This document shows, in pieces, positions 1 to 51,013 of a stretch of 51,013 bases of DNA. Source of the DNA: a virus. Positions within the stretch are counted from its first letter, which is position 1. Every line of letters starts with the position of its first letter. The stretch is taken from positions 1 to 51,013 of IMG/VR virus record IMGVR_UViG_3300032516_000040. One strand, given 5' to 3'. A program made the position numbers and the translations under genes. The notes beneath the pieces were generated by a model. It was given only the letters and a program-made list of their open reading frames with translations. It made no database searches and was not told the origin of the DNA.

Positions 1-32
1 TTTTTGATATTAACCTTTTCCATATTTCTCCC

Positions 33-947
33 TTAACATAGTTCTTTGATTTTATTAAAACAGTTCATTTCACTGTTATCAATAAGAGATCTTGCCGATA
101 CTAATTCACTTTCAACTTTTTGAACATCTACTATTGTTTCTATTAAATTTTTAATAGATCTCTTATTACATATATCAATGATATCTTGATCGACAATTTG
201 TTTAATTTCTTTTAACCATAGATTTCTATCAATATCGAATATATCAATCTCAATACTAACATCACAGGTTTTCTTCAATTCGTGATATTTGCTGATAATA
301 TCCTCTACTTTATGAGATTTATATTGTTCAAAAATATGTCTAATAATTTGAACAACCATTAGCTCAACTTTCTTATTTGATAACTTATTATAGTCATCTA
401 CATGTTTGAGCTTTACAGAATATTTCCAAAGATTATAATTATTAATTAATATCTCATCTACTCCGTATGAGTTTACTTTACCATCATTATCACAAAATAG
501 ATTATTAAAATTAAGTTTCTTAATTAAATAATCATTCCATATCTTACCACCTAATGTTTGAAGATTAGTTCCTTTTCTTTTTGGTTCAACTATAATATCT
601 AGAGTCGATCCAGATTCATCTATTAGACTTATATCTAAATTATCTGCATTTGATTCTAAAGATGAAAATGATGATGTAGGAACTCTTCCTTGAATTCTTA
701 TATTCTTTACATCCAATTTTCCATTAGGAATAATATTTAATGTTCCAATTCCAGTTGTTAAGATTGAATTCATTTGATCCGGCTCGAGCTCTTGAATATC
801 ACAATGTTTAAAATTCGGAAACACTATTACATTTGAACCCTTCTTCTCTAGTATATATACTAATCGTTTTGCAAGATCCCCTATTTTAAATTTAGGGATA
901 AGAGTTCTATAGAATGAAATTCCGATAGTAACTCCATGACCAATCAA
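33..947 (-). CDS. Hypothetical protein, 304 aa
   Basis: I do not recognise this protein. It is mixed alpha/beta and soluble, with no signal peptide or membrane segment. The C-terminal half is rich in Lys, Glu and Ile, as in helical proteins. The only start in this frame is a TTG with a weak ribosome site. A strong site (GGAGGTGACAA before ATG) lies upstream at 1035 in another frame. A one-base change in the A-run complementary to 1009-1013 would join that ATG to this frame and give a protein of about 333 aa. The annotated N-terminus is therefore uncertain. It is the most downstream gene in the window on this strand. Confidence 0.6.
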   Translation of the reverse strand: MIGHGVTIGISFYRTLIPKFKIGDLAKRLVYILEKKGSNVIVFPNFKHCDIQELEPDQMNSILTTGIGTLNIIPNGKLDVKNIRIQGRVPTSSFSSLESNADNLDISLIDESGSTLDIIVEPKRKGTNLQTLGGKIWNDYLIKKLNFNNLFCDNDGKVNSYGVDEILINNYNLWKYSVKLKHVDDYNKLSNKKVELMVVQIIRHIFEQYKSHKVEDIISKYHELKKTCDVSIEIDIFDIDRNLWLKEIKQIVDQDIIDICNKRSIKNLIETIVDVQKVESELVSARSLIDNSEMNCFNKIKELC

Positions 948-1035
948 TCCTAATGGAAGGGGACATGGAAGATAAACTGGTAGTGGGAGTACACCACGCT
1001 TGTGCTGCTTTTTGTAGTGATGAGCTTGTTGCCAT
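907..1035 (-). CDS. Small ORF with strong ribosome site, 42 aa, possibly truncated or frameshifted start of the next gene
   Basis: The ORF begins with MATSSSLQKAAQAWC and has one of the best ribosome sites in this end of the window (GGAGGTGACAA, ATG). It runs out after 42 residues and overlaps the start of the 33-947 gene in another frame. Two readings are possible. It may be the remains of a small phage protein cut at a recombination junction. Alternatively its ATG is the true start of the 33-947 gene, lost by one extra base in an A-run. The sequence alone does not decide this. Confidence 0.35.
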   Translation of the reverse strand: MATSSSLQKAAQAWCTPTTSLSSMSPSIRIDWSWSYYRNFIL

Positions 1036-1181
1036 GTTTGTCACCTCCAATGGGTTATCCACGTAAACTATCATAGGTATATATTTTGTTTTCAGGCTGG
1101 TCTGCAATCATCCCACGTCTGTTCTGATTTTTTTTAACTTCTTCTTCCTCCTTTCCGGTGTTAGACTCCAAAACCTTTACG

Positions 1182-1496
1182 TTAGCCTCTAATACGTTGT
1201 TTTTTAACCCGAAGTTCTTCCTCCAACCCCATAATCCTGACCCTTGCCTCGATCAGAAGTTTAGATAGGCGTGATCTTTCAACCTCACCATCCCTGATAT
1301 TTTCCTCATAGCCATCCACCAACATCTCAAACTCATCCCTGGGCCACGAGGCTGTGCCTCCAGTTTTGATATACTTCCTCCAGGTATCCCATAGCTTCAT
1401 GATTCCATCCCAATCATGTCTAACAGAGGATGGACGGCAATCCTCCCAAGTAGGTTTTTGGAACCCTTCAACGATTTTCTCGGTTGCTCTTTTCAT
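1182..1496 (-). CDS. Small coiled-coil-like protein, probably frameshifted near its C-terminus
   Basis: GGGAGG followed by ATG at 1496 sets the start (MKRATEK). The protein has a Trp-rich N-terminal half and a charged helical C-terminal half (residues about 70-100, Glu/Arg/Leu-rich). It stops at 1182 just after a run of six A (complement of 1200-1205). Skipping one A opens a frame that continues in the same style for about 45 residues (LEANVKVLES, then KEEEEVKK) to a stop at 1055, right before the ribosome site of the next ORF. I therefore think the intact gene was 1055-1496. Function unknown. Confidence 0.55.
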   Translation of the reverse strand: MKRATEKIVEGFQKPTWEDCRPSSVRHDWDGIMKLWDTWRKYIKTGGTASWPRDEFEMLVDGYEENIRDGEVERSRLSKLLIEARVRIMGLEEELRVKKQRIRG

Positions 1497-1513
1497 AATT
1501 CCTCCCAAGATTA

Positions 1514-1750
1514 TTATGTTGCCCTACGATTCCATTTCTCAATCGCCTCTTCTTTGTAAATTGCATAAACGTGGACATGGCAGCACTTGATATTAAATCC
1601 CTCTCTATAGTATTCTTCACCTATGCTATTATCCCAATATGTTTCAGGTTGCTTTCCACAAAACGGGCAACATAACAAATCACTCAAGTCTGTTTCCGGT
1701 GGTACGTATTCTCCGTGTCCGTTTGGCTGCCATGCGTAAAGTTTTACCAT
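1514..1750 (-). CDS. Lar-like restriction alleviation family zinc protein, 78 aa
   Basis: The protein has a CPFCG zinc knuckle at residues 28-32, a second Cys/His cluster (CCHVH) near residue 56, and ends with AIEKWNRR. The order CPFCG, then Cys/His, then the terminal A-I-x-x-W-N-x-R motif is the signature of the Lar family. Its founder, Rac prophage Lar, alleviates type I restriction and stimulates methylation. Start is ATG at 1750 after GGAGAG. An anti-restriction role is inferred from family membership only; many Lar-like phage proteins are uncharacterised. It follows a zinc-ribbon gene across the degenerate attC-like site at 1765-1800. Confidence 0.6.
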   Translation of the reverse strand: MVKLYAWQPNGHGEYVPPETDLSDLLCCPFCGKQPETYWDNSIGEEYYREGFNIKCCHVHVYAIYKEEAIEKWNRRAT

Positions 1751-1764
1751 TTCACTCTCCGTGC

Positions 1765-1800
1765 TATACAGAATTTTTTCTGTATAATCAGTTGTTAGAC
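1765..1800 (-). repeat. Degenerate attC-like site with perfect 9-bp hairpin
   Basis: Read on the minus strand, GTCTAAC (R''-like box) holds the stop codon of the upstream gene and is followed by AACTG and a hairpin with 9-bp arms (1765-1773 and 1778-1786) and a four-base loop. The expected second GTTRRRY box is missing, because the ribosome site of the next gene starts straight after the stem. Nineteen bases (1779-1797) are identical to 38215-38233 in the other attC-like cluster. Confidence 0.45.
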
Positions 1801-1974
1801 ATCCATTAATCGTTGATCATAACATTCGTAGCACCAAATATGATATTTCCCATCATCATCAATTATGCCTTCTCTGACGAAAGGATCTATTACACGACGG
1901 ACTTTTTGATCATTACCGCACCTTTCACATTTTCCATCATAAATATCATCATAATCTATCCATTCTTCTGTCAT
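1795..1974 (-). CDS. Small zinc-ribbon protein, 59 aa
   Basis: Start is ATG at 1974 after GGAGAG and the stop is at 1795. The translation begins MTEEWIDYDD and holds two CxxC knuckles, CERC near residue 16 and CYEC near residue 48, so one zinc ribbon is likely. The rest is acidic. The gene sits as one unit between attC-like sites: its ribosome site follows the GTTAGAC box of the site at 1991-2046, and its TAA lies inside the GTCTAAC box at 1794-1800. This is the layout of an integron cassette. Function unknown. Confidence 0.6.
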   Translation of the reverse strand: MTEEWIDYDDIYDGKCERCGNDQKVRRVIDPFVREGIIDDDGKYHIWCYECYDQRLMDV

Positions 1975-1990
1975 AATATCTCTCCAAGAT

Positions 1991-2046
1991 GTCTAACAAG
2001 GCACTCCAGCGGACGCCCAGGAACGCCGCTGACCTCTGTGTTATAT
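1991..2046 (-). repeat. attC-like recombination site (56 bp)
   Basis: On the minus strand the site runs from ATATAAC to GTTAGAC, which pair as R''/R' end boxes. Inside are a five-base spacer, CAGCGG, a short loop, CCGCTG, and a six-base spacer. On the + strand the left arm reads CTCCAGCGG and the right arm CCGCTGACCTC, leaving an unpaired base, as in integron attC. The stop codon of the upstream gene (2041-2043) lies inside the first box, and the ribosome site of the next gene follows the second box. Confidence 0.65.
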
Positions 2047-2244
2047 TCCCGCAGAATATTTCCAACATTCTGGATGTTTTGACCTTACCTTAACTTCATT
2101 AATGCTTTTCATCTCACGATTGTATGAATCTAATGTTGTACCGGATATTGTCATATTGTATCTCCCAAAATCATCCTGATGCAGGCAATCCTCTCCATTT
2201 TTTAAATCTCTTCCACAAAATCCACAAATTTGCCAATCCATCAT
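2041..2244 (-). CDS. Small zinc-ribbon protein, 67 aa
   Basis: Start is the first of two ATG codons after GGAGAAA (2244). The protein begins MMDWQICGFCGRDLKNGEDC and ends with a Lys/His/Cys segment (KHPECWKYSAGI). CGFCG with the later C and HxxxC can make one zinc site. The TAA is inside the attC-like end box at 2040-2046. It is flanked by attC-like sites on both sides (2262-2345 and 1991-2046). Function unknown; such proteins are typical accessory genes of large phages. Confidence 0.55.
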   Translation of the reverse strand: MMDWQICGFCGRDLKNGEDCLHQDDFGRYNMTISGTTLDSYNREMKSINEVKVRSKHPECWKYSAGI

Positions 2245-2261
2245 TTTCTCCAAAAACGAGA

Positions 2262-2345
2262 ATCTAACAATGCACTGAAATCCGACCATGATTAGCTGTG
2301 CCGAATTTAATCACGGTAGACGGTGGCTTAGTTCAGTCGTTATAT
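2262..2345 (-). repeat. attC-like recombination site (84 bp, longer form)
   Basis: End boxes are ATATAAC and GTTAGAT on the minus strand. On the + strand CTGAAATCCGACC pairs with GGTGGCTTAGTTCAG, leaving unpaired bases. The centre holds a second small stem (TGATTA/TAATCA). The variable central part with conserved ends is characteristic of attC sites. It lies between the stop of the 2350-2568 gene and the start of the 2041-2244 gene. Confidence 0.65.
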
Positions 2346-2349
2346 GGAA

Positions 2350-2568
2350 TTAATATTTCTCTCTGCATTGTGGATAATCTCTATTTAGGCATTTCCGGAA
2401 GATGCGCCTAAAAACGATAGGCCCACACTTTAAATTATATGAACCTAAAGCACCAGTTGGCGTCCGGCCTTCAGAATCAAATTCGTGTTCTCTTTCTGTT
2501 ACGGGAGCATAACATTTTTTCCGTCTACAACCTTTTGAAGGTAGATATTCAATGATTTCCTGTTTCAT
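2350..2568 (-). CDS. Small basic Cys-containing protein, 72 aa
   Basis: Start is ATG at 2568, about ten bases after GAGGG. The protein begins MKQEIIEYLPSKGCRRKKC and ends RKCLNRDYPQCREKY, with five Cys in Arg/Lys-rich surroundings. They could bind one metal ion, but no CxxC pair is canonical. The stop is four bases before the attC-like box at 2339-2345. I do not recognise a family. Confidence 0.5.
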   Translation of the reverse strand: MKQEIIEYLPSKGCRRKKCYAPVTEREHEFDSEGRTPTGALGSYNLKCGPIVFRRIFRKCLNRDYPQCREKY

Positions 2569-2582
2569 AAAGATAAACCCTC

Positions 2583-2637
2583 ACATAACAATTCACTCCA
2601 GCGGACGGGTGACAGCCCCGTGACCTCTGCGTTATAC
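2583..2637 (-). repeat. attC-like recombination site (55 bp)
   Basis: The + strand starts ACATAACAATTCACTCC and ends CTCTGCGTTATAC. The left end closely matches the TAACAATTC start of textbook aadA-type attC sites. The ATAAC/GTTAT boxes are inverted repeats and the inner arms share a CGGG/CCCG stem. The stop of the 2632-2853 gene lies in the GTTATAC box. Together with the neighbouring sites this gives a regular gene/site/gene pattern. Confidence 0.65.
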
Positions 2638-2853
2638 AATATAGCTTCCTTCCGGTATTATATATCGTCCCCGTCCTCCTGCACCGGCAATTCGGCAATT
2701 GCTCATCATATGCTCATGGCATTGATTCGTCATTCGTTTATAGGCATTGCACGTTTTCACCCGATGAGGATTACAACAAAGATACCCGCTTTTGTTTGGA
2801 TTGTTGCAGTTACGTCCGCTGCCATATTTGCACCAGTACATTTCTCGATTCAT
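2632..2853 (-). CDS. Cys/His-rich small protein, 73 aa
   Basis: GGAGG before ATG at 2853 sets the start (MNREMYWCKYGSG). There are seven Cys and several His in the first 55 residues (CKYGSGRNC, YLCCNPHRVKTC, CHEHMMSNC). The spacing suggests two metal sites. The C-terminus is Gly-rich and short. The coding strand is the same as its neighbours; the competing + strand frame has no ribosome site and unnatural composition. It is flanked by attC-like sites at 2875-2920 and 2583-2637. Function unknown. Confidence 0.55.
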   Translation of the reverse strand: MNREMYWCKYGSGRNCNNPNKSGYLCCNPHRVKTCNAYKRMTNQCHEHMMSNCRIAGAGGRGRYIIPEGSYIV

Positions 2854-2874
2854 TTTTCCTCCAAATAAATAAAA

Positions 2875-2920
2875 GCATAACCAGTCACTCCAGCACACGC
2901 CGCTGACCTCTAAGTTATAC
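2875..2920 (-). repeat. attC-like recombination site (46 bp)
   Basis: Minus-strand boxes are GTATAAC and GTTATGC, with inner CAGC/GCTG arms and the same CTCCAGC and GCTGACCTC core words as the sites at 1991 and 2583. The stop of the 2915-3127 gene lies in the first box. It is the shortest clear site of this array. Confidence 0.6.
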
Positions 2921-3127
2921 AGATAAGATTCTCTCGACAGACCTCATCAATTCTTGTTCACATTCCGAATGGCACAGATCACCAGGTGAAAAATTACGTT
3001 CAGGATGGTCAAAGTACGACAAATCGGGTAATGCAATCTTATCACAATTTGGTTTACCACAATACACGCAAATATCTGTATCATCATGGGTTTTTGTATA
3101 TTCTTCGAGTCTTTCAGTTAAAGTCAT
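2915..3127 (-). CDS. Small zinc-binding protein, 70 aa
   Basis: GGAGGAGAAT before ATG at 3127 fixes the start (MTLTERLEEY). The middle has CVYCGKPNC and the later part CHSEC, enough for one zinc site. The ends are helical and charged. The gene follows the partly decayed attC-like site at 3141-3181 and ends in the site at 2875-2920. Function unknown. Confidence 0.6.
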   Translation of the reverse strand: MTLTERLEEYTKTHDDTDICVYCGKPNCDKIALPDLSYFDHPERNFSPGDLCHSECEQELMRSVERILSV

Positions 3128-3140
3128 ATTCTCCTCCAAG

Positions 3141-3181
3141 TCATAGCCACTCACTCCAACGGACGCCCAGGAGCGTTAGAT
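3141..3181 (-). repeat. Partly decayed attC-like site (41 bp)
   Basis: Minus-strand ATCTAAC, a five-base spacer, TGGGCGTCCG, TTGGAG and a six-base spacer are intact, but the second box reads GCTATGA instead of GTTATGA. The core shares CACTCCA and GGACGCCCAGGA words with the 1991-2046 site. The 3151-3258 gene reads through it. Confidence 0.5.
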
Positions 3182-3258
3182 GATTTGTGGTATTCCGTGG
3201 ACAGCCCATCTATCAACTCACGTAGCGTATTAGCATTCCACCGCTTGTAAATAACCAT
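3151..3258 (-). CDS. Small protein, 35 aa, reading into an attC-like site
   Basis: The frame from ATG at 3258 gives MVIYKRWNANTLRELIDGLS and then STEYHKSSN before the attC-like box. The last seven residues are encoded by the attC-like sequence itself. A GTG immediately upstream could also start it. The composition looks natural, but the ribosome site is weak. It may be the shortened end of a longer gene, since the frame is open upstream only to a stop near 3270. Confidence 0.35.
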   Translation of the reverse strand: MVIYKRWNANTLRELIDGLSTEYHKSSNAPGRPLE

Positions 3259-3466
3259 CACTTCTGGTTTCCAAAATGACCTTTATTCTATTCATATTAA
3301 ATAGGTTTTACTAGATTTAAACTGTAAAAGATTTTCAGAAAAACTAAGAATTTGAAAAATGCCGAAGCTATTTCCGAGATATATTTCTAGAGGAGATCTG
3401 GGATGGTCCCCACGGTCCTTGCATCCTGACCTCCTTTCTCTTCCTTATACATGTCCAAATCTCCAT
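3259..3466. other. Intergenic stretch with possible 18-aa ORF and small palindrome
   Basis: No substantial gene is visible. On the minus strand a strong ribosome site (AGAAAGGAGGTCAGG) precedes an ATG at 3424 that opens only 18 codons (3368-3424, MQGPWGPSQ). It overlaps a GGATG/CATCC palindrome at 3402-3426. The rest is A+T-rich, with no recognisable promoter consensus I would defend. It separates the attC-linked genes from the terminase operon. Confidence 0.3.
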
Positions 3467-4027
3467 TCATGCCCATAAATCTTCTAAATATAAAAAATGC
3501 TCAACATTGCTAATCATATAACCACAAAACTGTCTCCACTGAGGTAATTTATGGCTTTTACGTTGACTTATAATATTTCTAAGAACCTTGTAATTCATTA
3601 CCCAAATACGTCTCTGCAAAAAACCCTCTGGTAATATATTTTTTAAATGTGGTAAAGATACTTTTTTATCAATTAAATCATTAATATAATTAAGAATTTT
3701 AGGCGAAATATCATATTCAAAATCAGTCTGTTCTAAATGTCTTTTACCTAATGTATGTATTGTACTCTCACTCTGTTTAGTGGTAAGTCTAAATGTATCC
3801 ATTTCACTCCAAACAAAACGTGGAGCTGTGATATCTATCCAAATAAAAATACTTTCTAAAAACTTATTGTGACCTCCTTCTAATTTAGCCAATTTAACAT
3901 CTACTTTATTATTTATAACATAGTTTAAAGATTTCCCATAAGACAAAGAAATCCCAAGTAATGCTTCTTTGTAACCAGATTCTTTTAAAATTTTAATTAT
4001 CAAAGTTTTACCCAAAGCTAAAATCAA
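3467..4027 (-). CDS. Conserved phage protein, possibly ThyX-like fold, 186 aa
   Basis: The pattern of a Trp/Asp segment (APRFVWSEMDTFRL), then QSESTIHTL, then LPEGFLQRRIWVMNYKVLRNI, then QRKSHKLPQWRQFC resembles a phage family that I associate with the ThyX-like fold. ThyX uses RHR-type motifs to bind dUMP; the canonical RHRxxSxNExSxR string is absent, so thymidylate synthase activity is not claimed. It starts at TTG (4027), overlapping the terminase gene by 20 bases, so the two are translationally coupled. It is the last gene of the terminase-led run. Confidence 0.4.
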   Translation of the reverse strand: MILALGKTLIIKILKESGYKEALLGISLSYGKSLNYVINNKVDVKLAKLEGGHNKFLESIFIWIDITAPRFVWSEMDTFRLTTKQSESTIHTLGKRHLEQTDFEYDISPKILNYINDLIDKKVSLPHLKNILPEGFLQRRIWVMNYKVLRNIISQRKSHKLPQWRQFCGYMISNVEHFLYLEDLWA

Positions 4028-5558
4028 AACTTGACCCCATAATCCCCATTAATGCAAGAGCCATAGCCATAACTATATCATCATGAGCACCAGATGGAGC
4101 ACCCATTTTATCCTGCTTTAAATAGGCAAATCGTTTAGCTTCTTTTATAAATTCTTTACTATTAATCCTTAATGTTTCACTACGAATAGCTCTATCTAGT
4201 TCTTCTATCATTTGAACCTTACTTAATCCAGTTGTAAGCCACCCTAATTTTCTATCAGGACCTGTATAAATTCTAGGATATGATGGATATTTTACGACTC
4301 CATTTCGAACAATACCATTAGAAAGATTTAAAAGAACTGCGTGTCCATGGTTATTTCGTTCTACCACTAAAATAGCATCATTGTAGGCTTTTCCTATTCT
4401 ATGAATCTTTTCACTAAGCATATCGGGAGACCAACGCCCATGTAAAAGTGCTACCTGTTCTATTGGAAACGGAAAACCTCTAACAACGACAGCAGTTCCA
4501 TAGTCAGAATTAACATCTCCCTCTGATGGATCTATTCCTATGAAGTATCTAGCATTAGGTTCTGCAATTTTATGAATAAACAAATCACCACCAAGCCATA
4601 TTTCAGTAGGTTCTTGTTTTTCTAACTGTTTATCTATACTATCCAATAACTCTACATCAAAGACTGGAGAACCTGTTTTAAGAAATGCAGTATCATCATC
4701 TCTTTCTGGATATTCTTGAATAAATTTTTTACCTAAAACTTCAATCTTATTTCTTCTCCATTTTATTTGAGACATAGCTAATCTATAATGCTGTTTTAAT
4801 TCAGTTTCTTCCTCAGTTAAATGTAGTTTTTCACCAGTTAATACCGGTATTTGATATTCATTATGTTCAAACCATCTATAATAATGGGCTTTGTATTCAT
4901 TCTCACCATCTCGTGCTTTAATATAGTACTGATGAAATATATTTCCCTCACCTCTTGCCGTAGATTCTAGAACAACTCTACCACCCGATGGAACAGACTC
5001 TAATAACCCATTAAAAAACTCTTCCTTCCAAGCTGAAGCACTAACTTCAGAGCAGTGAAGATTATTTATTGTTTTTGAACGTCCAAATTCTTTAGCTTCT
5101 GCAGAACCTATTGTAAATTTTGAATTTATTACGTCAAAAAATAACTCTTTTTTATTAGAACGCTTAACATGAGGTTTCAATAATTCTGGAATGCTGTTAA
5201 ACATAAATTTAGCTCTATCAAATAAATCTGCAGCATCTTGTTCCGTATGGGCTACTATAATTGAGATAGTATTGGGAACAAACATAGTATCATGAAGAAA
5301 TAACCCAATTATAGCTGTACTAAATCCAAGTTGCCTGGGTTTTAGAATTATATCTCTAAGAGTTTTTTCTTTATAGTATCTGTTTTGGGACGGCAAAAAT
5401 ACAAACGGAACCGTTCTTTTATTTTTATCTACTATTGAAACCACAGATTCTAAAAAATATTTAGGGTCGTATAAAATTCGTTCATAAAGAGATCCTGTAG
5501 AAAGCCGATCATTCCATTTCTTTACTTTTTGAAAAGTTTTTTCAGTTGAAAAAGTCAC
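4008..5558 (-). CDS. terL: Terminase large subunit (DNA-packaging ATPase/nuclease)
   Basis: This is the packaging motor, which pumps and cuts phage DNA at the portal. Residues 71-82 (ILKPRQLGFSTA) form the Walker A-like arginine/glycine motif. NNLHCSEVSAS around 165-178 is Walker B with its catalytic acid, and VVLESTARGEG is the coupling motif. The C-terminal nuclease half shows FIGIDPSEGD near 341, VVERNNHG, and AHDDIVMAMALAL with the final acidic residues. The length of 516 aa is normal for the family. Start is GTG at 5558 after GGAGGAGGTGTGACT. No small subunit or portal gene is visible in the window. Confidence 0.92.
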   Translation of the reverse strand: MTFSTEKTFQKVKKWNDRLSTGSLYERILYDPKYFLESVVSIVDKNKRTVPFVFLPSQNRYYKEKTLRDIILKPRQLGFSTAIIGLFLHDTMFVPNTISIIVAHTEQDAADLFDRAKFMFNSIPELLKPHVKRSNKKELFFDVINSKFTIGSAEAKEFGRSKTINNLHCSEVSASAWKEEFFNGLLESVPSGGRVVLESTARGEGNIFHQYYIKARDGENEYKAHYYRWFEHNEYQIPVLTGEKLHLTEEETELKQHYRLAMSQIKWRRNKIEVLGKKFIQEYPERDDDTAFLKTGSPVFDVELLDSIDKQLEKQEPTEIWLGGDLFIHKIAEPNARYFIGIDPSEGDVNSDYGTAVVVRGFPFPIEQVALLHGRWSPDMLSEKIHRIGKAYNDAILVVERNNHGHAVLLNLSNGIVRNGVVKYPSYPRIYTGPDRKLGWLTTGLSKVQMIEELDRAIRSETLRINSKEFIKEAKRFAYLKQDKMGAPSGAHDDIVMAMALALMGIMGSSFDFSFG

Positions 5559-6157
5559 ACCTCCTCCCAGTAAGTTTTTAGAATGTCGTCAAACTTATGA
5601 TAAATTGAACGAGTTACTTTAACATCGTACAGTGCATTGTGAAAATCTCCATTTTTATCTTCTTTTACCTCTAGCAAATCCGCCACAGTTTCTAATTTAA
5701 AATTAGGAAACACTAATCTATAGTCTTGACAAAAATAGGTAACAATTTGAGATACGTCTAACCAAGGATGCCAGAACCAACTTCCAAAATACTTATCATC
5801 GTTTTTAGTAAACCATGACCTAAGAACCTGATTATCAAAATCTGAAAAGTATCCGATTACCAAAAACTTATCTGCCTGATTAAACTTATTAACATGCTTA
5901 CTTAAAATTCCTGTAAATTCTTTATATACATCTCTTGGATTATTAAATGTTCTAATCATTTCAATTGTCATGTTATTTTTTTCAAGAGATTCTTCTAAGA
6001 CAACATCATTGTCGAAGATATTACAAAACAAGTCAAATTCTTCTGTAATAAGGAGATGTTCCTCAGATTCAATTTCAATTATACCCGCAATTTGATATAA
6101 TCCAGATTTTTCAGGATCTAAACCAGTAGTTTCAGTATCAATAAATAACTTTTTCAA
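5555..6157 (-). CDS. DnaQ-like 3'-5' exonuclease
   Basis: A DEDD-family exonuclease of 200 aa. Motif I is FIDTETTGLD at residues 5-14. Motif II is YFSDFDNQVL near 107-116. Motif III is FHNALYDVKVT near 172-182, with the catalytic His and Asp. Enzymes of this type proofread or trim DNA or RNA 3' ends. The start is TTG at 6157 after GGAGACAACTTTT. It overlaps terL by four bases. The C-terminal DNA polymerase lies far away and has its own exonuclease domain, so this one is probably separate, for example in recombination or RNA degradation. Confidence 0.85.
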   Translation of the reverse strand: MKKLFIDTETTGLDPEKSGLYQIAGIIEIESEEHLLITEEFDLFCNIFDNDVVLEESLEKNNMTIEMIRTFNNPRDVYKEFTGILSKHVNKFNQADKFLVIGYFSDFDNQVLRSWFTKNDDKYFGSWFWHPWLDVSQIVTYFCQDYRLVFPNFKLETVADLLEVKEDKNGDFHNALYDVKVTRSIYHKFDDILKTYWEEV

Positions 6158-6720
6158 AAAAGTTGTCTCCTCTTTTTAAGCAAAATCTTTGGTTTATTAA
6201 GCTGATCTAAAGTTAAAACTAGTTTTCTTTTCAAGTAATCTAAACTTCCATCATTAACCAAAACAGCATCAACAATAATAGAATCTTGTTCTGTTTCTGA
6301 AACATCTCTATCCTGTTCTTGAATCTCTTGAATCTCTGGCCGTATTATTCTAACCAATTTACCACTTTCCTTCTGAATAAAAAGAACTTCGTTGCTCATC
6401 CTAACATCATCAATCACGATATTTTTACCCTTACACAAATCAGAATTAATAAAATCTTTTACAGGTAAAATCCAGGAATCTTTGTAAACCTGCCTCCCTA
6501 AATTTCCCCATTTCTGTAACAAATTCCTCACAGTAAAATTAGGCATAACCTCAAAATCCTTATTATTGAAACAATAACTTAACGGTATACTATAAACCAT
6601 TGAAACAATCATCTTCAATCTATCAGCAAAAGATATTTTAACAAAGTTGTAATCCTTCATTAGCAACGAGGCAACTGTAGATTTTCCAGACTGTTTTTTT
6701 CCTAAAAGTCCTAGTAACAA
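6154..6720 (-). CDS. Deoxynucleoside monophosphate kinase (T4 gp1-like)
   Basis: P-loop GKKQSGKST at residues 7-15. FADRLK and the later FTVRNLLQKWGN, YKDSWI and IDDVRMSNE segments match phage dNMP kinases such as T4 gp1 (LID and acceptor-site regions). The enzyme phosphorylates dNMPs to dNDPs to feed DNA synthesis. With a 7-deazaguanine pathway in the same genome it may have to accept ordinary dGMP only. Start is TTG at 6720 after GGAGGCGGTGTGACT, and it overlaps the exonuclease gene by four bases. Confidence 0.75.
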   Translation of the reverse strand: MLLGLLGKKQSGKSTVASLLMKDYNFVKISFADRLKMIVSMVYSIPLSYCFNNKDFEVMPNFTVRNLLQKWGNLGRQVYKDSWILPVKDFINSDLCKGKNIVIDDVRMSNEVLFIQKESGKLVRIIRPEIQEIQEQDRDVSETEQDSIIVDAVLVNDGSLDYLKRKLVLTLDQLNKPKILLKKRRQLF

Positions 6721-6837
6721 GTCACACCGCCTCCTCCCTAAACTTAAAAAGATTTTCCTTTAGACCATCTCATCTAATTTCACCTCTAAATTCTTACCAC
6801 AAACTGACAGATGAGGTTTACCTTCGTTTACAAGATT

Positions 6838-7272
6838 TCAAAAGTTTCTCCAGCTTGAATTCATATCTTTAGATTCTCTGTGAGTAATTCCAACATCTAC
6901 ACCTAAAAACTTATCCTTAGGTTTTGCCTTTTCTACCTCTCTCTGTAATTCCTTCCCACAAACTGGGCAGAAGTTAAAGCGATAACTATTTTCAAATGGT
7001 TTTTCTATCGGACAGTGTAACCATTCTTGTCGTTCGTGATTGGAATACTCACACCAGCACTCTCTGTTTTTAGGTTTTTCACTAGCCTGATTATCCCCAT
7101 GATGGCAGTGATCCCAGGAGTATAATGGTAAATATCTACTCTTGTGAATTTCCTTGCAGTCTTTACATAAATCTGATTTCATTTTTACACCTCCACCACG
7201 GGGATTCTCAAAAGAACTCGCTGGAATAACCGAGGCACAACTATTTCTGTTTTCGTCAATAGATATTTTCAT
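6838..7272 (-). CDS. Cys/His-rich protein, 144 aa, with internal start
   Basis: Two good starts exist in one frame. ATG at 7272 follows GAGGAGG, and an internal ATG (MKSDLCKDC) at about residue 31 follows GGAGGTGT. The shorter product carries CKDCKEIH, WDHCHHG, WCEYSNH, LHCPIE and CPVCG motifs, so two zinc sites are likely. The first 30 residues are Ser/Pro/Gly-rich and look unrelated, as if a short gene had been fused in front. Function unknown. Confidence 0.55.
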   Translation of the reverse strand: MKISIDENRNSCASVIPASSFENPRGGGVKMKSDLCKDCKEIHKSRYLPLYSWDHCHHGDNQASEKPKNRECWCEYSNHERQEWLHCPIEKPFENSYRFNFCPVCGKELQREVEKAKPKDKFLGVDVGITHRESKDMNSSWRNF

Positions 7273-7363
7273 TTTTCCTCCTCATAACCATTCTATTCTC
7301 CCATAGGCGATGAAAGATTACGAATAGATGAACAAACAGCCATTTTTCATGTTTAAAGTTCAT
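7256..7363 (-). CDS. Small basic protein, 35 aa
   Basis: ATG at 7363 has a strong ribosome site (GGGAGGAAAAGAA). The product begins MNFKHEKWLFVHLFVIF and ends in a basic tail that runs over the start of the next gene. The hydrophobic/aromatic centre (residues 8-20) could lie in or on a membrane. Length and start signals fit a real small phage gene. Function unknown. Confidence 0.4.
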   Translation of the reverse strand: MNFKHEKWLFVHLFVIFHRLWENRMVMRRKNENIY

Positions 7364-7383
7364 TTCTTTTCCTCCCTAACACC

Positions 7384-7521
7384 TTAACCTTGTTTACCAC
7401 AAAAAGGACAAACTGAAAACCAATGATACCTTTCAGGATATAATCTACTCATCATCAGTTGCCAGATATTTCCACAGCATTCCCACTGTTTAGTTCGATA
7501 GTCTAACCATCTTAGTTTCAT
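7384..7521 (-). CDS. Small Cys-rich protein, 45 aa, paralogue start MKLRWLDY
   Basis: Starts MKLRWLDYRTKQWECCGNIW at 7521 after TCCGGAG, and ends with a CPFCGKQG zinc knuckle. ECCG plus CPFCG gives four Cys for one zinc. The ATG overlaps the stop of the upstream gene (ATGA). The first eight residues, and the DNA around them, are the same as in that upstream gene, so the two share a duplicated 5' end. Function unknown. Confidence 0.5.
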   Translation of the reverse strand: MKLRWLDYRTKQWECCGNIWQLMMSRLYPERYHWFSVCPFCGKQG

Positions 7522-7661
7522 ATCATTATCTCCGGAGTTCTGTAATCGTCGTTTACCGCCTTGCACTTTTTACAAATACCATATACTTCTCCGTTAAGGT
7601 CTATATGCCATTCCCATTCGTGTTCACATTTTTCTTGATAGTCTAACCATCTTAGTTTCAT
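7497..7661 (-). repeat. 25-bp direct repeat covering the start of two adjacent genes
   Basis: Bases 7497-7521 and 7637-7661 are identical over 25 positions. Each copy encodes MKLRWLDY, the start of the 7384-7521 and 7518-7661 genes. The copies are 140 bases apart. This is either a tandem gene duplication that later diverged or a recombinational start-module swap. Confidence 0.8.
7518..7661 (-). CDS. Small zinc-knuckle protein, 47 aa
   Basis: Reads MKLRWLDYQEKCEHEWEWHI and continues with GVYGICKKCK-like spacing (CEH plus CKKC, one zinc site). The stop overlaps the ATG of the next gene. The ribosome site is weak, so translation may depend on the upstream gene. It is the sister of the 7384-7521 gene through its identical first eight codons. 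Function unknown. Confidence 0.5.
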   Translation of the reverse strand: MKLRWLDYQEKCEHEWEWHIDLNGEVYGICKKCKAVNDDYRTPEIMI

Positions 7662-7668
7662 TTCAAGG

Positions 7669-7860
7669 TTACGAATTCCCAGAATAGTGGAACGGCTTCA
7701 ACTCATCTTCAACAGCTTTTGCAGCAGCCTTAAGACAAGACGCCAGTCCGTATTCTCTTTTATGTGTAAACTGACAAAGTTCTCTCTGATTTATCCGAAG
7801 AGAATAGGTACAGATATCAAAGGGTTCATCAAAATTAGTTATGTTAACAATTGCAACCAA
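7669..7860 (-). CDS. Hypothetical protein, 63 aa
   Basis: The start is TTG at 7860 after GGAGTAACTT. The product is a small soluble alpha/beta protein (MVAIVNITNFDEPFDICTYS at the N-terminus, an Ala/Lys-rich helix later). Two Cys are too far apart for an obvious zinc knuckle. No family is recognised. It sits among small accessory genes between the kinase and the metallopeptidase. Confidence 0.5.
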   Translation of the reverse strand: MVAIVNITNFDEPFDICTYSLRINQRELCQFTHKREYGLASCLKAAAKAVEDELKPFHYSGNS

Positions 7861-7944
7861 AAGTTACTCCTAAGTTAAAAGATTATCTAAACTTCTAGAA
7901 ACTTTGATAAGATTCTTCTTTTTATTAGTAATAAATAATTTTTT

Positions 7945-8430
7945 TCACTCCGTAATATGATGAGACGTTCTTATTAAACGTCTTCTTTCTGAAGTTTTAC
8001 TAATAATTGGGCTAGGTGGATTTTCTATCAAACCACCTAGTTGCTCTCGTCTAAAGGAAAATCTTTTTAAGTTTTCTGGAAATTCTTCTATAACATGCTT
8101 TCTTAAAACCCACTTTGTTTCAGCCTCAGAGTTTATTTGAATAGCACAGTGACACAATTCGTGATCTAGTAAACATCTTTTCTCATTAAGAGTCATTCTG
8201 TCCCAAGATGGTTGAACAATAATTATTACAAAATCTTCCCTTCTTGCAGAAAGTAATTTGTCAATTTCATCTCTTTTAGCAGCTCTACCCAGTATTGCTC
8301 TACCATTGCCCTCAGAAAATGGAGTATCTCTAAATAAATATGTTATATTTGCTTCGTTAAGATGTGTATGATATTCTCCAATTAACCCGCGTGCTAAAGA
8401 AGTTACTTCTTCATTGGCTATTTCGTACAT
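7945..8430 (-). CDS. Putative phage metallopeptidase
   Basis: HELCH at residues 90-94 is an HExxH zinc-metalloprotease motif. It sits after a beta-strand (FVIIIVQP) and before a helix, as in the putative phage metallopeptidase domain family (161 aa here, normal size). A Trp, Asp and basic C-terminal tail (SERRRLIRTSHH) follow. No signal peptide is present, so it acts in the cytoplasm. The target is unknown; some relatives are thought to process phage or host proteins. Start ATG at 8430 after GGAGAATATACT. Confidence 0.65.
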   Translation of the reverse strand: MYEIANEEVTSLARGLIGEYHTHLNEANITYLFRDTPFSEGNGRAILGRAAKRDEIDKLLSARREDFVIIIVQPSWDRMTLNEKRCLLDHELCHCAIQINSEAETKWVLRKHVIEEFPENLKRFSFRREQLGGLIENPPSPIISKTSERRRLIRTSHHITE

Positions 8431-8447
8431 AGTATATTCTCCTTTCT

Positions 8448-8561
8448 TTATCCTCTAAAACAATATTTAACCAGTGTAAAACCCAATTCTATCTTCTGGT
8501 TACATTCCCTGCAAATACCGTTTAGCTTCTTACTTTTTCTATAATTTGCTTGACTTCCCAA
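8448..8561 (-). CDS. Very small zinc-knuckle protein, 37 aa
   Basis: A TTG at 8561 opens a frame that overlaps the end of the clamp loader gene and reads GSQANYRKSKKLNGICREC, then ends KYCFRG. NGICREC plus a later Cys could bind a metal ion. A similar NGICLECSKKK string survives without a start near 11680, supporting a recurrent small family. Initiation signal is modest (GGA five bases upstream). Confidence 0.4.
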   Translation of the reverse strand: MGSQANYRKSKKLNGICRECNQKIELGFTLVKYCFRG

Positions 8562-9510
8562 AAATTCCATGAGGATCAACGTTAGCAGCCTCCCATAATG
8601 CCAAAATAAAACTTCCTTTACCCAGATAAATAAATGATTTAGAAAAAATCCGCATAATTGAAACTAAAAATTCCTGATCTTCTTTACTTTTATCCAGATT
8701 TAAAAGAACAGCTGAAAAATAATTTAAAATTGCTAATCTAGATTGTTCTATATCGGCATCCCCTAAACCTTTTATCATAGGAACCATGTTAAGCCACTTA
8801 TCTTTAGTATTAGTGAGTAAAAGTCTACAAATATCTATAATTTTTACACTATCAACCGATGAATCATTTATTATTTCCAATGCTTTTTTAGAATCGTGTA
8901 AATCTATAATAGATTCAAGTATAATAAGTGCCTGTCTTGCCGAGCCTAAACAAACCTTAGATATTTCTCTTAGTATATCCTTCGATACAGACTTATTTTC
9001 TAATTTACATACTCTATCCAAAAGCGAAAGAATCATAAACTCGGGTAACTGTTTAACGACCAATGTAGTACATCTATTTCTAACCGTCTTTATTACTTTT
9101 TCAGGATCAGTTGTACACAGAATAAAGTACACCTTAGACGGAGTATCTTCTAAAATCTTTAAAAGAGAATTTTGTGCATCTGAAGTTAATTTATGAGCTT
9201 CATCCAATAAAAATAATCTATTACCACCACTAAAAGTTGAATAGTTACAAATTTCAATAACCTCACGAATTGTATCTATTCCACGGGTATTAGCAGCGTT
9301 CAACTCAGTAAAATCAGAATCTTCTACATTTAATTCAGATTTTACAATACGTGCAAGAGTAGTTTTACCACAGCCACTAGAACCTGAAAGTAAAATAACA
9401 CTAGGAAATTCAGACTTCTTTAAAAAAAGAGTCTTTAATACGGCAACAACATTTTCATTACCCACAAACTCAGCTAAAGATTTTGGTCTGTATTTAAGAT
9501 AAAGTTGCAA
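8539..9510 (-). CDS. Clamp loader ATPase subunit (DnaX/RFC-like)
   Basis: This loads the sliding clamp (27859-28884) onto primed DNA. Residues 43-51 (GSSGCGKTT) are Walker A, LFLLDEAH near 98-105 is Walker B, and LCTTDPEKVIKTVRNRC carries sensor 1 and the arginine-finger region. The 323-aa length fits the single-subunit clamp loaders of large phages (T4 gp44-like), shorter than bacterial DnaX. The DnaX zinc module between Walker A and B is absent. No gp62-like small subunit is recognised. Start is TTG at 9510 after GGAGGTTACTT. Confidence 0.85.
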   Translation of the reverse strand: MQLYLKYRPKSLAEFVGNENVVAVLKTLFLKKSEFPSVILLSGSSGCGKTTLARIVKSELNVEDSDFTELNAANTRGIDTIREVIEICNYSTFSGGNRLFLLDEAHKLTSDAQNSLLKILEDTPSKVYFILCTTDPEKVIKTVRNRCTTLVVKQLPEFMILSLLDRVCKLENKSVSKDILREISKVCLGSARQALIILESIIDLHDSKKALEIINDSSVDSVKIIDICRLLLTNTKDKWLNMVPMIKGLGDADIEQSRLAILNYFSAVLLNLDKSKEDQEFLVSIMRIFSKSFIYLGKGSFILALWEAANVDPHGIFGKSSKL

Positions 9511-9566
9511 AGTAACCTCCTTTTCAACTACAGATAGTTCCTTTCTTAGTTGATCTTGTCATTGTT

Positions 9567-10529
9567 TCATGTTTTTCCATAGCTTCTCCGATTTCGTCCC
9601 ATAATATCCTCAATCATAAAGTAATCTGCCAAAATATCTAAGTATAGTTCATTAACTTCTTTAAAACTAGGTGAATAAGGTAAAACTGACTTTTTAGATA
9701 AAACAGAAAACTTCTCATCAAATCCTCCAATCAGTTCTAAAATTTGATCATAAGAAAATTTTCCCTTTTTAATATCCAGTAAAAAATCAGCATTAGGACG
9801 AGGAAGAGTTATCTTTCCATACTCCAATAATTCTTCTCCCTCTTCCATAAGTCTAACTAAATGAGAAGCATGTTTTACATCATAACCAAATTGAAATTCT
9901 AGTTCGGCTCTTTGCTTATTTCTTCCTTTCTCCCATGCCGCATAATCATCCCACATTTTTTTAGCTTGTCTAAAAAAGCTCTCTTTTGAAGCTTCTTCTT
10001 TAATATTCGCAGCTAAAAGATGTTCAGAAAGACTAAGAATAGCTGCTAAACTATCATGACTTAATGTTGGATTAACGGATAGCCCAAATTTTTCTCTTTT
10101 CGGTTCTTCTTTTATAGGATGTAAAAGATAGCCTCTATGCCTTTTAATTCTATGCAACTGAGCATGTGCATATCCCGAAAATGTATGGGTAACATTTTTA
10201 GAGAGAAATAAATCCCGTTTAGAAACAATTTGATCCCAGATATAAGATTTTCTTAAGATTACTGATTCTGGTAAGAAAAATAATTCTATAATAGATGGAT
10301 TGTTTTTAAGACTCATCTTAAAAAACTTGTCAAGACTATATATTATTCTATCGTCATACTTTCCATCCCAACCATCCTTCTGCTCAAATCTGTCAAACCC
10401 TAGTAAAATATTTAAAGGTGGTATACAAACCCCTCTATAATCTTCATCACTTAATTCATCGTTAGTCCCATAGGCATGACTACCAACTATAGCTTCAAAA
10501 ATAATATGCGTTTCGATATTCCATTCCAT
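9567..10529 (-). CDS. Predicted nucleotidyltransferase (RlaP-like, PF10127 type)
   Basis: The N-terminus has the polymerase-beta-type motif GSHAYGT (residues 16-22) and the metal-binding pair in SDEDYRG (D28 and D30). A long helical region with VRLMEEGEELLEYG follows, as in the YcgL/RlaP family (320 aa, typical). These proteins are predicted to add nucleotides to RNA ends and are linked to RNA ligases. Two ATP-dependent ligases are present in this window (38603 and 46280). The reaction is not proven. Start ATG at 10529 after GAGGG. Confidence 0.7.
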   Translation of the reverse strand: MEWNIETHIIFEAIVGSHAYGTNDELSDEDYRGVCIPPLNILLGFDRFEQKDGWDGKYDDRIIYSLDKFFKMSLKNNPSIIELFFLPESVILRKSYIWDQIVSKRDLFLSKNVTHTFSGYAHAQLHRIKRHRGYLLHPIKEEPKREKFGLSVNPTLSHDSLAAILSLSEHLLAANIKEEASKESFFRQAKKMWDDYAAWEKGRNKQRAELEFQFGYDVKHASHLVRLMEEGEELLEYGKITLPRPNADFLLDIKKGKFSYDQILELIGGFDEKFSVLSKKSVLPYSPSFKEVNELYLDILADYFMIEDIMGRNRRSYGKT

Positions 10530-10538
10530 TTTATTCCC

Positions 10539-10754
10539 TCATTCCACTAAATTCATACCTGCTTTTTCTAAACATTCTTTGCAAACAGATACTGGAAAGC
10601 TATTTCCTTCAATTATAGTTGGAATTTTCTGTGAAATTAGTTTGTACTGCTTACAAAGAAAACAAAGAAAAATTTCTTGTAAATATCGAGCTTCACATTT
10701 TTCCCGTTTTACCGCCTCCTTAGCTTCTATTATTTCTATTTCGTTATCTATCAA
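10539..10754 (-). CDS. Small zinc-ribbon protein, about 71 aa
   Basis: CFLCKQ near the middle and CKEC near the end make a four-Cys zinc ribbon, separated by a beta-rich segment ending FPVSV. The frame opens at a TTG at 10772, but the better start is TTG at 10754, seven bases after GGAG (the end of the sigma-like gene). The N-terminal part is acidic and helical. Such proteins could bind nucleic acid or act as phage regulators; nothing specific is known here. Confidence 0.6.
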   Translation of the reverse strand: MIDNEIEIIEAKEAVKREKCEARYLQEIFLCFLCKQYKLISQKIPTIIEGNSFPVSVCKECLEKAGMNLVE

Positions 10755-10758
10755 AGAT

Positions 10759-11481
10759 TTACTCCAATTCAACTATTTCTTTAATAATAGACTTTGTTTT
10801 TTCAGAACTTTTGCTTAAAATCTCTTGCTTAAGTCTTTCCTTAATCTTATCTTTAAATGACAAAAAAGTTAAAACAGACATTTTAGATGATTTTCTAAGT
10901 TTCGATAAATCTTTTGCGTCTCCAAAAATAATAGTATTAACCAAATCTCTTTCTAGTTGAGTTTCAAACACGATACTGTTTAAAATAACTTTAACCTCTT
11001 CTAAAACACTTTCCTTTTCTATACATTCTTCATCAAAAAATCGAATTGGTTCATCTATTTTTTGATTCTGAATTCTTTTTTCTATTTTATAGTCTCTTGT
11101 CTTATGATACCTATCAAGTCTTACGATATTCATAATTTCTTGATTAAGAATATCCCCTAAAAAAGTCAAAAATTTAGTTTTCCTATTTCTATCCCAAATA
11201 TTTAACGCTTTAACAAAAATAAAAAAACTTTCCTGAAATAATTTTTGAACCAAATCTTTATCTGATAAAACCAATGATTTTCTTTTACGAATATATGTAT
11301 GGACCCTATTATAGACTATACCTTGAATCTGATTCCACCCCAAATTTCTAAGTTCAGTACTTGCATAAGTAATACCTAAATCACGAGTCTTTTGATAAAG
11401 CAATGCTAAATCATCATACCAAGATGTATCAAACTTGACCTTTGTTATCTTTTTATCTTTTTTAGCTATATTAATATTCAA
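10759..11481 (-). CDS. Sigma-like transcription factor 1
   Basis: The central part (LVQKLFQESFFIFVKALNIWDRN, then KFLTFLGDILNQEIMNIVRL) resembles sigma-70 region 2, which binds the core polymerase and the -10 element. The basic C-terminal part could be a region 4 relic, but I see no clear helix-turn-helix. Length 240 aa. T4-type phages use a similar short sigma (gp55) to read late genes. Start is TTG at 11481, overlapping the upstream small gene. A second sigma-like gene lies at 35749-36495. The call rests on weak similarity. Confidence 0.5.
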   Translation of the reverse strand: MNINIAKKDKKITKVKFDTSWYDDLALLYQKTRDLGITYASTELRNLGWNQIQGIVYNRVHTYIRKRKSLVLSDKDLVQKLFQESFFIFVKALNIWDRNRKTKFLTFLGDILNQEIMNIVRLDRYHKTRDYKIEKRIQNQKIDEPIRFFDEECIEKESVLEEVKVILNSIVFETQLERDLVNTIIFGDAKDLSKLRKSSKMSVLTFLSFKDKIKERLKQEILSKSSEKTKSIIKEIVELE

Positions 11482-11648
11482 CCCTCCAATCTAGAAAAAA
11501 CATCATCAACGTATTGCAAAACTAATTTATTCAAATCACTTTTAGGATCGTAATTCAAAACATCTTCTATAGCTTCTTCGATATCAGAAGATGTTAACTT
11601 ATTATAGATTAAATAATAAATGAATAATTTTAATTTTTCATTTTTCAT
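11478..11648 (-). CDS. Small helical protein, 56 aa, upstream of sigma-like gene
   Basis: ATG at 11648 follows a strong ribosome site (GGAGGAGATT). The product begins MKNEKLKLFIYYLIYNKL and is acidic and helical later (DIEEAIEDVL). The stop overlaps the TTG of the sigma-like gene, so the two are probably co-translated. A partner or regulator of the sigma-like protein is a reasonable guess from position only. Confidence 0.55.
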   Translation of the reverse strand: MKNEKLKLFIYYLIYNKLTSSDIEEAIEDVLNYDPKSDLNKLVLQYVDDVFSRLEG

Positions 11649-11732
11649 AATCTCCTCCTTCTTTTTACTGCACTCAAGACATATCCCATTTTACCTTTAT
11701 TTTGAAATTAGATGTCTACAATCATAAAGTAA

Positions 11733-11772
11733 CCTAATCCTCACGGTTTAGACCCTTACGGGTGATTGGCAC
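11733..11772 (-). repeat. GNRA-hairpin repeat, copy 1
   Basis: On the minus strand GTGCCAATC is followed by ACCC-GTAA-GGGT and then CTAAACC-GTGA-GGATTAG. These are two adjacent hairpins, each with a GNRA tetraloop. The copy starts six bases after the ribonucleotide reductase stop codon. Copies 2-4 lie at 18449, 19676 and 21709. Confidence 0.65.
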
Positions 11773-11775
11773 CTC

Positions 11776-13287
11776 CTATAAATAACAAGTATCACCTTCA
11801 CAAGAATTTTCTCGAGTAGAAACCCAGGCCCCTTCAATTGATCCTTCTCTAAAAACTGTTATGCCTTTTACTCCCATTTTCCAAGCATCAACAAAAATCT
11901 TTTTAATTTGCTCTACCCCTATATTATACGGGGCATTTATAGTTTTTGAAACACCGGCGTCGATAAATTTAGCAAATTCCCCCTGAATTTTTAAATGCCA
12001 TTCAGGCGAGACTTGATGGGCCGTTCTACAAAATTCAGATTTATAGATATCTCTTGTTTCTTCAATAGTACCTATTGTAAGTCTACGTTCAAAAGATGTA
12101 TCAAAAATTGGTTCTATGCCTGCTGAACAATCTGCTATAATTGAAAGACTTCCTGTTGGTGCAATACTACGTTTAAAAAACGAATCTGGTGCAACCTCCT
12201 CAGTTGCTTTGATATATGGTTCACATAACTTATCTATAAAATCTAAACATTCCTGAGAATCATATTTGATTCCGAGAAGAATTAGGCAGTCTGCAAAACC
12301 CATTAAACCAACTCCTACTGAGTTTAAATCCTGCATAACCTTTGTTACTTGAGGTATAGGATACGCATTAATTATATTAATATTTAACAAAGCTCTTGTT
12401 GCTAATTTTGCCACATCATAAAACCGTTCAAAATTAAAATTATTTCCCTCTACGAATTTACTTAAATTAATACTACCTAAAACACATGCTCCGTACTCAA
12501 GAGACGGAATTTCTCCGCAAGGGTTCGTAGCCCTAATAACCTGTTGTGGATAGTATTTATTATCCTTATTAATTCTATCAAAAAACAGTAATCCAGGATC
12601 TCCACTTACCCAGGCACCTAATGCTATTAAATCTAAAATATCTTTTGCAGGAATTGTATTATAAACTTTACCTGAGTGCTTAAGCTCCACGCTTCCATTC
12701 TTTTTTGAAGTTGCCATCTTCATAAACTGATCTGTAACCATTACTGATAAATTAAAATTAGTTAACTGACGAGTTAACTTAGCTCTACAAAAGTCTGTAA
12801 TTTCAGGATGGTCAAAATCTAAAGTAGCTAAAGAAGCTCCTTTTCTAAATCCTCCCTGTTTAATTGTATTAATAGTTGCATCAAATATTTGTAAAAAACT
12901 AATTACCCCACTGCTAGTTCCACCAGAAGTTAAAGACGCCCCTTTTGGTCTAAGTGATGAAAAATTAGTTCCAGTACCACCTCCTCTCTGAAAAATTAAT
13001 GCCATATTTCTAAGAGTCTCAAATATTCCATCAATGGAATCAGATATTGGCAAAACAAAACAAGCTGATAAACAGGCTTTCTTTTTACCAGCATTTCTAA
13101 TACATGGAGAATTAGGCAAGAAAAGCCCACCGGTCATAAGATCATAAAGTTCTTTTTCAAACTTATCATCACGAATAGCCAAAGCTTTACTTACTCGTTT
13201 AAATATAGCCTCTGATGATTCTCCTTTATGAGAATATCTTTGTCTAAGAAGATCTATTGCAACTTTACTAAGATTAAACTTATTCAA
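11776..13287 (-). CDS. nrdJ: Class II (B12-dependent-type) ribonucleotide reductase
   Basis: This enzyme makes deoxynucleotides from ribonucleotides. The sequence shows GGGTGTNFSSLRPKGA (substrate and effector region), NPCGEIP with the catalytic Cys, the finger-loop context SVGVGLMGFAD, and the redox C-terminal pair CEGDTC. There is no NrdB-like partner gene nearby, and the layout matches adenosylcobalamin-dependent NrdJ. At 503 aa it is compact: the N-terminal ATP-cone of longer forms is missing. Cofactor choice is inferred, not shown. Start ATG at 13287 after GGAG. Confidence 0.85.
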   Translation of the reverse strand: MNKFNLSKVAIDLLRQRYSHKGESSEAIFKRVSKALAIRDDKFEKELYDLMTGGLFLPNSPCIRNAGKKKACLSACFVLPISDSIDGIFETLRNMALIFQRGGGTGTNFSSLRPKGASLTSGGTSSGVISFLQIFDATINTIKQGGFRKGASLATLDFDHPEITDFCRAKLTRQLTNFNLSVMVTDQFMKMATSKKNGSVELKHSGKVYNTIPAKDILDLIALGAWVSGDPGLLFFDRINKDNKYYPQQVIRATNPCGEIPSLEYGACVLGSINLSKFVEGNNFNFERFYDVAKLATRALLNINIINAYPIPQVTKVMQDLNSVGVGLMGFADCLILLGIKYDSQECLDFIDKLCEPYIKATEEVAPDSFFKRSIAPTGSLSIIADCSAGIEPIFDTSFERRLTIGTIEETRDIYKSEFCRTAHQVSPEWHLKIQGEFAKFIDAGVSKTINAPYNIGVEQIKKIFVDAWKMGVKGITVFREGSIEGAWVSTRENSCEGDTCYL

Positions 13288-13300
13288 GTAAAACTCCTTT

Positions 13301-14005
13301 CTACTTCTTTGACTTTTTAACTGAAACTTCTACAACTTGAACTAAAACTTCTTCCATAATTCCTGCTTCTGATAAAATATATAAATTTGCTAAATTAGAA
13401 AGAATTTGATTAAAATAGTTAACATCCTGTCCTCCTAAATACACATGCAACGCTTTTGGCACATTGTTACCAGAACTTTTCAAACAATCATCAAGAACAT
13501 ATTGACCACTTAAAATTGATTCCTTAATATTAAATAAATCACGTTTTTCCTTAATTATACCGAGTTTAACAAGGCTGTTTAAATGAACAGCAGGATTAAT
13601 TTGCATTAAACCAACTGCTCCCTTAGAAGAAAGTGAGCTTTGAACAAAGCTACTTTCTGCTTCCATAATAGACAATACTAAAAGTGGATTTTTAATTTTA
13701 AGAACTTCTGTTACTATTTCTTTACATGTATCCTTTGAAATTTTTCCTGAATGATTATAAACCCATCTTGAAAGAATTGCCGCCTTATCGATTTTCTTTT
13801 CAGTTGATTTCTTGCTTAATCCAAAATAATTCATAGTTACTGATTCTAAGTAACTCGTAATAGTGCTACTCATCACATAATAATCAAAAACAAAAATAAC
13901 TATAATAACAAAGGCAAAAACATAGCCAAAAAGTTTAAACTTTCTAAAAACCATGCCGAGTAAATCAACCACAGTATTGATGTATGTGACTAAGATCTCT
14001 TTCAA
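13301..14005 (-). CDS. Membrane-anchored lytic transglycosylase
   Basis: Residues about 24-45 (YVFAFVIIVIFVFDYYV) form a single membrane segment. The rest is a soluble SLT domain of the goose-lysozyme/Slt70 type: MEAESSFVQ with the catalytic Glu, SSKGAVGLMQINP, and a C-terminal region with ALHVYLGG. The enzyme cuts the glycan strands of peptidoglycan. It could help DNA entry or exit from a host with a cell wall; the anchor suggests action from the inner membrane outward. Start is TTG at 14005 after GGAGAATAATT. Confidence 0.8.
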   Translation of the reverse strand: MKEILVTYINTVVDLLGMVFRKFKLFGYVFAFVIIVIFVFDYYVMSSTITSYLESVTMNYFGLSKKSTEKKIDKAAILSRWVYNHSGKISKDTCKEIVTEVLKIKNPLLVLSIMEAESSFVQSSLSSKGAVGLMQINPAVHLNSLVKLGIIKEKRDLFNIKESILSGQYVLDDCLKSSGNNVPKALHVYLGGQDVNYFNQILSNLANLYILSEAGIMEEVLVQVVEVSVKKSKK

Positions 14006-14021
14006 AATTATTCTCCTTTCG

Positions 14022-14157
14022 CTAGTTCATCTTTAGAAGTTCTTTCTGATCCTGAGTTAACGTTAGTTTAGCTGGAACCAACAAGGTTACACTTTTTGAA
14101 AGTGTTCCCAGGGAATATCGTGATCTATACCTGTTTTACTTTAGTTTTATAAGCCAT
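14022..14157 (-). pseudogene. Possible frameshifted small gene between SbcC-like and transglycosylase genes
   Basis: The ATG at 14157 opens only ten codons (MAYKTKVKQV). Skipping one base in the following A-run joins a frame that reads RYRSRYSLGTLSKSVTLLVP and ends at 14022, giving a credible 45-aa basic protein. A small perfect hairpin (14089-14105, 7-bp stem) lies inside it. It lacks a U-run on either strand, so I do not call it a terminator. The 165-base gap holds nothing else I can see. Confidence 0.3.
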
Positions 14158-14170
14158 CGTTTCAATCCCA

Positions 14171-16030
14171 TTACATTCTAATCTCTCTATAAATTGAATT
14201 GCCATCACTTCCTCTTTCAGTTAATACTTTGTTTGAAAACTTAGATTTAAAGTACTCCAGATGTGTAAGAACAAAAATACTTTCCCTATATGGTATATTA
14301 TTTGTTTTAGAAACCATAGAATTTAGTACTCTAATAACCGAATCACAAATTTCTTCATCTAATTTTTCAAATACATCGTCCAAAATAAGAATAGAAACCT
14401 TTTTATTACTTCTACTAGCTGCCAAATCTCCTAACACGAACATTGTAATTAAATCAATTGCTCGTCTTTCACCACTGGAATTTCCAATATACGAGTCAGA
14501 TCCTACCTTATTCGTCACCTGAACCTCAAACTTTTCTCTTAAATCGCCGCCCTTTAAAAGCTTTTGAGTAGCAAAATTTATACTATACTTACCACCAAGT
14601 AAACTAGAATACAGATCTGCTGAAAAATTCATTTGTGGAGTAACAGACTCCATAATAAATGATTTTAAACCACTATTTGAAAAGCCAGATTCCCAAAATC
14701 TGGCATACTCTAAACTTTCCGATAATTTAATATTTTTTGTCGTTAAACTATCTATTTTTTCTTTAATTTCAGCAATTTCTGTACTTACTTTTACTAACAA
14801 TTCAGTGTATATATTCTTACTTTTCTCAAGCTCGAAAATTTCATTTTTAACAGATTTATTTTTTTCTTCTACCCTAACGTTCTCTAAATTTAGTTTATCT
14901 AGTAAAAATTTCTTGTTTTTCTGATCTAAAGAAAGTACATTAAAATCATTTAAATATGTTGCTAGTTTAATCTGCCATTTAGTATTAACTTCACTTAATT
15001 TTTCCTCTTTTTTAGAAAAGTTATCCAGTAATACTTTTTCTAAAAGCTGTTTCTCAGCCAAAAGATGAGATTGATGAGTTTTAATAGAACTTTCAGAAAT
15101 AACACTCCCACATGAACTACAAACAACTCCTAATTCTAATTCTTTAGACATTAATTGTTCTATATCCAGAATTTTTGCTTTACAGTCAGACTGTTTAAAC
15201 TTCAAAGTAGACTGTTCAATTTCTACTTTTCTTAGTTCAGAATTCAAAGTATCAATCGCTGATTTCATTTTAGCAATAGAAGTATCTAATTCAGAAATTT
15301 CTAATTCTTTTTGCGAACTATCACTAACCTCTTTTACCAAATTAGATAAATCTTTTATCTTCTGTTTACGTTCCTTATCAAATAACTCTGATTTTATTTT
15401 AAACTCATTTAAACTTAAACTTAATTTCGATAATTGAATACTAAGTTGCTGAGAAATGCTATTATTAGAGGATACCTCTAACAAAATTTCTTTTGATTCC
15501 TCTTTTACCAAAGAATACGCCTTTGGTATCCATGTTATACCAAGTAATTTTTCAACTATATCTTTTTGAGAAGAATCTGAAAGACTAGAAAAATACTGAG
15601 ATAATGCTTGACTAAATACCACACTATTAATAAATGTGGTATAATCCATATCTAATAACCTTTCTATCTTATCCCAAGTTTGATCATTAGAATTACCCTC
15701 CTTATGAATACCGTTTATTTTTAAAAATAGGTTGTCTTTATGTAGATCATGTTTTCGATAGGCATCAATTTCTATTAAAACGTCGTCATCAGAAAATGAT
15801 AATCCGACATGACAATTCTTACCATAAAATCTATTTATTATCTTATCTCTTGATTTACCAAATCTCTCTGTAATACCAAATAAAGCATAAGTAGGGGCTT
15901 CGACAATTAAAGATGTTTTACCTGAGCCGTTTAACCCCTCAACCAAAACTAAACCTCTTTCCTCAAAGTTAAAAGAAGCTTTTCCGATTGAAAGGAAATT
16001 TTCTACAATAAGGTTTTTAAATGTTAGCAT
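14171..16030 (-). CDS. sbcC: SbcC/Rad50-like recombination ATPase (gp46-like)
   Basis: An ABC-type SMC/Rad50 ATPase. Walker A EGLNGSGKTS is at residues 31-40, Walker B SILILDDVFEKLDEE is near the C-terminus, and NSSGERRAIDL is the signature motif. In between are long coiled coils with a zinc-hook CSSC near residues 299-304. With the SbcD-like nuclease at 16952 it forms the exonuclease that prepares ends for recombination or breaks down host DNA (T4 gp46/gp47). At 619 aa it is short for SbcC but normal for phage forms. Start ATG at 16030. Confidence 0.9.
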   Translation of the reverse strand: MLTFKNLIVENFLSIGKASFNFEERGLVLVEGLNGSGKTSLIVEAPTYALFGITERFGKSRDKIINRFYGKNCHVGLSFSDDDVLIEIDAYRKHDLHKDNLFLKINGIHKEGNSNDQTWDKIERLLDMDYTTFINSVVFSQALSQYFSSLSDSSQKDIVEKLLGITWIPKAYSLVKEESKEILLEVSSNNSISQQLSIQLSKLSLSLNEFKIKSELFDKERKQKIKDLSNLVKEVSDSSQKELEISELDTSIAKMKSAIDTLNSELRKVEIEQSTLKFKQSDCKAKILDIEQLMSKELELGVVCSSCGSVISESSIKTHQSHLLAEKQLLEKVLLDNFSKKEEKLSEVNTKWQIKLATYLNDFNVLSLDQKNKKFLLDKLNLENVRVEEKNKSVKNEIFELEKSKNIYTELLVKVSTEIAEIKEKIDSLTTKNIKLSESLEYARFWESGFSNSGLKSFIMESVTPQMNFSADLYSSLLGGKYSINFATQKLLKGGDLREKFEVQVTNKVGSDSYIGNSSGERRAIDLITMFVLGDLAASRSNKKVSILILDDVFEKLDEEICDSVIRVLNSMVSKTNNIPYRESIFVLTHLEYFKSKFSNKVLTERGSDGNSIYREIRM

Positions 16031-16048
16031 GAGTATTAGTTCTTAAAG

Positions 16049-16306
16049 TCACACCACCATCTCCTTTGAGTTAGTGTTTAATCTTATACCATCATTGGAA
16101 ACAGTTCTTACAAATGTTGCTGTTCTTTCATCTAAAGACCACCCATCTTCTGAAAGACAATCCAACCTTTTACTTTCAGTAACAATTAATTCATTTTTTA
16201 AACCATTCAACTTTTCAAATTCCATATTCAACATTGTGATTCTCAAATTAAAATTTTCCAATCTTAAAGCTGCTTCTACGGCTAATTTTCTTTCTTCTGC
16301 TTTCAA
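16049..16306 (-). CDS. Small helical protein between SbcC and HNH genes, 85 aa
   Basis: Residues 1-55 form one long Glu/Leu/Lys-rich helix, probably a coiled coil. The end is short and beta-like (SNDGIRLNTNSKEMVV). The start is TTG at 16306 after GGAGGG. The last codons and the following ribosome site share a 20-bp near-identical stretch with the end of the TnpB remnant at 21041 (19 of 20 bases, 16061-16080 against 21050-21069). Role unknown; the position suggests a partner in recombination. Confidence 0.5.
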   Translation of the reverse strand: MKAEERKLAVEAALRLENFNLRITMLNMEFEKLNGLKNELIVTESKRLDCLSEDGWSLDERTATFVRTVSNDGIRLNTNSKEMVV

Positions 16307-16716
16307 ATTTTTTCCCTCCTTGATGAATAAAGATTTTCTAATTCCTCAATCTTATTAATTAAATAAGTTTTTGTAAATTCTGGTTCAATATTCCTAGTTT
16401 GCTCAAGATACAACAAATCATCTAAACGATTGTTAATAAGATATTTATATATCGTTATGAACCCATGATGGGCAGCCTCCTTCCCAAATTTATGATGTTT
16501 CGCACACAGTGCTACACCGTTCTTTACATCGTAGCGTAATGATTTACACATCCTTGAATCTTCAATATGATGAGCATGAAGAAACTTATCCGAACCACAG
16601 ATACTACAAACATAATTTGCCCTACTACGAACTACAAGAGACCACAGCTTTTTACACTTTCTATGCAGTTTTCTAAGCTCTTTTTTCTCAGAAGTTTTCG
16701 TAATTTTTTTAAGCAA
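16303..16716 (-). CDS. HNH endonuclease
   Basis: CSICG, then HAHHIED, then NGVALCAKHHKFGKEAAHHG show a zinc-bound HNH nuclease core (residues about 42-90). The N-terminal part is basic and the C-terminus helical (137 aa). NinG-like recombination nucleases have similar layout, and the gene sits between the two SbcCD genes, so a junction- or end-processing role is possible. It could equally be a free-standing homing endonuclease. The start is TTG at 16716 with no strong ribosome site. Confidence 0.75.
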   Translation of the reverse strand: MLKKITKTSEKKELRKLHRKCKKLWSLVVRSRANYVCSICGSDKFLHAHHIEDSRMCKSLRYDVKNGVALCAKHHKFGKEAAHHGFITIYKYLINNRLDDLLYLEQTRNIEPEFTKTYLINKIEELENLYSSRREKI

Positions 16717-16785
16717 GCTTTTTTAATCCTTATAATTAAATTTTTTACAAACTAGGTCTTGCGCGCGCCAATTCCGTTCATCTTG

Positions 16786-16958
16786 TCATCGCTGAAGAAG
16801 ATTCACAAATATTTGAGCCAAAGGTTCAGGTTCGCCTATTGTGACACTAATGAACCATATCAGAAGACTTAATCCTCCCACTTCTAGAGAAACTTCGTCT
16901 GCGCTACAATTTCCATTTTCATTCCAGATACAGTTTGTCCACAGTGTAACGTCAGCAT
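16786..16958 (-). pseudogene. Frameshifted Cys-rich small gene (DUF1540-like N-terminus)
   Basis: The ATG at 16958 follows GGAGGGAGTC and reads MLTLHCGQ before going off frame. Adding one A to the A-run complementary to 16934-16936 gives CGQNCIWNENGNCSADEVSL, the C..NC..N..G.C.A pattern of small DUF1540-type Cys-rich proteins. A hydrophobic stretch (LSLLIWFISVTIG) and a stop at 16786 follow, making about 57 aa. The start overlaps the end of the sbcD gene. It is either a broken gene or a sequence error. Confidence 0.4.
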
Positions 16959-18007
16959 GACTCCCTCCATTTATCCAATCCTATTTTTAGAAGTTTAGAC
17001 TCATCTAGTTCAGGCTTAATCAGTTTAATATAGCTCTTAAGTTGATCTTTGACATCCATTCCAAGCTTTATGTCACTCCTAAGCTTAATATCTCTCTTTT
17101 TCTGAATATCGAGTCTAACCCTATCCCCTAACAAAGTGATCTGAGGACTAGTAATAATCTGCTCATTACTTGAAATAACCCATAAAAAATCCTTATTAGA
17201 AAACTTTTTAGGAAATCTAATAGAATCGTCTGATGTTTCTATTTTAAAAAATTTTGGAGCTTGCGTTTCTATAAATTCTATATCTTTTATAGATTTATTA
17301 GTATCAAATACCCAAAAACCCTTACTATCTAATCTCTCTCCAAAATCTTTCTGTAATGGTGAACCTACTATTATGAAGTTATCAGATAACATCTGCGCTT
17401 TATGATAATGTCCATTGAATATAACAGTAAATTTATCTGGTAAAAAATCCGCCTTTAAAATATCATCTTTTAATACAAAATCTCTAGAACCAATTTTTGC
17501 TCCTGAAACAGATTGATGACTAAAAAGATACCTATTTTTAGAAGAAGATAAATTTGCAACAGTTTTAACTACTTCTTCTGCAAAATTACTTCTCTTATAT
17601 GGAATAAAACATAAATCAATATCCTCTATTTTTTCTACCGTAGTTTTATCTATAACTGCCACATTTTTTATCTCTTTAAAGGGTTCTAAAATATGCAAAC
17701 CAGTATCTATTTTAGTAAGCTGATCATGATTTCCTGCTAGTAAAATAACAGGAATAGTCTTTTTTGAAAATTCAACAAATTTACTAAAAACCGATAAAAA
17801 TACCTCTTTATCAATTTTCTGAGAAAGCTCTTCAAATAAATCACCAGTATGAACCAGTAAATCGATAGAATTTTCCACAGAAAACTTAAAAATTTCGTCT
17901 TGAACATTTAACTGATCCTCCAGTCGAGAATTTCTTCCACTTGGAAGAATCCGACTAAATTCACGCCATGGATGAAACTGAATATCACTGTAAACTAGAA
18001 GTTTCAA
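16952..18007 (-). CDS. sbcD: SbcD/Mre11-like nuclease (gp47-like)
   Basis: A calcineurin-like metallophosphoesterase nuclease and partner of SbcC. Visible motifs are YSDIQFH (residues 5-11), HTGDLFE, AGNHDQ, and NGHYHKAQ for the two-metal site. The 351-aa length suits phage gp47. The C-terminus is helical, as expected for the capping domain that contacts SbcC coiled-coil bases. It is separated from sbcC by the 16049, HNH and frameshifted genes. Start ATG at 18007 overlaps the upstream gene by four bases. Confidence 0.88.
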   Translation of the reverse strand: MKLLVYSDIQFHPWREFSRILPSGRNSRLEDQLNVQDEIFKFSVENSIDLLVHTGDLFEELSQKIDKEVFLSVFSKFVEFSKKTIPVILLAGNHDQLTKIDTGLHILEPFKEIKNVAVIDKTTVEKIEDIDLCFIPYKRSNFAEEVVKTVANLSSSKNRYLFSHQSVSGAKIGSRDFVLKDDILKADFLPDKFTVIFNGHYHKAQMLSDNFIIVGSPLQKDFGERLDSKGFWVFDTNKSIKDIEFIETQAPKFFKIETSDDSIRFPKKFSNKDFLWVISSNEQIITSPQITLLGDRVRLDIQKKRDIKLRSDIKLGMDVKDQLKSYIKLIKPELDESKLLKIGLDKWRESC

Positions 18008-18198
18008 TTATCCTTAACCTTTTTAGTTATATTCTCTTCCTTCTCTTTTTCTTCTTTAACATAAGGAACTGCCATAATGCGTTCCCAATCCTTATCTGTT
18101 CGACTATTGCTCTTATCTGTGGGACACCATTCCTCTTCAACTTTCTTCTTTTTAGGATTCACTACTAAAGAACTTTCACCAGCTTTAGATTTTTTCAT
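18004..18198 (-). CDS. Small highly charged protein, 64 aa
   Basis: ATG at 18198 follows GGAGGAATCTCTTA. The product is extremely Lys/Glu-rich with almost no hydrophobic core and is probably disordered (KKKKVEEEW, then KEEKEKEENITKKVK). A single Cys and Trp are present. It overlaps sbcD by four bases and the upstream gene by one. No family is recognised. Confidence 0.5.
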   Translation of the reverse strand: MKKSKAGESSLVVNPKKKKVEEEWCPTDKSNSRTDKDWERIMAVPYVKEEKEKEENITKKVKDN

Positions 18199-18413
18199 TA
18201 AGAGATTCCTCCCTCGTTTGCCAAAACAAATACATACAAACTGACTTTAGGTCTCCCTGTATGTTGAGATTGATCCACTTCGGGATTGTTATCAGTCAGT
18301 ACTATATCCTGAACACTGAGACTTTGATCTCTGTTTAATCCAGGATTTACAGAGCTACAGACTTGTGGAGCATCCATAGGTGTGTTCTTTAACTCTCCTG
18401 ATAACTTCTGCAT
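18198..18413 (-). CDS. Hypothetical protein, 71 aa
   Basis: The product is polar (Asn/Gln/Ser-rich, for example SSVNPGLNRDQSLSVQDI) with a hydrophobic C-terminal strand (VSLYVFVLANEGG). ATG at 18413 has no strong ribosome site (only GGGAG about 20 bases upstream). The stop overlaps the start of the next gene. GNRA-hairpin repeat copy 2 lies just upstream of its start. No family is recognised. Confidence 0.45.
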   Translation of the reverse strand: MQKLSGELKNTPMDAPQVCSSVNPGLNRDQSLSVQDIVLTDNNPEVDQSQHTGRPKVSLYVFVLANEGGIS

Positions 18414-18448
18414 AGAATTTACTCTAGCTCCCTAACCAACCAGTTTCC

Positions 18449-18487
18449 CCTAATCCTCACGGTTTAGGCCCTTACGGGTAATTGGCC
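18449..18487 (-). repeat. GNRA-hairpin repeat, copy 2
   Basis: On the minus strand the element reads GCCAATT, ACCC-GTAA-GGGC, CTAAACC-GTGA-GGATTAGG. It is nearly identical to copy 1 (11733-11772). It covers the last codons and stop of the 5' nuclease gene and ends about 36 bases before the next start. Confidence 0.65.
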
Positions 18488-19401
18488 AATTGCCTAAATA
18501 CATGCATCCAGGAATGAAACTTACCAAGCAAAGATTCAAACTGATTATCCAAAAAACATTTTCTGATTTCTTCCTCGCTAACCTTCGATCTCTGAGAAAA
18601 GACTTCGTTTAATAACTCGTCTTTATCCTTTTCTATTAAACAACCTATGTTCATTAGTTTGTAATTTCGTTCCAAAATTGGCAATGTATCAGGTTGAGTC
18701 GCGATGAATTTTTGATTTTTTCTTAGTGAAGTTAATACTTGTGGAATAATCTGTCCATTAACGTACCAATTTTCCCAGCTTCCAAATGTATTAACTAATT
18801 TTTTTGCCGTAACTTCTCCAAAACCTGAAAGTCCAAAAATGTTATCGCCTGAATCTCCTAAAATCGTTTTATAGTAAACAAATAGTTCAGGAGAAACTCC
18901 CGTATAGTCAAAAAAATTAGTTCTATCAACTAGTTTATTCTTACTTGTATGAAGCATAGAACTCCCAAACTCTACGCACTGTAACAAATCTTTATCACTT
19001 GATACCACCAGAGCTTTCTCTTTTAAATCACGACATAACACTCCTATTAAATCATCAGCCTCTATTCCGTATCTAACTAGTTGTTTAATACCAAAATGTG
19101 GCAAAATTTTCTGAATTTCTGAAATTTGAGAAATAATTTCTTTATAAAATTCTTCTGGTAAGGATTTACTCTTTCGATTTTGCTTGTACTCAGGATAGAT
19201 TTCTTTCTTAGCCGTCGATCCACCTCTATCCCAACACACAATTATCTTTTTAGGGTTATACTCTTCTAACAAGGAACGGATCATTTTTAACATACCAAAA
19301 GCAATAGATACGTTTTTACCTGCTTCATTCGATAAAAACAAAACAGAACCCGCTCTCCAGGCAAAATTATTACCATCGATAATTAAATTTTCAAAGCTCA
19401 A
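18472..19401 (-). CDS. 5'-3' nuclease (flap endonuclease / RNase H-like)
   Basis: The FEN family signature is complete: IIDGNNFAWRA at the N-terminus, VCWDRGGSTAKKEIYPEYKQNR (arch region), GIEADDLIGVL, VSSDKDLLQ, and GDSGDNIFGLSGFGEVTAKKL (H3TH motif with DNA-binding GFG). In phages this enzyme removes RNA primers and flaps (T4 RNase H, T5 exonuclease). Because the polymerase at 24631 has no 5' nuclease domain of its own, this gene likely supplies it. Length 309 aa is normal. Start TTG at 19401 after GGAGGAAAC. Confidence 0.9.
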   Translation of the reverse strand: MSFENLIIDGNNFAWRAGSVLFLSNEAGKNVSIAFGMLKMIRSLLEEYNPKKIIVCWDRGGSTAKKEIYPEYKQNRKSKSLPEEFYKEIISQISEIQKILPHFGIKQLVRYGIEADDLIGVLCRDLKEKALVVSSDKDLLQCVEFGSSMLHTSKNKLVDRTNFFDYTGVSPELFVYYKTILGDSGDNIFGLSGFGEVTAKKLVNTFGSWENWYVNGQIIPQVLTSLRKNQKFIATQPDTLPILERNYKLMNIGCLIEKDKDELLNEVFSQRSKVSEEEIRKCFLDNQFESLLGKFHSWMHVFRQLANYP

Positions 19402-19646
19402 GTTTCCTCCTCTGAATCTTCTTCTGAATCCTCTTTGTGTCTAACAGTTCCTAACTCCAAAGGTAAAAGATCTTCTAACCTAAAAATCTTATGTGAATAT
19501 CTACTTGAAAAGCTTATTACCTTAACTCCCAAATCAGTTAGTTTTTGTTGAACACCAGATGACGATATCCCTAAATATAATGACAAACTTTCTACAGTCC
19601 AAAATCCTTGTGCCGGTAATATTTCTTTTTGAAGTTTTTCTTTCAT
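19398..19646 (-). CDS. Small winged-helix-like DNA-binding protein
   Basis: Residues 14-50 (GFWTVESLSLYLGISSSGVQQ, then KLTDLGVKV) look like a helix-turn-helix of the MerR/winged type. A short beta part (RYSHKIFRLEDLLPLEL) and an acidic tail (EDSEEDSEEET) follow. ATG at 19646 is preceded by AAAGGTGACTTTGA. It overlaps the nuclease start by four bases. It might regulate the replication genes or load proteins on DNA; there is no direct evidence. Confidence 0.45.
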   Translation of the reverse strand: MKEKLQKEILPAQGFWTVESLSLYLGISSSGVQQKLTDLGVKVISFSSRYSHKIFRLEDLLPLELGTVRHKEDSEEDSEEET

Positions 19647-19834
19647 TCAAAGTCACCTTTCCTTTCTGAAAGAGTGTTACCCTTCGTGGGTAATTGGCAC
19701 ACTGTTTTTGCAATTCTAACTTTTGCAAAATTTTTGCCAGAAATTAGGCATGTATCACAAACTCCTTTAACTAGTTCTCCTCCCTTAAGACGTGAACACC
19801 CAGTTACATCCATTTCATGCTTTAAACACTTCAT
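19643..19834 (-). CDS. Small Cys-rich protein, 63 aa
   Basis: Begins MKCLKHEMDVTGCSRLKGG, continues GVCDTC, and has one later Cys. C..H, C and CDTC can form one zinc site. The C-terminal codons run through GNRA-hairpin repeat copy 3 (19676-19700), and the stop overlaps the next start (ATGA type). ATG at 19834 follows a weak ribosome site (GGAGATTTTAG). Function unknown. Confidence 0.5.
   Translation of the reverse strand: MKCLKHEMDVTGCSRLKGGELVKGVCDTCLISGKNFAKVRIAKTVCQLPTKGNTLSERKGDFE
19676..19700 (-). repeat. GNRA-hairpin repeat, copy 3 (partial)
   Basis: On the minus strand GTGCCAATT is kept, followed by ACCC-ACGAA-GGGT. The second hairpin of copies 1 and 2 is replaced by an unrelated small stem (CTTT-CAGA-AAG). 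The loop has lost the strict GNRA form. It lies about 30 bases before the start of the 19398-19646 gene. Confidence 0.5.
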
Positions 19835-19876
19835 CTAAAATCTCCAAGTAAAAAAACTGATCGACAGACAAATTAG

Positions 19877-20059
19877 TTACATCTTTTTCCAACATCCATA
19901 TGGCCACCAAGTAGATTCGTGTCCCCGATATCCATCTCTTTTAACACGAATCCCACTTATACCAACATAAGTTACTCTACCTGTTTTAAAAATAGTTCCG
20001 GGAATATAAGCAAGTCCCTTTTTTGTTATTTCTACAGAATCATCTACTTTAATCATCAT
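19877..20059 (-). CDS. Small beta-rich protein, 60 aa (KOW/SH3-like)
   Basis: Starts MMIKVDDSVEITKKGLAYIP with a GGAGGAAAAATATG start. The alternation of strands and Gly turns (GTIFKTGRVTYVGISGIRVKRDGYRG) is like a small SH3/KOW barrel. The gene at 50000-50197 has a similar look (MKLGDEVKISWNGRLGKIV). Ends with an aromatic patch (WWPYGCWKKM). Function unknown, perhaps nucleic-acid binding. Confidence 0.45.
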   Translation of the reverse strand: MMIKVDDSVEITKKGLAYIPGTIFKTGRVTYVGISGIRVKRDGYRGHESTWWPYGCWKKM

Positions 20060-20096
20060 ATTTTTCCTCCTTTCAAAGGTCTGTCGACCAATTCTA

Positions 20097-21038
20097 TCAA
20101 TCTTCTAATTCTTCAGATTCCGACTCTTCCACCTCAGAAGTTTTCCCAGAATCTAAAACCTTAAATCCTTCTGACGTAATTGATAAATCAATGCTCGAGG
20201 GCAATAAAATTGGATTACCCTCTTCATCTACTAACGATTTAGCATAATGATTTTTATAGACTCGCCATCTAACTTTAGCCCCTAACCTAACTCTTTTACC
20301 TCCTTTCATAACATCTATCCATCCTAAACGTTTAGACTGCAAGGTTAGAATAGAAAAGAAATTAAGAGCTTTACCACCAGCATTAGTTTGCCCTCTAGAA
20401 CCAATATTAGAATACGTATAATTAACAATTAAAATAGCAACTGATGGATTTATAAGCATTCTAGCTATCATAGTATTTAAACCCATACGATTGGTTTTTG
20501 CTGCACCACCTGGTTTTTGAAATTCTTTAGTCATATCTAAAACAGAATCTCTTTTAGAAACCGTATTGCCATACGAATCAAAAACAAGTAACAACTTTTC
20601 ATCTGGATAATCCTCAAAATAAGCCGACCAACATTTTAAGGCTCCATCAAAAGCCTCTTCAGTAATCCCTGAAGAAACCGTCATTACTCCCTGTGGGTTT
20701 ATTCCTTTTAGGATTAAATCATTCTGACCAGTTTTACCCTCAGTTTCTACGTAAATTATACCGTACCCCTGCTGTTGAGCACGCAGTATTGCTTCTAAAG
20801 CAAGAGAAGTCTTACCTGTATCTGCATCACCAGCAATCTGCACAATTTTACCAAATTGAAGACCTATAACTCCAAAATAATCCTTCCACCAGTTTGGCAT
20901 TACGACAAAATCTTTTTCATCCTTACTTAATGCAGTTAATGTAGAACCTAAACCAAGTTGAGATACTCTTTGAGAATCTTTCTTTAAGGATTTTTTAATT
21001 TTTTCTATTGTAGAAGAAAAGTTAAATTTTGACTCCAA
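20097..21038 (-). CDS. RecA/UvsX-like recombinase
   Basis: Walker A GDADTGKTS is at residues 70-78. IIYVETEGKTGQND, LLLVFDSYGNTV (Walker B), ILIVNYTYSN and GGKALNFFSILTLQ follow the order of RecA-family strand-exchange proteins. A Glu/Ser/Asp-rich tail (SEVEESESEELED) matches the acidic C-terminal tails that modulate RecA and UvsX. Length is 313 aa. It probably builds the presynaptic filament with the ssDNA-binding protein at 23538 and the SbcCD pair. Start is TTG at 21038 after GGAGGAGGTGTAACT. Confidence 0.88.
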   Translation of the reverse strand: MESKFNFSSTIEKIKKSLKKDSQRVSQLGLGSTLTALSKDEKDFVVMPNWWKDYFGVIGLQFGKIVQIAGDADTGKTSLALEAILRAQQQGYGIIYVETEGKTGQNDLILKGINPQGVMTVSSGITEEAFDGALKCWSAYFEDYPDEKLLLVFDSYGNTVSKRDSVLDMTKEFQKPGGAAKTNRMGLNTMIARMLINPSVAILIVNYTYSNIGSRGQTNAGGKALNFFSILTLQSKRLGWIDVMKGGKRVRLGAKVRWRVYKNHYAKSLVDEEGNPILLPSSIDLSITSEGFKVLDSGKTSEVEESESEELED

Positions 21039-21040
21039 AG

Positions 21041-21244
21041 TTACACCTCCTCCTTTGAGTTAGTATTTACAGGGACTTTAGCAGTTAGTCTGTTAATCCA
21101 GGCTAACTTCTCCTGTCCTTTCCGAGCAATATTGATTGCAGCATTCAAATCTGCATTCACCATGTTCCCACAGCCAGTACAAACAAAATTGCTCTGGTTC
21201 ACTCGACTATGTTTGTCTAGATGACCACAACTAGTTAGTTTCAT
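21041..21244 (-). pseudogene. TnpB (IS605 OrfB) C-terminal zinc-finger remnant
   Basis: The 67-aa frame reads SCGHLDKHSRVNQSNFVC, then TGCGNMVNADLNAAINIARKG. This is the zinc ribbon and last RuvC aspartate (NADLNAA) of TnpB, the RNA-guided nuclease of IS200/IS605 elements. The N-terminal domains and most of RuvC are missing, and the first Cys of the first pair is lost. No TnpA and no clear transposon ends are seen. Its last codons run into the recA ribosome site. It may be inert or may now make a small zinc protein. Confidence 0.75.
21050..21069 (-). repeat. 20-bp near-identical repeat (with 16061-16080)
   Basis: Bases 21050-21069 and 16061-16080 match at 19 of 20 positions. In both places they encode NTNSKE at the end of a frame and contain the AAAGGAG ribosome site of the next gene (recA and sbcC). 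This could be a shared fragment left by a mobile element or simple duplication of a start region. Confidence 0.6.
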
Positions 21245-21303
21245 TTCTTAACTTTTAGTTCTAAAAAGTCTTTTTTCCGTGTACCTTGGCTGAAATTCTT
21301 TCA

Positions 21304-21687
21304 TTACATATCCCTAGAAAATCCTCTATAAAAGATATGCGCATTTTCAAATATTTTTATATGTCCCTTTACCCACTCCTTAACAGATTCCAACTGTTCA
21401 AAAGACTCCCTTATAGAAACATAACCTGACTTTTTAGCAACGTTTATCTTTTTTTCTGTTATGGATTTACCCTCAGCCTCAGAAATAACATCTGCATACA
21501 TAGCTTCCTTTAATGATTCATATTTTGAAAGTTCATCTACCACATCTTTTAAATAAGTAGTTAGAAATGCTTGAATAACTAAAAAGTTTCCTGCTCGTTC
21601 TTTGTACTCAGAGTAACTTTCAGGAGAAACTATAATCAGTTCTAAGTTATCCTGAACTAGTTTTTCTACGTCAGAAAAATCAAGCAA
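21304..21687 (-). CDS. Helical phage protein next to recombinase (UvsY-like candidate), 127 aa
   Basis: Almost entirely helical, with a phage motif EAEGKSITEKKINVAKKSGYV near residues 68-90 and a coiled central helix. Size and position beside the recombinase fit a recombination mediator such as T4 UvsY (137 aa), but I see no decisive sequence match. The start is TTG at 21687, with GGAGATGGATAACTT in front. GNRA-hairpin repeat copy 4 lies in its leader. Confidence 0.4.
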   Translation of the reverse strand: MLDFSDVEKLVQDNLELIIVSPESYSEYKERAGNFLVIQAFLTTYLKDVVDELSKYESLKEAMYADVISEAEGKSITEKKINVAKKSGYVSIRESFEQLESVKEWVKGHIKIFENAHIFYRGFSRDM

Positions 21688-21708
21688 AGTTATCCATCTC
21701 CTTTAGCT

Positions 21709-21745
21709 CCTAACTATCCTTACGGCCCTTATAGATGATTGGCAC
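21709..21745 (-). repeat. GNRA-hairpin repeat, copy 4 (diverged)
   Basis: On the minus strand TGTGCCAATCA begins the copy, followed by TCTATAAGGG and CC-GTAA-GGATAG. One GNRA stem is intact, the other degraded. It covers the last four codons and stop of folE and leads into the ribosome site of the 21304-21687 gene. Confidence 0.5.
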
Positions 21746-22334
21746 AAAGTGACTGAAATTCCTGTCTAACTGCAGCATCTCCAAATATTCCTGTTAAAGA
21801 ACTAGTTATTGTCCAGGAATCCTTCTTAACACCCCGCATAACCATACAAAAATGCCTACCTCTAACCTGAGCTATTACTCCCTTAGGTTTTAAATGCTTA
21901 TTAAGGTAATTTACAATGTCCACAGTAAAAACTTCCTGAAGAACCAGACGCTTTGCTAATATTTCAACTACCCTACTCAATTTTGAGATGCCTACGGTTT
22001 TTGTGCCCGGTATATAAGCACAATTAACTACGTACTCCACAGGTAGCAAGTGATGTGGACAAAAAGAAAAACACTTTATATCCGTAGCAATAACCATACC
22101 ATCATAACTAGAAGGAAATTCTACTTCTGTTATCCCATCAAGTTCTTCAACCTTACTGTAACCATCAAGAATCTCAAAGTAAGATCTTGCAACACGACTA
22201 GGAGTATCTAGAAAATTATCTTCACTTAAATCTATCTTAAACATTTTTTGTAATCCAGCTAAAATACTAGTAACTCCGGATTCAATTTCACACTGTCCTG
22301 CAAACTTCTCCGAGTTCTCTAATCTTTTCTTCAT
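21729..22334 (-). CDS. folE: GTP cyclohydrolase I (FolE), 7-deazaguanine pathway step 1
   Basis: Converts GTP to dihydroneopterin triphosphate, the first step to 7-deazaguanine (and folate). Visible are IKCFSFCPHHLLP (zinc Cys and His), the core GTKTVGISKLSRVVE, and the QEVFTVDIVNYL helix. A second zinc-ligand Cys is in RGRHFCMVMRGVKK. ATG at 22334 follows GGAGGAAA, which makes the protein 201 aa; a frame extending upstream to 22373 lacks a ribosome site. With queE, queD and queC nearby, it supports DNA modification rather than folate synthesis. Confidence 0.9.
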   Translation of the reverse strand: MKKRLENSEKFAGQCEIESGVTSILAGLQKMFKIDLSEDNFLDTPSRVARSYFEILDGYSKVEELDGITEVEFPSSYDGMVIATDIKCFSFCPHHLLPVEYVVNCAYIPGTKTVGISKLSRVVEILAKRLVLQEVFTVDIVNYLNKHLKPKGVIAQVRGRHFCMVMRGVKKDSWTITSSLTGIFGDAAVRQEFQSLCANHL

Positions 22335-22476
22335 TTTCCTCCTTTTTAACCCCGCAAAAACGGCAATAACCATCCTTCCAATAATCTACAAAATAGTCCT
22401 GATCTTCAATAACTCCATTTAAAATTCTAAACACTCTTTCTGGACAGACAAAAATATCAGAATTAAAATGTCTCAC
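22288..22476 (-). CDS. Small zinc-knuckle protein between queE and folE, 62 aa
   Basis: GTG start at 22476 after GGAGTGTA, overlapping the end of queE. CPERVFR and later CRFCG could form one zinc site with the remaining Cys near the C-terminus. The protein overlaps the start of folE by about 47 bases in another frame. Its position in the 7-deazaguanine run may be chance; small zinc proteins are everywhere in this genome. Function unknown. Confidence 0.45.
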   Translation of the reverse strand: MRHFNSDIFVCPERVFRILNGVIEDQDYFVDYWKDGYCRFCGVKKEENEEKIRELGEVCRTV

Positions 22477-23126
22477 TACACTCCTCTCTGATTACCCCAA
22501 AGTAACGTATGCAATCTAGGAGAAAAATTAAATCTTTTTAACTTACAGTAATCAATAACCTCACTACTTAACATAAATTGAGTTTCAGAGGTAACTCCCT
22601 CAGGCATTATCCAAACGCTTTCACTAGAAATCCCTAAAAAACTTATGAGCTGCTCCCACCACAAGTCAGAACTATTTTCATAAACAAATTTAAATCTACA
22701 ATTAGATAATCTTGCATATCTGTTTAAAATATCTGAATCTATAGCCTGCTTTTTAGGAGAACAGCTTATTTTTTTAAATAGATATCCTAATTTAGGATCC
22801 CACAATGTACCATTAGTTTCTAAATAAAAGCTGTATCTTTCTCTCAAGCTCCCACGAAGAATAGTTATTAAACTAAGAATATCCTCCTTTTGTAATAGTG
22901 GTTCTCCTCCAGTAACAACAACGTTAGAACTCTTAGTAAAAAAGAGAGTCTCTGAAATATCTTCTGGAGTAATGAAAAATCGTTGCTGCTCTGCATACAA
23001 CGTATCACAAAATTTGCAACCTCTATTTTCAGAAATTAAGTTACAACCAGAAAGCCTAAGAAAAACAGCATTCATACCAACATCTATTTCACCTTGAACT
23101 GAATGAAAAATTTCAGCTACATTCAA
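22476..23126 (-). CDS. queE: 7-carboxy-7-deazaguanine synthase (radical SAM QueE)
   Basis: Turns 6-carboxy-tetrahydropterin into 7-carboxy-7-deazaguanine. It has HSVQGEIDVG, FLRLSGCNL with C28, then C37-x2-C40 in GCKFCDT (the cluster Cys spaced by an insert, as in some QueE clades), VVVTGGEPLLQ (SAM-binding GGEP) and LETNGT. Length 216 aa is right. The start is TTG at 23126 after GGGAGTAAATT. Next to queD and one small gene from folE. Confidence 0.88.
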   Translation of the reverse strand: MNVAEIFHSVQGEIDVGMNAVFLRLSGCNLISENRGCKFCDTLYAEQQRFFITPEDISETLFFTKSSNVVVTGGEPLLQKEDILSLITILRGSLRERYSFYLETNGTLWDPKLGYLFKKISCSPKKQAIDSDILNRYARLSNCRFKFVYENSSDLWWEQLISFLGISSESVWIMPEGVTSETQFMLSSEVIDYCKLKRFNFSPRLHTLLWGNQRGV

Positions 23127-23150
23127 AATTTACTCCCTTCTTTCCCAAAA

Positions 23151-23522
23151 TTAATCACCCGCTTCAGCCCAAGTTTCCTTATTAATACTATTCTCATAAA
23201 CTCTAACTACAAAATCTAATTTAGAATAAGAATTTTTAAGATGATTGTATATAGAAATAGCCATATTTTCTGCCGTAGGATTAACTTTAATAAAAGGATC
23301 ACATTCATTTAATAATTTATGATCGTACATATCTTTAAGATAAGAAATATCTGTAAAATCATAAAGAATCCCTAATTCGTCAAGCTGACTTGACTGTCCT
23401 TTAACCCAAACACGTATACGCCAAGAATGACCATGAATCTGACTACATTTACCAGTATAATTTTTAAGAAAATGAGCACTATCAATAACTATTTCTGTAT
23501 GAAGTCTAATTGGTATGTCCAA
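23151..23522 (-). CDS. queD: 6-carboxy-tetrahydropterin synthase (QueD)
   Basis: Converts the FolE product to 6-carboxy-5,6,7,8-tetrahydropterin. Zinc His residues occur in SAHFL and IHGHSW, and the catalytic Cys lies in GKCSQIHGH. DHKLLN, NPTAENMA and the final Glu (RVYENS) complete the family pattern. It is 123 aa, normal for QueD. The start is TTG at 23522 after GGGGGGTGTATT. It lies 24 bases from queE on the same strand. Confidence 0.9.
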   Translation of the reverse strand: MDIPIRLHTEIVIDSAHFLKNYTGKCSQIHGHSWRIRVWVKGQSSQLDELGILYDFTDISYLKDMYDHKLLNECDPFIKVNPTAENMAISIYNHLKNSYSKLDFVVRVYENSINKETWAEAGD

Positions 23523-23537
23523 AATACACCCCCCAGA

Positions 23538-24530
23538 TCAAACTTTTTTATTTCGTTCCGCTCTCAATCTAGCTAATGTTTCCTGAATTGCTGTTTTAGC
23601 TCCAGCAGGCTCAGATTTTGCAGATTCAGATTTTGCTGACTCAGATTTTGCTGGCTCAGCTTTTGCAGGCTCAGATTTTGCTGGCTCAGCTTTTGCAGGC
23701 TCAGATTTTATTTTTTTCTGCTTTTTATCCAAACATGCAGTGCCAAAACTACATTCTATACAATCGGAATCATCTGTACTAAACTTAGCCTTTTCAAAAC
23801 AGGATGGAGCCTTTTCCTTATTCAGCAAACGCTCAAGAACTATCTTTTTTTCCTCGAACAACTCTGGAACAGTAGAAACTATACCCAGCAAACTTTGAAT
23901 TTCCTCTACAGAAGAGGGTTTTATCAAACTATCTAAATCAATAAGATGTTCTAACCAGCTAGAATCAATAAGGGCAGATCTATCTGGATCTGGTTGAACT
24001 GAATATTCATTATATCCTGATTTAGTATTTTTACTATCAGTTAAAAATAAATCAACATTTCTACCTGATTCTGGATCTGTAATGTCACCATATTTAGGAT
24101 TAGCACAATAAGCTATTAGTTCCTCCTGAACATTAACCCCACTTAACCATACCTGAACTCCTGATTCTAAATGATCTAGATCTACAATATTATAAAGAAC
24201 CCTAACCTGAGCTTTTAACTTTTTAGCAAGAACTGCATCCTCCTTATCTTTTGTTTTATAGAGTTCTTTAACATAAGAACAAACAGGACAACTTTCAAAA
24301 CCTTCCTTTAACAAACAAACAACCGATTTATCACCCTCAGTTCCTAACCCTCTATGATAAGCTGTTTCCCGATAAAATTCCGGATTATCTAAATCCAAAT
24401 CCCATCTAGGAAGAATCCTAAGTCTATTTGGTTTAGACCCTGGCTTAGCCGACCAAAAATCCTTTCGTTGATTTTGTTTCTTTGCCTTCATCTCTGTTAA
24501 CTTTTCTTGAAATTTTTCTAGTTTATTCAT
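23538..24530 (-). CDS. Single-stranded DNA-binding protein (gp32-like)
   Basis: The N-terminal part (KNQRKDFWSAKPGSKPNRLRILP) and a zinc region (VVCLLKEGFESCPVC) resemble T4 gp32-type proteins that coat single-stranded DNA. Residues about 100-230 form the OB-type core. A second Cys group (CIECSFGTAC) follows. The C-terminus has tandem EPAKAEPAKS repeats and ends in a basic helix rather than the usual acidic tail, which is unusual. ATG at 24530 follows AAAAGGAGGGAAT. It sits between queD and the polymerase, suggesting high co-expression with replication. Confidence 0.75.
   Translation of the reverse strand: MNKLEKFQEKLTEMKAKKQNQRKDFWSAKPGSKPNRLRILPRWDLDLDNPEFYRETAYHRGLGTEGDKSVVCLLKEGFESCPVCSYVKELYKTKDKEDAVLAKKLKAQVRVLYNIVDLDHLESGVQVWLSGVNVQEELIAYCANPKYGDITDPESGRNVDLFLTDSKNTKSGYNEYSVQPDPDRSALIDSSWLEHLIDLDSLIKPSSVEEIQSLLGIVSTVPELFEEKKIVLERLLNKEKAPSCFEKAKFSTDDSDCIECSFGTACLDKKQKKIKSEPAKAEPAKSEPAKAEPAKSESAKSESAKSEPAGAKTAIQETLARLRAERNKKV
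23606..23709 (-). repeat. Short tandem repeat coding for Glu-Pro-Ala-Lys units
   Basis: Units of 15 bases, with small substitutions (GGCTCAGATTTTGCT type on the + strand), repeat about seven times. They encode the (E/S)PAK(A/S) or (E/S)SAKS units of the ssDNA-binding protein tail. The number of units could vary between related phages through slippage. Confidence 0.75.
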
Positions 24531-24630
24531 ATTCCCTCCTTTTCAGTAATGAAATACGCGCCTTTTCAGTATTAAATAATAATAATGAAATACTCGCCAG
24601 CAAGCTGGCTAAGTTTCTTGCTAAATGCGG
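24531..24630 (-). promoter_or_regulatory. Intergenic region with tandem hairpins between polymerase and ssDNA-binding protein genes
   Basis: About 100 bases separate the polymerase stop from the next start, longer than usual here. Two palindromes are visible: GCCAGC/GCTGGC (24596-24609, two-base loop) and AGTATT/AATACT (24568-24594). AATGAAATACGCGCC and AATGAAATACTCGCC form an imperfect direct repeat. The structures could end or stabilise transcripts for the abundant ssDNA-binding protein. I see no clear U-run, so the role is open. Confidence 0.4.
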
Positions 24631-27180
24631 TTAAAAAATTTCTTCACCAAACTTAGCTTCTCCTAAATTATTACCTATACTTAAATCCACATTTAACGGT
24701 ATCTCTCCCATAAAATCTAACTCTACTCTTTCCATAACCTCTTTAATAAGATCTGGAGCAAACTCCATCTCTTCATCTGGAACTTCATATATACCACTAT
24801 CATGAATAGTATTGATTGCCCCAAATCTAAATCCCTCAGATTCTATTATTCTATCACACTCTATTAATGCCAAAGTATTTACATCTGAAGCTGTACCTTG
24901 AATAGGATTATTTATTGCCCTTCTTTCATTATGAGAAACCTTAGGCCCACTGATATAAATTCTTCTTCCAAAAAGAGTTAAAACATACCCATTAGATTTA
25001 AACTCTGCAATAGTTTTATCCATATACTCTTTAACAAAATGAAATCTTTCCAAATACTCTTTAATAAATGTATTGGCCCTGTTTAAATCCCATCCTAATG
25101 CAGAAGCCAACCCTTGCGGAGTTTGACCATAAACTATTCCAAAATTAATTGCCTTAGCATCTTGCCTTTGTTCTGAAGTAACCAAATTATAGGGAATATT
25201 GAATACTTCAGATGCAGTTGCACGATGAATATCTTTTCCCAGAATAAATGCCTCAGTAAGTTTAGGATCCTTACTAGCCGCAGCTAAAACTCTTAACTCA
25301 ATTTGATTGTAGTCAGCCACAACTAATTTCCAACCAGTAAGTGCTATAAACGCTCTTAAAATTAAAGAACCTATTCTCACAGGAATATTTTGAAGATTAG
25401 GTTTTTCCATACTCAATCTACCAGTTGATGCTACATGCTGATTATAGTTTCCATGAACTCTTCCATCAGATTTAATATGAATTTTTAAATAGGGATCTAT
25501 ATATGTTGAAAGTAATTTAGAAAGCTGCCTAAATTCTACTAGATCGTTTAAAAAAGGATGATGATTTTTCTCATATAAAAATTCAACAACATGCCTATCT
25601 ACAGAAAATCCTGTTTTAGTTTTTCTACCCTTAGAAAAGTTAAACTCCTTAAATAAAATTGTTTGTAAATCTAAATTAGAGTTTAAATTAAATCCTTTAT
25701 CCTTTACCTCTTTATAAGAATACAACCTATTTTCTAAAAAACGTAACTTTTCTTCAGTTTCTTTTTGCAAGAATTCAAGATAGAATCTATCTACAGGGGC
25801 GCCTCTTACTTCAATTTTCTTTAACGTAGAAACACCTGGAATTATGGTTTTACAATAATAATCCCAAAGTCCTGGATACGGACTTGGATTTGCAAGTAAT
25901 CTTAGTTTACCCTCAAAAATTTCAGCCAGCATCATAGTATTAATACAGTCGTCCATGTTCATACTGGCAAGTTCATTTAAAGCAATAACTTCACAACCAT
26001 TATTTTTTAAAATGTATTTATAAGGATCTACATTCAAATAATCCAAACTCATTCTTTCTAAACCCGAACTTTTTTGTTTACCGGCAATAAGAACGTGAGC
26101 TGGTAATGTATCAAAATATATAGACTTTATATTAAGACCAAATCTTACCAAAAGAACTTTCAAATCCCATTTAATATTTTGTCCTATAATTTTCCATTTA
26201 GAACTCTCTAATTCATACTTTAAAATACCTAAAACTTCAGAAAGATTTAATAAAGATTCAGGATGTTCCAAAGGAACACAAAAAGCATTCTTTTTTCCGT
26301 CAAAAAAATAAGAAATAGACAAACTTTCTACCCGAAATCCCTCAGACCACGGATCTAAGGCAGTTTTTTCTAACCCCTGTTTTAACGAAAAAGTTTCTAT
26401 ATCTAACGCTATTTTTTTCAAACCCCATGGTATTGGATCTTGATTTTTTATGACATCAGTTACACGATCTAATTCCAAAAACTGAGATCTAACATCATCT
26501 ATAGATTTACATACAAACTTTTCTCTATTTTTATCTGATTGACTAACTACATCATAAAATATATTAAATACACTATGAAAATCTTTTTCAAAACTTAAAC
26601 ATTCTTCACTACCAGAAGATTCCTGTAACATATATTCAGGACTATGTGTAACAAAAAACTTGTAATCACCTTTAAAAAGAACTAACCCTCTAGAAGACTG
26701 CAACTTTTTATTGAAAAAAAACCTTAAAGGAACTTCACCAAGCAATACTATTAACTTTGGCCTTATCTCATTGATTTCTTCTAGTAAAAACTCACCACAC
26801 TTCTTTATATCCGATTTTAATAGGTCTTTAAATTTAGAATTACACTTTAATATATAAGTAAAATACAAATCAGATTCTAAAAAATTAAGACCGGTTAAAA
26901 TCTTTTTAAGAAAAGTACCTCCAGCACCAACAAAAGAACGCCCCTCAGAAGTTTCTTTAAAATCAGGGTAAGCACCTACAATCATAAGCTTTCCACTTCC
27001 TTCGGAAGAAACAGGAACCCCCTGAATATGACAAAATTGACACACGTTCACTGACTTAGATACTGACTTAGATACTGACTTAGATACTGACTTAGATATG
27101 CTAACTTCAGCTTTTTTTCTTCGCTTTTTTTCAGATCGGAACTCTATTTCTAATTCTTCCCAAAAAGAATTCTGTTTCAA
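24631..27180 (-). CDS. polA: Uracil-DNA glycosylase / 3'-5' exonuclease / DNA polymerase A fusion
   Basis: 849 aa in three parts. Residues about 45-210 look like a family 4/5 uracil-DNA glycosylase with four cluster-type Cys (CQFC at 47-50, LKC, KKC) and GEVPLRFFF. Residues about 250-430 carry the exonuclease motif ALDIETF and later GQNIKWD. The remainder is family A polymerase: VADYNQIELRVLAAA (motif A), DAKAINFGIVYGQT (finger O-helix), NTIHDSG (motif C, near 790-796). A Ser/Lys repeat linker (KSVSKSVSKSVS) precedes the glycosylase. Start is TTG at 27180 after GGAGGTTGC. No 5' nuclease domain. Confidence 0.88.
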   Translation of the reverse strand: MKQNSFWEELEIEFRSEKKRRKKAEVSISKSVSKSVSKSVSKSVNVCQFCHIQGVPVSSEGSGKLMIVGAYPDFKETSEGRSFVGAGGTFLKKILTGLNFLESDLYFTYILKCNSKFKDLLKSDIKKCGEFLLEEINEIRPKLIVLLGEVPLRFFFNKKLQSSRGLVLFKGDYKFFVTHSPEYMLQESSGSEECLSFEKDFHSVFNIFYDVVSQSDKNREKFVCKSIDDVRSQFLELDRVTDVIKNQDPIPWGLKKIALDIETFSLKQGLEKTALDPWSEGFRVESLSISYFFDGKKNAFCVPLEHPESLLNLSEVLGILKYELESSKWKIIGQNIKWDLKVLLVRFGLNIKSIYFDTLPAHVLIAGKQKSSGLERMSLDYLNVDPYKYILKNNGCEVIALNELASMNMDDCINTMMLAEIFEGKLRLLANPSPYPGLWDYYCKTIIPGVSTLKKIEVRGAPVDRFYLEFLQKETEEKLRFLENRLYSYKEVKDKGFNLNSNLDLQTILFKEFNFSKGRKTKTGFSVDRHVVEFLYEKNHHPFLNDLVEFRQLSKLLSTYIDPYLKIHIKSDGRVHGNYNQHVASTGRLSMEKPNLQNIPVRIGSLILRAFIALTGWKLVVADYNQIELRVLAAASKDPKLTEAFILGKDIHRATASEVFNIPYNLVTSEQRQDAKAINFGIVYGQTPQGLASALGWDLNRANTFIKEYLERFHFVKEYMDKTIAEFKSNGYVLTLFGRRIYISGPKVSHNERRAINNPIQGTASDVNTLALIECDRIIESEGFRFGAINTIHDSGIYEVPDEEMEFAPDLIKEVMERVELDFMGEIPLNVDLSIGNNLGEAKFGEEIF
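27050..27097 (-). repeat. 4 x 12-bp tandem repeat at the 5' end of the polymerase gene
   Basis: ACTGACTTAGAT is repeated four times without change on the + strand. It encodes the SVSK units at residues 28-44 of the fusion polymerase. The insert lies in a flexible linker before the glycosylase domain, so copy number can vary without breaking the frame. Confidence 0.85.
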
Positions 27181-27188
27181 GCAACCTC

Positions 27189-27836
27189 CTAAGTAGTAAC
27201 TAAATAAATAGTTCTCATAAGATTAGGTTCTAATGGAGACTCAGAAGTTCCTATAACTTTTACCTCACCAAACCTCTTAAAAAAAGTAAAGTAATCAGAA
27301 CCCATACTTCTAAACAAATTAATAGCTTCATCATCATGAAGTTCTTCATCATAGTTAGGCATTTCTATAAATAGTTTTCTTTTAGAAACTAACGCCAATT
27401 TATCTAAAAATTTTATTATTGTATCTTTATCCTTAAAATAATGCAAAACACTAAAAAGAAACACACCAGTTAAATCTAAATTCTCTAAATAAAAATCTAA
27501 ATTCTCTAAATCTAAACCATTTTCAATAATAAATATATCTGCATAACCATTAATCTTAATAATCCATTTTTGGACATCTCTAATTTTAGGATCCTTTTCA
27601 AAGGAAAAAACCTTAGATCCTATAAAATCAGATGCAACCCTTGCAGAAAATCCACCAAAGTTAGATCCAACATCAAACCAAATTCCACTACTTAAATAAG
27701 GTTTTATAAGTAGATACCTAAAACTAACACTACGCTGACCTTTAATCATAACATTACCAAAAACTTCAATATCCTGATAAATTACAGGAAACGACCATAA
27801 GTCAAACTGTTTCTTAAAGTCTAATATTGGATTCAC
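27189..27836 (-). CDS. SAM-dependent methyltransferase-like protein, 215 aa
   Basis: The start of a Rossmann methyltransferase is clear: IWFDVGSNFGGFSARVA (motif I), a later acidic strand (VFSFEKDP) and a GVFLFSVLHYF region. It resembles FkbM-type O-methyltransferases more than DNA methylases, and no DPPY/NPPY motif is present. Start is GTG at 27836 after GGAGGTAGTA. It lies between the polymerase and clamp genes. Whether it acts on the modified base, a sugar or a small molecule cannot be told. Confidence 0.6.
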   Translation of the reverse strand: MNPILDFKKQFDLWSFPVIYQDIEVFGNVMIKGQRSVSFRYLLIKPYLSSGIWFDVGSNFGGFSARVASDFIGSKVFSFEKDPKIRDVQKWIIKINGYADIFIIENGLDLENLDFYLENLDLTGVFLFSVLHYFKDKDTIIKFLDKLALVSKRKLFIEMPNYDEELHDDEAINLFRSMGSDYFTFFKRFGEVKVIGTSESPLEPNLMRTIYLVTT

Positions 27837-27858
27837 TACTACCTCCTAGTTTTTAAAA

Positions 27859-28884
27859 TTACTCCAAAAATAAAAGAATACCCTGATACCCAGAATCAGA
27901 TAAAAAATAGGCAGACTTATCACCCACGTAAAATCTATCCGCTTTTACAACCATCTCCTTAAAAAATTTTAAATTAAAGGACACTTCCTTAGAAGTATAA
28001 TTTGTACTTGTTATTGCTATTTCCTCAGAAGCCTCCACTAAAAAACTTTTTCCACTTATTTTAAGCATATCATTCTCAATAATAATATTAATCTGATAAG
28101 GATACTCATCCACAACATCTTCAAATCTGCTTAAAACATTTAAAAGCTCAGCCTTGTTGAAACAAACCTCGCATAAAACGTTAAACTCATTAAATAGAGT
28201 TGAAAAATTTGGGAATTTACCCGAATAGCTACCATAAACAAGAACAGATTCCTCGTACAAAAGCCACACCCTACTTAAATCATCTGAAACCAACTTTGGA
28301 ACTAAACCAAAACTAAAAGATAAAATTTTTTCTAGTATACAATCAGGAATAAATAAATAATCTATATCTATACTACATGGAAATCTAGATACTCTAAAAT
28401 TATCAGTTGAATATACAAAACCTTCCTTATATGCCACACCGCACATATTTTTTTTAATTAAATCCTTATTTACAGAAAAATAAACCTCATTTATACAGTT
28501 TAAAAAATCCGTAGGCAGTATAACAGCATCATCAAAAGATGGTAACTGTGGAATTACTATTTCAGTACCACTTTTAAACAGAATAAAATTATGATTAGAT
28601 TTTTCAGTTTTAACTAAAATAGATGTATCAAATCCAGTTATATCCGAAATAGTATCTAATTTTTCTAGAAGCTTAACTACTTTTTTACCCGGTAAAAATA
28701 AAGTCTTATCAGTTGCAAAGTTATCCAGCAGACAAATAATTCCCGAATACCCATTTGATGCTGAAATAACTCCGCTACTAAAATTTACACATAAATACTC
28801 AGGAATCAAAGACGATTCTCGAGTAAACTTAGAACACCTATCTAAAGCAACAAACAGATCATCACCTTTCTGTATCTTCATCAT
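27859..28884 (-). CDS. dnaN: Sliding clamp (DnaN-like)
   Basis: A 341-aa protein with the repeated beta-alpha-beta pattern of DNA clamps and bacterial-type length (three domains). LFLPGKKVVKLLEKL, NMCGVAYKEGFVYSTDNFRVSRFPC and the C-terminal SDSGYQGILLFLE are characteristic of beta clamps. It tethers the polymerase to DNA and is loaded by the 8539-9510 protein. The start is one of two ATG codons (28884/28881) after GGA, overlapping the upstream gene. Confidence 0.8.
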   Translation of the reverse strand: MMKIQKGDDLFVALDRCSKFTRESSLIPEYLCVNFSSGVISASNGYSGIICLLDNFATDKTLFLPGKKVVKLLEKLDTISDITGFDTSILVKTEKSNHNFILFKSGTEIVIPQLPSFDDAVILPTDFLNCINEVYFSVNKDLIKKNMCGVAYKEGFVYSTDNFRVSRFPCSIDIDYLFIPDCILEKILSFSFGLVPKLVSDDLSRVWLLYEESVLVYGSYSGKFPNFSTLFNEFNVLCEVCFNKAELLNVLSRFEDVVDEYPYQINIIIENDMLKISGKSFLVEASEEIAITSTNYTSKEVSFNLKFFKEMVVKADRFYVGDKSAYFLSDSGYQGILLFLE

Positions 28885-29804
28885 TCCTCCAAAAATACCT
28901 GTTGTAGACGTGCCTTATTACCTGCTTCGTTGCATCTTTTCTCCAACGACAGAAAATACTTAACATTCAATAAATCTAAATATAAAGATACACTATCAGA
29001 ATCTAACATGGATTTAAAATCAATACCTAATGCTAATTTTTCTATCTCTAATTGCTCTTCTTTAGAAAGATTGTCATAGTGATTAGATTGTCTTCTTTTA
29101 GGACTATGCTTAGACAAAGAAAAAACAGACCCTGAATTTTTATCCTTTCTATCAACTAGAATTTGTCCATATATACCAGTTTTACTCCATGTAGATGAAT
29201 CTACAGAATACCATGGATATCTAGTCATTAAAAGTTTAGATGTCATAGCTAAACCATGTACTTTTTTAACTGGAAAACCATAATCTAAAATTCGTTGCCA
29301 AGCTCCATCAAGACCCAAAATCTTATTTACACCTAAATCACCTGCAGTTTTAGATAAACAAAAATATTCGTATTTATCTAAAATTTTATCTAAAAATTTT
29401 ATAGGTTCACCTACACGATAAACAGGAAGTGGCTTCAACCCCACTGACTCTAAATACATCAAATTATCCCAGCCTTCTTCAGCACATACTGAAAAAGATT
29501 TAGTAGAATTTGGAACAACATCTAAATTAATATAACATTCCAACTTATCTCTTACCAAAAAAAGCCACTCAGCATACTTTTTAATATCCACAAAAAACCC
29601 TGAATTTGCTAAGGAAAAAGCCCCACTATCTACCATAACACTATATATTCCCTGATCTAAAACAGTTTCTATAGTATTTTTATATGCCACCCTGGAAAGA
29701 AGAGAATAACTATAAAGTCTATTTCTAACACCCCAATCAAAGAGTTTTCTTTCTATATTTATATCCTTAAGATATACAAAACCTGATGCAAAATATAGTT
29801 TCAT
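28881..29804 (-). CDS. dpdA: DpdA-type 7-deazaguanine DNA base-exchange enzyme (TGT superfamily)
   Basis: Related to tRNA-guanine transglycosylases. YSVMVDSGAFSL holds the catalytic Asp (D59) and the SGAFS substrate loop, and NLDVVP near 93-98 fits the second Asp. KVHGLAMTS (182-189) and VDSSTW (201-206) match phage DpdA proteins that insert preQ0-type bases into DNA. It lacks the usual CxCxxC zinc motif of canonical TGTs, as do phage DpdA forms. Four-base overlap with the clamp gene ties modification to replication. This is the key enzyme for placing the deazaguanine in DNA. Confidence 0.8.
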   Translation of the reverse strand: MKLYFASGFVYLKDINIERKLFDWGVRNRLYSYSLLSRVAYKNTIETVLDQGIYSVMVDSGAFSLANSGFFVDIKKYAEWLFLVRDKLECYINLDVVPNSTKSFSVCAEEGWDNLMYLESVGLKPLPVYRVGEPIKFLDKILDKYEYFCLSKTAGDLGVNKILGLDGAWQRILDYGFPVKKVHGLAMTSKLLMTRYPWYSVDSSTWSKTGIYGQILVDRKDKNSGSVFSLSKHSPKRRQSNHYDNLSKEEQLEIEKLALGIDFKSMLDSDSVSLYLDLLNVKYFLSLEKRCNEAGNKARLQQVFLEE

Positions 29805-30778
29805 TAGTTACCCTCAAGTATGCTAATTAAATTCTTAAAACTATTTTCCCACTTAAATAAATCACAATTTAGCTTAATTCTATAGTCAACCCAATCCTCA
29901 CCATTTAATATAGAATTAATCTTAAACTTCATATCACTAAAATTACTATAACGTAAATTTACTTCAGAAACTAATTCAGGATAAGAATATTTATCTGGAA
30001 CTACCGGTATAGCTCCTAACGAAATAGCTTCAAGCACAGAATAACCAAATGTTTCCTCCTGAGCAAGAGATAAACAAATTTTGCTGTTACCCATAGTTTC
30101 ATAATAGTGCTTTCTAGAATATAACTCCCCATCAGAAATCTTTACCTTTGCAAAGTCTAAATCAACACCACTAAGTTTTTGATCTACATGACGTGCAGGT
30201 ATAAATATATCCCATTTTCTAACTAACCAATCCTTAGCTAAATTTGGAATTTCCTCACTAAAAAATGGACATCCAACAACATAAATCTTACTATCCACAT
30301 TAAATACACTCAACTTATTTTTATGATAGTTAGTAGCCACAAAAATACCATCCAAAATAGAAAATGAACCCTTTTCAGCAAAAAACTTACTATCAGAAAC
30401 TAAATTCCAAAAATCTAGATAATTTACAGATGTAGCATGAATAAAACCATACAATTTAATCGTAGGATATAACGTACGTAAAAGAAATGCCGCAGATGAA
30501 GAAAATCCTGGAAAATCAAAATCACAAAATAAAACTAAATCATTTAATAAAAGTTTCTTTTTAAATAAGGAATCTAGTTGCTGAAGCTCGTAAGAAATAG
30601 TACTCTCAGTATCCGTGAACTTATTTATATCATTAAATGTATATGGTTTAGGTGTATTTAAACCCATAAGAATTTCAAAGCTTCCTTTATAATGTCTAGA
30701 AAATTCTAAATCCAACCAACGTATCCAATCTTCTGGATATCTATTTAACACAGGAAATTGAGGAATTATATACAGCAT
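29804..30778 (-). CDS. GT-B glycosyltransferase, candidate DNA-base sugar transferase
   Basis: 324 aa with GT4-like C-terminal signature EETFGYSVLEAISLGAIPVV, where the two Glu residues are seven apart and bind the nucleotide sugar. The N-terminal half has Rossmann-like segments (LVLFCDFDFPG, KLYGFIHATS, GIFVATNYH). The gene touches dpdA and the deacetylase gene without spacing, so all three are likely co-translated. A role in glycosylating the modified base is an inference from location. Capsule or receptor glycan modification would be the alternative. Confidence 0.7.
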   Translation of the reverse strand: MLYIIPQFPVLNRYPEDWIRWLDLEFSRHYKGSFEILMGLNTPKPYTFNDINKFTDTESTISYELQQLDSLFKKKLLLNDLVLFCDFDFPGFSSSAAFLLRTLYPTIKLYGFIHATSVNYLDFWNLVSDSKFFAEKGSFSILDGIFVATNYHKNKLSVFNVDSKIYVVGCPFFSEEIPNLAKDWLVRKWDIFIPARHVDQKLSGVDLDFAKVKISDGELYSRKHYYETMGNSKICLSLAQEETFGYSVLEAISLGAIPVVPDKYSYPELVSEVNLRYSNFSDMKFKINSILNGEDWVDYRIKLNCDLFKWENSFKNLISILEGN

Positions 30779-31266
30779 TACTTAACTGACCTTATACAAA
30801 TTTGACCCTCATATAAAAAATATTTATAATCATGTAACCACAGATCTTTTTGAAGAGGATACAAGTTATTCAATAGTAATTTCTTATTATTTCTATTCTT
30901 AATACTTAGTGTTTGAACATAAAAAGAATTCATCTGCGTGGTATAAAAATTTAAAAAAAATATTGGATTTTCTAACCAAAAAGCATATACAAGCATTCCT
31001 ACGCGTCTATGCAAAGAATTAGACTCACAAAAAGGATCAGGAACATACACATTTTTACCACAACAATTTTTAAAGTTAAACTTTTCACAAAAATTAGACT
31101 TTAACTCAAAACTAAATTTAAAATACTTTGAAGATTGCCTAATTTCATTTACATGAGTTTCATAATCTATAAAAATAACATGAGAATTTTTTTGTGACTC
31201 AGAAAGAACGGTGTAACAGCCAATTATTTCGTCGTCACCATGAGGTGCTATAATTAGATTTTTCAT
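30778..31266 (-). CDS. PIG-L-type (LmbE-like) N-deacetylase
   Basis: APHGDDEIIGC at the N-terminus (P8-H9-x-D11-D12-E13) is the zinc site and base of PIG-L/LmbE deacetylases such as MshB and BshB. It has 162 aa, shorter than most, and lacks an obvious third zinc His motif (HxxH); several His are near the centre and end. The family removes acetyl groups from GlcNAc-type sugars, so it may act on the sugar moved by the adjacent transferase. Gene order matches BshA/BshB pairs of bacillithiol synthesis, although BshC is absent. Confidence 0.65.
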   Translation of the reverse strand: MKNLIIAPHGDDEIIGCYTVLSESQKNSHVIFIDYETHVNEIRQSSKYFKFSFELKSNFCEKFNFKNCCGKNVYVPDPFCESNSLHRRVGMLVYAFWLENPIFFLNFYTTQMNSFYVQTLSIKNRNNKKLLLNNLYPLQKDLWLHDYKYFLYEGQICIRSVK

Positions 31267-31631
31267 ACTAAATTAGATAAATTGAGTAGCGTATATAATT
31301 CTAGTCTACAACCAAGATGAGTCATAAAATCACCATAAAGACTAGAAATCAAAATTTTGTCTGCTGATATAATTGCACCTGCTCCCTCAACCTTCTCATA
31401 CTTAGCAACCAATTTTTCAACTAAAAGACCGGCCAAGTTTCTCCAATCTTGAATTGATTCAACTTCAGACATATTTTTCCAAAAATCTCGAACTAAATTA
31501 TCTAAACTATCTAAGTTATCATCTGTAATAATGGCCACCCAGTGTAAAACTGGTGTGCTAAATCTTCTTATAACCAAAGGTGAGTATTCTTTTCCTGATA
31601 ACCGAGTAAATGGCTTATCCAATGTTTTCAT
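31263..31631 (-). CDS. Hypothetical protein inside the modification cluster, 122 aa
   Basis: I do not recognise it. It is soluble with a beta-rich first third (RFSTPVLHWVAIITDD), then a helical part with LVEKLVAKYEKVEGAG. It overlaps the upstream QueC-like gene by 17 bases and the deacetylase by four, so it is part of the same translation unit. A conserved function in 7-deazaguanine chemistry or in binding the modified DNA is plausible but only from position. Confidence 0.5.
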   Translation of the reverse strand: MKTLDKPFTRLSGKEYSPLVIRRFSTPVLHWVAIITDDNLDSLDNLVRDFWKNMSEVESIQDWRNLAGLLVEKLVAKYEKVEGAGAIISADKILISSLYGDFMTHLGCRLELYTLLNLSNLV

Positions 31632-32346
31632 TTTTCCTCCCCCAATAGTTTAAACCTAGACTTTTAAAAGCGTTAAGTCTTTCAGTACAGGCATCACATA
31701 CAAAACAAGGTTCCTTACCACCAACATAGCAAGACCACGTTTTAGAATAATTACAACCTAACGTAATCCCCAACTTAATAACCTGCATTTTAGATAAACT
31801 AACAAAAGGTGCATATACTCCTTTAATATAGTTACCACATACCAATGCCTTACTCATACTTTTTACAAAAGAAAATCTACAATCAGGATAAGAAATTACA
31901 TCATCTTTAACAGCCCCAAAAAATACACTTTCTATACCCATTGCTTCAGCATACATAGCACCTATGGAAAGAAATATAGAATTTCTTCCTGGTACAACTG
32001 TTTGTGCTTGTTTACGATCACACTGATTAGGTACATCAACGTCAGAATTTACTAACGAACTTTTAAAAAGACTACCTTTATAAAAATCAAGGTTAACAAT
32101 AGAATAAAAAACTGACAATTCCTTGCATTGAAACTTTGCCAACTCAATTTCCTTTTTATGTCTCTGATTATAATTAAAAATTAGACCATGAACAAAAAGT
32201 TTTCTACTTTTAAGATAACTAAGTAACGTTAAACTATCCATACCACCAGAAACAAGACATATAGCACTTTTTAAATTCCAAAAAACAGATTTATAGTTAG
32301 CATCCTTACCAAGGTAAGGATGATACATAGTTCTTTGCTTAGACAC
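31615..32346 (-). CDS. queC: 7-cyano-7-deazaguanine (preQ0) synthase QueC
   Basis: A PP-loop ATP pyrophosphatase: CLVSGGMDSLT (residues 30-40) is the signature. NYNQRHKKE, VVPGRN and FFGAVKDD follow. The zinc Cys cluster is SCYVGGKEPCFVCDAC near the C-terminus. The enzyme converts 7-carboxy-7-deazaguanine to preQ0 with ammonia and ATP. Length 243 aa is normal, and there is no fused Gat domain, so the direct product is preQ0. Start ATG at 32346 with no strong ribosome site. Confidence 0.9.
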   Translation of the reverse strand: MSKQRTMYHPYLGKDANYKSVFWNLKSAICLVSGGMDSLTLLSYLKSRKLFVHGLIFNYNQRHKKEIELAKFQCKELSVFYSIVNLDFYKGSLFKSSLVNSDVDVPNQCDRKQAQTVVPGRNSIFLSIGAMYAEAMGIESVFFGAVKDDVISYPDCRFSFVKSMSKALVCGNYIKGVYAPFVSLSKMQVIKLGITLGCNYSKTWSCYVGGKEPCFVCDACTERLNAFKSLGLNYWGRKNENIG

Positions 32347-32347
32347 A

Positions 32348-33013
32348 TTACCTCATATACCAATCTCTATCTTCAAGATAATTATTTATTTTACCCATAC
32401 TTTGTGGCATTAAAAATCTATTAAAATTAGAATTTTCAATCTTTGTTAAAACAAAAGCACATCTTTTATGAAAGTCATCACCAAACTCTTTTTCAAAAAT
32501 AATATTAAAACCAAATAATGACACCCATCTTCTAAATGATTCCTTATGCACAGTCTGTGCTAATGCCATAGTTGACTCTAAAACCACATCCAAAACTAAA
32601 TTAAATCCCTTTCGTAAAACACGATTAACTTCAAAAAGAAATTCTATTGGACTTCGAAGAAAACAATAGGTACCCCAGCAAAGAACCATTTCAAACGTAT
32701 CTAACCTATATGGTAAATTTTCTGCCCAACCTAATTTTATTTTAAACCCAGGAAATTTTCTTTTACAATGAGTATATCTTATATTATTAGGTTCTAATCC
32801 GTGGGATATAAACGGAAAAAATTCTAGCATATCTCCTGATCCAACACCTACATCTAAAATTGGATTTAATTTTTCAGCATTTATCATTAAAAAAATTAAA
32901 TCTAGTTCAGATTTTCCTGAAATACACTTTTGATATGCAACCTCATTAGAATTAAGATCACTAAATTCATCTTTTAAAATAATATTTTGAATAGTTTTCA
33001 CGGAATTAGTCAT
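32348..33013 (-). CDS. Class I SAM methyltransferase, 221 aa
   Basis: ATG at 33013 (MTNSVKTIQN) follows GGGGATGTC at the end of the radical SAM gene, giving 221 aa. PILDVGVGSGDMLEFF is motif I, HGLEPNN binds the SAM ribose, and AENLPYRLDTFEMVLCWG is the usual motif II/III region (Methyltransf_11 type). A longer frame to 33064 is less likely. It sits between queC and the radical SAM gene. The target (base, sugar, small molecule) is unknown. Confidence 0.65.
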   Translation of the reverse strand: MTNSVKTIQNIILKDEFSDLNSNEVAYQKCISGKSELDLIFLMINAEKLNPILDVGVGSGDMLEFFPFISHGLEPNNIRYTHCKRKFPGFKIKLGWAENLPYRLDTFEMVLCWGTYCFLRSPIEFLFEVNRVLRKGFNLVLDVVLESTMALAQTVHKESFRRWVSLFGFNIIFEKEFGDDFHKRCAFVLTKIENSNFNRFLMPQSMGKINNYLEDRDWYMR

Positions 33014-34004
33014 GACATCCCCATCTTTTTTTAAAAAATTTAGACATTGGTATAACTGATTCATAGTCTTCTTCTAGCATAAAAATATAATTCCAGAAAC
33101 ACCCAGTACATGATTCCACATCTTTTTTCCAACTAGTGTAAATTTCATCCGCTTTTTTTGGTACATCCCAAATAGAATACGTTAATCTACCTTTGTTATA
33201 ACCACATCGTCGGATAGATCCATCAGCATCAATACCCATTCCTACACTACCATGACACGGATAATTTAATTTATCAAAGTAATCTGGTAGAAGAGTTAAA
33301 AATGATTCTACATTCTGAATTTGCCAGCCCATTATATAACAAAATTTCCTAACTTGCTCACAAACTAATTTAACCTCCCATTTCCTAGAACTTGGAATTA
33401 AAAGATTTGATATAGACTCGCTTGATGAAAAAAAGTCATAGGTTTCATCCTGAGACCACTCAATTGGATTAAAACAATTCATTGAATTAGGTAATTCTTC
33501 ATGACACCATCTAATAATCTCAGAAACATACGATAGGTTATAATTTGTCATAGTAGTTACTGTGACGCACTGAACACCATGACTATCCATCCACTTCATA
33601 CCCGACATACCATCTAACGTTTTCTTTAATGTCATATCTTTAGGAAAGCCAGGCATTGAGTCAATTCCACAACTCCAATTATTGACACCTGCATCCAACA
33701 ACTTATATTTATACTTATCAAATAAATTTTTTGGTGATGTGGAATAAAGTCCATAAAAGTATGAATTATCATTCCACCACTTAACCAATTTTACAAAATC
33801 TTCACCCAGTAATAACGGTTCTACACCCAAAACAAGAAAAAACTTTGTTCCGTATGAATCATTAATTATCTGAAATACATCCTTCCATTCCTCAAAACCA
33901 AGAGATTTCTTTGAAGAATCAGAAATTCCACACTGAGGACACTTTCTAGGACAGTCACGATTTAAATAAACAGCTACCGTATCTATTTTAGTAAGATTCT
34001 TCAT
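33006..34004 (-). CDS. Radical SAM enzyme in the deazaguanine cluster, 332 aa
   Basis: C18-x3-C22-x2-C25 (CPRKCPQC) is the classical 4Fe-4S site. The glycine motif is LVLGVEPLL instead of GGEP. The C-terminus has further Cys (PCHGSVG, IRRCGYNKG, ESCTGCFWNY), suggesting an auxiliary cluster as in SPASM/Twitch enzymes. It is distinct from queE. Overlaps between neighbours (four bases with the SDR gene, eight with the methyltransferase) show one operon. The substrate is not known; chemistry on the deazaguanine side chain or an attached sugar is one possibility, peptide modification another. Confidence 0.75.
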   Translation of the reverse strand: MKNLTKIDTVAVYLNRDCPRKCPQCGISDSSKKSLGFEEWKDVFQIINDSYGTKFFLVLGVEPLLLGEDFVKLVKWWNDNSYFYGLYSTSPKNLFDKYKYKLLDAGVNNWSCGIDSMPGFPKDMTLKKTLDGMSGMKWMDSHGVQCVTVTTMTNYNLSYVSEIIRWCHEELPNSMNCFNPIEWSQDETYDFFSSSESISNLLIPSSRKWEVKLVCEQVRKFCYIMGWQIQNVESFLTLLPDYFDKLNYPCHGSVGMGIDADGSIRRCGYNKGRLTYSIWDVPKKADEIYTSWKKDVESCTGCFWNYIFMLEEDYESVIPMSKFFKKRWGCHD

Positions 34005-34657
34005 CCTAAAACACCACCATCTATAACAATGTTAGACCCAGTAATATAATTGGATTCCAGTAGCATTCGTACAACAGGCAAAATTTCATTACATTCAGCC
34101 TCCCTGCCTAAGGGAATCAGTTGTAAAAATTCTTCTGGTAAATCACCAGGTACCAGCTCAGAATTAAAAAATCCCGGACTAATTGAATTAACTCTGATAC
34201 CACACTCAGCAAACTTTTTAGCAAAAGATTTTGTTAAAGAAATAACTCCTGCTTTTACAGCACCATATAAAGGTATATCTGAAGATTCCTTCATTCCTGA
34301 AATAGATGCTATATTTATAATAGATCCACCATTTTTCATTAGACACTTTGTTCTTAAAATAAGATCCCATACGGCAACAAGATTTAACTGTATCATGGAT
34401 AAACATTCTTCATACTGAAGTATGCCCTCATCCAGAATAATAACACCAGCATTATTAACTAAAATATCAACATTAGAAATTAATTTTTTCAGTTCTGTAA
34501 ATAAAAGTTCACGATCAGACAACAGGGAAAGGTCCATAAATAAATCAGGACCTTTCCTACCCACACCAATGGTACAAAATTGTAGGTCATGTTTAAAAAA
34601 ATCGTACATTGACCTACCAAGACCCGAAGAAGAACCTGTAATCAACACATTTTTCAC
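34001..34657 (-). CDS. Short-chain dehydrogenase/reductase (SDR)
   Basis: Classical SDR features are present: TGSSSGLG (residues 7-14) for the cofactor, NNAG at 68-71, S118, and Y131-x3-K135 (YGAVKAG). VNSISPGFF follows the active site. Length is 218 aa. It probably reduces or oxidises a carbonyl/alcohol with NAD(P)H. Operon position next to radical SAM, methyltransferase and glycosyltransferase genes suggests sugar or side-chain tailoring. Start ATG at 34657, overlapping the upstream gene by four bases. Confidence 0.85.
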   Translation of the reverse strand: MKNVLITGSSSGLGRSMYDFFKHDLQFCTIGVGRKGPDLFMDLSLLSDRELLFTELKKLISNVDILVNNAGVIILDEGILQYEECLSMIQLNLVAVWDLILRTKCLMKNGGSIINIASISGMKESSDIPLYGAVKAGVISLTKSFAKKFAECGIRVNSISPGFFNSELVPGDLPEEFLQLIPLGREAECNEILPVVRMLLESNYITGSNIVIDGGVLG

Positions 34658-35088
34658 TGTATCTCCTGACTAAACAACATAGAATTTAACTTAAGAATAA
34701 AATTTTTAGCTGAGTAAAAAGTAGGATTTTTATTATCTAAAAATACCACACCATCATATCTCAGTAAATTTTCTGAAACTAAAGAAATTGCCAAACTTCT
34801 AAACTTAATCGGTGCATATAAAAATACAAAGGATCCATTTTCTACAAACCAAATTGAATTTTTATCCATGTGAGCAAACATTAAAAATTCCAGCTCAGAG
34901 TAAATTGTTTTATAAAATTCTAAAAGAACAGAATCACTATCCTCCCAATTTAACACTTTATTCCAGATTTCACCCAAAACTAGAACCTTAAATAACGAAT
35001 CTAGTACAAATTTTGATATAAAAGTAGTTTTTCCTGAATTGGGTGGTCCAACTACTAAATATTTACTTAAAGGTTCCAGATTAACCAT
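34654..35088 (-). CDS. P-loop NTPase, possible nucleoside/nucleotide kinase
   Basis: Walker A GPPNSGKTTF lies at residues 14-23. A hydrophobic strand with Asp (YDGVVFLDNKNP) is a likely Walker B. The 144-aa size and layout resemble small AAA-type/NadR-like nucleoside kinases, but no substrate motif is clear. It overlaps both neighbours and belongs to the same translation unit as the SDR. Phosphorylating a modified nucleoside or a tailoring precursor is a guess. Confidence 0.5.
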   Translation of the reverse strand: MVNLEPLSKYLVVGPPNSGKTTFISKFVLDSLFKVLVLGEIWNKVLNWEDSDSVLLEFYKTIYSELEFLMFAHMDKNSIWFVENGSFVFLYAPIKFRSLAISLVSENLLRYDGVVFLDNKNPTFYSAKNFILKLNSMLFSQEIQ

Positions 35089-35521
35089 CTAATCTAGCCC
35101 ACCTTACATATTTTTGAGCTCTTTTTTCATTACCCTTCATAAGTAAAGATAGTTTAGTTACAGCAGTATTCTCATCCTCTACTAATAGCCTTTTTGCTTC
35201 ATCCAGAAATTTCTTATTAACAGTCTTAGGCAACGTCTTCATAGAAACACCTCCCTTTTCATTTAAATTATTTTTTTCTACAAAAGCTTTTTGTTCTATC
35301 ATAACCTCCTTTCCTGAAAAATCCTTGCAAAATTCACGCAACTCCATTCTTTTACCGTCTAGTTCTGCAAAAACTATGCACTCTTTACACTCTACGGCTT
35401 CTTCAAGATATGCCCTACCAAAACAGTCAATATCTCTTCGTACTAAAGTAAGTACTTTTTTATTCATAGCAATATCAGGACCCACAATTACTATATTTTC
35501 TTTTATTTCATTTAGATTCAT
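35081..35521 (-). CDS. Hypothetical protein, 146 aa, with internal start for a 53-aa domain
   Basis: The first 93 residues carry CKEC and a beta-rich part (ENIVIVGPDIAMNKKVL). The last 53 residues (MKTLPKTVNKKFLDEAKRLL onward) form a separate helical, basic domain. An internal ATG at 35242 has its own strong ribosome site (GGGAGGTGTTTCT). So two products, or two fused genes, are possible. ATG at 35521 follows GGAGGTGTAG. No family recognised. Confidence 0.55.
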   Translation of the reverse strand: MNLNEIKENIVIVGPDIAMNKKVLTLVRRDIDCFGRAYLEEAVECKECIVFAELDGKRMELREFCKDFSGKEVMIEQKAFVEKNNLNEKGGVSMKTLPKTVNKKFLDEAKRLLVEDENTAVTKLSLLMKGNEKRAQKYVRWARLDG

Positions 35522-35729
35522 CTACACCTCCATAATTTTTAGCTTTTCTATACGAAAATAATTTCCAATACATAGAAGAAATAGTTTTTTTAACCTTACA
35601 GTCTTCAAGACACACACTACACACTTTAACATGAACTTTTGGTTGATTCTTGCGAATAAGACATGTAACATAACTAGACGTTTCAAAATTTTCTACTGAA
35701 TCTGATCTTATTATCTTTTTAAGTTTAAT
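35508..35729 (-). CDS. Small zinc protein with apparent ATT start, 73 aa
   Basis: The frame is clearly coding (TCLIRKNQPKVHVKVCSVCLE) and has C, CSVC and a fourth Cys for one zinc site. A strong GGAGG lies just upstream, but no ATG, GTG or TTG is in frame. The only spaced candidates are two ATT codons at 35732 and 35729. It ends overlapping the next gene start. Either an ATT (IF3-type) initiation is used or a base change has removed the start. Confidence 0.45.
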   Translation of the reverse strand: MKLKKIIRSDSVENFETSSYVTCLIRKNQPKVHVKVCSVCLEDCKVKKTISSMYWKLFSYRKAKNYGGVDESK

Positions 35730-35748
35730 AATCCACCTCCTATTCTAA

Positions 35749-36495
35749 TTAAATAAGATTTTTAACTTTTACTAGTGTAGACTTTACATTTTTAAAAAAT
35801 AAATTCCTATCCAAAAAACCATAATCATTATAAGTAGTTACAAAATATCTATACAAACAATCCTTATGTAACTTTATTCTAGTAACATAACCACCTATTA
35901 TAACAGACTTCTTTTCTTTTCTAAGACAGTCTAAAAGAATCTCATTCAACAGACCCTTTGGAGGAGTAACATGCAACTCAAAAATCAACCTTTCTAAATC
36001 AGAATCAAGATTAGCTGAAATATGGCTAATCAGTTCTTTATACTTAACCTCATTAAAAGAATCCATAAGTAAATCGTTACCTAATGATGAATCTGTATAA
36101 ACCCCTTCTTTTTTCTTAACAAATAGCTGATCTAAAACAGAAATGGAAGCGTTTATCCCAAACTTTTTCCTAGAACAAGACAAAATCTGTATCTGTCTAA
36201 ACTTATTAAATAAAGAAGTTTTAAAATATTTATTAAATTCTGTTAACCTTTCAAAAGTAGGATCCTTAACTCTCCATTTAAATAGACATAAAGATAACGT
36301 CAAAAAACCCTCCTCAAAAAAATCCGAAAAAGTATACCTACCCTTCAGTTTAAAAGCAAAACGATTACCTGCCCAATAAATTAACTTAGAAAAACTTTTA
36401 ACGATCTGTTCCTCCTTTCTTAAACAAAAGTCAACTAAATGTTCATTCTTAGAAAATCTAACAACACTATCATACCTTTTTGATACTCTTTTCAC
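35749..36495 (-). CDS. Sigma-like transcription factor 2
   Basis: FSDFFEEGFLTLSLCLFKW, then EFNKYFKTSLFNKFRQIQIL resembles sigma-70 regions 2.1-2.2 (core binding) and may include 2.4. The basic C-terminal half could hold region 4, but a helix-turn-helix is not obvious. 248 aa. Its N-terminus (MKRVSKRYDSVVRFS) is basic. Together with the factor at 10759 this phage appears to encode two. Start ATG at 36495 after GGAGGGTAAAGGTAGT. Confidence 0.45.
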   Translation of the reverse strand: MKRVSKRYDSVVRFSKNEHLVDFCLRKEEQIVKSFSKLIYWAGNRFAFKLKGRYTFSDFFEEGFLTLSLCLFKWRVKDPTFERLTEFNKYFKTSLFNKFRQIQILSCSRKKFGINASISVLDQLFVKKKEGVYTDSSLGNDLLMDSFNEVKYKELISHISANLDSDLERLIFELHVTPPKGLLNEILLDCLRKEKKSVIIGGYVTRIKLHKDCLYRYFVTTYNDYGFLDRNLFFKNVKSTLVKVKNLI

Positions 36496-36511
36496 TACCT
36501 TTACCCTCCTC

Positions 36512-37636
36512 TCATACTGAATATAACGGACACTGCCTTTCTAAAGAAAGTAACTTGTCCCTAAATTTAGCTAATTTTGAGTTAAACCAAATAGCATTAA
36601 AATTTTTGGACTTAACTACATCTAAACCTTCTTTCCAATCGCCAACACCCTCAGAAAAAGAGCAAGGAAAACCCTGCCCTATAGAGTTAATGTAGAAACT
36701 CATAAGGGAACTTTCACAAGGTTCGGTAAATGTTACTAGTTTTTCATAATCTTTTCTATCTTTTATAGCACTTAAAAATTTATGACAAGAACAACTATCC
36801 ATACCTACTGGAATACTGTGTTCAAAAGATAAATTAATTATTTCTTTAAACTGTTCATTTGATAATGAATTATAGTTTTCTCCTCTCCCTTTCTTTTTTA
36901 AAGATAACAAAATAATAGCATTTAACCCTTTTAATCTAGCATCGGTTTTATAATCAATAAATGTTTCTTTAATTTGATCAAATGTTTCCACTGCCACTAA
37001 TTGATGGATATTGCACTGCTTCATTCCTCTATCTACTAATTTTTTTACTGAATTATAGCAATAATTTTTATTACTATATCTAGAAACTGCAACTGCTCCC
37101 ATTACGTTAACCAGTTTATCAGCCACATTATCTGAAATATCTGCCACTGTAATATTAGGTATAATTCCGTTATCCCTTGAATATTTAGCCATTTTCCATA
37201 AATCAGGATTTGATTCTGCCTGAGCATCTGCACCAAAGGCCAGCTGATTTATTATATTATGCTCTTTCATCTTATCTATAATAGTTTTAAACATTTCAAA
37301 AGACATATTACTTTTATTATTAGGACTATTTGACTTGTAGCAAAATGAACAAGGAATTCCACCAGGACCTTTACAAATATCGGTTATTTCAATATCTAAT
37401 ATCTCATTAAATGGAGCCATTACAGAATCTTCTTTTAAAGTTCTGCCCCATCTGACAAAAAACCCTGTTTTCTTGTTAAAATTATAGTTGTAATCTTTAG
37501 AACGAATAATCTTAAAATTAGAATTTTCGTGTATCAGGATACCCTGAATATCCCTTGAATCACTAGAAACGTTATTATTCCTTTTACTCGTTACTAGATT
37601 CTGTCTTATCCAGGCATATATTTTATTTATCATCAT
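36512..37636 (-). CDS. Radical SAM enzyme with CX7CX2C motif, coupled to an SNSSS protein
   Basis: 374 aa. Residues 81-100 read DIEITDICKGPGGIPCSFCY, with C88-x7-C96-x2-C99, an unusual spacing for the SAM cluster. A later GMDSCSCHK and the end CESSLMSFYINSIGQGFPCSFSEGVG with final CPLYSV suggest a SPASM-like domain for auxiliary clusters. Peptide-modifying radical SAM enzymes often have this build. The start is ATG at 37636, overlapping the 37633-37992 gene by four bases, so the two proteins are made together. The substrate is unknown, but the partner's N-terminal signature makes it a candidate. Confidence 0.75.
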   Translation of the reverse strand: MMINKIYAWIRQNLVTSKRNNNVSSDSRDIQGILIHENSNFKIIRSKDYNYNFNKKTGFFVRWGRTLKEDSVMAPFNEILDIEITDICKGPGGIPCSFCYKSNSPNNKSNMSFEMFKTIIDKMKEHNIINQLAFGADAQAESNPDLWKMAKYSRDNGIIPNITVADISDNVADKLVNVMGAVAVSRYSNKNYCYNSVKKLVDRGMKQCNIHQLVAVETFDQIKETFIDYKTDARLKGLNAIILLSLKKKGRGENYNSLSNEQFKEIINLSFEHSIPVGMDSCSCHKFLSAIKDRKDYEKLVTFTEPCESSLMSFYINSIGQGFPCSFSEGVGDWKEGLDVVKSKNFNAIWFNSKLAKFRDKLLSLERQCPLYSV

Positions 37637-37992
37637 GCTCCTTTCAAGTACTCTTCAAATAATTTGTATGAGCCGAATCGGTCTTTAACTTTCTGTTCAA
37701 TCTCTTTCTTAGTTAAACCAGATTCTTTCAAGAGATAATTTAGAACAAGATCATTCGAAAGAGTATCTAAATTACATATAGGACAAAATTCTATGGGAGT
37801 AGAATATCTATCATCAAGCTTGTCCTTAAGCTCCTTGTATACGTGACTATCACAAACAGTATGACCATTTTTACATACAAACATATATGCATCCTCTAAA
37901 CATAAATCCCAGTCACTTTCTATATTACCGCACACATGACACATAAAGCTAATCGAACTACTGTTACTTACAAATCCTGTTCTAATTTTCAT
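37633..37992 (-). CDS. Zinc-ribbon protein with N-terminal GFVSNSSS signature
   Basis: Begins MKIRTGFVSNSSSISFMC. I recognise this RTGFVSNSSSxSF start as one that recurs at the N-terminus of otherwise unrelated bacterial and phage proteins; I know of no settled function. CHVCG, CKNGHTVC and CPIC follow and give two zinc sites, and the C-terminus is helical (119 aa). It is translationally coupled to the radical SAM enzyme downstream. A leader-like role for the N-terminus is an inference. Start ATG at 37992 with GGAGAATAGT. Confidence 0.65.
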   Translation of the reverse strand: MKIRTGFVSNSSSISFMCHVCGNIESDWDLCLEDAYMFVCKNGHTVCDSHVYKELKDKLDDRYSTPIEFCPICNLDTLSNDLVLNYLLKESGLTKKEIEQKVKDRFGSYKLFEEYLKGA

Positions 37993-38071
37993 ACTATTCT
38001 CCTTTCATCCTATGTTAGACTTCGGTTTAATTTTTCTATAGACCCCCTACAGAATCGATCTATCAAACCAT

Positions 38072-38096
38072 CCGCCGCTGAGCTCAAACGTTAGCT
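38072..38096 (-). repeat. attC-like half site
   Basis: The + strand reads CCGCCGCTGAGCTCAAACGTTAGC, matching the right half of classical attC sites (CCGCTGAGC then GTTAGC). The left half is not found. An 11-bp inverted repeat uses its end box: GTTAGCTTGCA at 38090-38100 and the reverse complement at 38193-38203. The 90 bases between them hold no gene I can defend. Confidence 0.45.
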
Positions 38097-38196
38097 TGCA
38101 AATACTACGGAAGTTTCACCGTCAGAGCTGGAGTTGTCTTTCAACAACTCAATCCATTTCTGGATTACGCTTTATTATTCGGTTGCGTTATCTGCA

Positions 38197-38236
38197 AGCT
38201 AACAAATTACTGGATCTGTATAATCAGTTGTTATCG
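38197..38236 (-). repeat. Short attC-like site
   Basis: Minus-strand boxes are CGATAAC and GTTAGCT with a short CTG/CAG stem inside. The stop of the 38231-38452 gene lies in the first box. The stretch 38215-38233 is identical to 1779-1797, the degenerate site of the first array. Small size makes recombination activity uncertain. Confidence 0.5.
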
Positions 38237-38452
38237 GTGACTGAAATTTATACACTTGTTATTAGGCATTACATTTATGCTGACTTCATCTGTAGAATAC
38301 AGATCACAACCATAGAAAATTAAATGCCTACTTGGACCGAGGGTAAACCATGATCGTTCCTTACAGACAAAACAACAATCAACCTCCGATAACAAGTCAT
38401 TCGAGCGGACATTTGATAGTCCGTTATTTTTCTTGGTCTTAGTCTCTTTCAT
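38231..38452 (-). CDS. Cys-containing protein whose frame reads through an attC-like site, 73 aa
   Basis: ATG at 38452 follows GGGAGGGGAA. The first ten residues (MKETKTKKNN) come from a short remnant cassette. The next ones (GLSNVRSNDLLSE) are encoded by the attC-like site at 38387-38429. The rest is a zinc-protein-like part (CCFVCKERSW, then GCDLYS). The stop is in the next attC-like box. It therefore looks like two cassettes fused in frame. The second cassette has no start of its own. Function unknown. Confidence 0.45.
   Translation of the reverse strand: MKETKTKKNNGLSNVRSNDLLSEVDCCFVCKERSWFTLGPSRHLIFYGCDLYSTDEVSINVMPNNKCINFSHR
38387..38429 (-). repeat. attC-like site inside a coding frame
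   Basis: Boxes AAATAAC and GTTATCG flank GGACTATC, a small loop and GTCCGCTCG on the minus strand (GGAC/GTCC stem). The core words ATTCGAGC and the end spacing match the other sites. The 38231-38452 gene is open through it. Confidence 0.5.
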
Positions 38453-38606
38453 TTCCCCTCCCGCTATGGTATAACCAATCATTCGAGTTGATGGCCAATA
38501 AATATTGGTCACAACTCAATTCTACGTTATCTGATAATGATATTGCATTTGCCACATTTCCAATATAGAACAGCGGTTCTGCTTTTTCAAAAGTTTCCGT
38601 TTTCAT
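38439..38606 (-). CDS. Small ORF after RNA ligase, probably a frameshifted zinc-knuckle gene
   Basis: ATG at 38606 overlaps the RNA ligase stop. The open frame gives 55 aa that run through the attC-like site. A one-base shift in the GAAAAAG run gives MKTETFEK followed by SRTAVLYWKCGKCNIIIR and a stop at 38527, inside the attC-like box. This fits the pattern of the other cassettes (CGKC knuckle, stop in the end box) much better. The shorter product is the likelier ancestral gene. Confidence 0.35.
   Translation of the reverse strand: MKTETFEKAEPLFYIGNVANAISLSDNVELSCDQYLLAINSNDWLYHSGRGNERD
38469..38532 (-). repeat. Well-formed attC-like site (64 bp)
   Basis: On the + strand GTATAAC, a spacer, GAGTTGATGGCCAAT, a short loop, ATTGGTCACAACTC, a spacer and GTTATCT. 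The arms pair over 13-14 bases with one unpaired A in the left arm, exactly the kind of extrahelical base that orients attC for the integrase. It is the best preserved candidate in the window. Confidence 0.65.
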
Positions 38607-39502
38607 CCTACACCTCCTTTCAGTTCTCGACTTAATTTTTCTTTAAAAAGAATTGCCGTTCTTTTTCCAACTGCCTTTCTAACTTCTTTAGAATTTATTA
38701 TTTCATCTACCCCTTCTCTGGATATATCTTCAATCATAGTTTTTATAATAAGTCCCATGTGTTCTATAGAGACTTCTGTTTGCAGTTCACTTCTCAACTT
38801 ATCCAAAACATGTTCCAGCCTCATCCGAGTAACCCATTCGATAGCTACTTCATCTGCTTCATCTAAAATCTTTAATTTATTGCTATCAATAGGACGAGGA
38901 GTTTTAGTTTCACTAAACTCTTCATTTTTATACTTAGAAATAACCCTATTACCATTTTTAGTAAACTCATATAACGGTCTTAAAACAATACCCTCTCTCA
39001 TTTTCCAGGAATCTGAATTATTTCTATCCGATATACCGTTCCTAAAGGCCTGCTCTGAAGGAGTTAAACGCTCCTTATCTAAATCTTGAATATCCGTTGT
39101 TATTTTCCTATAGTGAACAAATTCTAATCCTAGTGTTAGTGCCACAGATTCAGCATTAGGCACATTTAACCATATTTCGTCAATCCTTACCTCGAAAGCA
39201 ACAAACTTTAAATTAGGACCGTAAGTCTTACTCATGCCCTGACATTTTCCTCCATAGGCTTCCCCAAATACAACGATCTCATTCTTGATAAAATTGAAAA
39301 GAAACTTTTCTTTTAAAAAATCCTCATTAAATAATAATTTAAACTGTGCGTGATTAGCACCCCCTGCAAAAAAGCTTAAACTACCATCAGTTTTCCATGA
39401 AATATGTGCTGATGTCCCATGTATCTTTTCCATAGCATAGCACTCTTTAAAAAGAAAAATATCTCTATTTTTGTAAAGATTATCTATTGATAGATAAGAC
39501 AT
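38603..39502 (-). CDS. T4 Rnl2-like RNA ligase
   Basis: The adenylation motif is EKIHGTS with Lys26 (KxxG). VVFGEAYGG, KFVAFEVR, KMREGIVLRP and VISKYKNEEF are motifs III, IIIa, IV and V of the Rnl2 branch of nucleotidyltransferases. 299 aa with a helical C-terminal domain. The family seals nicks in double-stranded RNA, for example after host tRNA cleavage. With the nucleotidyltransferase at 9567 and the ligase at 46280 it may form an RNA repair set. Start ATG at 39502 after GGAGGTACT. Confidence 0.85.
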   Translation of the reverse strand: MSYLSIDNLYKNRDIFLFKECYAMEKIHGTSAHISWKTDGSLSFFAGGANHAQFKLLFNEDFLKEKFLFNFIKNEIVVFGEAYGGKCQGMSKTYGPNLKFVAFEVRIDEIWLNVPNAESVALTLGLEFVHYRKITTDIQDLDKERLTPSEQAFRNGISDRNNSDSWKMREGIVLRPLYEFTKNGNRVISKYKNEEFSETKTPRPIDSNKLKILDEADEVAIEWVTRMRLEHVLDKLRSELQTEVSIEHMGLIIKTMIEDISREGVDEIINSKEVRKAVGKRTAILFKEKLSRELKGGVG

Positions 39503-39546
39503 AGTACCTCCTTAAAAGTGATGGAAAATTTATCCACCACTAAAGA

Positions 39547-42291
39547 TCATTCAAATACCTTTGAAACTAAATCCTTTATTTCTTCTATGCCAACTGGTTT
39601 TCCAAGAATATATCCTACATTATACTTTGATCTCTCCTCATTAAAACCCGAAGAGCCCCAACCAGAAATAACTGCAACCTTCATAGGATATTTATCCTTA
39701 ATCTCTTCAGCTAATTGCCAACCATTCATCTCTGGCATTCCTATATCCGTAATCATCAAATCATACTTATTTCTTCTAAGCAATTCCAGGGCCTCCTTTC
39801 CACTACCAGCTACATCACCAGAATATCCCAAAATTTCTAAAAACATTTTACCTATATTTCTCAATTCTACCTCATCATCTACCCATAACACTTTAGCAGT
39901 TTTAGAAATAGCAGCTTTCTTTTCTTTTTGAAATTTCTTCACTCCTAATGGAAATGTTAACTCCATTGTTGTTCCTTTACCAATCTCTGAATTTTTAACA
40001 AATATTTTTCCACCATGATCTCTAACAATTCCAAAAACAGCACTCATTCCGAGACCCCTGCCTACTTCAAAACCTTTGGTTGTAAAGAATGGCTGAAAAA
40101 TACGTTTTATGATGCTCTCATGCATTCCTATACCAGTATCAGAAATTCTAACACAAATTTCGTTATCTTCAATACTGGTTTCCAGAACTATCTTTCCACC
40201 ATTAGGCATTGCTTCAAGCCCGTTCTTAATAACATTATGGAAAACACTAGTAAGTTCCCCTTCATTTCCATCAATAAGCTCTATTTTTCCAAATGATTTC
40301 TGAATCGAAAATGTCAACCCTTTCTTTTCAGCACTATCTTTCCATAAAGGACGAAGTTGAAGAGTAACTTCATTCAGAATGTCATGCAAGTCTAAAGATT
40401 TATATACATTATTTTGTTCTTTTTGAGCAAATCGTTGAAGCTGCCGAACCCGAGCTGCGGCATCCTTAGCCGCTCTTCTAGAAGAGTTGATAAAAGTAAC
40501 TACTTCTTGAGAAAGATCCGGACTTAGTAATGCCAGATCCAAATTCCCAAAAATCATCTGAAGACTATTATTAAAGTCGTGTGCAACTCCTATAGACATT
40601 TCCCCAACTGCAGCTAAACGTTCTGATTCCAGCAAAATCTTCTCAAGCTTCTTTTGCTCAGTAATATCACGGATAATAACTACATCCGCCAGCTTTCCCT
40701 GCAAATGAATGATACTCCCACTTGTTTCAACAACTATTTTTTCCCCACTTTTTTTCACTAAAATAATTTCAAATAATGGAGAAAGTTCTTTACCTAACAT
40801 TCTCTTCTTATATCTTTCTAATACCAATTCCAAACTTTCAGATATAATAAAGTTTTTCAAAGGCATACCCTTAGCTTCTTCAACTGTATAACCCAACATA
40901 TTTGTAAAGCCTGTATTTGAAAATTCAACAACACCGTCCTGTAATATCACAATAGCATCATTAGCTTTCTCAACAACTATTCTATACTTCTCTTCACTCT
41001 CCTGTAATGCCATATCAAGTTGCTTACGATCCGTAATATCCATAATAAATCCCTGAAATCCCGTTAATTCACCATCAGTAAATACTGGCAAACTATGCAT
41101 ACGAATAAAACATCTACTGCCATCACCTCTAAATAAAGAATATTCTGCTGGAGTTGTGACTCCTCCATTAATAATATTATTTACATTAATTTGCATACGT
41201 TCTCGATCTTCAGGTACTATCAAATCAAAACCATTCAGACCTCGTTCAAACTGTTCCTTTGTATATCTGAATAACGAAAATGCTTTTCTGTTTACATATA
41301 TCAATTTTCCGTTTCTATCCATCTCAAAAAGAGTTAAAGGTAATGATTCAGCGAAGTTTTGAAACCTCTCTTCTTTTTCATTTAAAATCTTATCGACTTT
41401 CAACTTCTGATTAGTAACATCTCTAACAATACCATAAAACCCTATCGATTTACCTAAACTATTTTTTAGTAAAGATACCGAGGTCTCAACATATCGTTTC
41501 ATCCCATCTTTTGTAATAATCTCCCAATCGAATTCTTTAGTGGGTTCCCCTGTTTTGTAAACTTTATTGAAGGCTCGAAACAATTTTTTACGTTCCTCTT
41601 GATCTGTGTATTGTTGGTTACCCATACCCATCATTTCATCTTTGGAGTAACCCAACATTCGGCACAGAGAATCATTAAAGAAGGTGAAATTACCGGCAAT
41701 ATCCACCTCAAAGTAGCCCTCCTCAATGTTTTCAAGAATCGTTCGATATTTCTTCTCACTTTCTAACAGAACCCCCTCTACCTGGACTAACTCAGTGACA
41801 TCATGACCAATACCCCGAAATCCAATTGGATTGCCCTTTTTATCCAGCATTAAAGATGCTGTCAATTGATGAAAATTATGAGTTCCATCTTTTTTAATCA
41901 CTTCATAACCAAACTTTCTTACTGATTTTCCTGTTTTATAAATTTGTTCAAAAACAGAAAAGATTTCCTTAGCTGATTTTGGAGACATATAGTCTCTGTT
42001 GTTCATCCCAATCAGTTCATCCTTAGAATATCCCAGAATATTCACCAATGCATTATTAAAAAATACAAAATTACCTTTAAGATCAACCTCGAAATATGCC
42101 TCATTTATGCTTTCTAGAAGATTTTGATACTTCTCCTTAGATTCAAAGAAAGCATTTTCCTCTAAGTTGCGTCGCAAAAGTTCAGTAGCATCATGTCCCA
42201 TGCCACCAAAAAAATAACACTTCTCATCTTCTGTCTCAAAATATTCTTTAGTAATATTAATTACTTTCTTATTTTTGAAATTCAAGTCCAT
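39547..42291 (-). CDS. Multi-PAS hybrid histidine kinase with receiver domain
   Basis: 914 aa, no membrane segment. The first residues (EKCYFFGGMGHDATELL) match the end of a PAS/PAC unit, so an N-terminal PAS is truncated. Four more PAS units follow (about 55-165, 178-290, 310-425, 430-545). HisKA has AVGEMSIGVAHDFNNSLQ with the phospho-His. The ATPase part has NVIKNGLEAM, DTGIGM and GRGLGMSAV. The receiver (about 795-914) has WVDDE, the phospho-Asp in MITDIGMPEMNGW, and GKPV. It senses an unknown cytosolic signal. ATG at 42291 after GGAGGTGAAAAA. Rare cargo for a phage. Confidence 0.88.
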   Translation of the reverse strand: MDLNFKNKKVINITKEYFETEDEKCYFFGGMGHDATELLRRNLEENAFFESKEKYQNLLESINEAYFEVDLKGNFVFFNNALVNILGYSKDELIGMNNRDYMSPKSAKEIFSVFEQIYKTGKSVRKFGYEVIKKDGTHNFHQLTASLMLDKKGNPIGFRGIGHDVTELVQVEGVLLESEKKYRTILENIEEGYFEVDIAGNFTFFNDSLCRMLGYSKDEMMGMGNQQYTDQEERKKLFRAFNKVYKTGEPTKEFDWEIITKDGMKRYVETSVSLLKNSLGKSIGFYGIVRDVTNQKLKVDKILNEKEERFQNFAESLPLTLFEMDRNGKLIYVNRKAFSLFRYTKEQFERGLNGFDLIVPEDRERMQINVNNIINGGVTTPAEYSLFRGDGSRCFIRMHSLPVFTDGELTGFQGFIMDITDRKQLDMALQESEEKYRIVVEKANDAIVILQDGVVEFSNTGFTNMLGYTVEEAKGMPLKNFIISESLELVLERYKKRMLGKELSPLFEIILVKKSGEKIVVETSGSIIHLQGKLADVVIIRDITEQKKLEKILLESERLAAVGEMSIGVAHDFNNSLQMIFGNLDLALLSPDLSQEVVTFINSSRRAAKDAAARVRQLQRFAQKEQNNVYKSLDLHDILNEVTLQLRPLWKDSAEKKGLTFSIQKSFGKIELIDGNEGELTSVFHNVIKNGLEAMPNGGKIVLETSIEDNEICVRISDTGIGMHESIIKRIFQPFFTTKGFEVGRGLGMSAVFGIVRDHGGKIFVKNSEIGKGTTMELTFPLGVKKFQKEKKAAISKTAKVLWVDDEVELRNIGKMFLEILGYSGDVAGSGKEALELLRRNKYDLMITDIGMPEMNGWQLAEEIKDKYPMKVAVISGWGSSGFNEERSKYNVGYILGKPVGIEEIKDLVSKVFE

Positions 42292-42401
42292 TTTTTCACC
42301 TCCGTTAACACACTAAATAGAAATCCAAAAATCACAACACAAATAGATACACTGATGAAACTTCCTATAATAAAACCAGCCCAAAATGGATTAAAATTCA
42401 T
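42282..42401 (-). CDS. Small membrane protein overlapping the kinase start, 39 aa
   Basis: ATG at 42401 follows GAAAGGAGGTAGCT. The product has one membrane segment (FWAGFIIGSFISVSICVVIF onward, residues 6-32) and a short basic tail. Its stop is ten bases inside the kinase gene, so the two are translationally coupled. It could anchor or regulate the soluble kinase, or be a small holin-like or accessory membrane protein. Confidence 0.6.
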   Translation of the reverse strand: MNFNPFWAGFIIGSFISVSICVVIFGFLFSVLTEVKKWT

Positions 42402-42413
42402 AGCTACCTCCTT

Positions 42414-42734
42414 TCATAGATCATGGACAATGGCCCTGCGTGTGAACAAATCAATCATCTCCCCAAAACATTTTTCACAATACAAACAATCCTCAAACTT
42501 TGACAAAGACAACATTTCACCACAACCATCACATCCCTGATTCCTGTAATCATTCGTACCACAACACTCAGTCTCAACTTTCCAATCGATAACGCCACCA
42601 AATCCATCATCAAAAGAATAATCTACTGCTTCAAGTTGAGTTGGTTTAAGACACTCAAGACACATAACTTCTACTCCTGCCTGATTTTGTGCTGCTATTC
42701 GTGATCCTCGATATATCGTTCCAGTCATTACCAT
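42414..42734 (-). CDS. Zinc-ribbon protein with three CxxC pairs, 106 aa
   Basis: CLEC near residue 25, ECCG near 57, GCDGCG near 68, and CLYCEKC near 83-89 give two zinc sites. The aromatic/acidic middle (SFDDGFGGVIDWKVE) separates them. ATG at 42734 follows GGAGGATAAAGTTAAG. It lies just upstream of the membrane protein and kinase, but a functional link is not shown. Confidence 0.6.
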   Translation of the reverse strand: MVMTGTIYRGSRIAAQNQAGVEVMCLECLKPTQLEAVDYSFDDGFGGVIDWKVETECCGTNDYRNQGCDGCGEMLSLSKFEDCLYCEKCFGEMIDLFTRRAIVHDL

Positions 42735-42779
42735 CTTAACTTTATCCTCCTTTCGGGTTTTTATTTTTTAAAAAAGCTT

Positions 42780-43136
42780 CTATTCTACTGCGAAAGAACG
42801 TCCAAACCGTTTCTTCACATTTACCAGTCTGCCATACTGGAAATCCTTAAAAAAATGCTTTTCTATATTAGACGATACTTCGCTCCAGGCAGCATCCACC
42901 TCCTTGATAACCTCCGTAGTCCTTATGGCCAACTCCTCAGCTATAAACTTTCCAAGGAAATCTCTTCTATGCTCACAAAAATAACCATCATCGTGCATAC
43001 ACACTACTCCATATTTCAACCAATCAGTGGGACGAGGTACATCTAAGGAAACAAGATGTGCAAAATAATCAACTTCTTCCTTCACAGGTAATTCTTCAGC
43101 TAACCGAATCTCCCAAGACTCTAAATCTCTAATCAT
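42780..43136 (-). CDS. Hypothetical protein, about 118 aa
   Basis: ATG at 43136 (MIRDLESWEIRLAEELPVKE) follows GGAGAAAAAAGAA. A frame up to a TTG at 43190 has no ribosome site. The product is acidic and helical with a CMHDDGYFCEHRRDF segment (two Cys, two His, possible metal site) in the middle. It overlaps or abuts ligA. Not recognised. Confidence 0.5.
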   Translation of the reverse strand: MIRDLESWEIRLAEELPVKEEVDYFAHLVSLDVPRPTDWLKYGVVCMHDDGYFCEHRRDFLGKFIAEELAIRTTEVIKEVDAAWSEVSSNIEKHFFKDFQYGRLVNVKKRFGRSFAVE

Positions 43137-43186
43137 TTCTTTTTTCTCCTTTCTTTGGTAGATCATACCAGATTCAAATGTAATGC

Positions 43187-45100
43187 TCAACTTCCAAAAT
43201 AATCAGAATAACTCATTAATTTTACACCAAATTTCTGTGCTTTTTGTAACTTAGAAGAATTAGAATTAGGATCTTCACACACTAAAATATTTGTTTCTTT
43301 ACCAACATGATCTACAAATGTATCTCCTTTTTTCTGAATTTCAACTATCAATTCGTTTCTTGTTTTAGGTCCCTTTCCTGTCATGCATACATTTCTAGCT
43401 CCCATTTTAACCTCCTGTGGTTTTTGAATTTTCACTATCTGTAAAAGTTTTTTTACATAGGATTTATTTTCAGAAAGATACTCCATTAAATTTCTGCCAA
43501 TAACAAATGTAGAATCATTAAAATTCAACAATTGTTCCACTGTGGTTATCCCTAATTTTTTCATTGCCTTTTCGCCAACGAGGTCAATACCTAATCTATC
43601 TACAAACTGTCCTATAGACATATATCTAGTAGAATCAATTTGATTTAAAGCATTTTCTATTTTTTTAGACCCAAATCCTTCAACGCTTTCAAAATCCTTT
43701 GCCTTAAGTGAATAAAGGCTAACTATATCTCTAAGTAATCCAACCTTAAATAGGGCGCGAACCGATGCTTCTGAAAACTGTTCCATTTCACAGCACTTAA
43801 CCCAATGAACTATTTTAAGAATCTGTTGTTCTTCACACTCGTCATTTAAACATACCAAATGAACCCCTGATTCTAATAGTTTACCACCACAAGACGAGCA
43901 ACATTCAGGTATAAGATTCGATTTTCTATTACTATCCATAGAAAGATTATTTTTAAAAAATGGAATAACATCACCTGCTCTTTCTATAAAAATTTTATCC
44001 CCTACATTAAGTCTTAATTTCAAAACGTTTTCATAATTATTTAAAGTACATCTGGAAACATTTGAACCACCTAAAACAACTGTTTTAACTAAAGCTACAG
44101 GAATGACTTTACCCTGCCTTGAAACATTCCATTCAATTCCCTCTAAAACAGTTTCTTTACCTTGCGAAGGTGGTTTTAAAGCCATATTATAGTGATGATG
44201 ATGAGAAACTTCATACTTAGAATCAATCTCTCCCCAAAACTTATTATTATTTACAGTAAAAACTAAACCATCAGATTCATAGTTCCAACTATCCCTTAAT
44301 TCATTAAGATACAAATTATATAATGCAGTTATAAAATCAGAATTAATTGGCTTTTCAATAGGTCTTAACATTCTATAGTTTTGCTTCAGACTTTCTAAGC
44401 TAAATAACTTCCACCAAACAGTCTCAAAATTATTTTCTATAAGCCATTTCATTTTATAAGATTCTACACTCGTCAAATATCTCAAATTAAATTCTGTCTG
44501 ATAAGCTACAAAATGTAGATAACGTAAATCTTCTAATCCATTATCTTTTCTATTAATGAGCCCAACTGCAAGATTTCTTAACGGCTTATTTTCTGGATTT
44601 GATAACAATGTATTTTTAGGAAGATACAACTCTCCCCGAACTTCGATAGGAACCACTCTATTAATTTTATTTAGATTAATTTTATTTGGAATATTAGTAA
44701 ATTTTGAAATGTGAGTAATATTTTGCCCTACATTTCCGTCACCTCTTGTTTTTATCATTACCAACTTACCTTTTTCATAAACCACAGAGCACGATAAACC
44801 ATCAACCTTAGATTGAACGATAAAATCTTCATTCTGAATCTCTATTTTCTTTATCCAGACTAAAATATCATCAACTGTTTTACCCTTTTGTAAAGATAGC
44901 ATTGGTATTGCATGCTTTACTTTTTCCTTTATATTTCCAGTACCAACTATCGTAAAATAATCATTATCAGGATCTAATCCTCTCAACTCATCCTCAAGAT
45001 GATCAAATTCATCATCGCTTATAACAGATTTACCTAGATTATAATAAGCATCCTTGCAAGATTGTAACTTATTTACTATTTGTTGAATTTCTTGTTTCAT
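43187..45100 (-). CDS. ligA: NAD-dependent DNA ligase (LigA)
   Basis: ATG at 45100 (MKQEIQQIVNKL) follows AAGGAGGTTTAAC and gives 637 aa. A longer frame upstream reads through the tRNA-like gene and is rejected. Lys98 in SKVDG is the adenylated residue. GELYLP, the OB-fold, the four-Cys zinc finger (CCSSCGG, then CLNDEC), helix-hairpin-helix units and a C-terminal BRCT domain (VCMTGKG) are all present. It joins nicks during replication and repair. An NAD-type ligase is less common in phages than the ATP type. Confidence 0.92.
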   Translation of the reverse strand: MKQEIQQIVNKLQSCKDAYYNLGKSVISDDEFDHLEDELRGLDPDNDYFTIVGTGNIKEKVKHAIPMLSLQKGKTVDDILVWIKKIEIQNEDFIVQSKVDGLSCSVVYEKGKLVMIKTRGDGNVGQNITHISKFTNIPNKINLNKINRVVPIEVRGELYLPKNTLLSNPENKPLRNLAVGLINRKDNGLEDLRYLHFVAYQTEFNLRYLTSVESYKMKWLIENNFETVWWKLFSLESLKQNYRMLRPIEKPINSDFITALYNLYLNELRDSWNYESDGLVFTVNNNKFWGEIDSKYEVSHHHHYNMALKPPSQGKETVLEGIEWNVSRQGKVIPVALVKTVVLGGSNVSRCTLNNYENVLKLRLNVGDKIFIERAGDVIPFFKNNLSMDSNRKSNLIPECCSSCGGKLLESGVHLVCLNDECEEQQILKIVHWVKCCEMEQFSEASVRALFKVGLLRDIVSLYSLKAKDFESVEGFGSKKIENALNQIDSTRYMSIGQFVDRLGIDLVGEKAMKKLGITTVEQLLNFNDSTFVIGRNLMEYLSENKSYVKKLLQIVKIQKPQEVKMGARNVCMTGKGPKTRNELIVEIQKKGDTFVDHVGKETNILVCEDPNSNSSKLQKAQKFGVKLMSYSDYFGS

Positions 45101-45121
45101 GTTAAACCTCCTTAATAAGAT

Positions 45122-45198
45122 TGAGAGGGGAGGATTCGAACCTCCAAAGGCATCGCCAACAGATTTATATTCCCCTTTGGCCGCTCGGGAACCTCTCC
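45122..45198 (-). tRNA. tRNA-Tyr-like gene with shortened anticodon arm
   Basis: The minus strand reads GGAGAGGTTCCCGAGCGGCC, AAAGGGG, then AATATAAATCTGTT, a variable arm and GGAGGTTCGAATCCTCC. The acceptor (six of seven pairs), D-arm and T-arm match bacterial tRNA-Tyr. In normal tRNA-Tyr the anticodon arm is about six bases longer (CAGACTGTAAATCTG type), and here its 5' strand is missing and the GTA anticodon is not intact. At 77 nt it is about 8 nt too short. It is probably a tRNA relic, or a remnant left by integration. Confidence 0.55.
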
Positions 45199-45205
45199 AA
45201 AGCAT

Positions 45206-45514
45206 CTACCCCACTTCTACCATCCTAAACAACCTTTTTTTGCCAAAATTAGTAGTACCATATTTTGGATTTTTCAAAACTACACTATCCTTTTGCTGCC
45301 AAACAGGATCCGAATGTTTCTGAAAAATACTGCTTGCTAAATCACTCACTCCTTTTGTATGTTTACAGATTCTATTGCTATGCATAATCCATCCCGGACA
45401 GTTGCAAGTTAATAAACCATCTGCATGAAGTTGCGTTTCATAAACTGTTGTTCCGGCACTTGAACTAAATGCCCACGCTGAAATAACTGGTCCGTAATTT
45501 CCACCTACTTTCAT
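45206..45514 (-). CDS. SWIM zinc-finger protein, 102 aa
   Basis: CNCPGWIMHSNRICKH carries C37, C39, C50 and H52, the CxCx(n)CxH signature of SWIM domains, which bind DNA or proteins. The N-terminus is beta-rich (AGTTVYETQLHADGLL). The length is just the domain plus a tail. The stop is right next to the tRNA-like gene. ATG at 45514 follows GAAAGGAGAATGAA. Function beyond zinc binding unknown. Confidence 0.75.
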   Translation of the reverse strand: MKVGGNYGPVISAWAFSSSAGTTVYETQLHADGLLTCNCPGWIMHSNRICKHTKGVSDLASSIFQKHSDPVWQQKDSVVLKNPKYGTTNFGKKRLFRMVEVG

Positions 45515-45539
45515 TTCATTCTCCTTTCATTTTTCATAG

Positions 45540-45785
45540 TTATTTTTTTGGCTGGTAGTATAGAACATAGTTTTCATTTTCATAGATCACTTCCTTCTTC
45601 GTCCATCTATTCCACCTTAAACCACAATCTGGACATTGCCAAAAGGAAACCCCATCATATAAAAGAGGATCTTCTATACCAATTAATCTAGAATAACGTT
45701 TTCCGTCATAAATAACAAATAAATTTGTTTGACAAGCCGGGCAAACTTCCCAATCTTCTTCCACGTCTTTTTTCCTTTTTTTCAT
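45540..45785 (-). CDS. Zinc-ribbon protein, about 81 aa
   Basis: CPAC near residue 13 and CPDCGLRWNRW near residue 51 make a four-Cys zinc ribbon around a beta-rich centre. Start at ATG 45785 (MKKRKKDVEEDWEVC) after GGTGAAAAA; a longer frame starts eight codons earlier in the preceding gene. The tail is aromatic (NENYVLYYQPKK). Similar ribbons are found in transcription or RNA-binding proteins; nothing more is known. Confidence 0.6.
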   Translation of the reverse strand: MKKRKKDVEEDWEVCPACQTNLFVIYDGKRYSRLIGIEDPLLYDGVSFWQCPDCGLRWNRWTKKEVIYENENYVLYYQPKK

Positions 45786-45789
45786 TTTT

Positions 45790-46092
45790 TCACCATTCCA
45801 AATCATCAAGTGTATATAAACACAGATTCTTACCTATACATAATATGTGCTTTAAATACGTATCTTCACTATGATCACCACTTAAAAAATAATCTAAATC
45901 ATGGATTCTTTTATATGACAATTCTAATGACTGATAAAGATCAAACATTTCTGCCAAAATTTCCTTTGGAAGTTTTTTCTTAAACTCACCCTCTGAATAT
46001 GAAGATCTTTGACCTTTAATATATTCTAATCTAATTGATTCTGCGATATCATTTATTCTATATTCTTGATAATCAAAATATCCTCCACTCAT
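45790..46092 (-). CDS. Conserved small phage protein MSGGxFDY family, 100 aa
   Basis: Starts MSGGYFDYQEYRINDIAESI, a start that recurs in a common phage family (MSGGHFDYKQY type) of unknown function. The remainder is helical (LAEMFDLYQSLELSYKRIHD) with two Cys near the end. ATG at 46092 follows GGAGGAAGAAAA. Overlaps both neighbours slightly. Confidence 0.6.
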   Translation of the reverse strand: MSGGYFDYQEYRINDIAESIRLEYIKGQRSSYSEGEFKKKLPKEILAEMFDLYQSLELSYKRIHDLDYFLSGDHSEDTYLKHILCIGKNLCLYTLDDLEW

Positions 46093-46268
46093 TTTTCTTC
46101 CTCCTTTCTGTAGAGCCATTCTTTTTCAATAAAGTTAGCCCCAGAAATTCCACGTCTAAATCCAAGTCTAAATGCGAACTCAACCTTTTCATCTTCTCCA
46201 AGAACATCCCACTGATTATATCCATCAGCTATCTCATTCCATTCTTTAACAATTTCAATATATCTCAT
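46089..46268 (-). CDS. Small helical protein, 59 aa
   Basis: ATG at 46268 (MRYIEIVKEWNEIADGYNQW) follows AAAGGAGTGAAT. Acidic and aromatic with a VEFAFRLGFRRG segment typical of small helical phage proteins. Its stop overlaps the next gene start. No family name known. Confidence 0.5.
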   Translation of the reverse strand: MRYIEIVKEWNEIADGYNQWDVLGEDEKVEFAFRLGFRRGISGANFIEKEWLYRKEEEK

Positions 46269-46279
46269 ATTCACTCCTT

Positions 46280-46861
46280 TCAAAATTTGTAACTTCCGTT
46301 TGATTTTCTAACTTTAAACATATATTTTACTGTCGGACTAGATGTATAACCCAGTTCCAGTTTTGCATCCAATTTTTTCATAACTAAACCCTCTATTTCT
46401 GGTAATTTCGTATATTCATCAAAAACTTTCTTAAAGTCAGATAAATAAAATTCTGTTGGTGTAACACTTTCTTGTTTACTACCAAAAAGTTTTTCTAATT
46501 CTGCCCTCCTTTCTCTAAACTGAAGTGACTTTAAACTCACTCCATTAGATATAAACATGTCCCACAATACTATATGATGTCTAATTCCTTTAACTTTATT
46601 GTGTCTAAGCTCTCCATTAACTACACAATAACCAGCCCAACTCATGTTTTGAAGGTCACTTAAAACTTCTTTCGAAGGTTCATAGTTAAACTTTAATCCA
46701 TAACGATTCCAAAATTCAAATCTACCATCCTCAAATCTATGAAGAACTAAATTGTTTCCATTATATTTCAACTCAGCAATAACATTTAGATCATCGTTCA
46801 GTTGACTAAATAAAGGCTGATCAATTGAAATAAGGGTTGGTTTTGGTGGGTAGAATATCAT
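46280..46861 (-). CDS. ATP-dependent ligase adenylation domain
   Basis: AELKYNGNN holds the catalytic Lys32 (KYNG, KxxG motif). CVVNGELRH is motif III-like, EIEGLVMKKL motif IV, and VKYMFKVRK motif V. At 193 aa it has only the nucleotidyltransferase core, without an obvious OB domain. It could be a small RNA or DNA ligase, or a capping-like enzyme. It is separate from the Rnl2-like and NAD-type ligases. Start ATG at 46861 after GGAGGATAAAATT. Confidence 0.7.
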   Translation of the reverse strand: MIFYPPKPTLISIDQPLFSQLNDDLNVIAELKYNGNNLVLHRFEDGRFEFWNRYGLKFNYEPSKEVLSDLQNMSWAGYCVVNGELRHNKVKGIRHHIVLWDMFISNGVSLKSLQFRERRAELEKLFGSKQESVTPTEFYLSDFKKVFDEYTKLPEIEGLVMKKLDAKLELGYTSSPTVKYMFKVRKSNGSYKF

Positions 46862-46873
46862 AATTTTATCCTC

Positions 46874-46963
46874 CTAAGTTTTCGGTATTTTCAACCTTAA
46901 ATTTCGTTTAAATCTACCTGATACCTCAATCTCCTTCTTAGAATCAAACTTTCTACTTTTCAC
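46874..46963 (-). CDS. Very small basic ORF with SGRFKRNLR tail, 29 aa
   Basis: A GTG at 46963 overlaps the end of the AAA gene and opens MKSRKFDSKKEIEVSGRFKR, ending NLRLKIPKT. The GRFKRNLR string also ends the DUF3150-like protein (48934), and the two DNA stretches are alike. It may be the remains of a duplicate of that gene. Ribosome signal is moderate. Confidence 0.35.
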   Translation of the reverse strand: MKSRKFDSKKEIEVSGRFKRNLRLKIPKT

Positions 46964-48575
46964 TTGCCGCCAATCTCCTTAAATAAACTGGATCCTTCCC
47001 CGACTTTGTCGTTGCCTTTCCAGAAGCCAATCGGGCTTTTTTACCCTCACCCCATTCACTTCTTAAAGATTCAATTTTATCTTTCATCGTTTCCGACAAA
47101 GGCACTGTTTGTTTTAGCGCCTTAACAACATCATCACCTGTTAATTTTCTACTACCCTCAGAAAAACAAACCGTAAGACCTTGCACAATTGCCTGTTCAA
47201 TCTCTGCACCAGTATAATTAGCAGATTCAATAGCAATGTTTTTAAATTCATCTGGCTTTAAATTTCTTTGAATTAACTTCCCATCCTCTTCATAAGGACG
47301 TTTACATACATGAATTTTTGCAATAGCTAATCTCTCTGCCTCGTTTGGAAGATCCACAAAAAATATTTCATCAAATCTTCCTTTTCTTAGTAACTCTGGA
47401 GGTAACTTGGATACATCATTAGCTGTAGCCACAATAAATACTTGACTCGTTTTTTCTTGCATCCAAGTAAGAAGCGTCCCCATAACCCTTGAGGTAACAC
47501 CAGAGTCTAATTCTCCAGATGAATTCGCACCAGCCATTCCCTTCTCTATTTCATCGATCCACAAAATACAAGGGGCAACTACATCAGCAATTTCTGTAAC
47601 CTTTCTCGCTTTACCCTCTGACTCGCCCATAAGTTTTGTAAAAACTTTGCCGACATCCAATCTATAAAGACCAATCTGCCAATTAGAAGCACAGGCTTTT
47701 GCAATTGCAGATTTCCCACAGCCGCTAATACCAACTAAAAGAATTCCCTTTGGAGACGGCAGACCAAATTGGCGAGCAGGCCCACTAAAAATTGATTCTC
47801 TTTGAATCAGCCATTCTTTTAAAGAATCTAACCCGCCAATATCCTCCAATTTATCCTTCGTATCAATATACTCCAAAATACCATCCTTCTTTAAAATCTG
47901 ACATTTCTGATCTAAAACCGTCTTAATGGAATCACCATCTAGATTAAAATTTTTAATAATTGCCAACGAAAATGCATCCTCTGACTCCTGGTATGTTAAC
48001 CCTAAAGCTGCATCAATAACTTTTTCCTTTACATCATTTGAAATTAGTGATTCTGTGTCCCTAGAAGAGCTTATAATAAAATCTAGACACTCTCTTAATT
48101 CCGCTCTTTCAGGAAAAGGTAAGTCAATAACGCTGATAACTTTTTCTAACTCTATAGGAATTTTAAGGTCAGGAGAAATAAATACAACAATCTTACCCAC
48201 GTTTTTAAGAATGTCAAGAGAATTTTTTAATCCTCTAATAACAGCTGGATTTTCCATATGGTAATTAAAATCCAGCACACATAATACAGTAGTTTCACGA
48301 TAGGAAGAACTAGCAAATATACTAAATAACTTTGAAGGATCATCTGCAGTTTTCTTTATCGGAGAAGCAGGCTGGTCTTCGGAATCAATATACTGAATAA
48401 TTTCGCCATTGAAATCCCAATACTGAAGAGAGCCTTTACTCGTCTTCACAATCTTATTTATGATTTTTAGAGCTCGTGCTTCTTCATAAGTTCTGACCCA
48501 AATAACAGAAATGCACGCTTTATACATATAATCAAAATTCTTTTCAAATTTTTGTTGCCCACTTTCTTCGATCAT
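46953..48575 (-). CDS. Ycf46-like AAA+ ATPase
   Basis: The C-terminal half is a full AAA+ module: LVGISGCGKSAIAK (Walker A, near 278-290), CILWIDEIEKG (Walker B, near 329-339), VIATAND-like sensor (FIVATANDVSKL) and LLRKGRFDEIFF (arginine finger region). The first 250 residues match the regulatory domain of Ycf46-type proteins found in plastids, cyanobacteria and phages. 540 aa. Role in phages is unknown; it is often near DUF3150 genes, as here. Start ATG at 48575 after GGAGATTGAT. Confidence 0.85.
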   Translation of the reverse strand: MIEESGQQKFEKNFDYMYKACISVIWVRTYEEARALKIINKIVKTSKGSLQYWDFNGEIIQYIDSEDQPASPIKKTADDPSKLFSIFASSSYRETTVLCVLDFNYHMENPAVIRGLKNSLDILKNVGKIVVFISPDLKIPIELEKVISVIDLPFPERAELRECLDFIISSSRDTESLISNDVKEKVIDAALGLTYQESEDAFSLAIIKNFNLDGDSIKTVLDQKCQILKKDGILEYIDTKDKLEDIGGLDSLKEWLIQRESIFSGPARQFGLPSPKGILLVGISGCGKSAIAKACASNWQIGLYRLDVGKVFTKLMGESEGKARKVTEIADVVAPCILWIDEIEKGMAGANSSGELDSGVTSRVMGTLLTWMQEKTSQVFIVATANDVSKLPPELLRKGRFDEIFFVDLPNEAERLAIAKIHVCKRPYEEDGKLIQRNLKPDEFKNIAIESANYTGAEIEQAIVQGLTVCFSEGSRKLTGDDVVKALKQTVPLSETMKDKIESLRSEWGEGKKARLASGKATTKSGKDPVYLRRLAASEK

Positions 48576-48576
48576 A

Positions 48577-48903
48577 TCAATCTCCTTTCTTAATTAAGAT
48601 CGGTCTTAACATCCTTCCAAAACGAACTGCTGACGGTTCAATAACTGTCCATGACTTTACTTCCTCGCGAATCCGTGTTTCCACTTCGATGAGCTGCTTC
48701 AGGAACTTCTCTTTTCCCTCAACAGGTCGCCGTTCTGGATCACATACATTACATTTATATACGTATTTAATCCACCTCCCTCTTCTTTCATAAGTACGAG
48801 ATCTTTTGTCTCCCTTTCGCATAACAGAACCGCACTGTTCACACTTCGTTTTTCTTTTACAGATTTCATAGTCTTTTGCTTTAGGTGATCTCATGAATAA
48901 CAT
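48577..48903 (-). CDS. Zinc-ribbon protein, 108 aa
   Basis: Residues 15-59 hold CKRKTKCEQCG and CNVC, giving a zinc ribbon in a very basic protein (RRGRWIKYVYK). The C-terminal half is helical. ATG at 48903 follows AAAGGAGAAAAAT. It sits between the DUF3150-like and AAA genes. A nucleic-acid-binding role is plausible from charge. Not a known named family. Confidence 0.6.
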   Translation of the reverse strand: MLFMRSPKAKDYEICKRKTKCEQCGSVMRKGDKRSRTYERRGRWIKYVYKCNVCDPERRPVEGKEKFLKQLIEVETRIREEVKSWTVIEPSAVRFGRMLRPILIKKGD

Positions 48904-48933
48904 ATTTTTCTCCTTTCAAAAAGCTTAAAGTGT

Positions 48934-49914
48934 TCAGTTCTGAGTTACTCTTAAATTTCGCTTAAACCTTCCCAGAACTTTATCCATATCCACTGACATA
49001 ACTGATTCCTCAAGACTCTTTATTTCTAAGTTTAAAGCATCTTTAAACGATTCATTAGACAAGTCACTCTTACTAACACTATCCAACTTTTCTTCAAGCT
49101 GACTTATATGTTGAATTATCTCAGTATCCACAAAATCCATTGACTTAAAAGACTCAGCAAACTTTTTAAATGAATTTATGGTTTTCATACTAAGACAATC
49201 TTTTTCTGTTCTTTCTTTCATGTTCTTAACTGACTTTAAAACCATGTACTTTAATCGAGAAACAACTTCTTCTAAAAATAAATCTAACTTCTGACTTACT
49301 TTCTCCCGATAAAGATTCTCCATTTCTGCTTTGCCTAAAGCAGCATCAGTCCCAAGTTTAGAAAATTCAGGAGACGTTACTTCAAATAAATCTAATTCAA
49401 ACTTAAACTTTTTCCCCAAATCTTCCTTTAGCGGAAACTTATCCCTTAATTTAGAAAGAACAATCTCCTTCTTACGCTGTAATATCTCCCCAGAATACTT
49501 CTTGGAAAGAATTTCTTCAAACATACCTTCATACTCATCAAGCATTTGACTTCTATCCTGTTCATAACCCTCAAGAAATTTTCTTACCTCAAAATAAAAA
49601 TCCTCCTCAAAAAGTCTTATTTTCTCCACAGTATCCTGTAAACGAGCATAAGGAACAAACCTTGCTGACCCAAATGGAAACGAAAACGAATTTTGAATTA
49701 AAACATTACACGCTTTTTGACGAATTGACCAAATCGACTCCAATCTTTCCTTCTTTGATAGACGTTTATGACCTAAAGAAATCTTATCTTTAGGAATGTT
49801 TTCTAACCCCAAATCTTCAGCTTTCAACTGAGTTGCGGCACCCCAGATTGAAAAGGATAAATCAGCTACAACACCAGCCTTATACAAATCAAAATTCATA
49901 GATTCATTTTTCAT
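48934..49914 (-). CDS. DUF3150-like phage protein, 326 aa
   Basis: LSFSIWGAATQL, then LGHKRLSKKERLESIWSIRQKACNVL and a helical centre match the DUF3150 family, whose members are encoded next to AAA+ ATPases in phages. Residues 90-330 are almost all helix with a coiled-coil end (ISQLEEKLDSVSK). The last residues (VLGRFKRNLRVTQN) resemble the end of the 46874 ORF. Function unknown; a partner or substrate of the AAA protein is a reasonable guess. Start ATG at 49914 after AAAGGAGAATGAT. Confidence 0.7.
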   Translation of the reverse strand: MKNESMNFDLYKAGVVADLSFSIWGAATQLKAEDLGLENIPKDKISLGHKRLSKKERLESIWSIRQKACNVLIQNSFSFPFGSARFVPYARLQDTVEKIRLFEEDFYFEVRKFLEGYEQDRSQMLDEYEGMFEEILSKKYSGEILQRKKEIVLSKLRDKFPLKEDLGKKFKFELDLFEVTSPEFSKLGTDAALGKAEMENLYREKVSQKLDLFLEEVVSRLKYMVLKSVKNMKERTEKDCLSMKTINSFKKFAESFKSMDFVDTEIIQHISQLEEKLDSVSKSDLSNESFKDALNLEIKSLEESVMSVDMDKVLGRFKRNLRVTQN

Positions 49915-49932
49915 ATCATTCTCCTTTTTAGG

Positions 49933-50034
49933 TTATCTACCTTGTCTAAGCAGAGTTTTATATCTTCGTTCACCTTTTACCATGTGTCTTCCACAAGTTT
50001 TACATTTCGTTAATCGTTGACAAGTTTCCCACAT
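49933..50034 (-). CDS. Very small Cys protein, 33 aa
   Basis: MWETCQRLTKCKTCGRHMVK starts at ATG 50034 after GGGGGATCTC. C, CKTC and H form a possible zinc knuckle. The rest is basic. It overlaps the end of the next gene (50000-50197) in another frame. It is short, but the motif and ribosome site make it credible. Confidence 0.4.
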   Translation of the reverse strand: MWETCQRLTKCKTCGRHMVKGERRYKTLLRQGR

Positions 50035-50197
50035 GAGATCCCCCTTCCAAAACTTCTAATTCATCACCACGAAAAAGAAGTCTTTTTCTAGAGTCGAGTT
50101 CAACCATCCAGTGAAATGGATAAACAGAACCATGGATTGCCACAATTTTTCCAAGCCTTCCATTCCAAGAAATTTTAACCTCATCTCCTAATTTCAT
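50000..50197 (-). CDS. Small KOW/SH3-like protein, 65 aa
   Basis: MKLGDEVKISWNGRLGKIVA starts at ATG 50197 after GGAAGGAGAAAAT. The beta-turn pattern (GDEV, GKIV, then a longer YPFHWMVELD) is typical of small barrel domains in KOW, SH3 or nucleic-acid-binding proteins. The similar protein at 19877 may be a paralogue. Confidence 0.55.
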   Translation of the reverse strand: MKLGDEVKISWNGRLGKIVAIHGSVYPFHWMVELDSRKRLLFRGDELEVLEGGSHVGNLSTINEM

Positions 50198-50238
50198 ATT
50201 TTCTCCTTCCTTTATTAGAACAAAAAATTGATCAAGAA

Positions 50239-50382
50239 TTATCCACACCAGGGATTTGAAATTGAACATAATATGTGGTCACAAGTTTTTTCTTCACATA
50301 GATTACAAAATAATTCTTTTATTTCAGGAGTCCACCAATCTGTTGAAACTTCATTTCCATAAATTTCTAATTGAATTTCCAT
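50239..50382 (-). CDS. Cys-rich small protein, 47 aa
   Basis: Start ATG at 50382 after AGGAGAAAGT. The centre has CNLCEEKTCDH and the end CSISNPWCG, giving five Cys and a His for one zinc site. The N-terminus is acidic (MEIQLEIYGNEVSTDWW). Typical of this genome's small zinc proteins. Function unknown. Confidence 0.55.
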   Translation of the reverse strand: MEIQLEIYGNEVSTDWWTPEIKELFCNLCEEKTCDHILCSISNPWCG

Positions 50383-50390
50383 ACTTTCTC

Positions 50391-50573
50391 CTATCCGTAA
50401 ATTTTTACTCCCTCTACTTTACGATAATCATCTTTAAAAATTCTTGACTTTGCTTTACCCAAAATATCATCTAACCAAATCAAATCTTTAACACACTTCT
50501 GACCTACAAAACCTATAGCTTCAACTTTTACTGTTCCATCAGACATAATTTCTATTGTTACTTTTTCTCTCAT
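50391..50573 (-). CDS. DUF2997-like protein, 60 aa
   Basis: The pattern VTIEIMSDGTVKVEAIGFVG, then QKCVKDLIWLDDILG matches the DUF2997 family, a small beta-alpha fold of unknown function that often neighbours AAA ATPase genes in phages and cyanobacteria. ATG at 50573 follows GGAGGTTTAC. Confidence 0.6.
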   Translation of the reverse strand: MREKVTIEIMSDGTVKVEAIGFVGQKCVKDLIWLDDILGKAKSRIFKDDYRKVEGVKIYG

Positions 50574-50617
50574 GTAAACCTCCTTCTGCAGATGATATTT
50601 TATTATGTTTCTTTTTA

Positions 50618-50791
50618 TTAAATCTTTGAAAATCGACTCAAAGGATTGTTATCTTCTAAAATTTTTCTAATTTGTTCCAATTCACTAACTATTTTGTTAA
50701 TTCGAAATACCCACTGAATAATTCCCATGGCTATTCCAAATATTCCTAAAAAAATAATCGATAATGCAATTAGTTGGCCTTCATTACTCAT
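50618..50791 (-). CDS. Small single-pass membrane protein, 57 aa
   Basis: MSNEGQLIALSIIFLGIFGI with IAMGIIQWVF gives one membrane segment at residues 7-29. The C-terminus is a basic/acidic helix (INKIVSELEQIRKILEDN). Start ATG at 50791 after AAAGGAGAAAGACT. A holin or spanin accessory role is possible from size, but nothing specific shows it. Confidence 0.55.
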   Translation of the reverse strand: MSNEGQLIALSIIFLGIFGIAMGIIQWVFRINKIVSELEQIRKILEDNNPLSRFSKI

Positions 50792-50824
50792 AGTCTTTCT
50801 CCTTTCGATTTTTATTTTTTTTTG

Positions 50825-50983
50825 TTATTCAGTGACCGCTTCAATTAAATCAGAACATGCCGGACATAACGGTCTAAATGGATCATCATCATCACTCATT
50901 CCAAATGGAAAATATGTTGCTAGTATTTTAGGAAACCAACGTTCGCATTGATAACACACGAGCTTTTGTATTATTTTTTTCAT
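50825..50983 (-). CDS. Small zinc-ribbon protein, 52 aa
   Basis: Start ATG at 50983 after GGAGGATAAG. CYQCERWF near the N-terminus and CPAC near the end form a four-Cys zinc ribbon around an Asp-rich loop (SDDDDPF). Function unknown. It is the first gene of this strand in the window. Confidence 0.55.
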   Translation of the reverse strand: MKKIIQKLVCYQCERWFPKILATYFPFGMSDDDDPFRPLCPACSDLIEAVTE

Positions 50984-51013
50984 CTTATCCTCCTTAGTTT
51001 TCAAAAATGTTTC

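Follow-up and report, generated by a model that had tools for sequence, protein, structure and literature searches.

The small-gene stretch at 1.8 to 3.2 kb of the window (i.e., the whole stretch of DNA analyzed, a complete 51,013-base virus record of IMG/VR) is a CALIN, an array of integron cassettes that lacks an integrase, in a phage genome, the genes of which, including those for terminase and DNA polymerase, are carried on the minus strand. Phage arrays without an integrase are already known; the systematic reversal of the cassettes, the phage landing sites, and the turnover between near-identical phages are new. We consider the following reading highly probable: the phage has this CALIN and a second cluster at 38 kb, cassettes with reversed genes turn over at G|TT in close relatives, the integrase is supplied in trans, and the cargo is a swappable accessory set.

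An earlier note on this DNA had read six palindromes in the small-gene stretch as attC sites. Four of them are full attC-type sites on the plus strand, each recognized by a covariance model (R1; see below): S2 (positions 1991 to 2047; 58.5 bits; E = 6.6e-14), which has an intact stem, a left box TAAC, and a right box GTTA; S3 (2262 to 2346; 21.5 bits; E = 0.0029), with a long terminal structure; S4 (2583 to 2638; 42.1 bits), with a partly decayed stem; and S5 (2875 to 2921; 38.3 bits), with a deletion in the stem-loop. These four matches lie within 0.95 kb and are not accompanied by intI, a CALIN being defined by at least two close attC sites without intI. The two outermost palindromes, judged by their sequences, are of other kinds. 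S1 is an attI-like landing site at the end of the array (1783 to 1800, plus strand; TATAATCAGTTG|TTAGAC, with the cut between 1794 and 1795); within positions 1765 to 1800, a hairpin 5' of the landing site (1766 to 1787) is followed by this motif, and a second box is absent. S6 (3141 to 3181, plus strand), which R1 misses, is an attC remnant with a retained 5' half, a deleted 3' half, and a degenerate left box (TAGCC), and carries CACTCCAACGGACG at 3152 with 1 mismatch.

The sites delimit five cassettes with genes on the minus strand: C1 (1795 to 2040; gene at 1795 to 1974; 59 amino acids, Cys-rich; attC on the 5' side of the gene), C2 (2041 to 2339; gene at 2041 to 2244; 67 amino acids with a CxxC motif), C3 (2340 to 2631; gene at 2350 to 2568; 72 amino acids), C4 (2632 to 2914; gene at 2632 to 2853; 73 amino acids, Cys-rich; weak match to PHROG 2924, E = 0.003), and C5 (2915 to 3175; gene at 2915 to 3127; 70 amino acids with CxxC motifs). 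All five genes are open frames with ribosome sites. As the earlier note had stated, the stop codon lies in a box (i.e., TAA within GTTA, read on the opposite strand) and the ribosome site follows the other box. The cargo comprises small Cys-rich proteins, none of which has a secure family assignment. A Lar-like gene (1514 to 1750) had also been counted as cargo; it lies past the S1 end site without a flanking pair of attC sites, and it was rejected as a cassette because of this position outside the landing site.

R1 is derived from other viral sequences. Viral contigs were scanned for TAAC-N4/5-CACTCCAGCGGACG, which yielded 24 contigs, and 26 sites from these contigs, with window sequences left out, were aligned for building the model. 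Its structure, which was named by the analyst and then counted on the alignment, consists of two helices (R box and inner stem), in which two fixed positions are occupied by single unpaired bases. In the alignment, 86% of the cells are paired, versus 21 to 44% in slid versions; across the 19 pairs, 34 cells changed on both sides, versus 12.9 in shuffles (score reached by 0 of 500). Both extrahelical positions are visible as bulges at columns 18 and 24. The related sites have the paired inner L'/L'' arms with extrahelical bases and an unpaired spacer; in the window, this structure is intact only in S2. In the 51-kb window, R1 produced five matches at an E value of ≤5, all on the plus strand, namely four of the reported sites and one at 38469 to 38533. 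CACTCCAGCGGACG occurs five times in the window with ≤3 mismatches, versus 0.35 expected. In plasmid p1658/97, R1 also matches four attC sites of the class 1 integron (50.5 bits [aadA1], 28.2 bits, and 25.1 bits among them). Since the model cross-recognizes class 1 attC sites, the window sites are of the attC type; S2 to S5 and the site at 38469 to 38533 are real attC-type sites.

The proposed RYYYAAC/GTTRRRY boxes fit only loosely: TAAC/GTTA is nearly fixed in the 26 related sites, and the outer three bases vary, partly with covariation. S2 to S5 agree with the attC box form, while S1 and S6 fail it. A scan of the window with the consensus missed every real site and returned six pairs that are due to chance, and box scanning is therefore unusable as a test. 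Free folding of single sites, which had been put forward as a check for a hairpin, was weak and did not produce the attC form, for which comparative structure is needed. The palindromes could instead be ordinary intergenic hairpins (i.e., terminators or a phage linker repeat) that resemble attC and are immobile: their positions coincide with the ends of genes, a terminator could account for the hairpin at 1766 to 1787, and the window's stems are damaged, with most of its cassette ends unmatched. We regard this explanation as extremely improbable, given the recognition of class 1 attC sites by the same model and the extrahelical positions and spacers arranged as in attC; it is also contradicted by an empty/filled pair of genomes and by different cassettes at one landing site, both of which are described below.

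The ends of a single integron cassette are complementary because they are joined in the excised circle. Among 36 neighboring site pairs, the right box of the first site matched the left box of the site after it over a mean of 4.5 nt beyond GTT, versus 1.8 nt for the two boxes within one site, and the observed mean was reached by 0 of 10,000 shuffles. In the window, the ends of C1 (TTGTTAGACATC and GATGTCTAACAA) are complementary over 12 nt (1792 to 1803 with 1988 to 1999); end pairing over 9 to 11 nt has been published for integron cassettes (Bouvier et al. 2009, PMC2727003). Three of the four window cassettes between called sites match poorly at their ends (runs of 1 to 2 nt), in keeping with the damage to the stems in this region. 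The array of the window has partly decayed and, with its damaged stems and poorly matching ends, may be immobile at present. In its relatives, the cassette is a unit that is bounded by G|TT cuts and that inserts and excises whole.

This turnover is seen in three records from different metagenomes (L029, L032, and L041), the backbones of which are 99.8 to 99.97% identical over 6 to 7 kb and the arrays of which differ. The arrays of two records that represent shorter stretches of the same phage (L039 and L172) differ too. In this phage, a landing sequence, GGTTTGTTAATCAATGG (one copy reads GGCTTG...), adjoins one gene start, and five cassette starts were found directly after its GG (cut GG|TTA): TTATGCAG, TTAGAATG, TTATGTGG, TTATATTCC, and TTATGCCG. 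Two cassettes, B and C, occupy different places in different relatives; cassette B is preceded by an attC in L032 and by the landing sequence in L041, and the attC located upstream of the start of its gene is the one that moves along with the cassette. Landing sites occur in the forms TATAATCAGTTGTTA and TTTGTTAATCAATGGTTA, and methyltransferases of the N6_N4 and MT-A70 types, as well as a PAPS-reductase-type protein, are among the cargo of the relatives. A second case is provided by G027 and G028, which belong to one phage type (parts 97 to 99.9% identical, with some stretches lower). G027 reads CTCTTG|TTATGCG, while in G028, 253 bp consisting of one reversed gene and one attC lie between G and TTATGCG. 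These two genomes are a natural empty/filled site at the integron cut, and G028 is probably complete, as its ends are identical over 127 bp. Gene content between the sites thus changes in both sets of relatives, which was the comparison that the earlier note had called for.

The attC sites might also serve mainly as short shared homology through which phage annealing recombination swaps genes, with no integrase acting in phages today. The cores are indeed very similar (up to 57 nt), and the attC of cassette A in L029 and L032 has the same 5' half and a different 3' half that stays with the right neighbor. We judge this explanation to be unlikely. The junction of G027 and G028 shares only GTTAT, homology between the landing site and the cassettes does not extend past G|TTA, and ends match per cassette and not per site. 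Together with covariation and recognition of class 1 sites, the end matching and the empty/filled comparison uphold the reading of these units as integron cassettes.

Several observations concern the fine structure of the arrays. Mosaic attC sites occur in L029 (13340 to 13396), L032 (1323 to 1379), and L041 (9975 to 10030), where the 5' half accompanies the left cassette and the 3' half belongs to the neighbor on the right; the halves in L029 versus L032 suggest that homologous exchange takes place inside attC as well. A cassette shared by L041 (site at 7960 to 8018) and L039 (119 to 177) is 98.5% identical, and its attC shows a compensatory pair change (GCAGTGG..CCACTG versus GCAGAGG..CCTCTG); variation in attC stems thus seems to be faster than in the cargo. 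Genes starting with MKRATEKIVEGFQ/MKESTERIIEGLQ adjoin cassette arrays in several phages (window, 1182 to 1508; L005, 6011 to 6376; L029, ~12788 to 12851; L032, ~1868; L041, ~7034), and in L041 the 5' end of a gene of this type is duplicated along with the landing site.

In the standard integron, extrahelical bases set the polarity of the cassette and thereby ensure expression from the integron promoter (PMC2727003). In the phage arrays, the gene is antisense to its attC in 40 of 43 cassettes (5 of 5 in the window); the corresponding figure for the class 1 control is 0 of 4, all four R1 matches there being in gene sense. The three sense exceptions among the 43 are weak calls that have no ribosome site. 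The usual placement of attC downstream of the gene, which is the common arrangement but not an absolute rule, is not the one followed in these arrays. Each gene of the window's array is reversed, so that its stop codon is found in the R' box and the attC belonging to it precedes its start. The suspicion of the earlier note that the cassettes are inserted in the reverse sense is therefore borne out, both by the extrahelical-base rule and, independently of the model, by the insertion joints of cassette B and the 253-bp insert. Alternatively, the cassettes could be canonical and the other strand recombinogenic, if an unusual integrase cut the left box and only the extrahelical bases were flipped; the sites are nearly symmetric, and the gene stops adjoin the box that would then be R''. 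Such an arrangement is very unlikely, since cassette B and the 253-bp insert have their attC upstream of the gene start with the joint on the right box, and since the same site orientation corresponds to gene sense in the class 1 control. Among published phage arrays that we examined, that of TJE1 is canonical and that of MW202573 is reversed (2068 to 2703; attC antisense to the genes), so reversal of the cassettes also occurs outside this site family. We found no remark on systematic cassette reversal in the literature searched.

The second cluster, at 38 kb, is smaller and decayed. It opens with the right half of a lost attC, CGCCGCTGAGCTCAAACGTTAGC (38073 to 38096), which has no R1 match, followed by a short site (38194 to 38236) with the second copy of the attI-like 18-mer at its end (CTGTATAATCAGTTG|TTATCGG), a degenerate attC (CCGATAACAAGTCATTCGAGCGGAC...; 38386 to 38429), and an attC-type site that was absent from the six reported earlier (38469 to 38533; 42.7 bits; E = 2.3e-9), all on the plus strand; the half site and the degenerate attC were assigned by inspection of the bases. 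The left box of the short site, GCAAGCTAAC, complements GTTAGCTTGC at 38090, and the left box of the degenerate attC complements GTTATCGG at 38230. The stretch from about 38.1 to 38.5 kb contains half sites and short cassettes with perfectly matched ends (GTTAGCTTGC/GCAAGCTAAC and GTTATCGG/CCGATAAC). The 18-mer CTGTATAATCAGTTGTTA has exactly two copies in the window, one at 1780 and the other at 38216; the cassette that begins at G|TT differs between the two, and the landing site at 1783 to 1794 is repeated at 38219 to 38230.

Bacterial CALINs are often relics, and the array might be a decayed fragment of a host integron that was acquired once and has no function in the phage. The damaged stems, half sites, and short cassettes of the window would suit such an origin. 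We nonetheless consider it quite improbable, as all five genes are open and have ribosome sites, two separate clusters share the same landing 18-mer, and relatives from different samples show recent turnover. A record of the window's phage with a different array was not found: G026 is 100% identical to positions 36164 to 51013 and adds 38.5 kb, and it holds no second version of the array at 1.8 to 3.2 kb. A landing site followed by a family-type attC was found only in L055, which is the window's own phage; the one further array-like match to the landing-site search (L110) was due to chance by appearance.

In the cassette-exchange explanation that we favor, cassettes would be gained and lost at G|TT, where integrons are cut, with one attC each, as is shown in the close relatives. 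An integron integrase of the host or of a co-resident element would recombine the folded attC strand in trans, and its targets on the phage would be the attI-like (or attG-like) landing sites. Reversed cassettes would persist because at the landing sites only reversed genes follow the direction of phage transcription. The cargo would constitute a swappable accessory set, probably of anti-defense genes. A wider proposal, which we offer tentatively as about as plausible as not, if slightly less so, is that sediment phages keep reversed cassettes in a pool of their own, have landing sites dedicated to cotranscription of the captured genes with phage genes, borrow the host integrase, and swap anti-defense genes within a phage species.

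The related records were searched with the TIGR02249 profile, and the window record and its 38.5-kb extension were searched with PF00589. No match to the phage-integrase, integron integrase, or resolvase families was detected in the window record, its extension, or six related genomes (G027, G028, G029, G012, G024, and G022), and the controls matched; the statement that no integrase is visible in the window thus holds for the extension and relatives as well. These sequences contain no complete integron (i.e., intI beside attI and Pc). A few other records do encode tyrosine recombinases, but not IntI. Since these genomes, one of which is apparently complete, contain no integrase, the recombinase probably acts in trans. 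A genome scan with the narrow pattern CACTCCAGCGGACGN{2,32}TGACCTC gave seven matches, all of which were chance on inspection and gave no clue about the host, and a pattern search in 400 genomes of Chloroflexota, the sole phylum sampled, gave none; within this coverage, the sites were not encountered in any integron of a host. Megablast of window positions 1 to 12000 returned nothing from named phages, nor did short attC sequences retrieve any named phage or plasmid, and the matches in a search with the 16-mer GTWTAATCAGTTGTTA were mostly due to chance.

CALINs of virulent phages have been described for Tetrasphaera phage TJE1, Pseudoalteromonas phage H101/PH101, Polaribacter phage P12002L, and Myoviridae sp. 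MW202573, and five of six tested phage attC sites recombined with attI1 via IntI1, with the cut at G|TTRRRY (Qi et al. 2023, PMC9892861). As in those phages, the arrays described here consist of attC sites without an integrase and, in relatives, have DNA methyltransferases in their cargo. The existence of an attC array in a phage is therefore less unusual than the earlier note had considered it; what is unusual is the polarity and the turnover. The sites of TJE1 are in gene sense, whereas those described here are antisense; MW202573 has the same reversed polarity, on which the available sections of PMC9892861 contain no remark that we could find. Population turnover and an empty/filled pair, as seen here, were likewise not found in those sections. 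The class 1 cassettes of p1658/97 (aadA1, aac(6')-Ib, and others) share the boxes, the spacers, and, in the modeled strand's 5' half, C and A as extrahelical bases, but their genes are in attC sense and point away from attI, with intI1 and Pc adjacent. Insertion of integron cassettes at non-attI genome sites (i.e., attG) has been reported (Loot et al. 2024, as cited in PMC12901181 and PMC11389934), and insertion of an attC-bearing cassette at a non-attI GTT fits the empty/filled pair; unlike in the attG cases cited there, insertion here takes place into a phage and makes repeated use of one landing motif. Integron parts in an unusual relative orientation are also known from Spirochaetota, where the integrase gene is reversed (PMC9668308), whereas here the cassette genes are turned and the integrase is absent.

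The near-identical genomes provide natural evidence that phages gain and lose cassettes with nucleotide precision without a phage integrase. Cassette polarity is usually explained by the need for expression from the integron's promoter; the arrays show that in phages it can consistently be the opposite. Exchange of methyltransferases and accessory genes among phages, and the possibility that host integrons serve phages, thereby become testable.

Other features of the window's phage genome were observed in addition to the arrays. A HEARO (OMEGA-type) RNA (18268 to 18486, minus strand; 101 bits) has no adjacent IscB/IsrB-type gene and is thus an orphan guide RNA in a phage; in the relative L005, the HEARO RNA (4402 to 4632) overlaps an RRXRR plus HNH gene (3192 to 4547). 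A 67-amino-acid C-terminal TnpB/Cas12f1-like fragment (21041 to 21244, minus strand; PF07282, E = 1.7e-7) is present, the rest of the gene being missing. Genes for GTP cyclohydrolase I, a radical SAM protein (QueE-like), PTPS (QueD-like), and QueC (21729 to 23522 and 31615 to 32346, minus strand) form a queuosine-type (preQ0) set, which suggests 7-deazaguanine DNA modification. A 914-amino-acid multi-PAS histidine kinase with a response-regulator domain, which is unusual for a phage genome, is encoded at 39547 to 42291 (minus strand).
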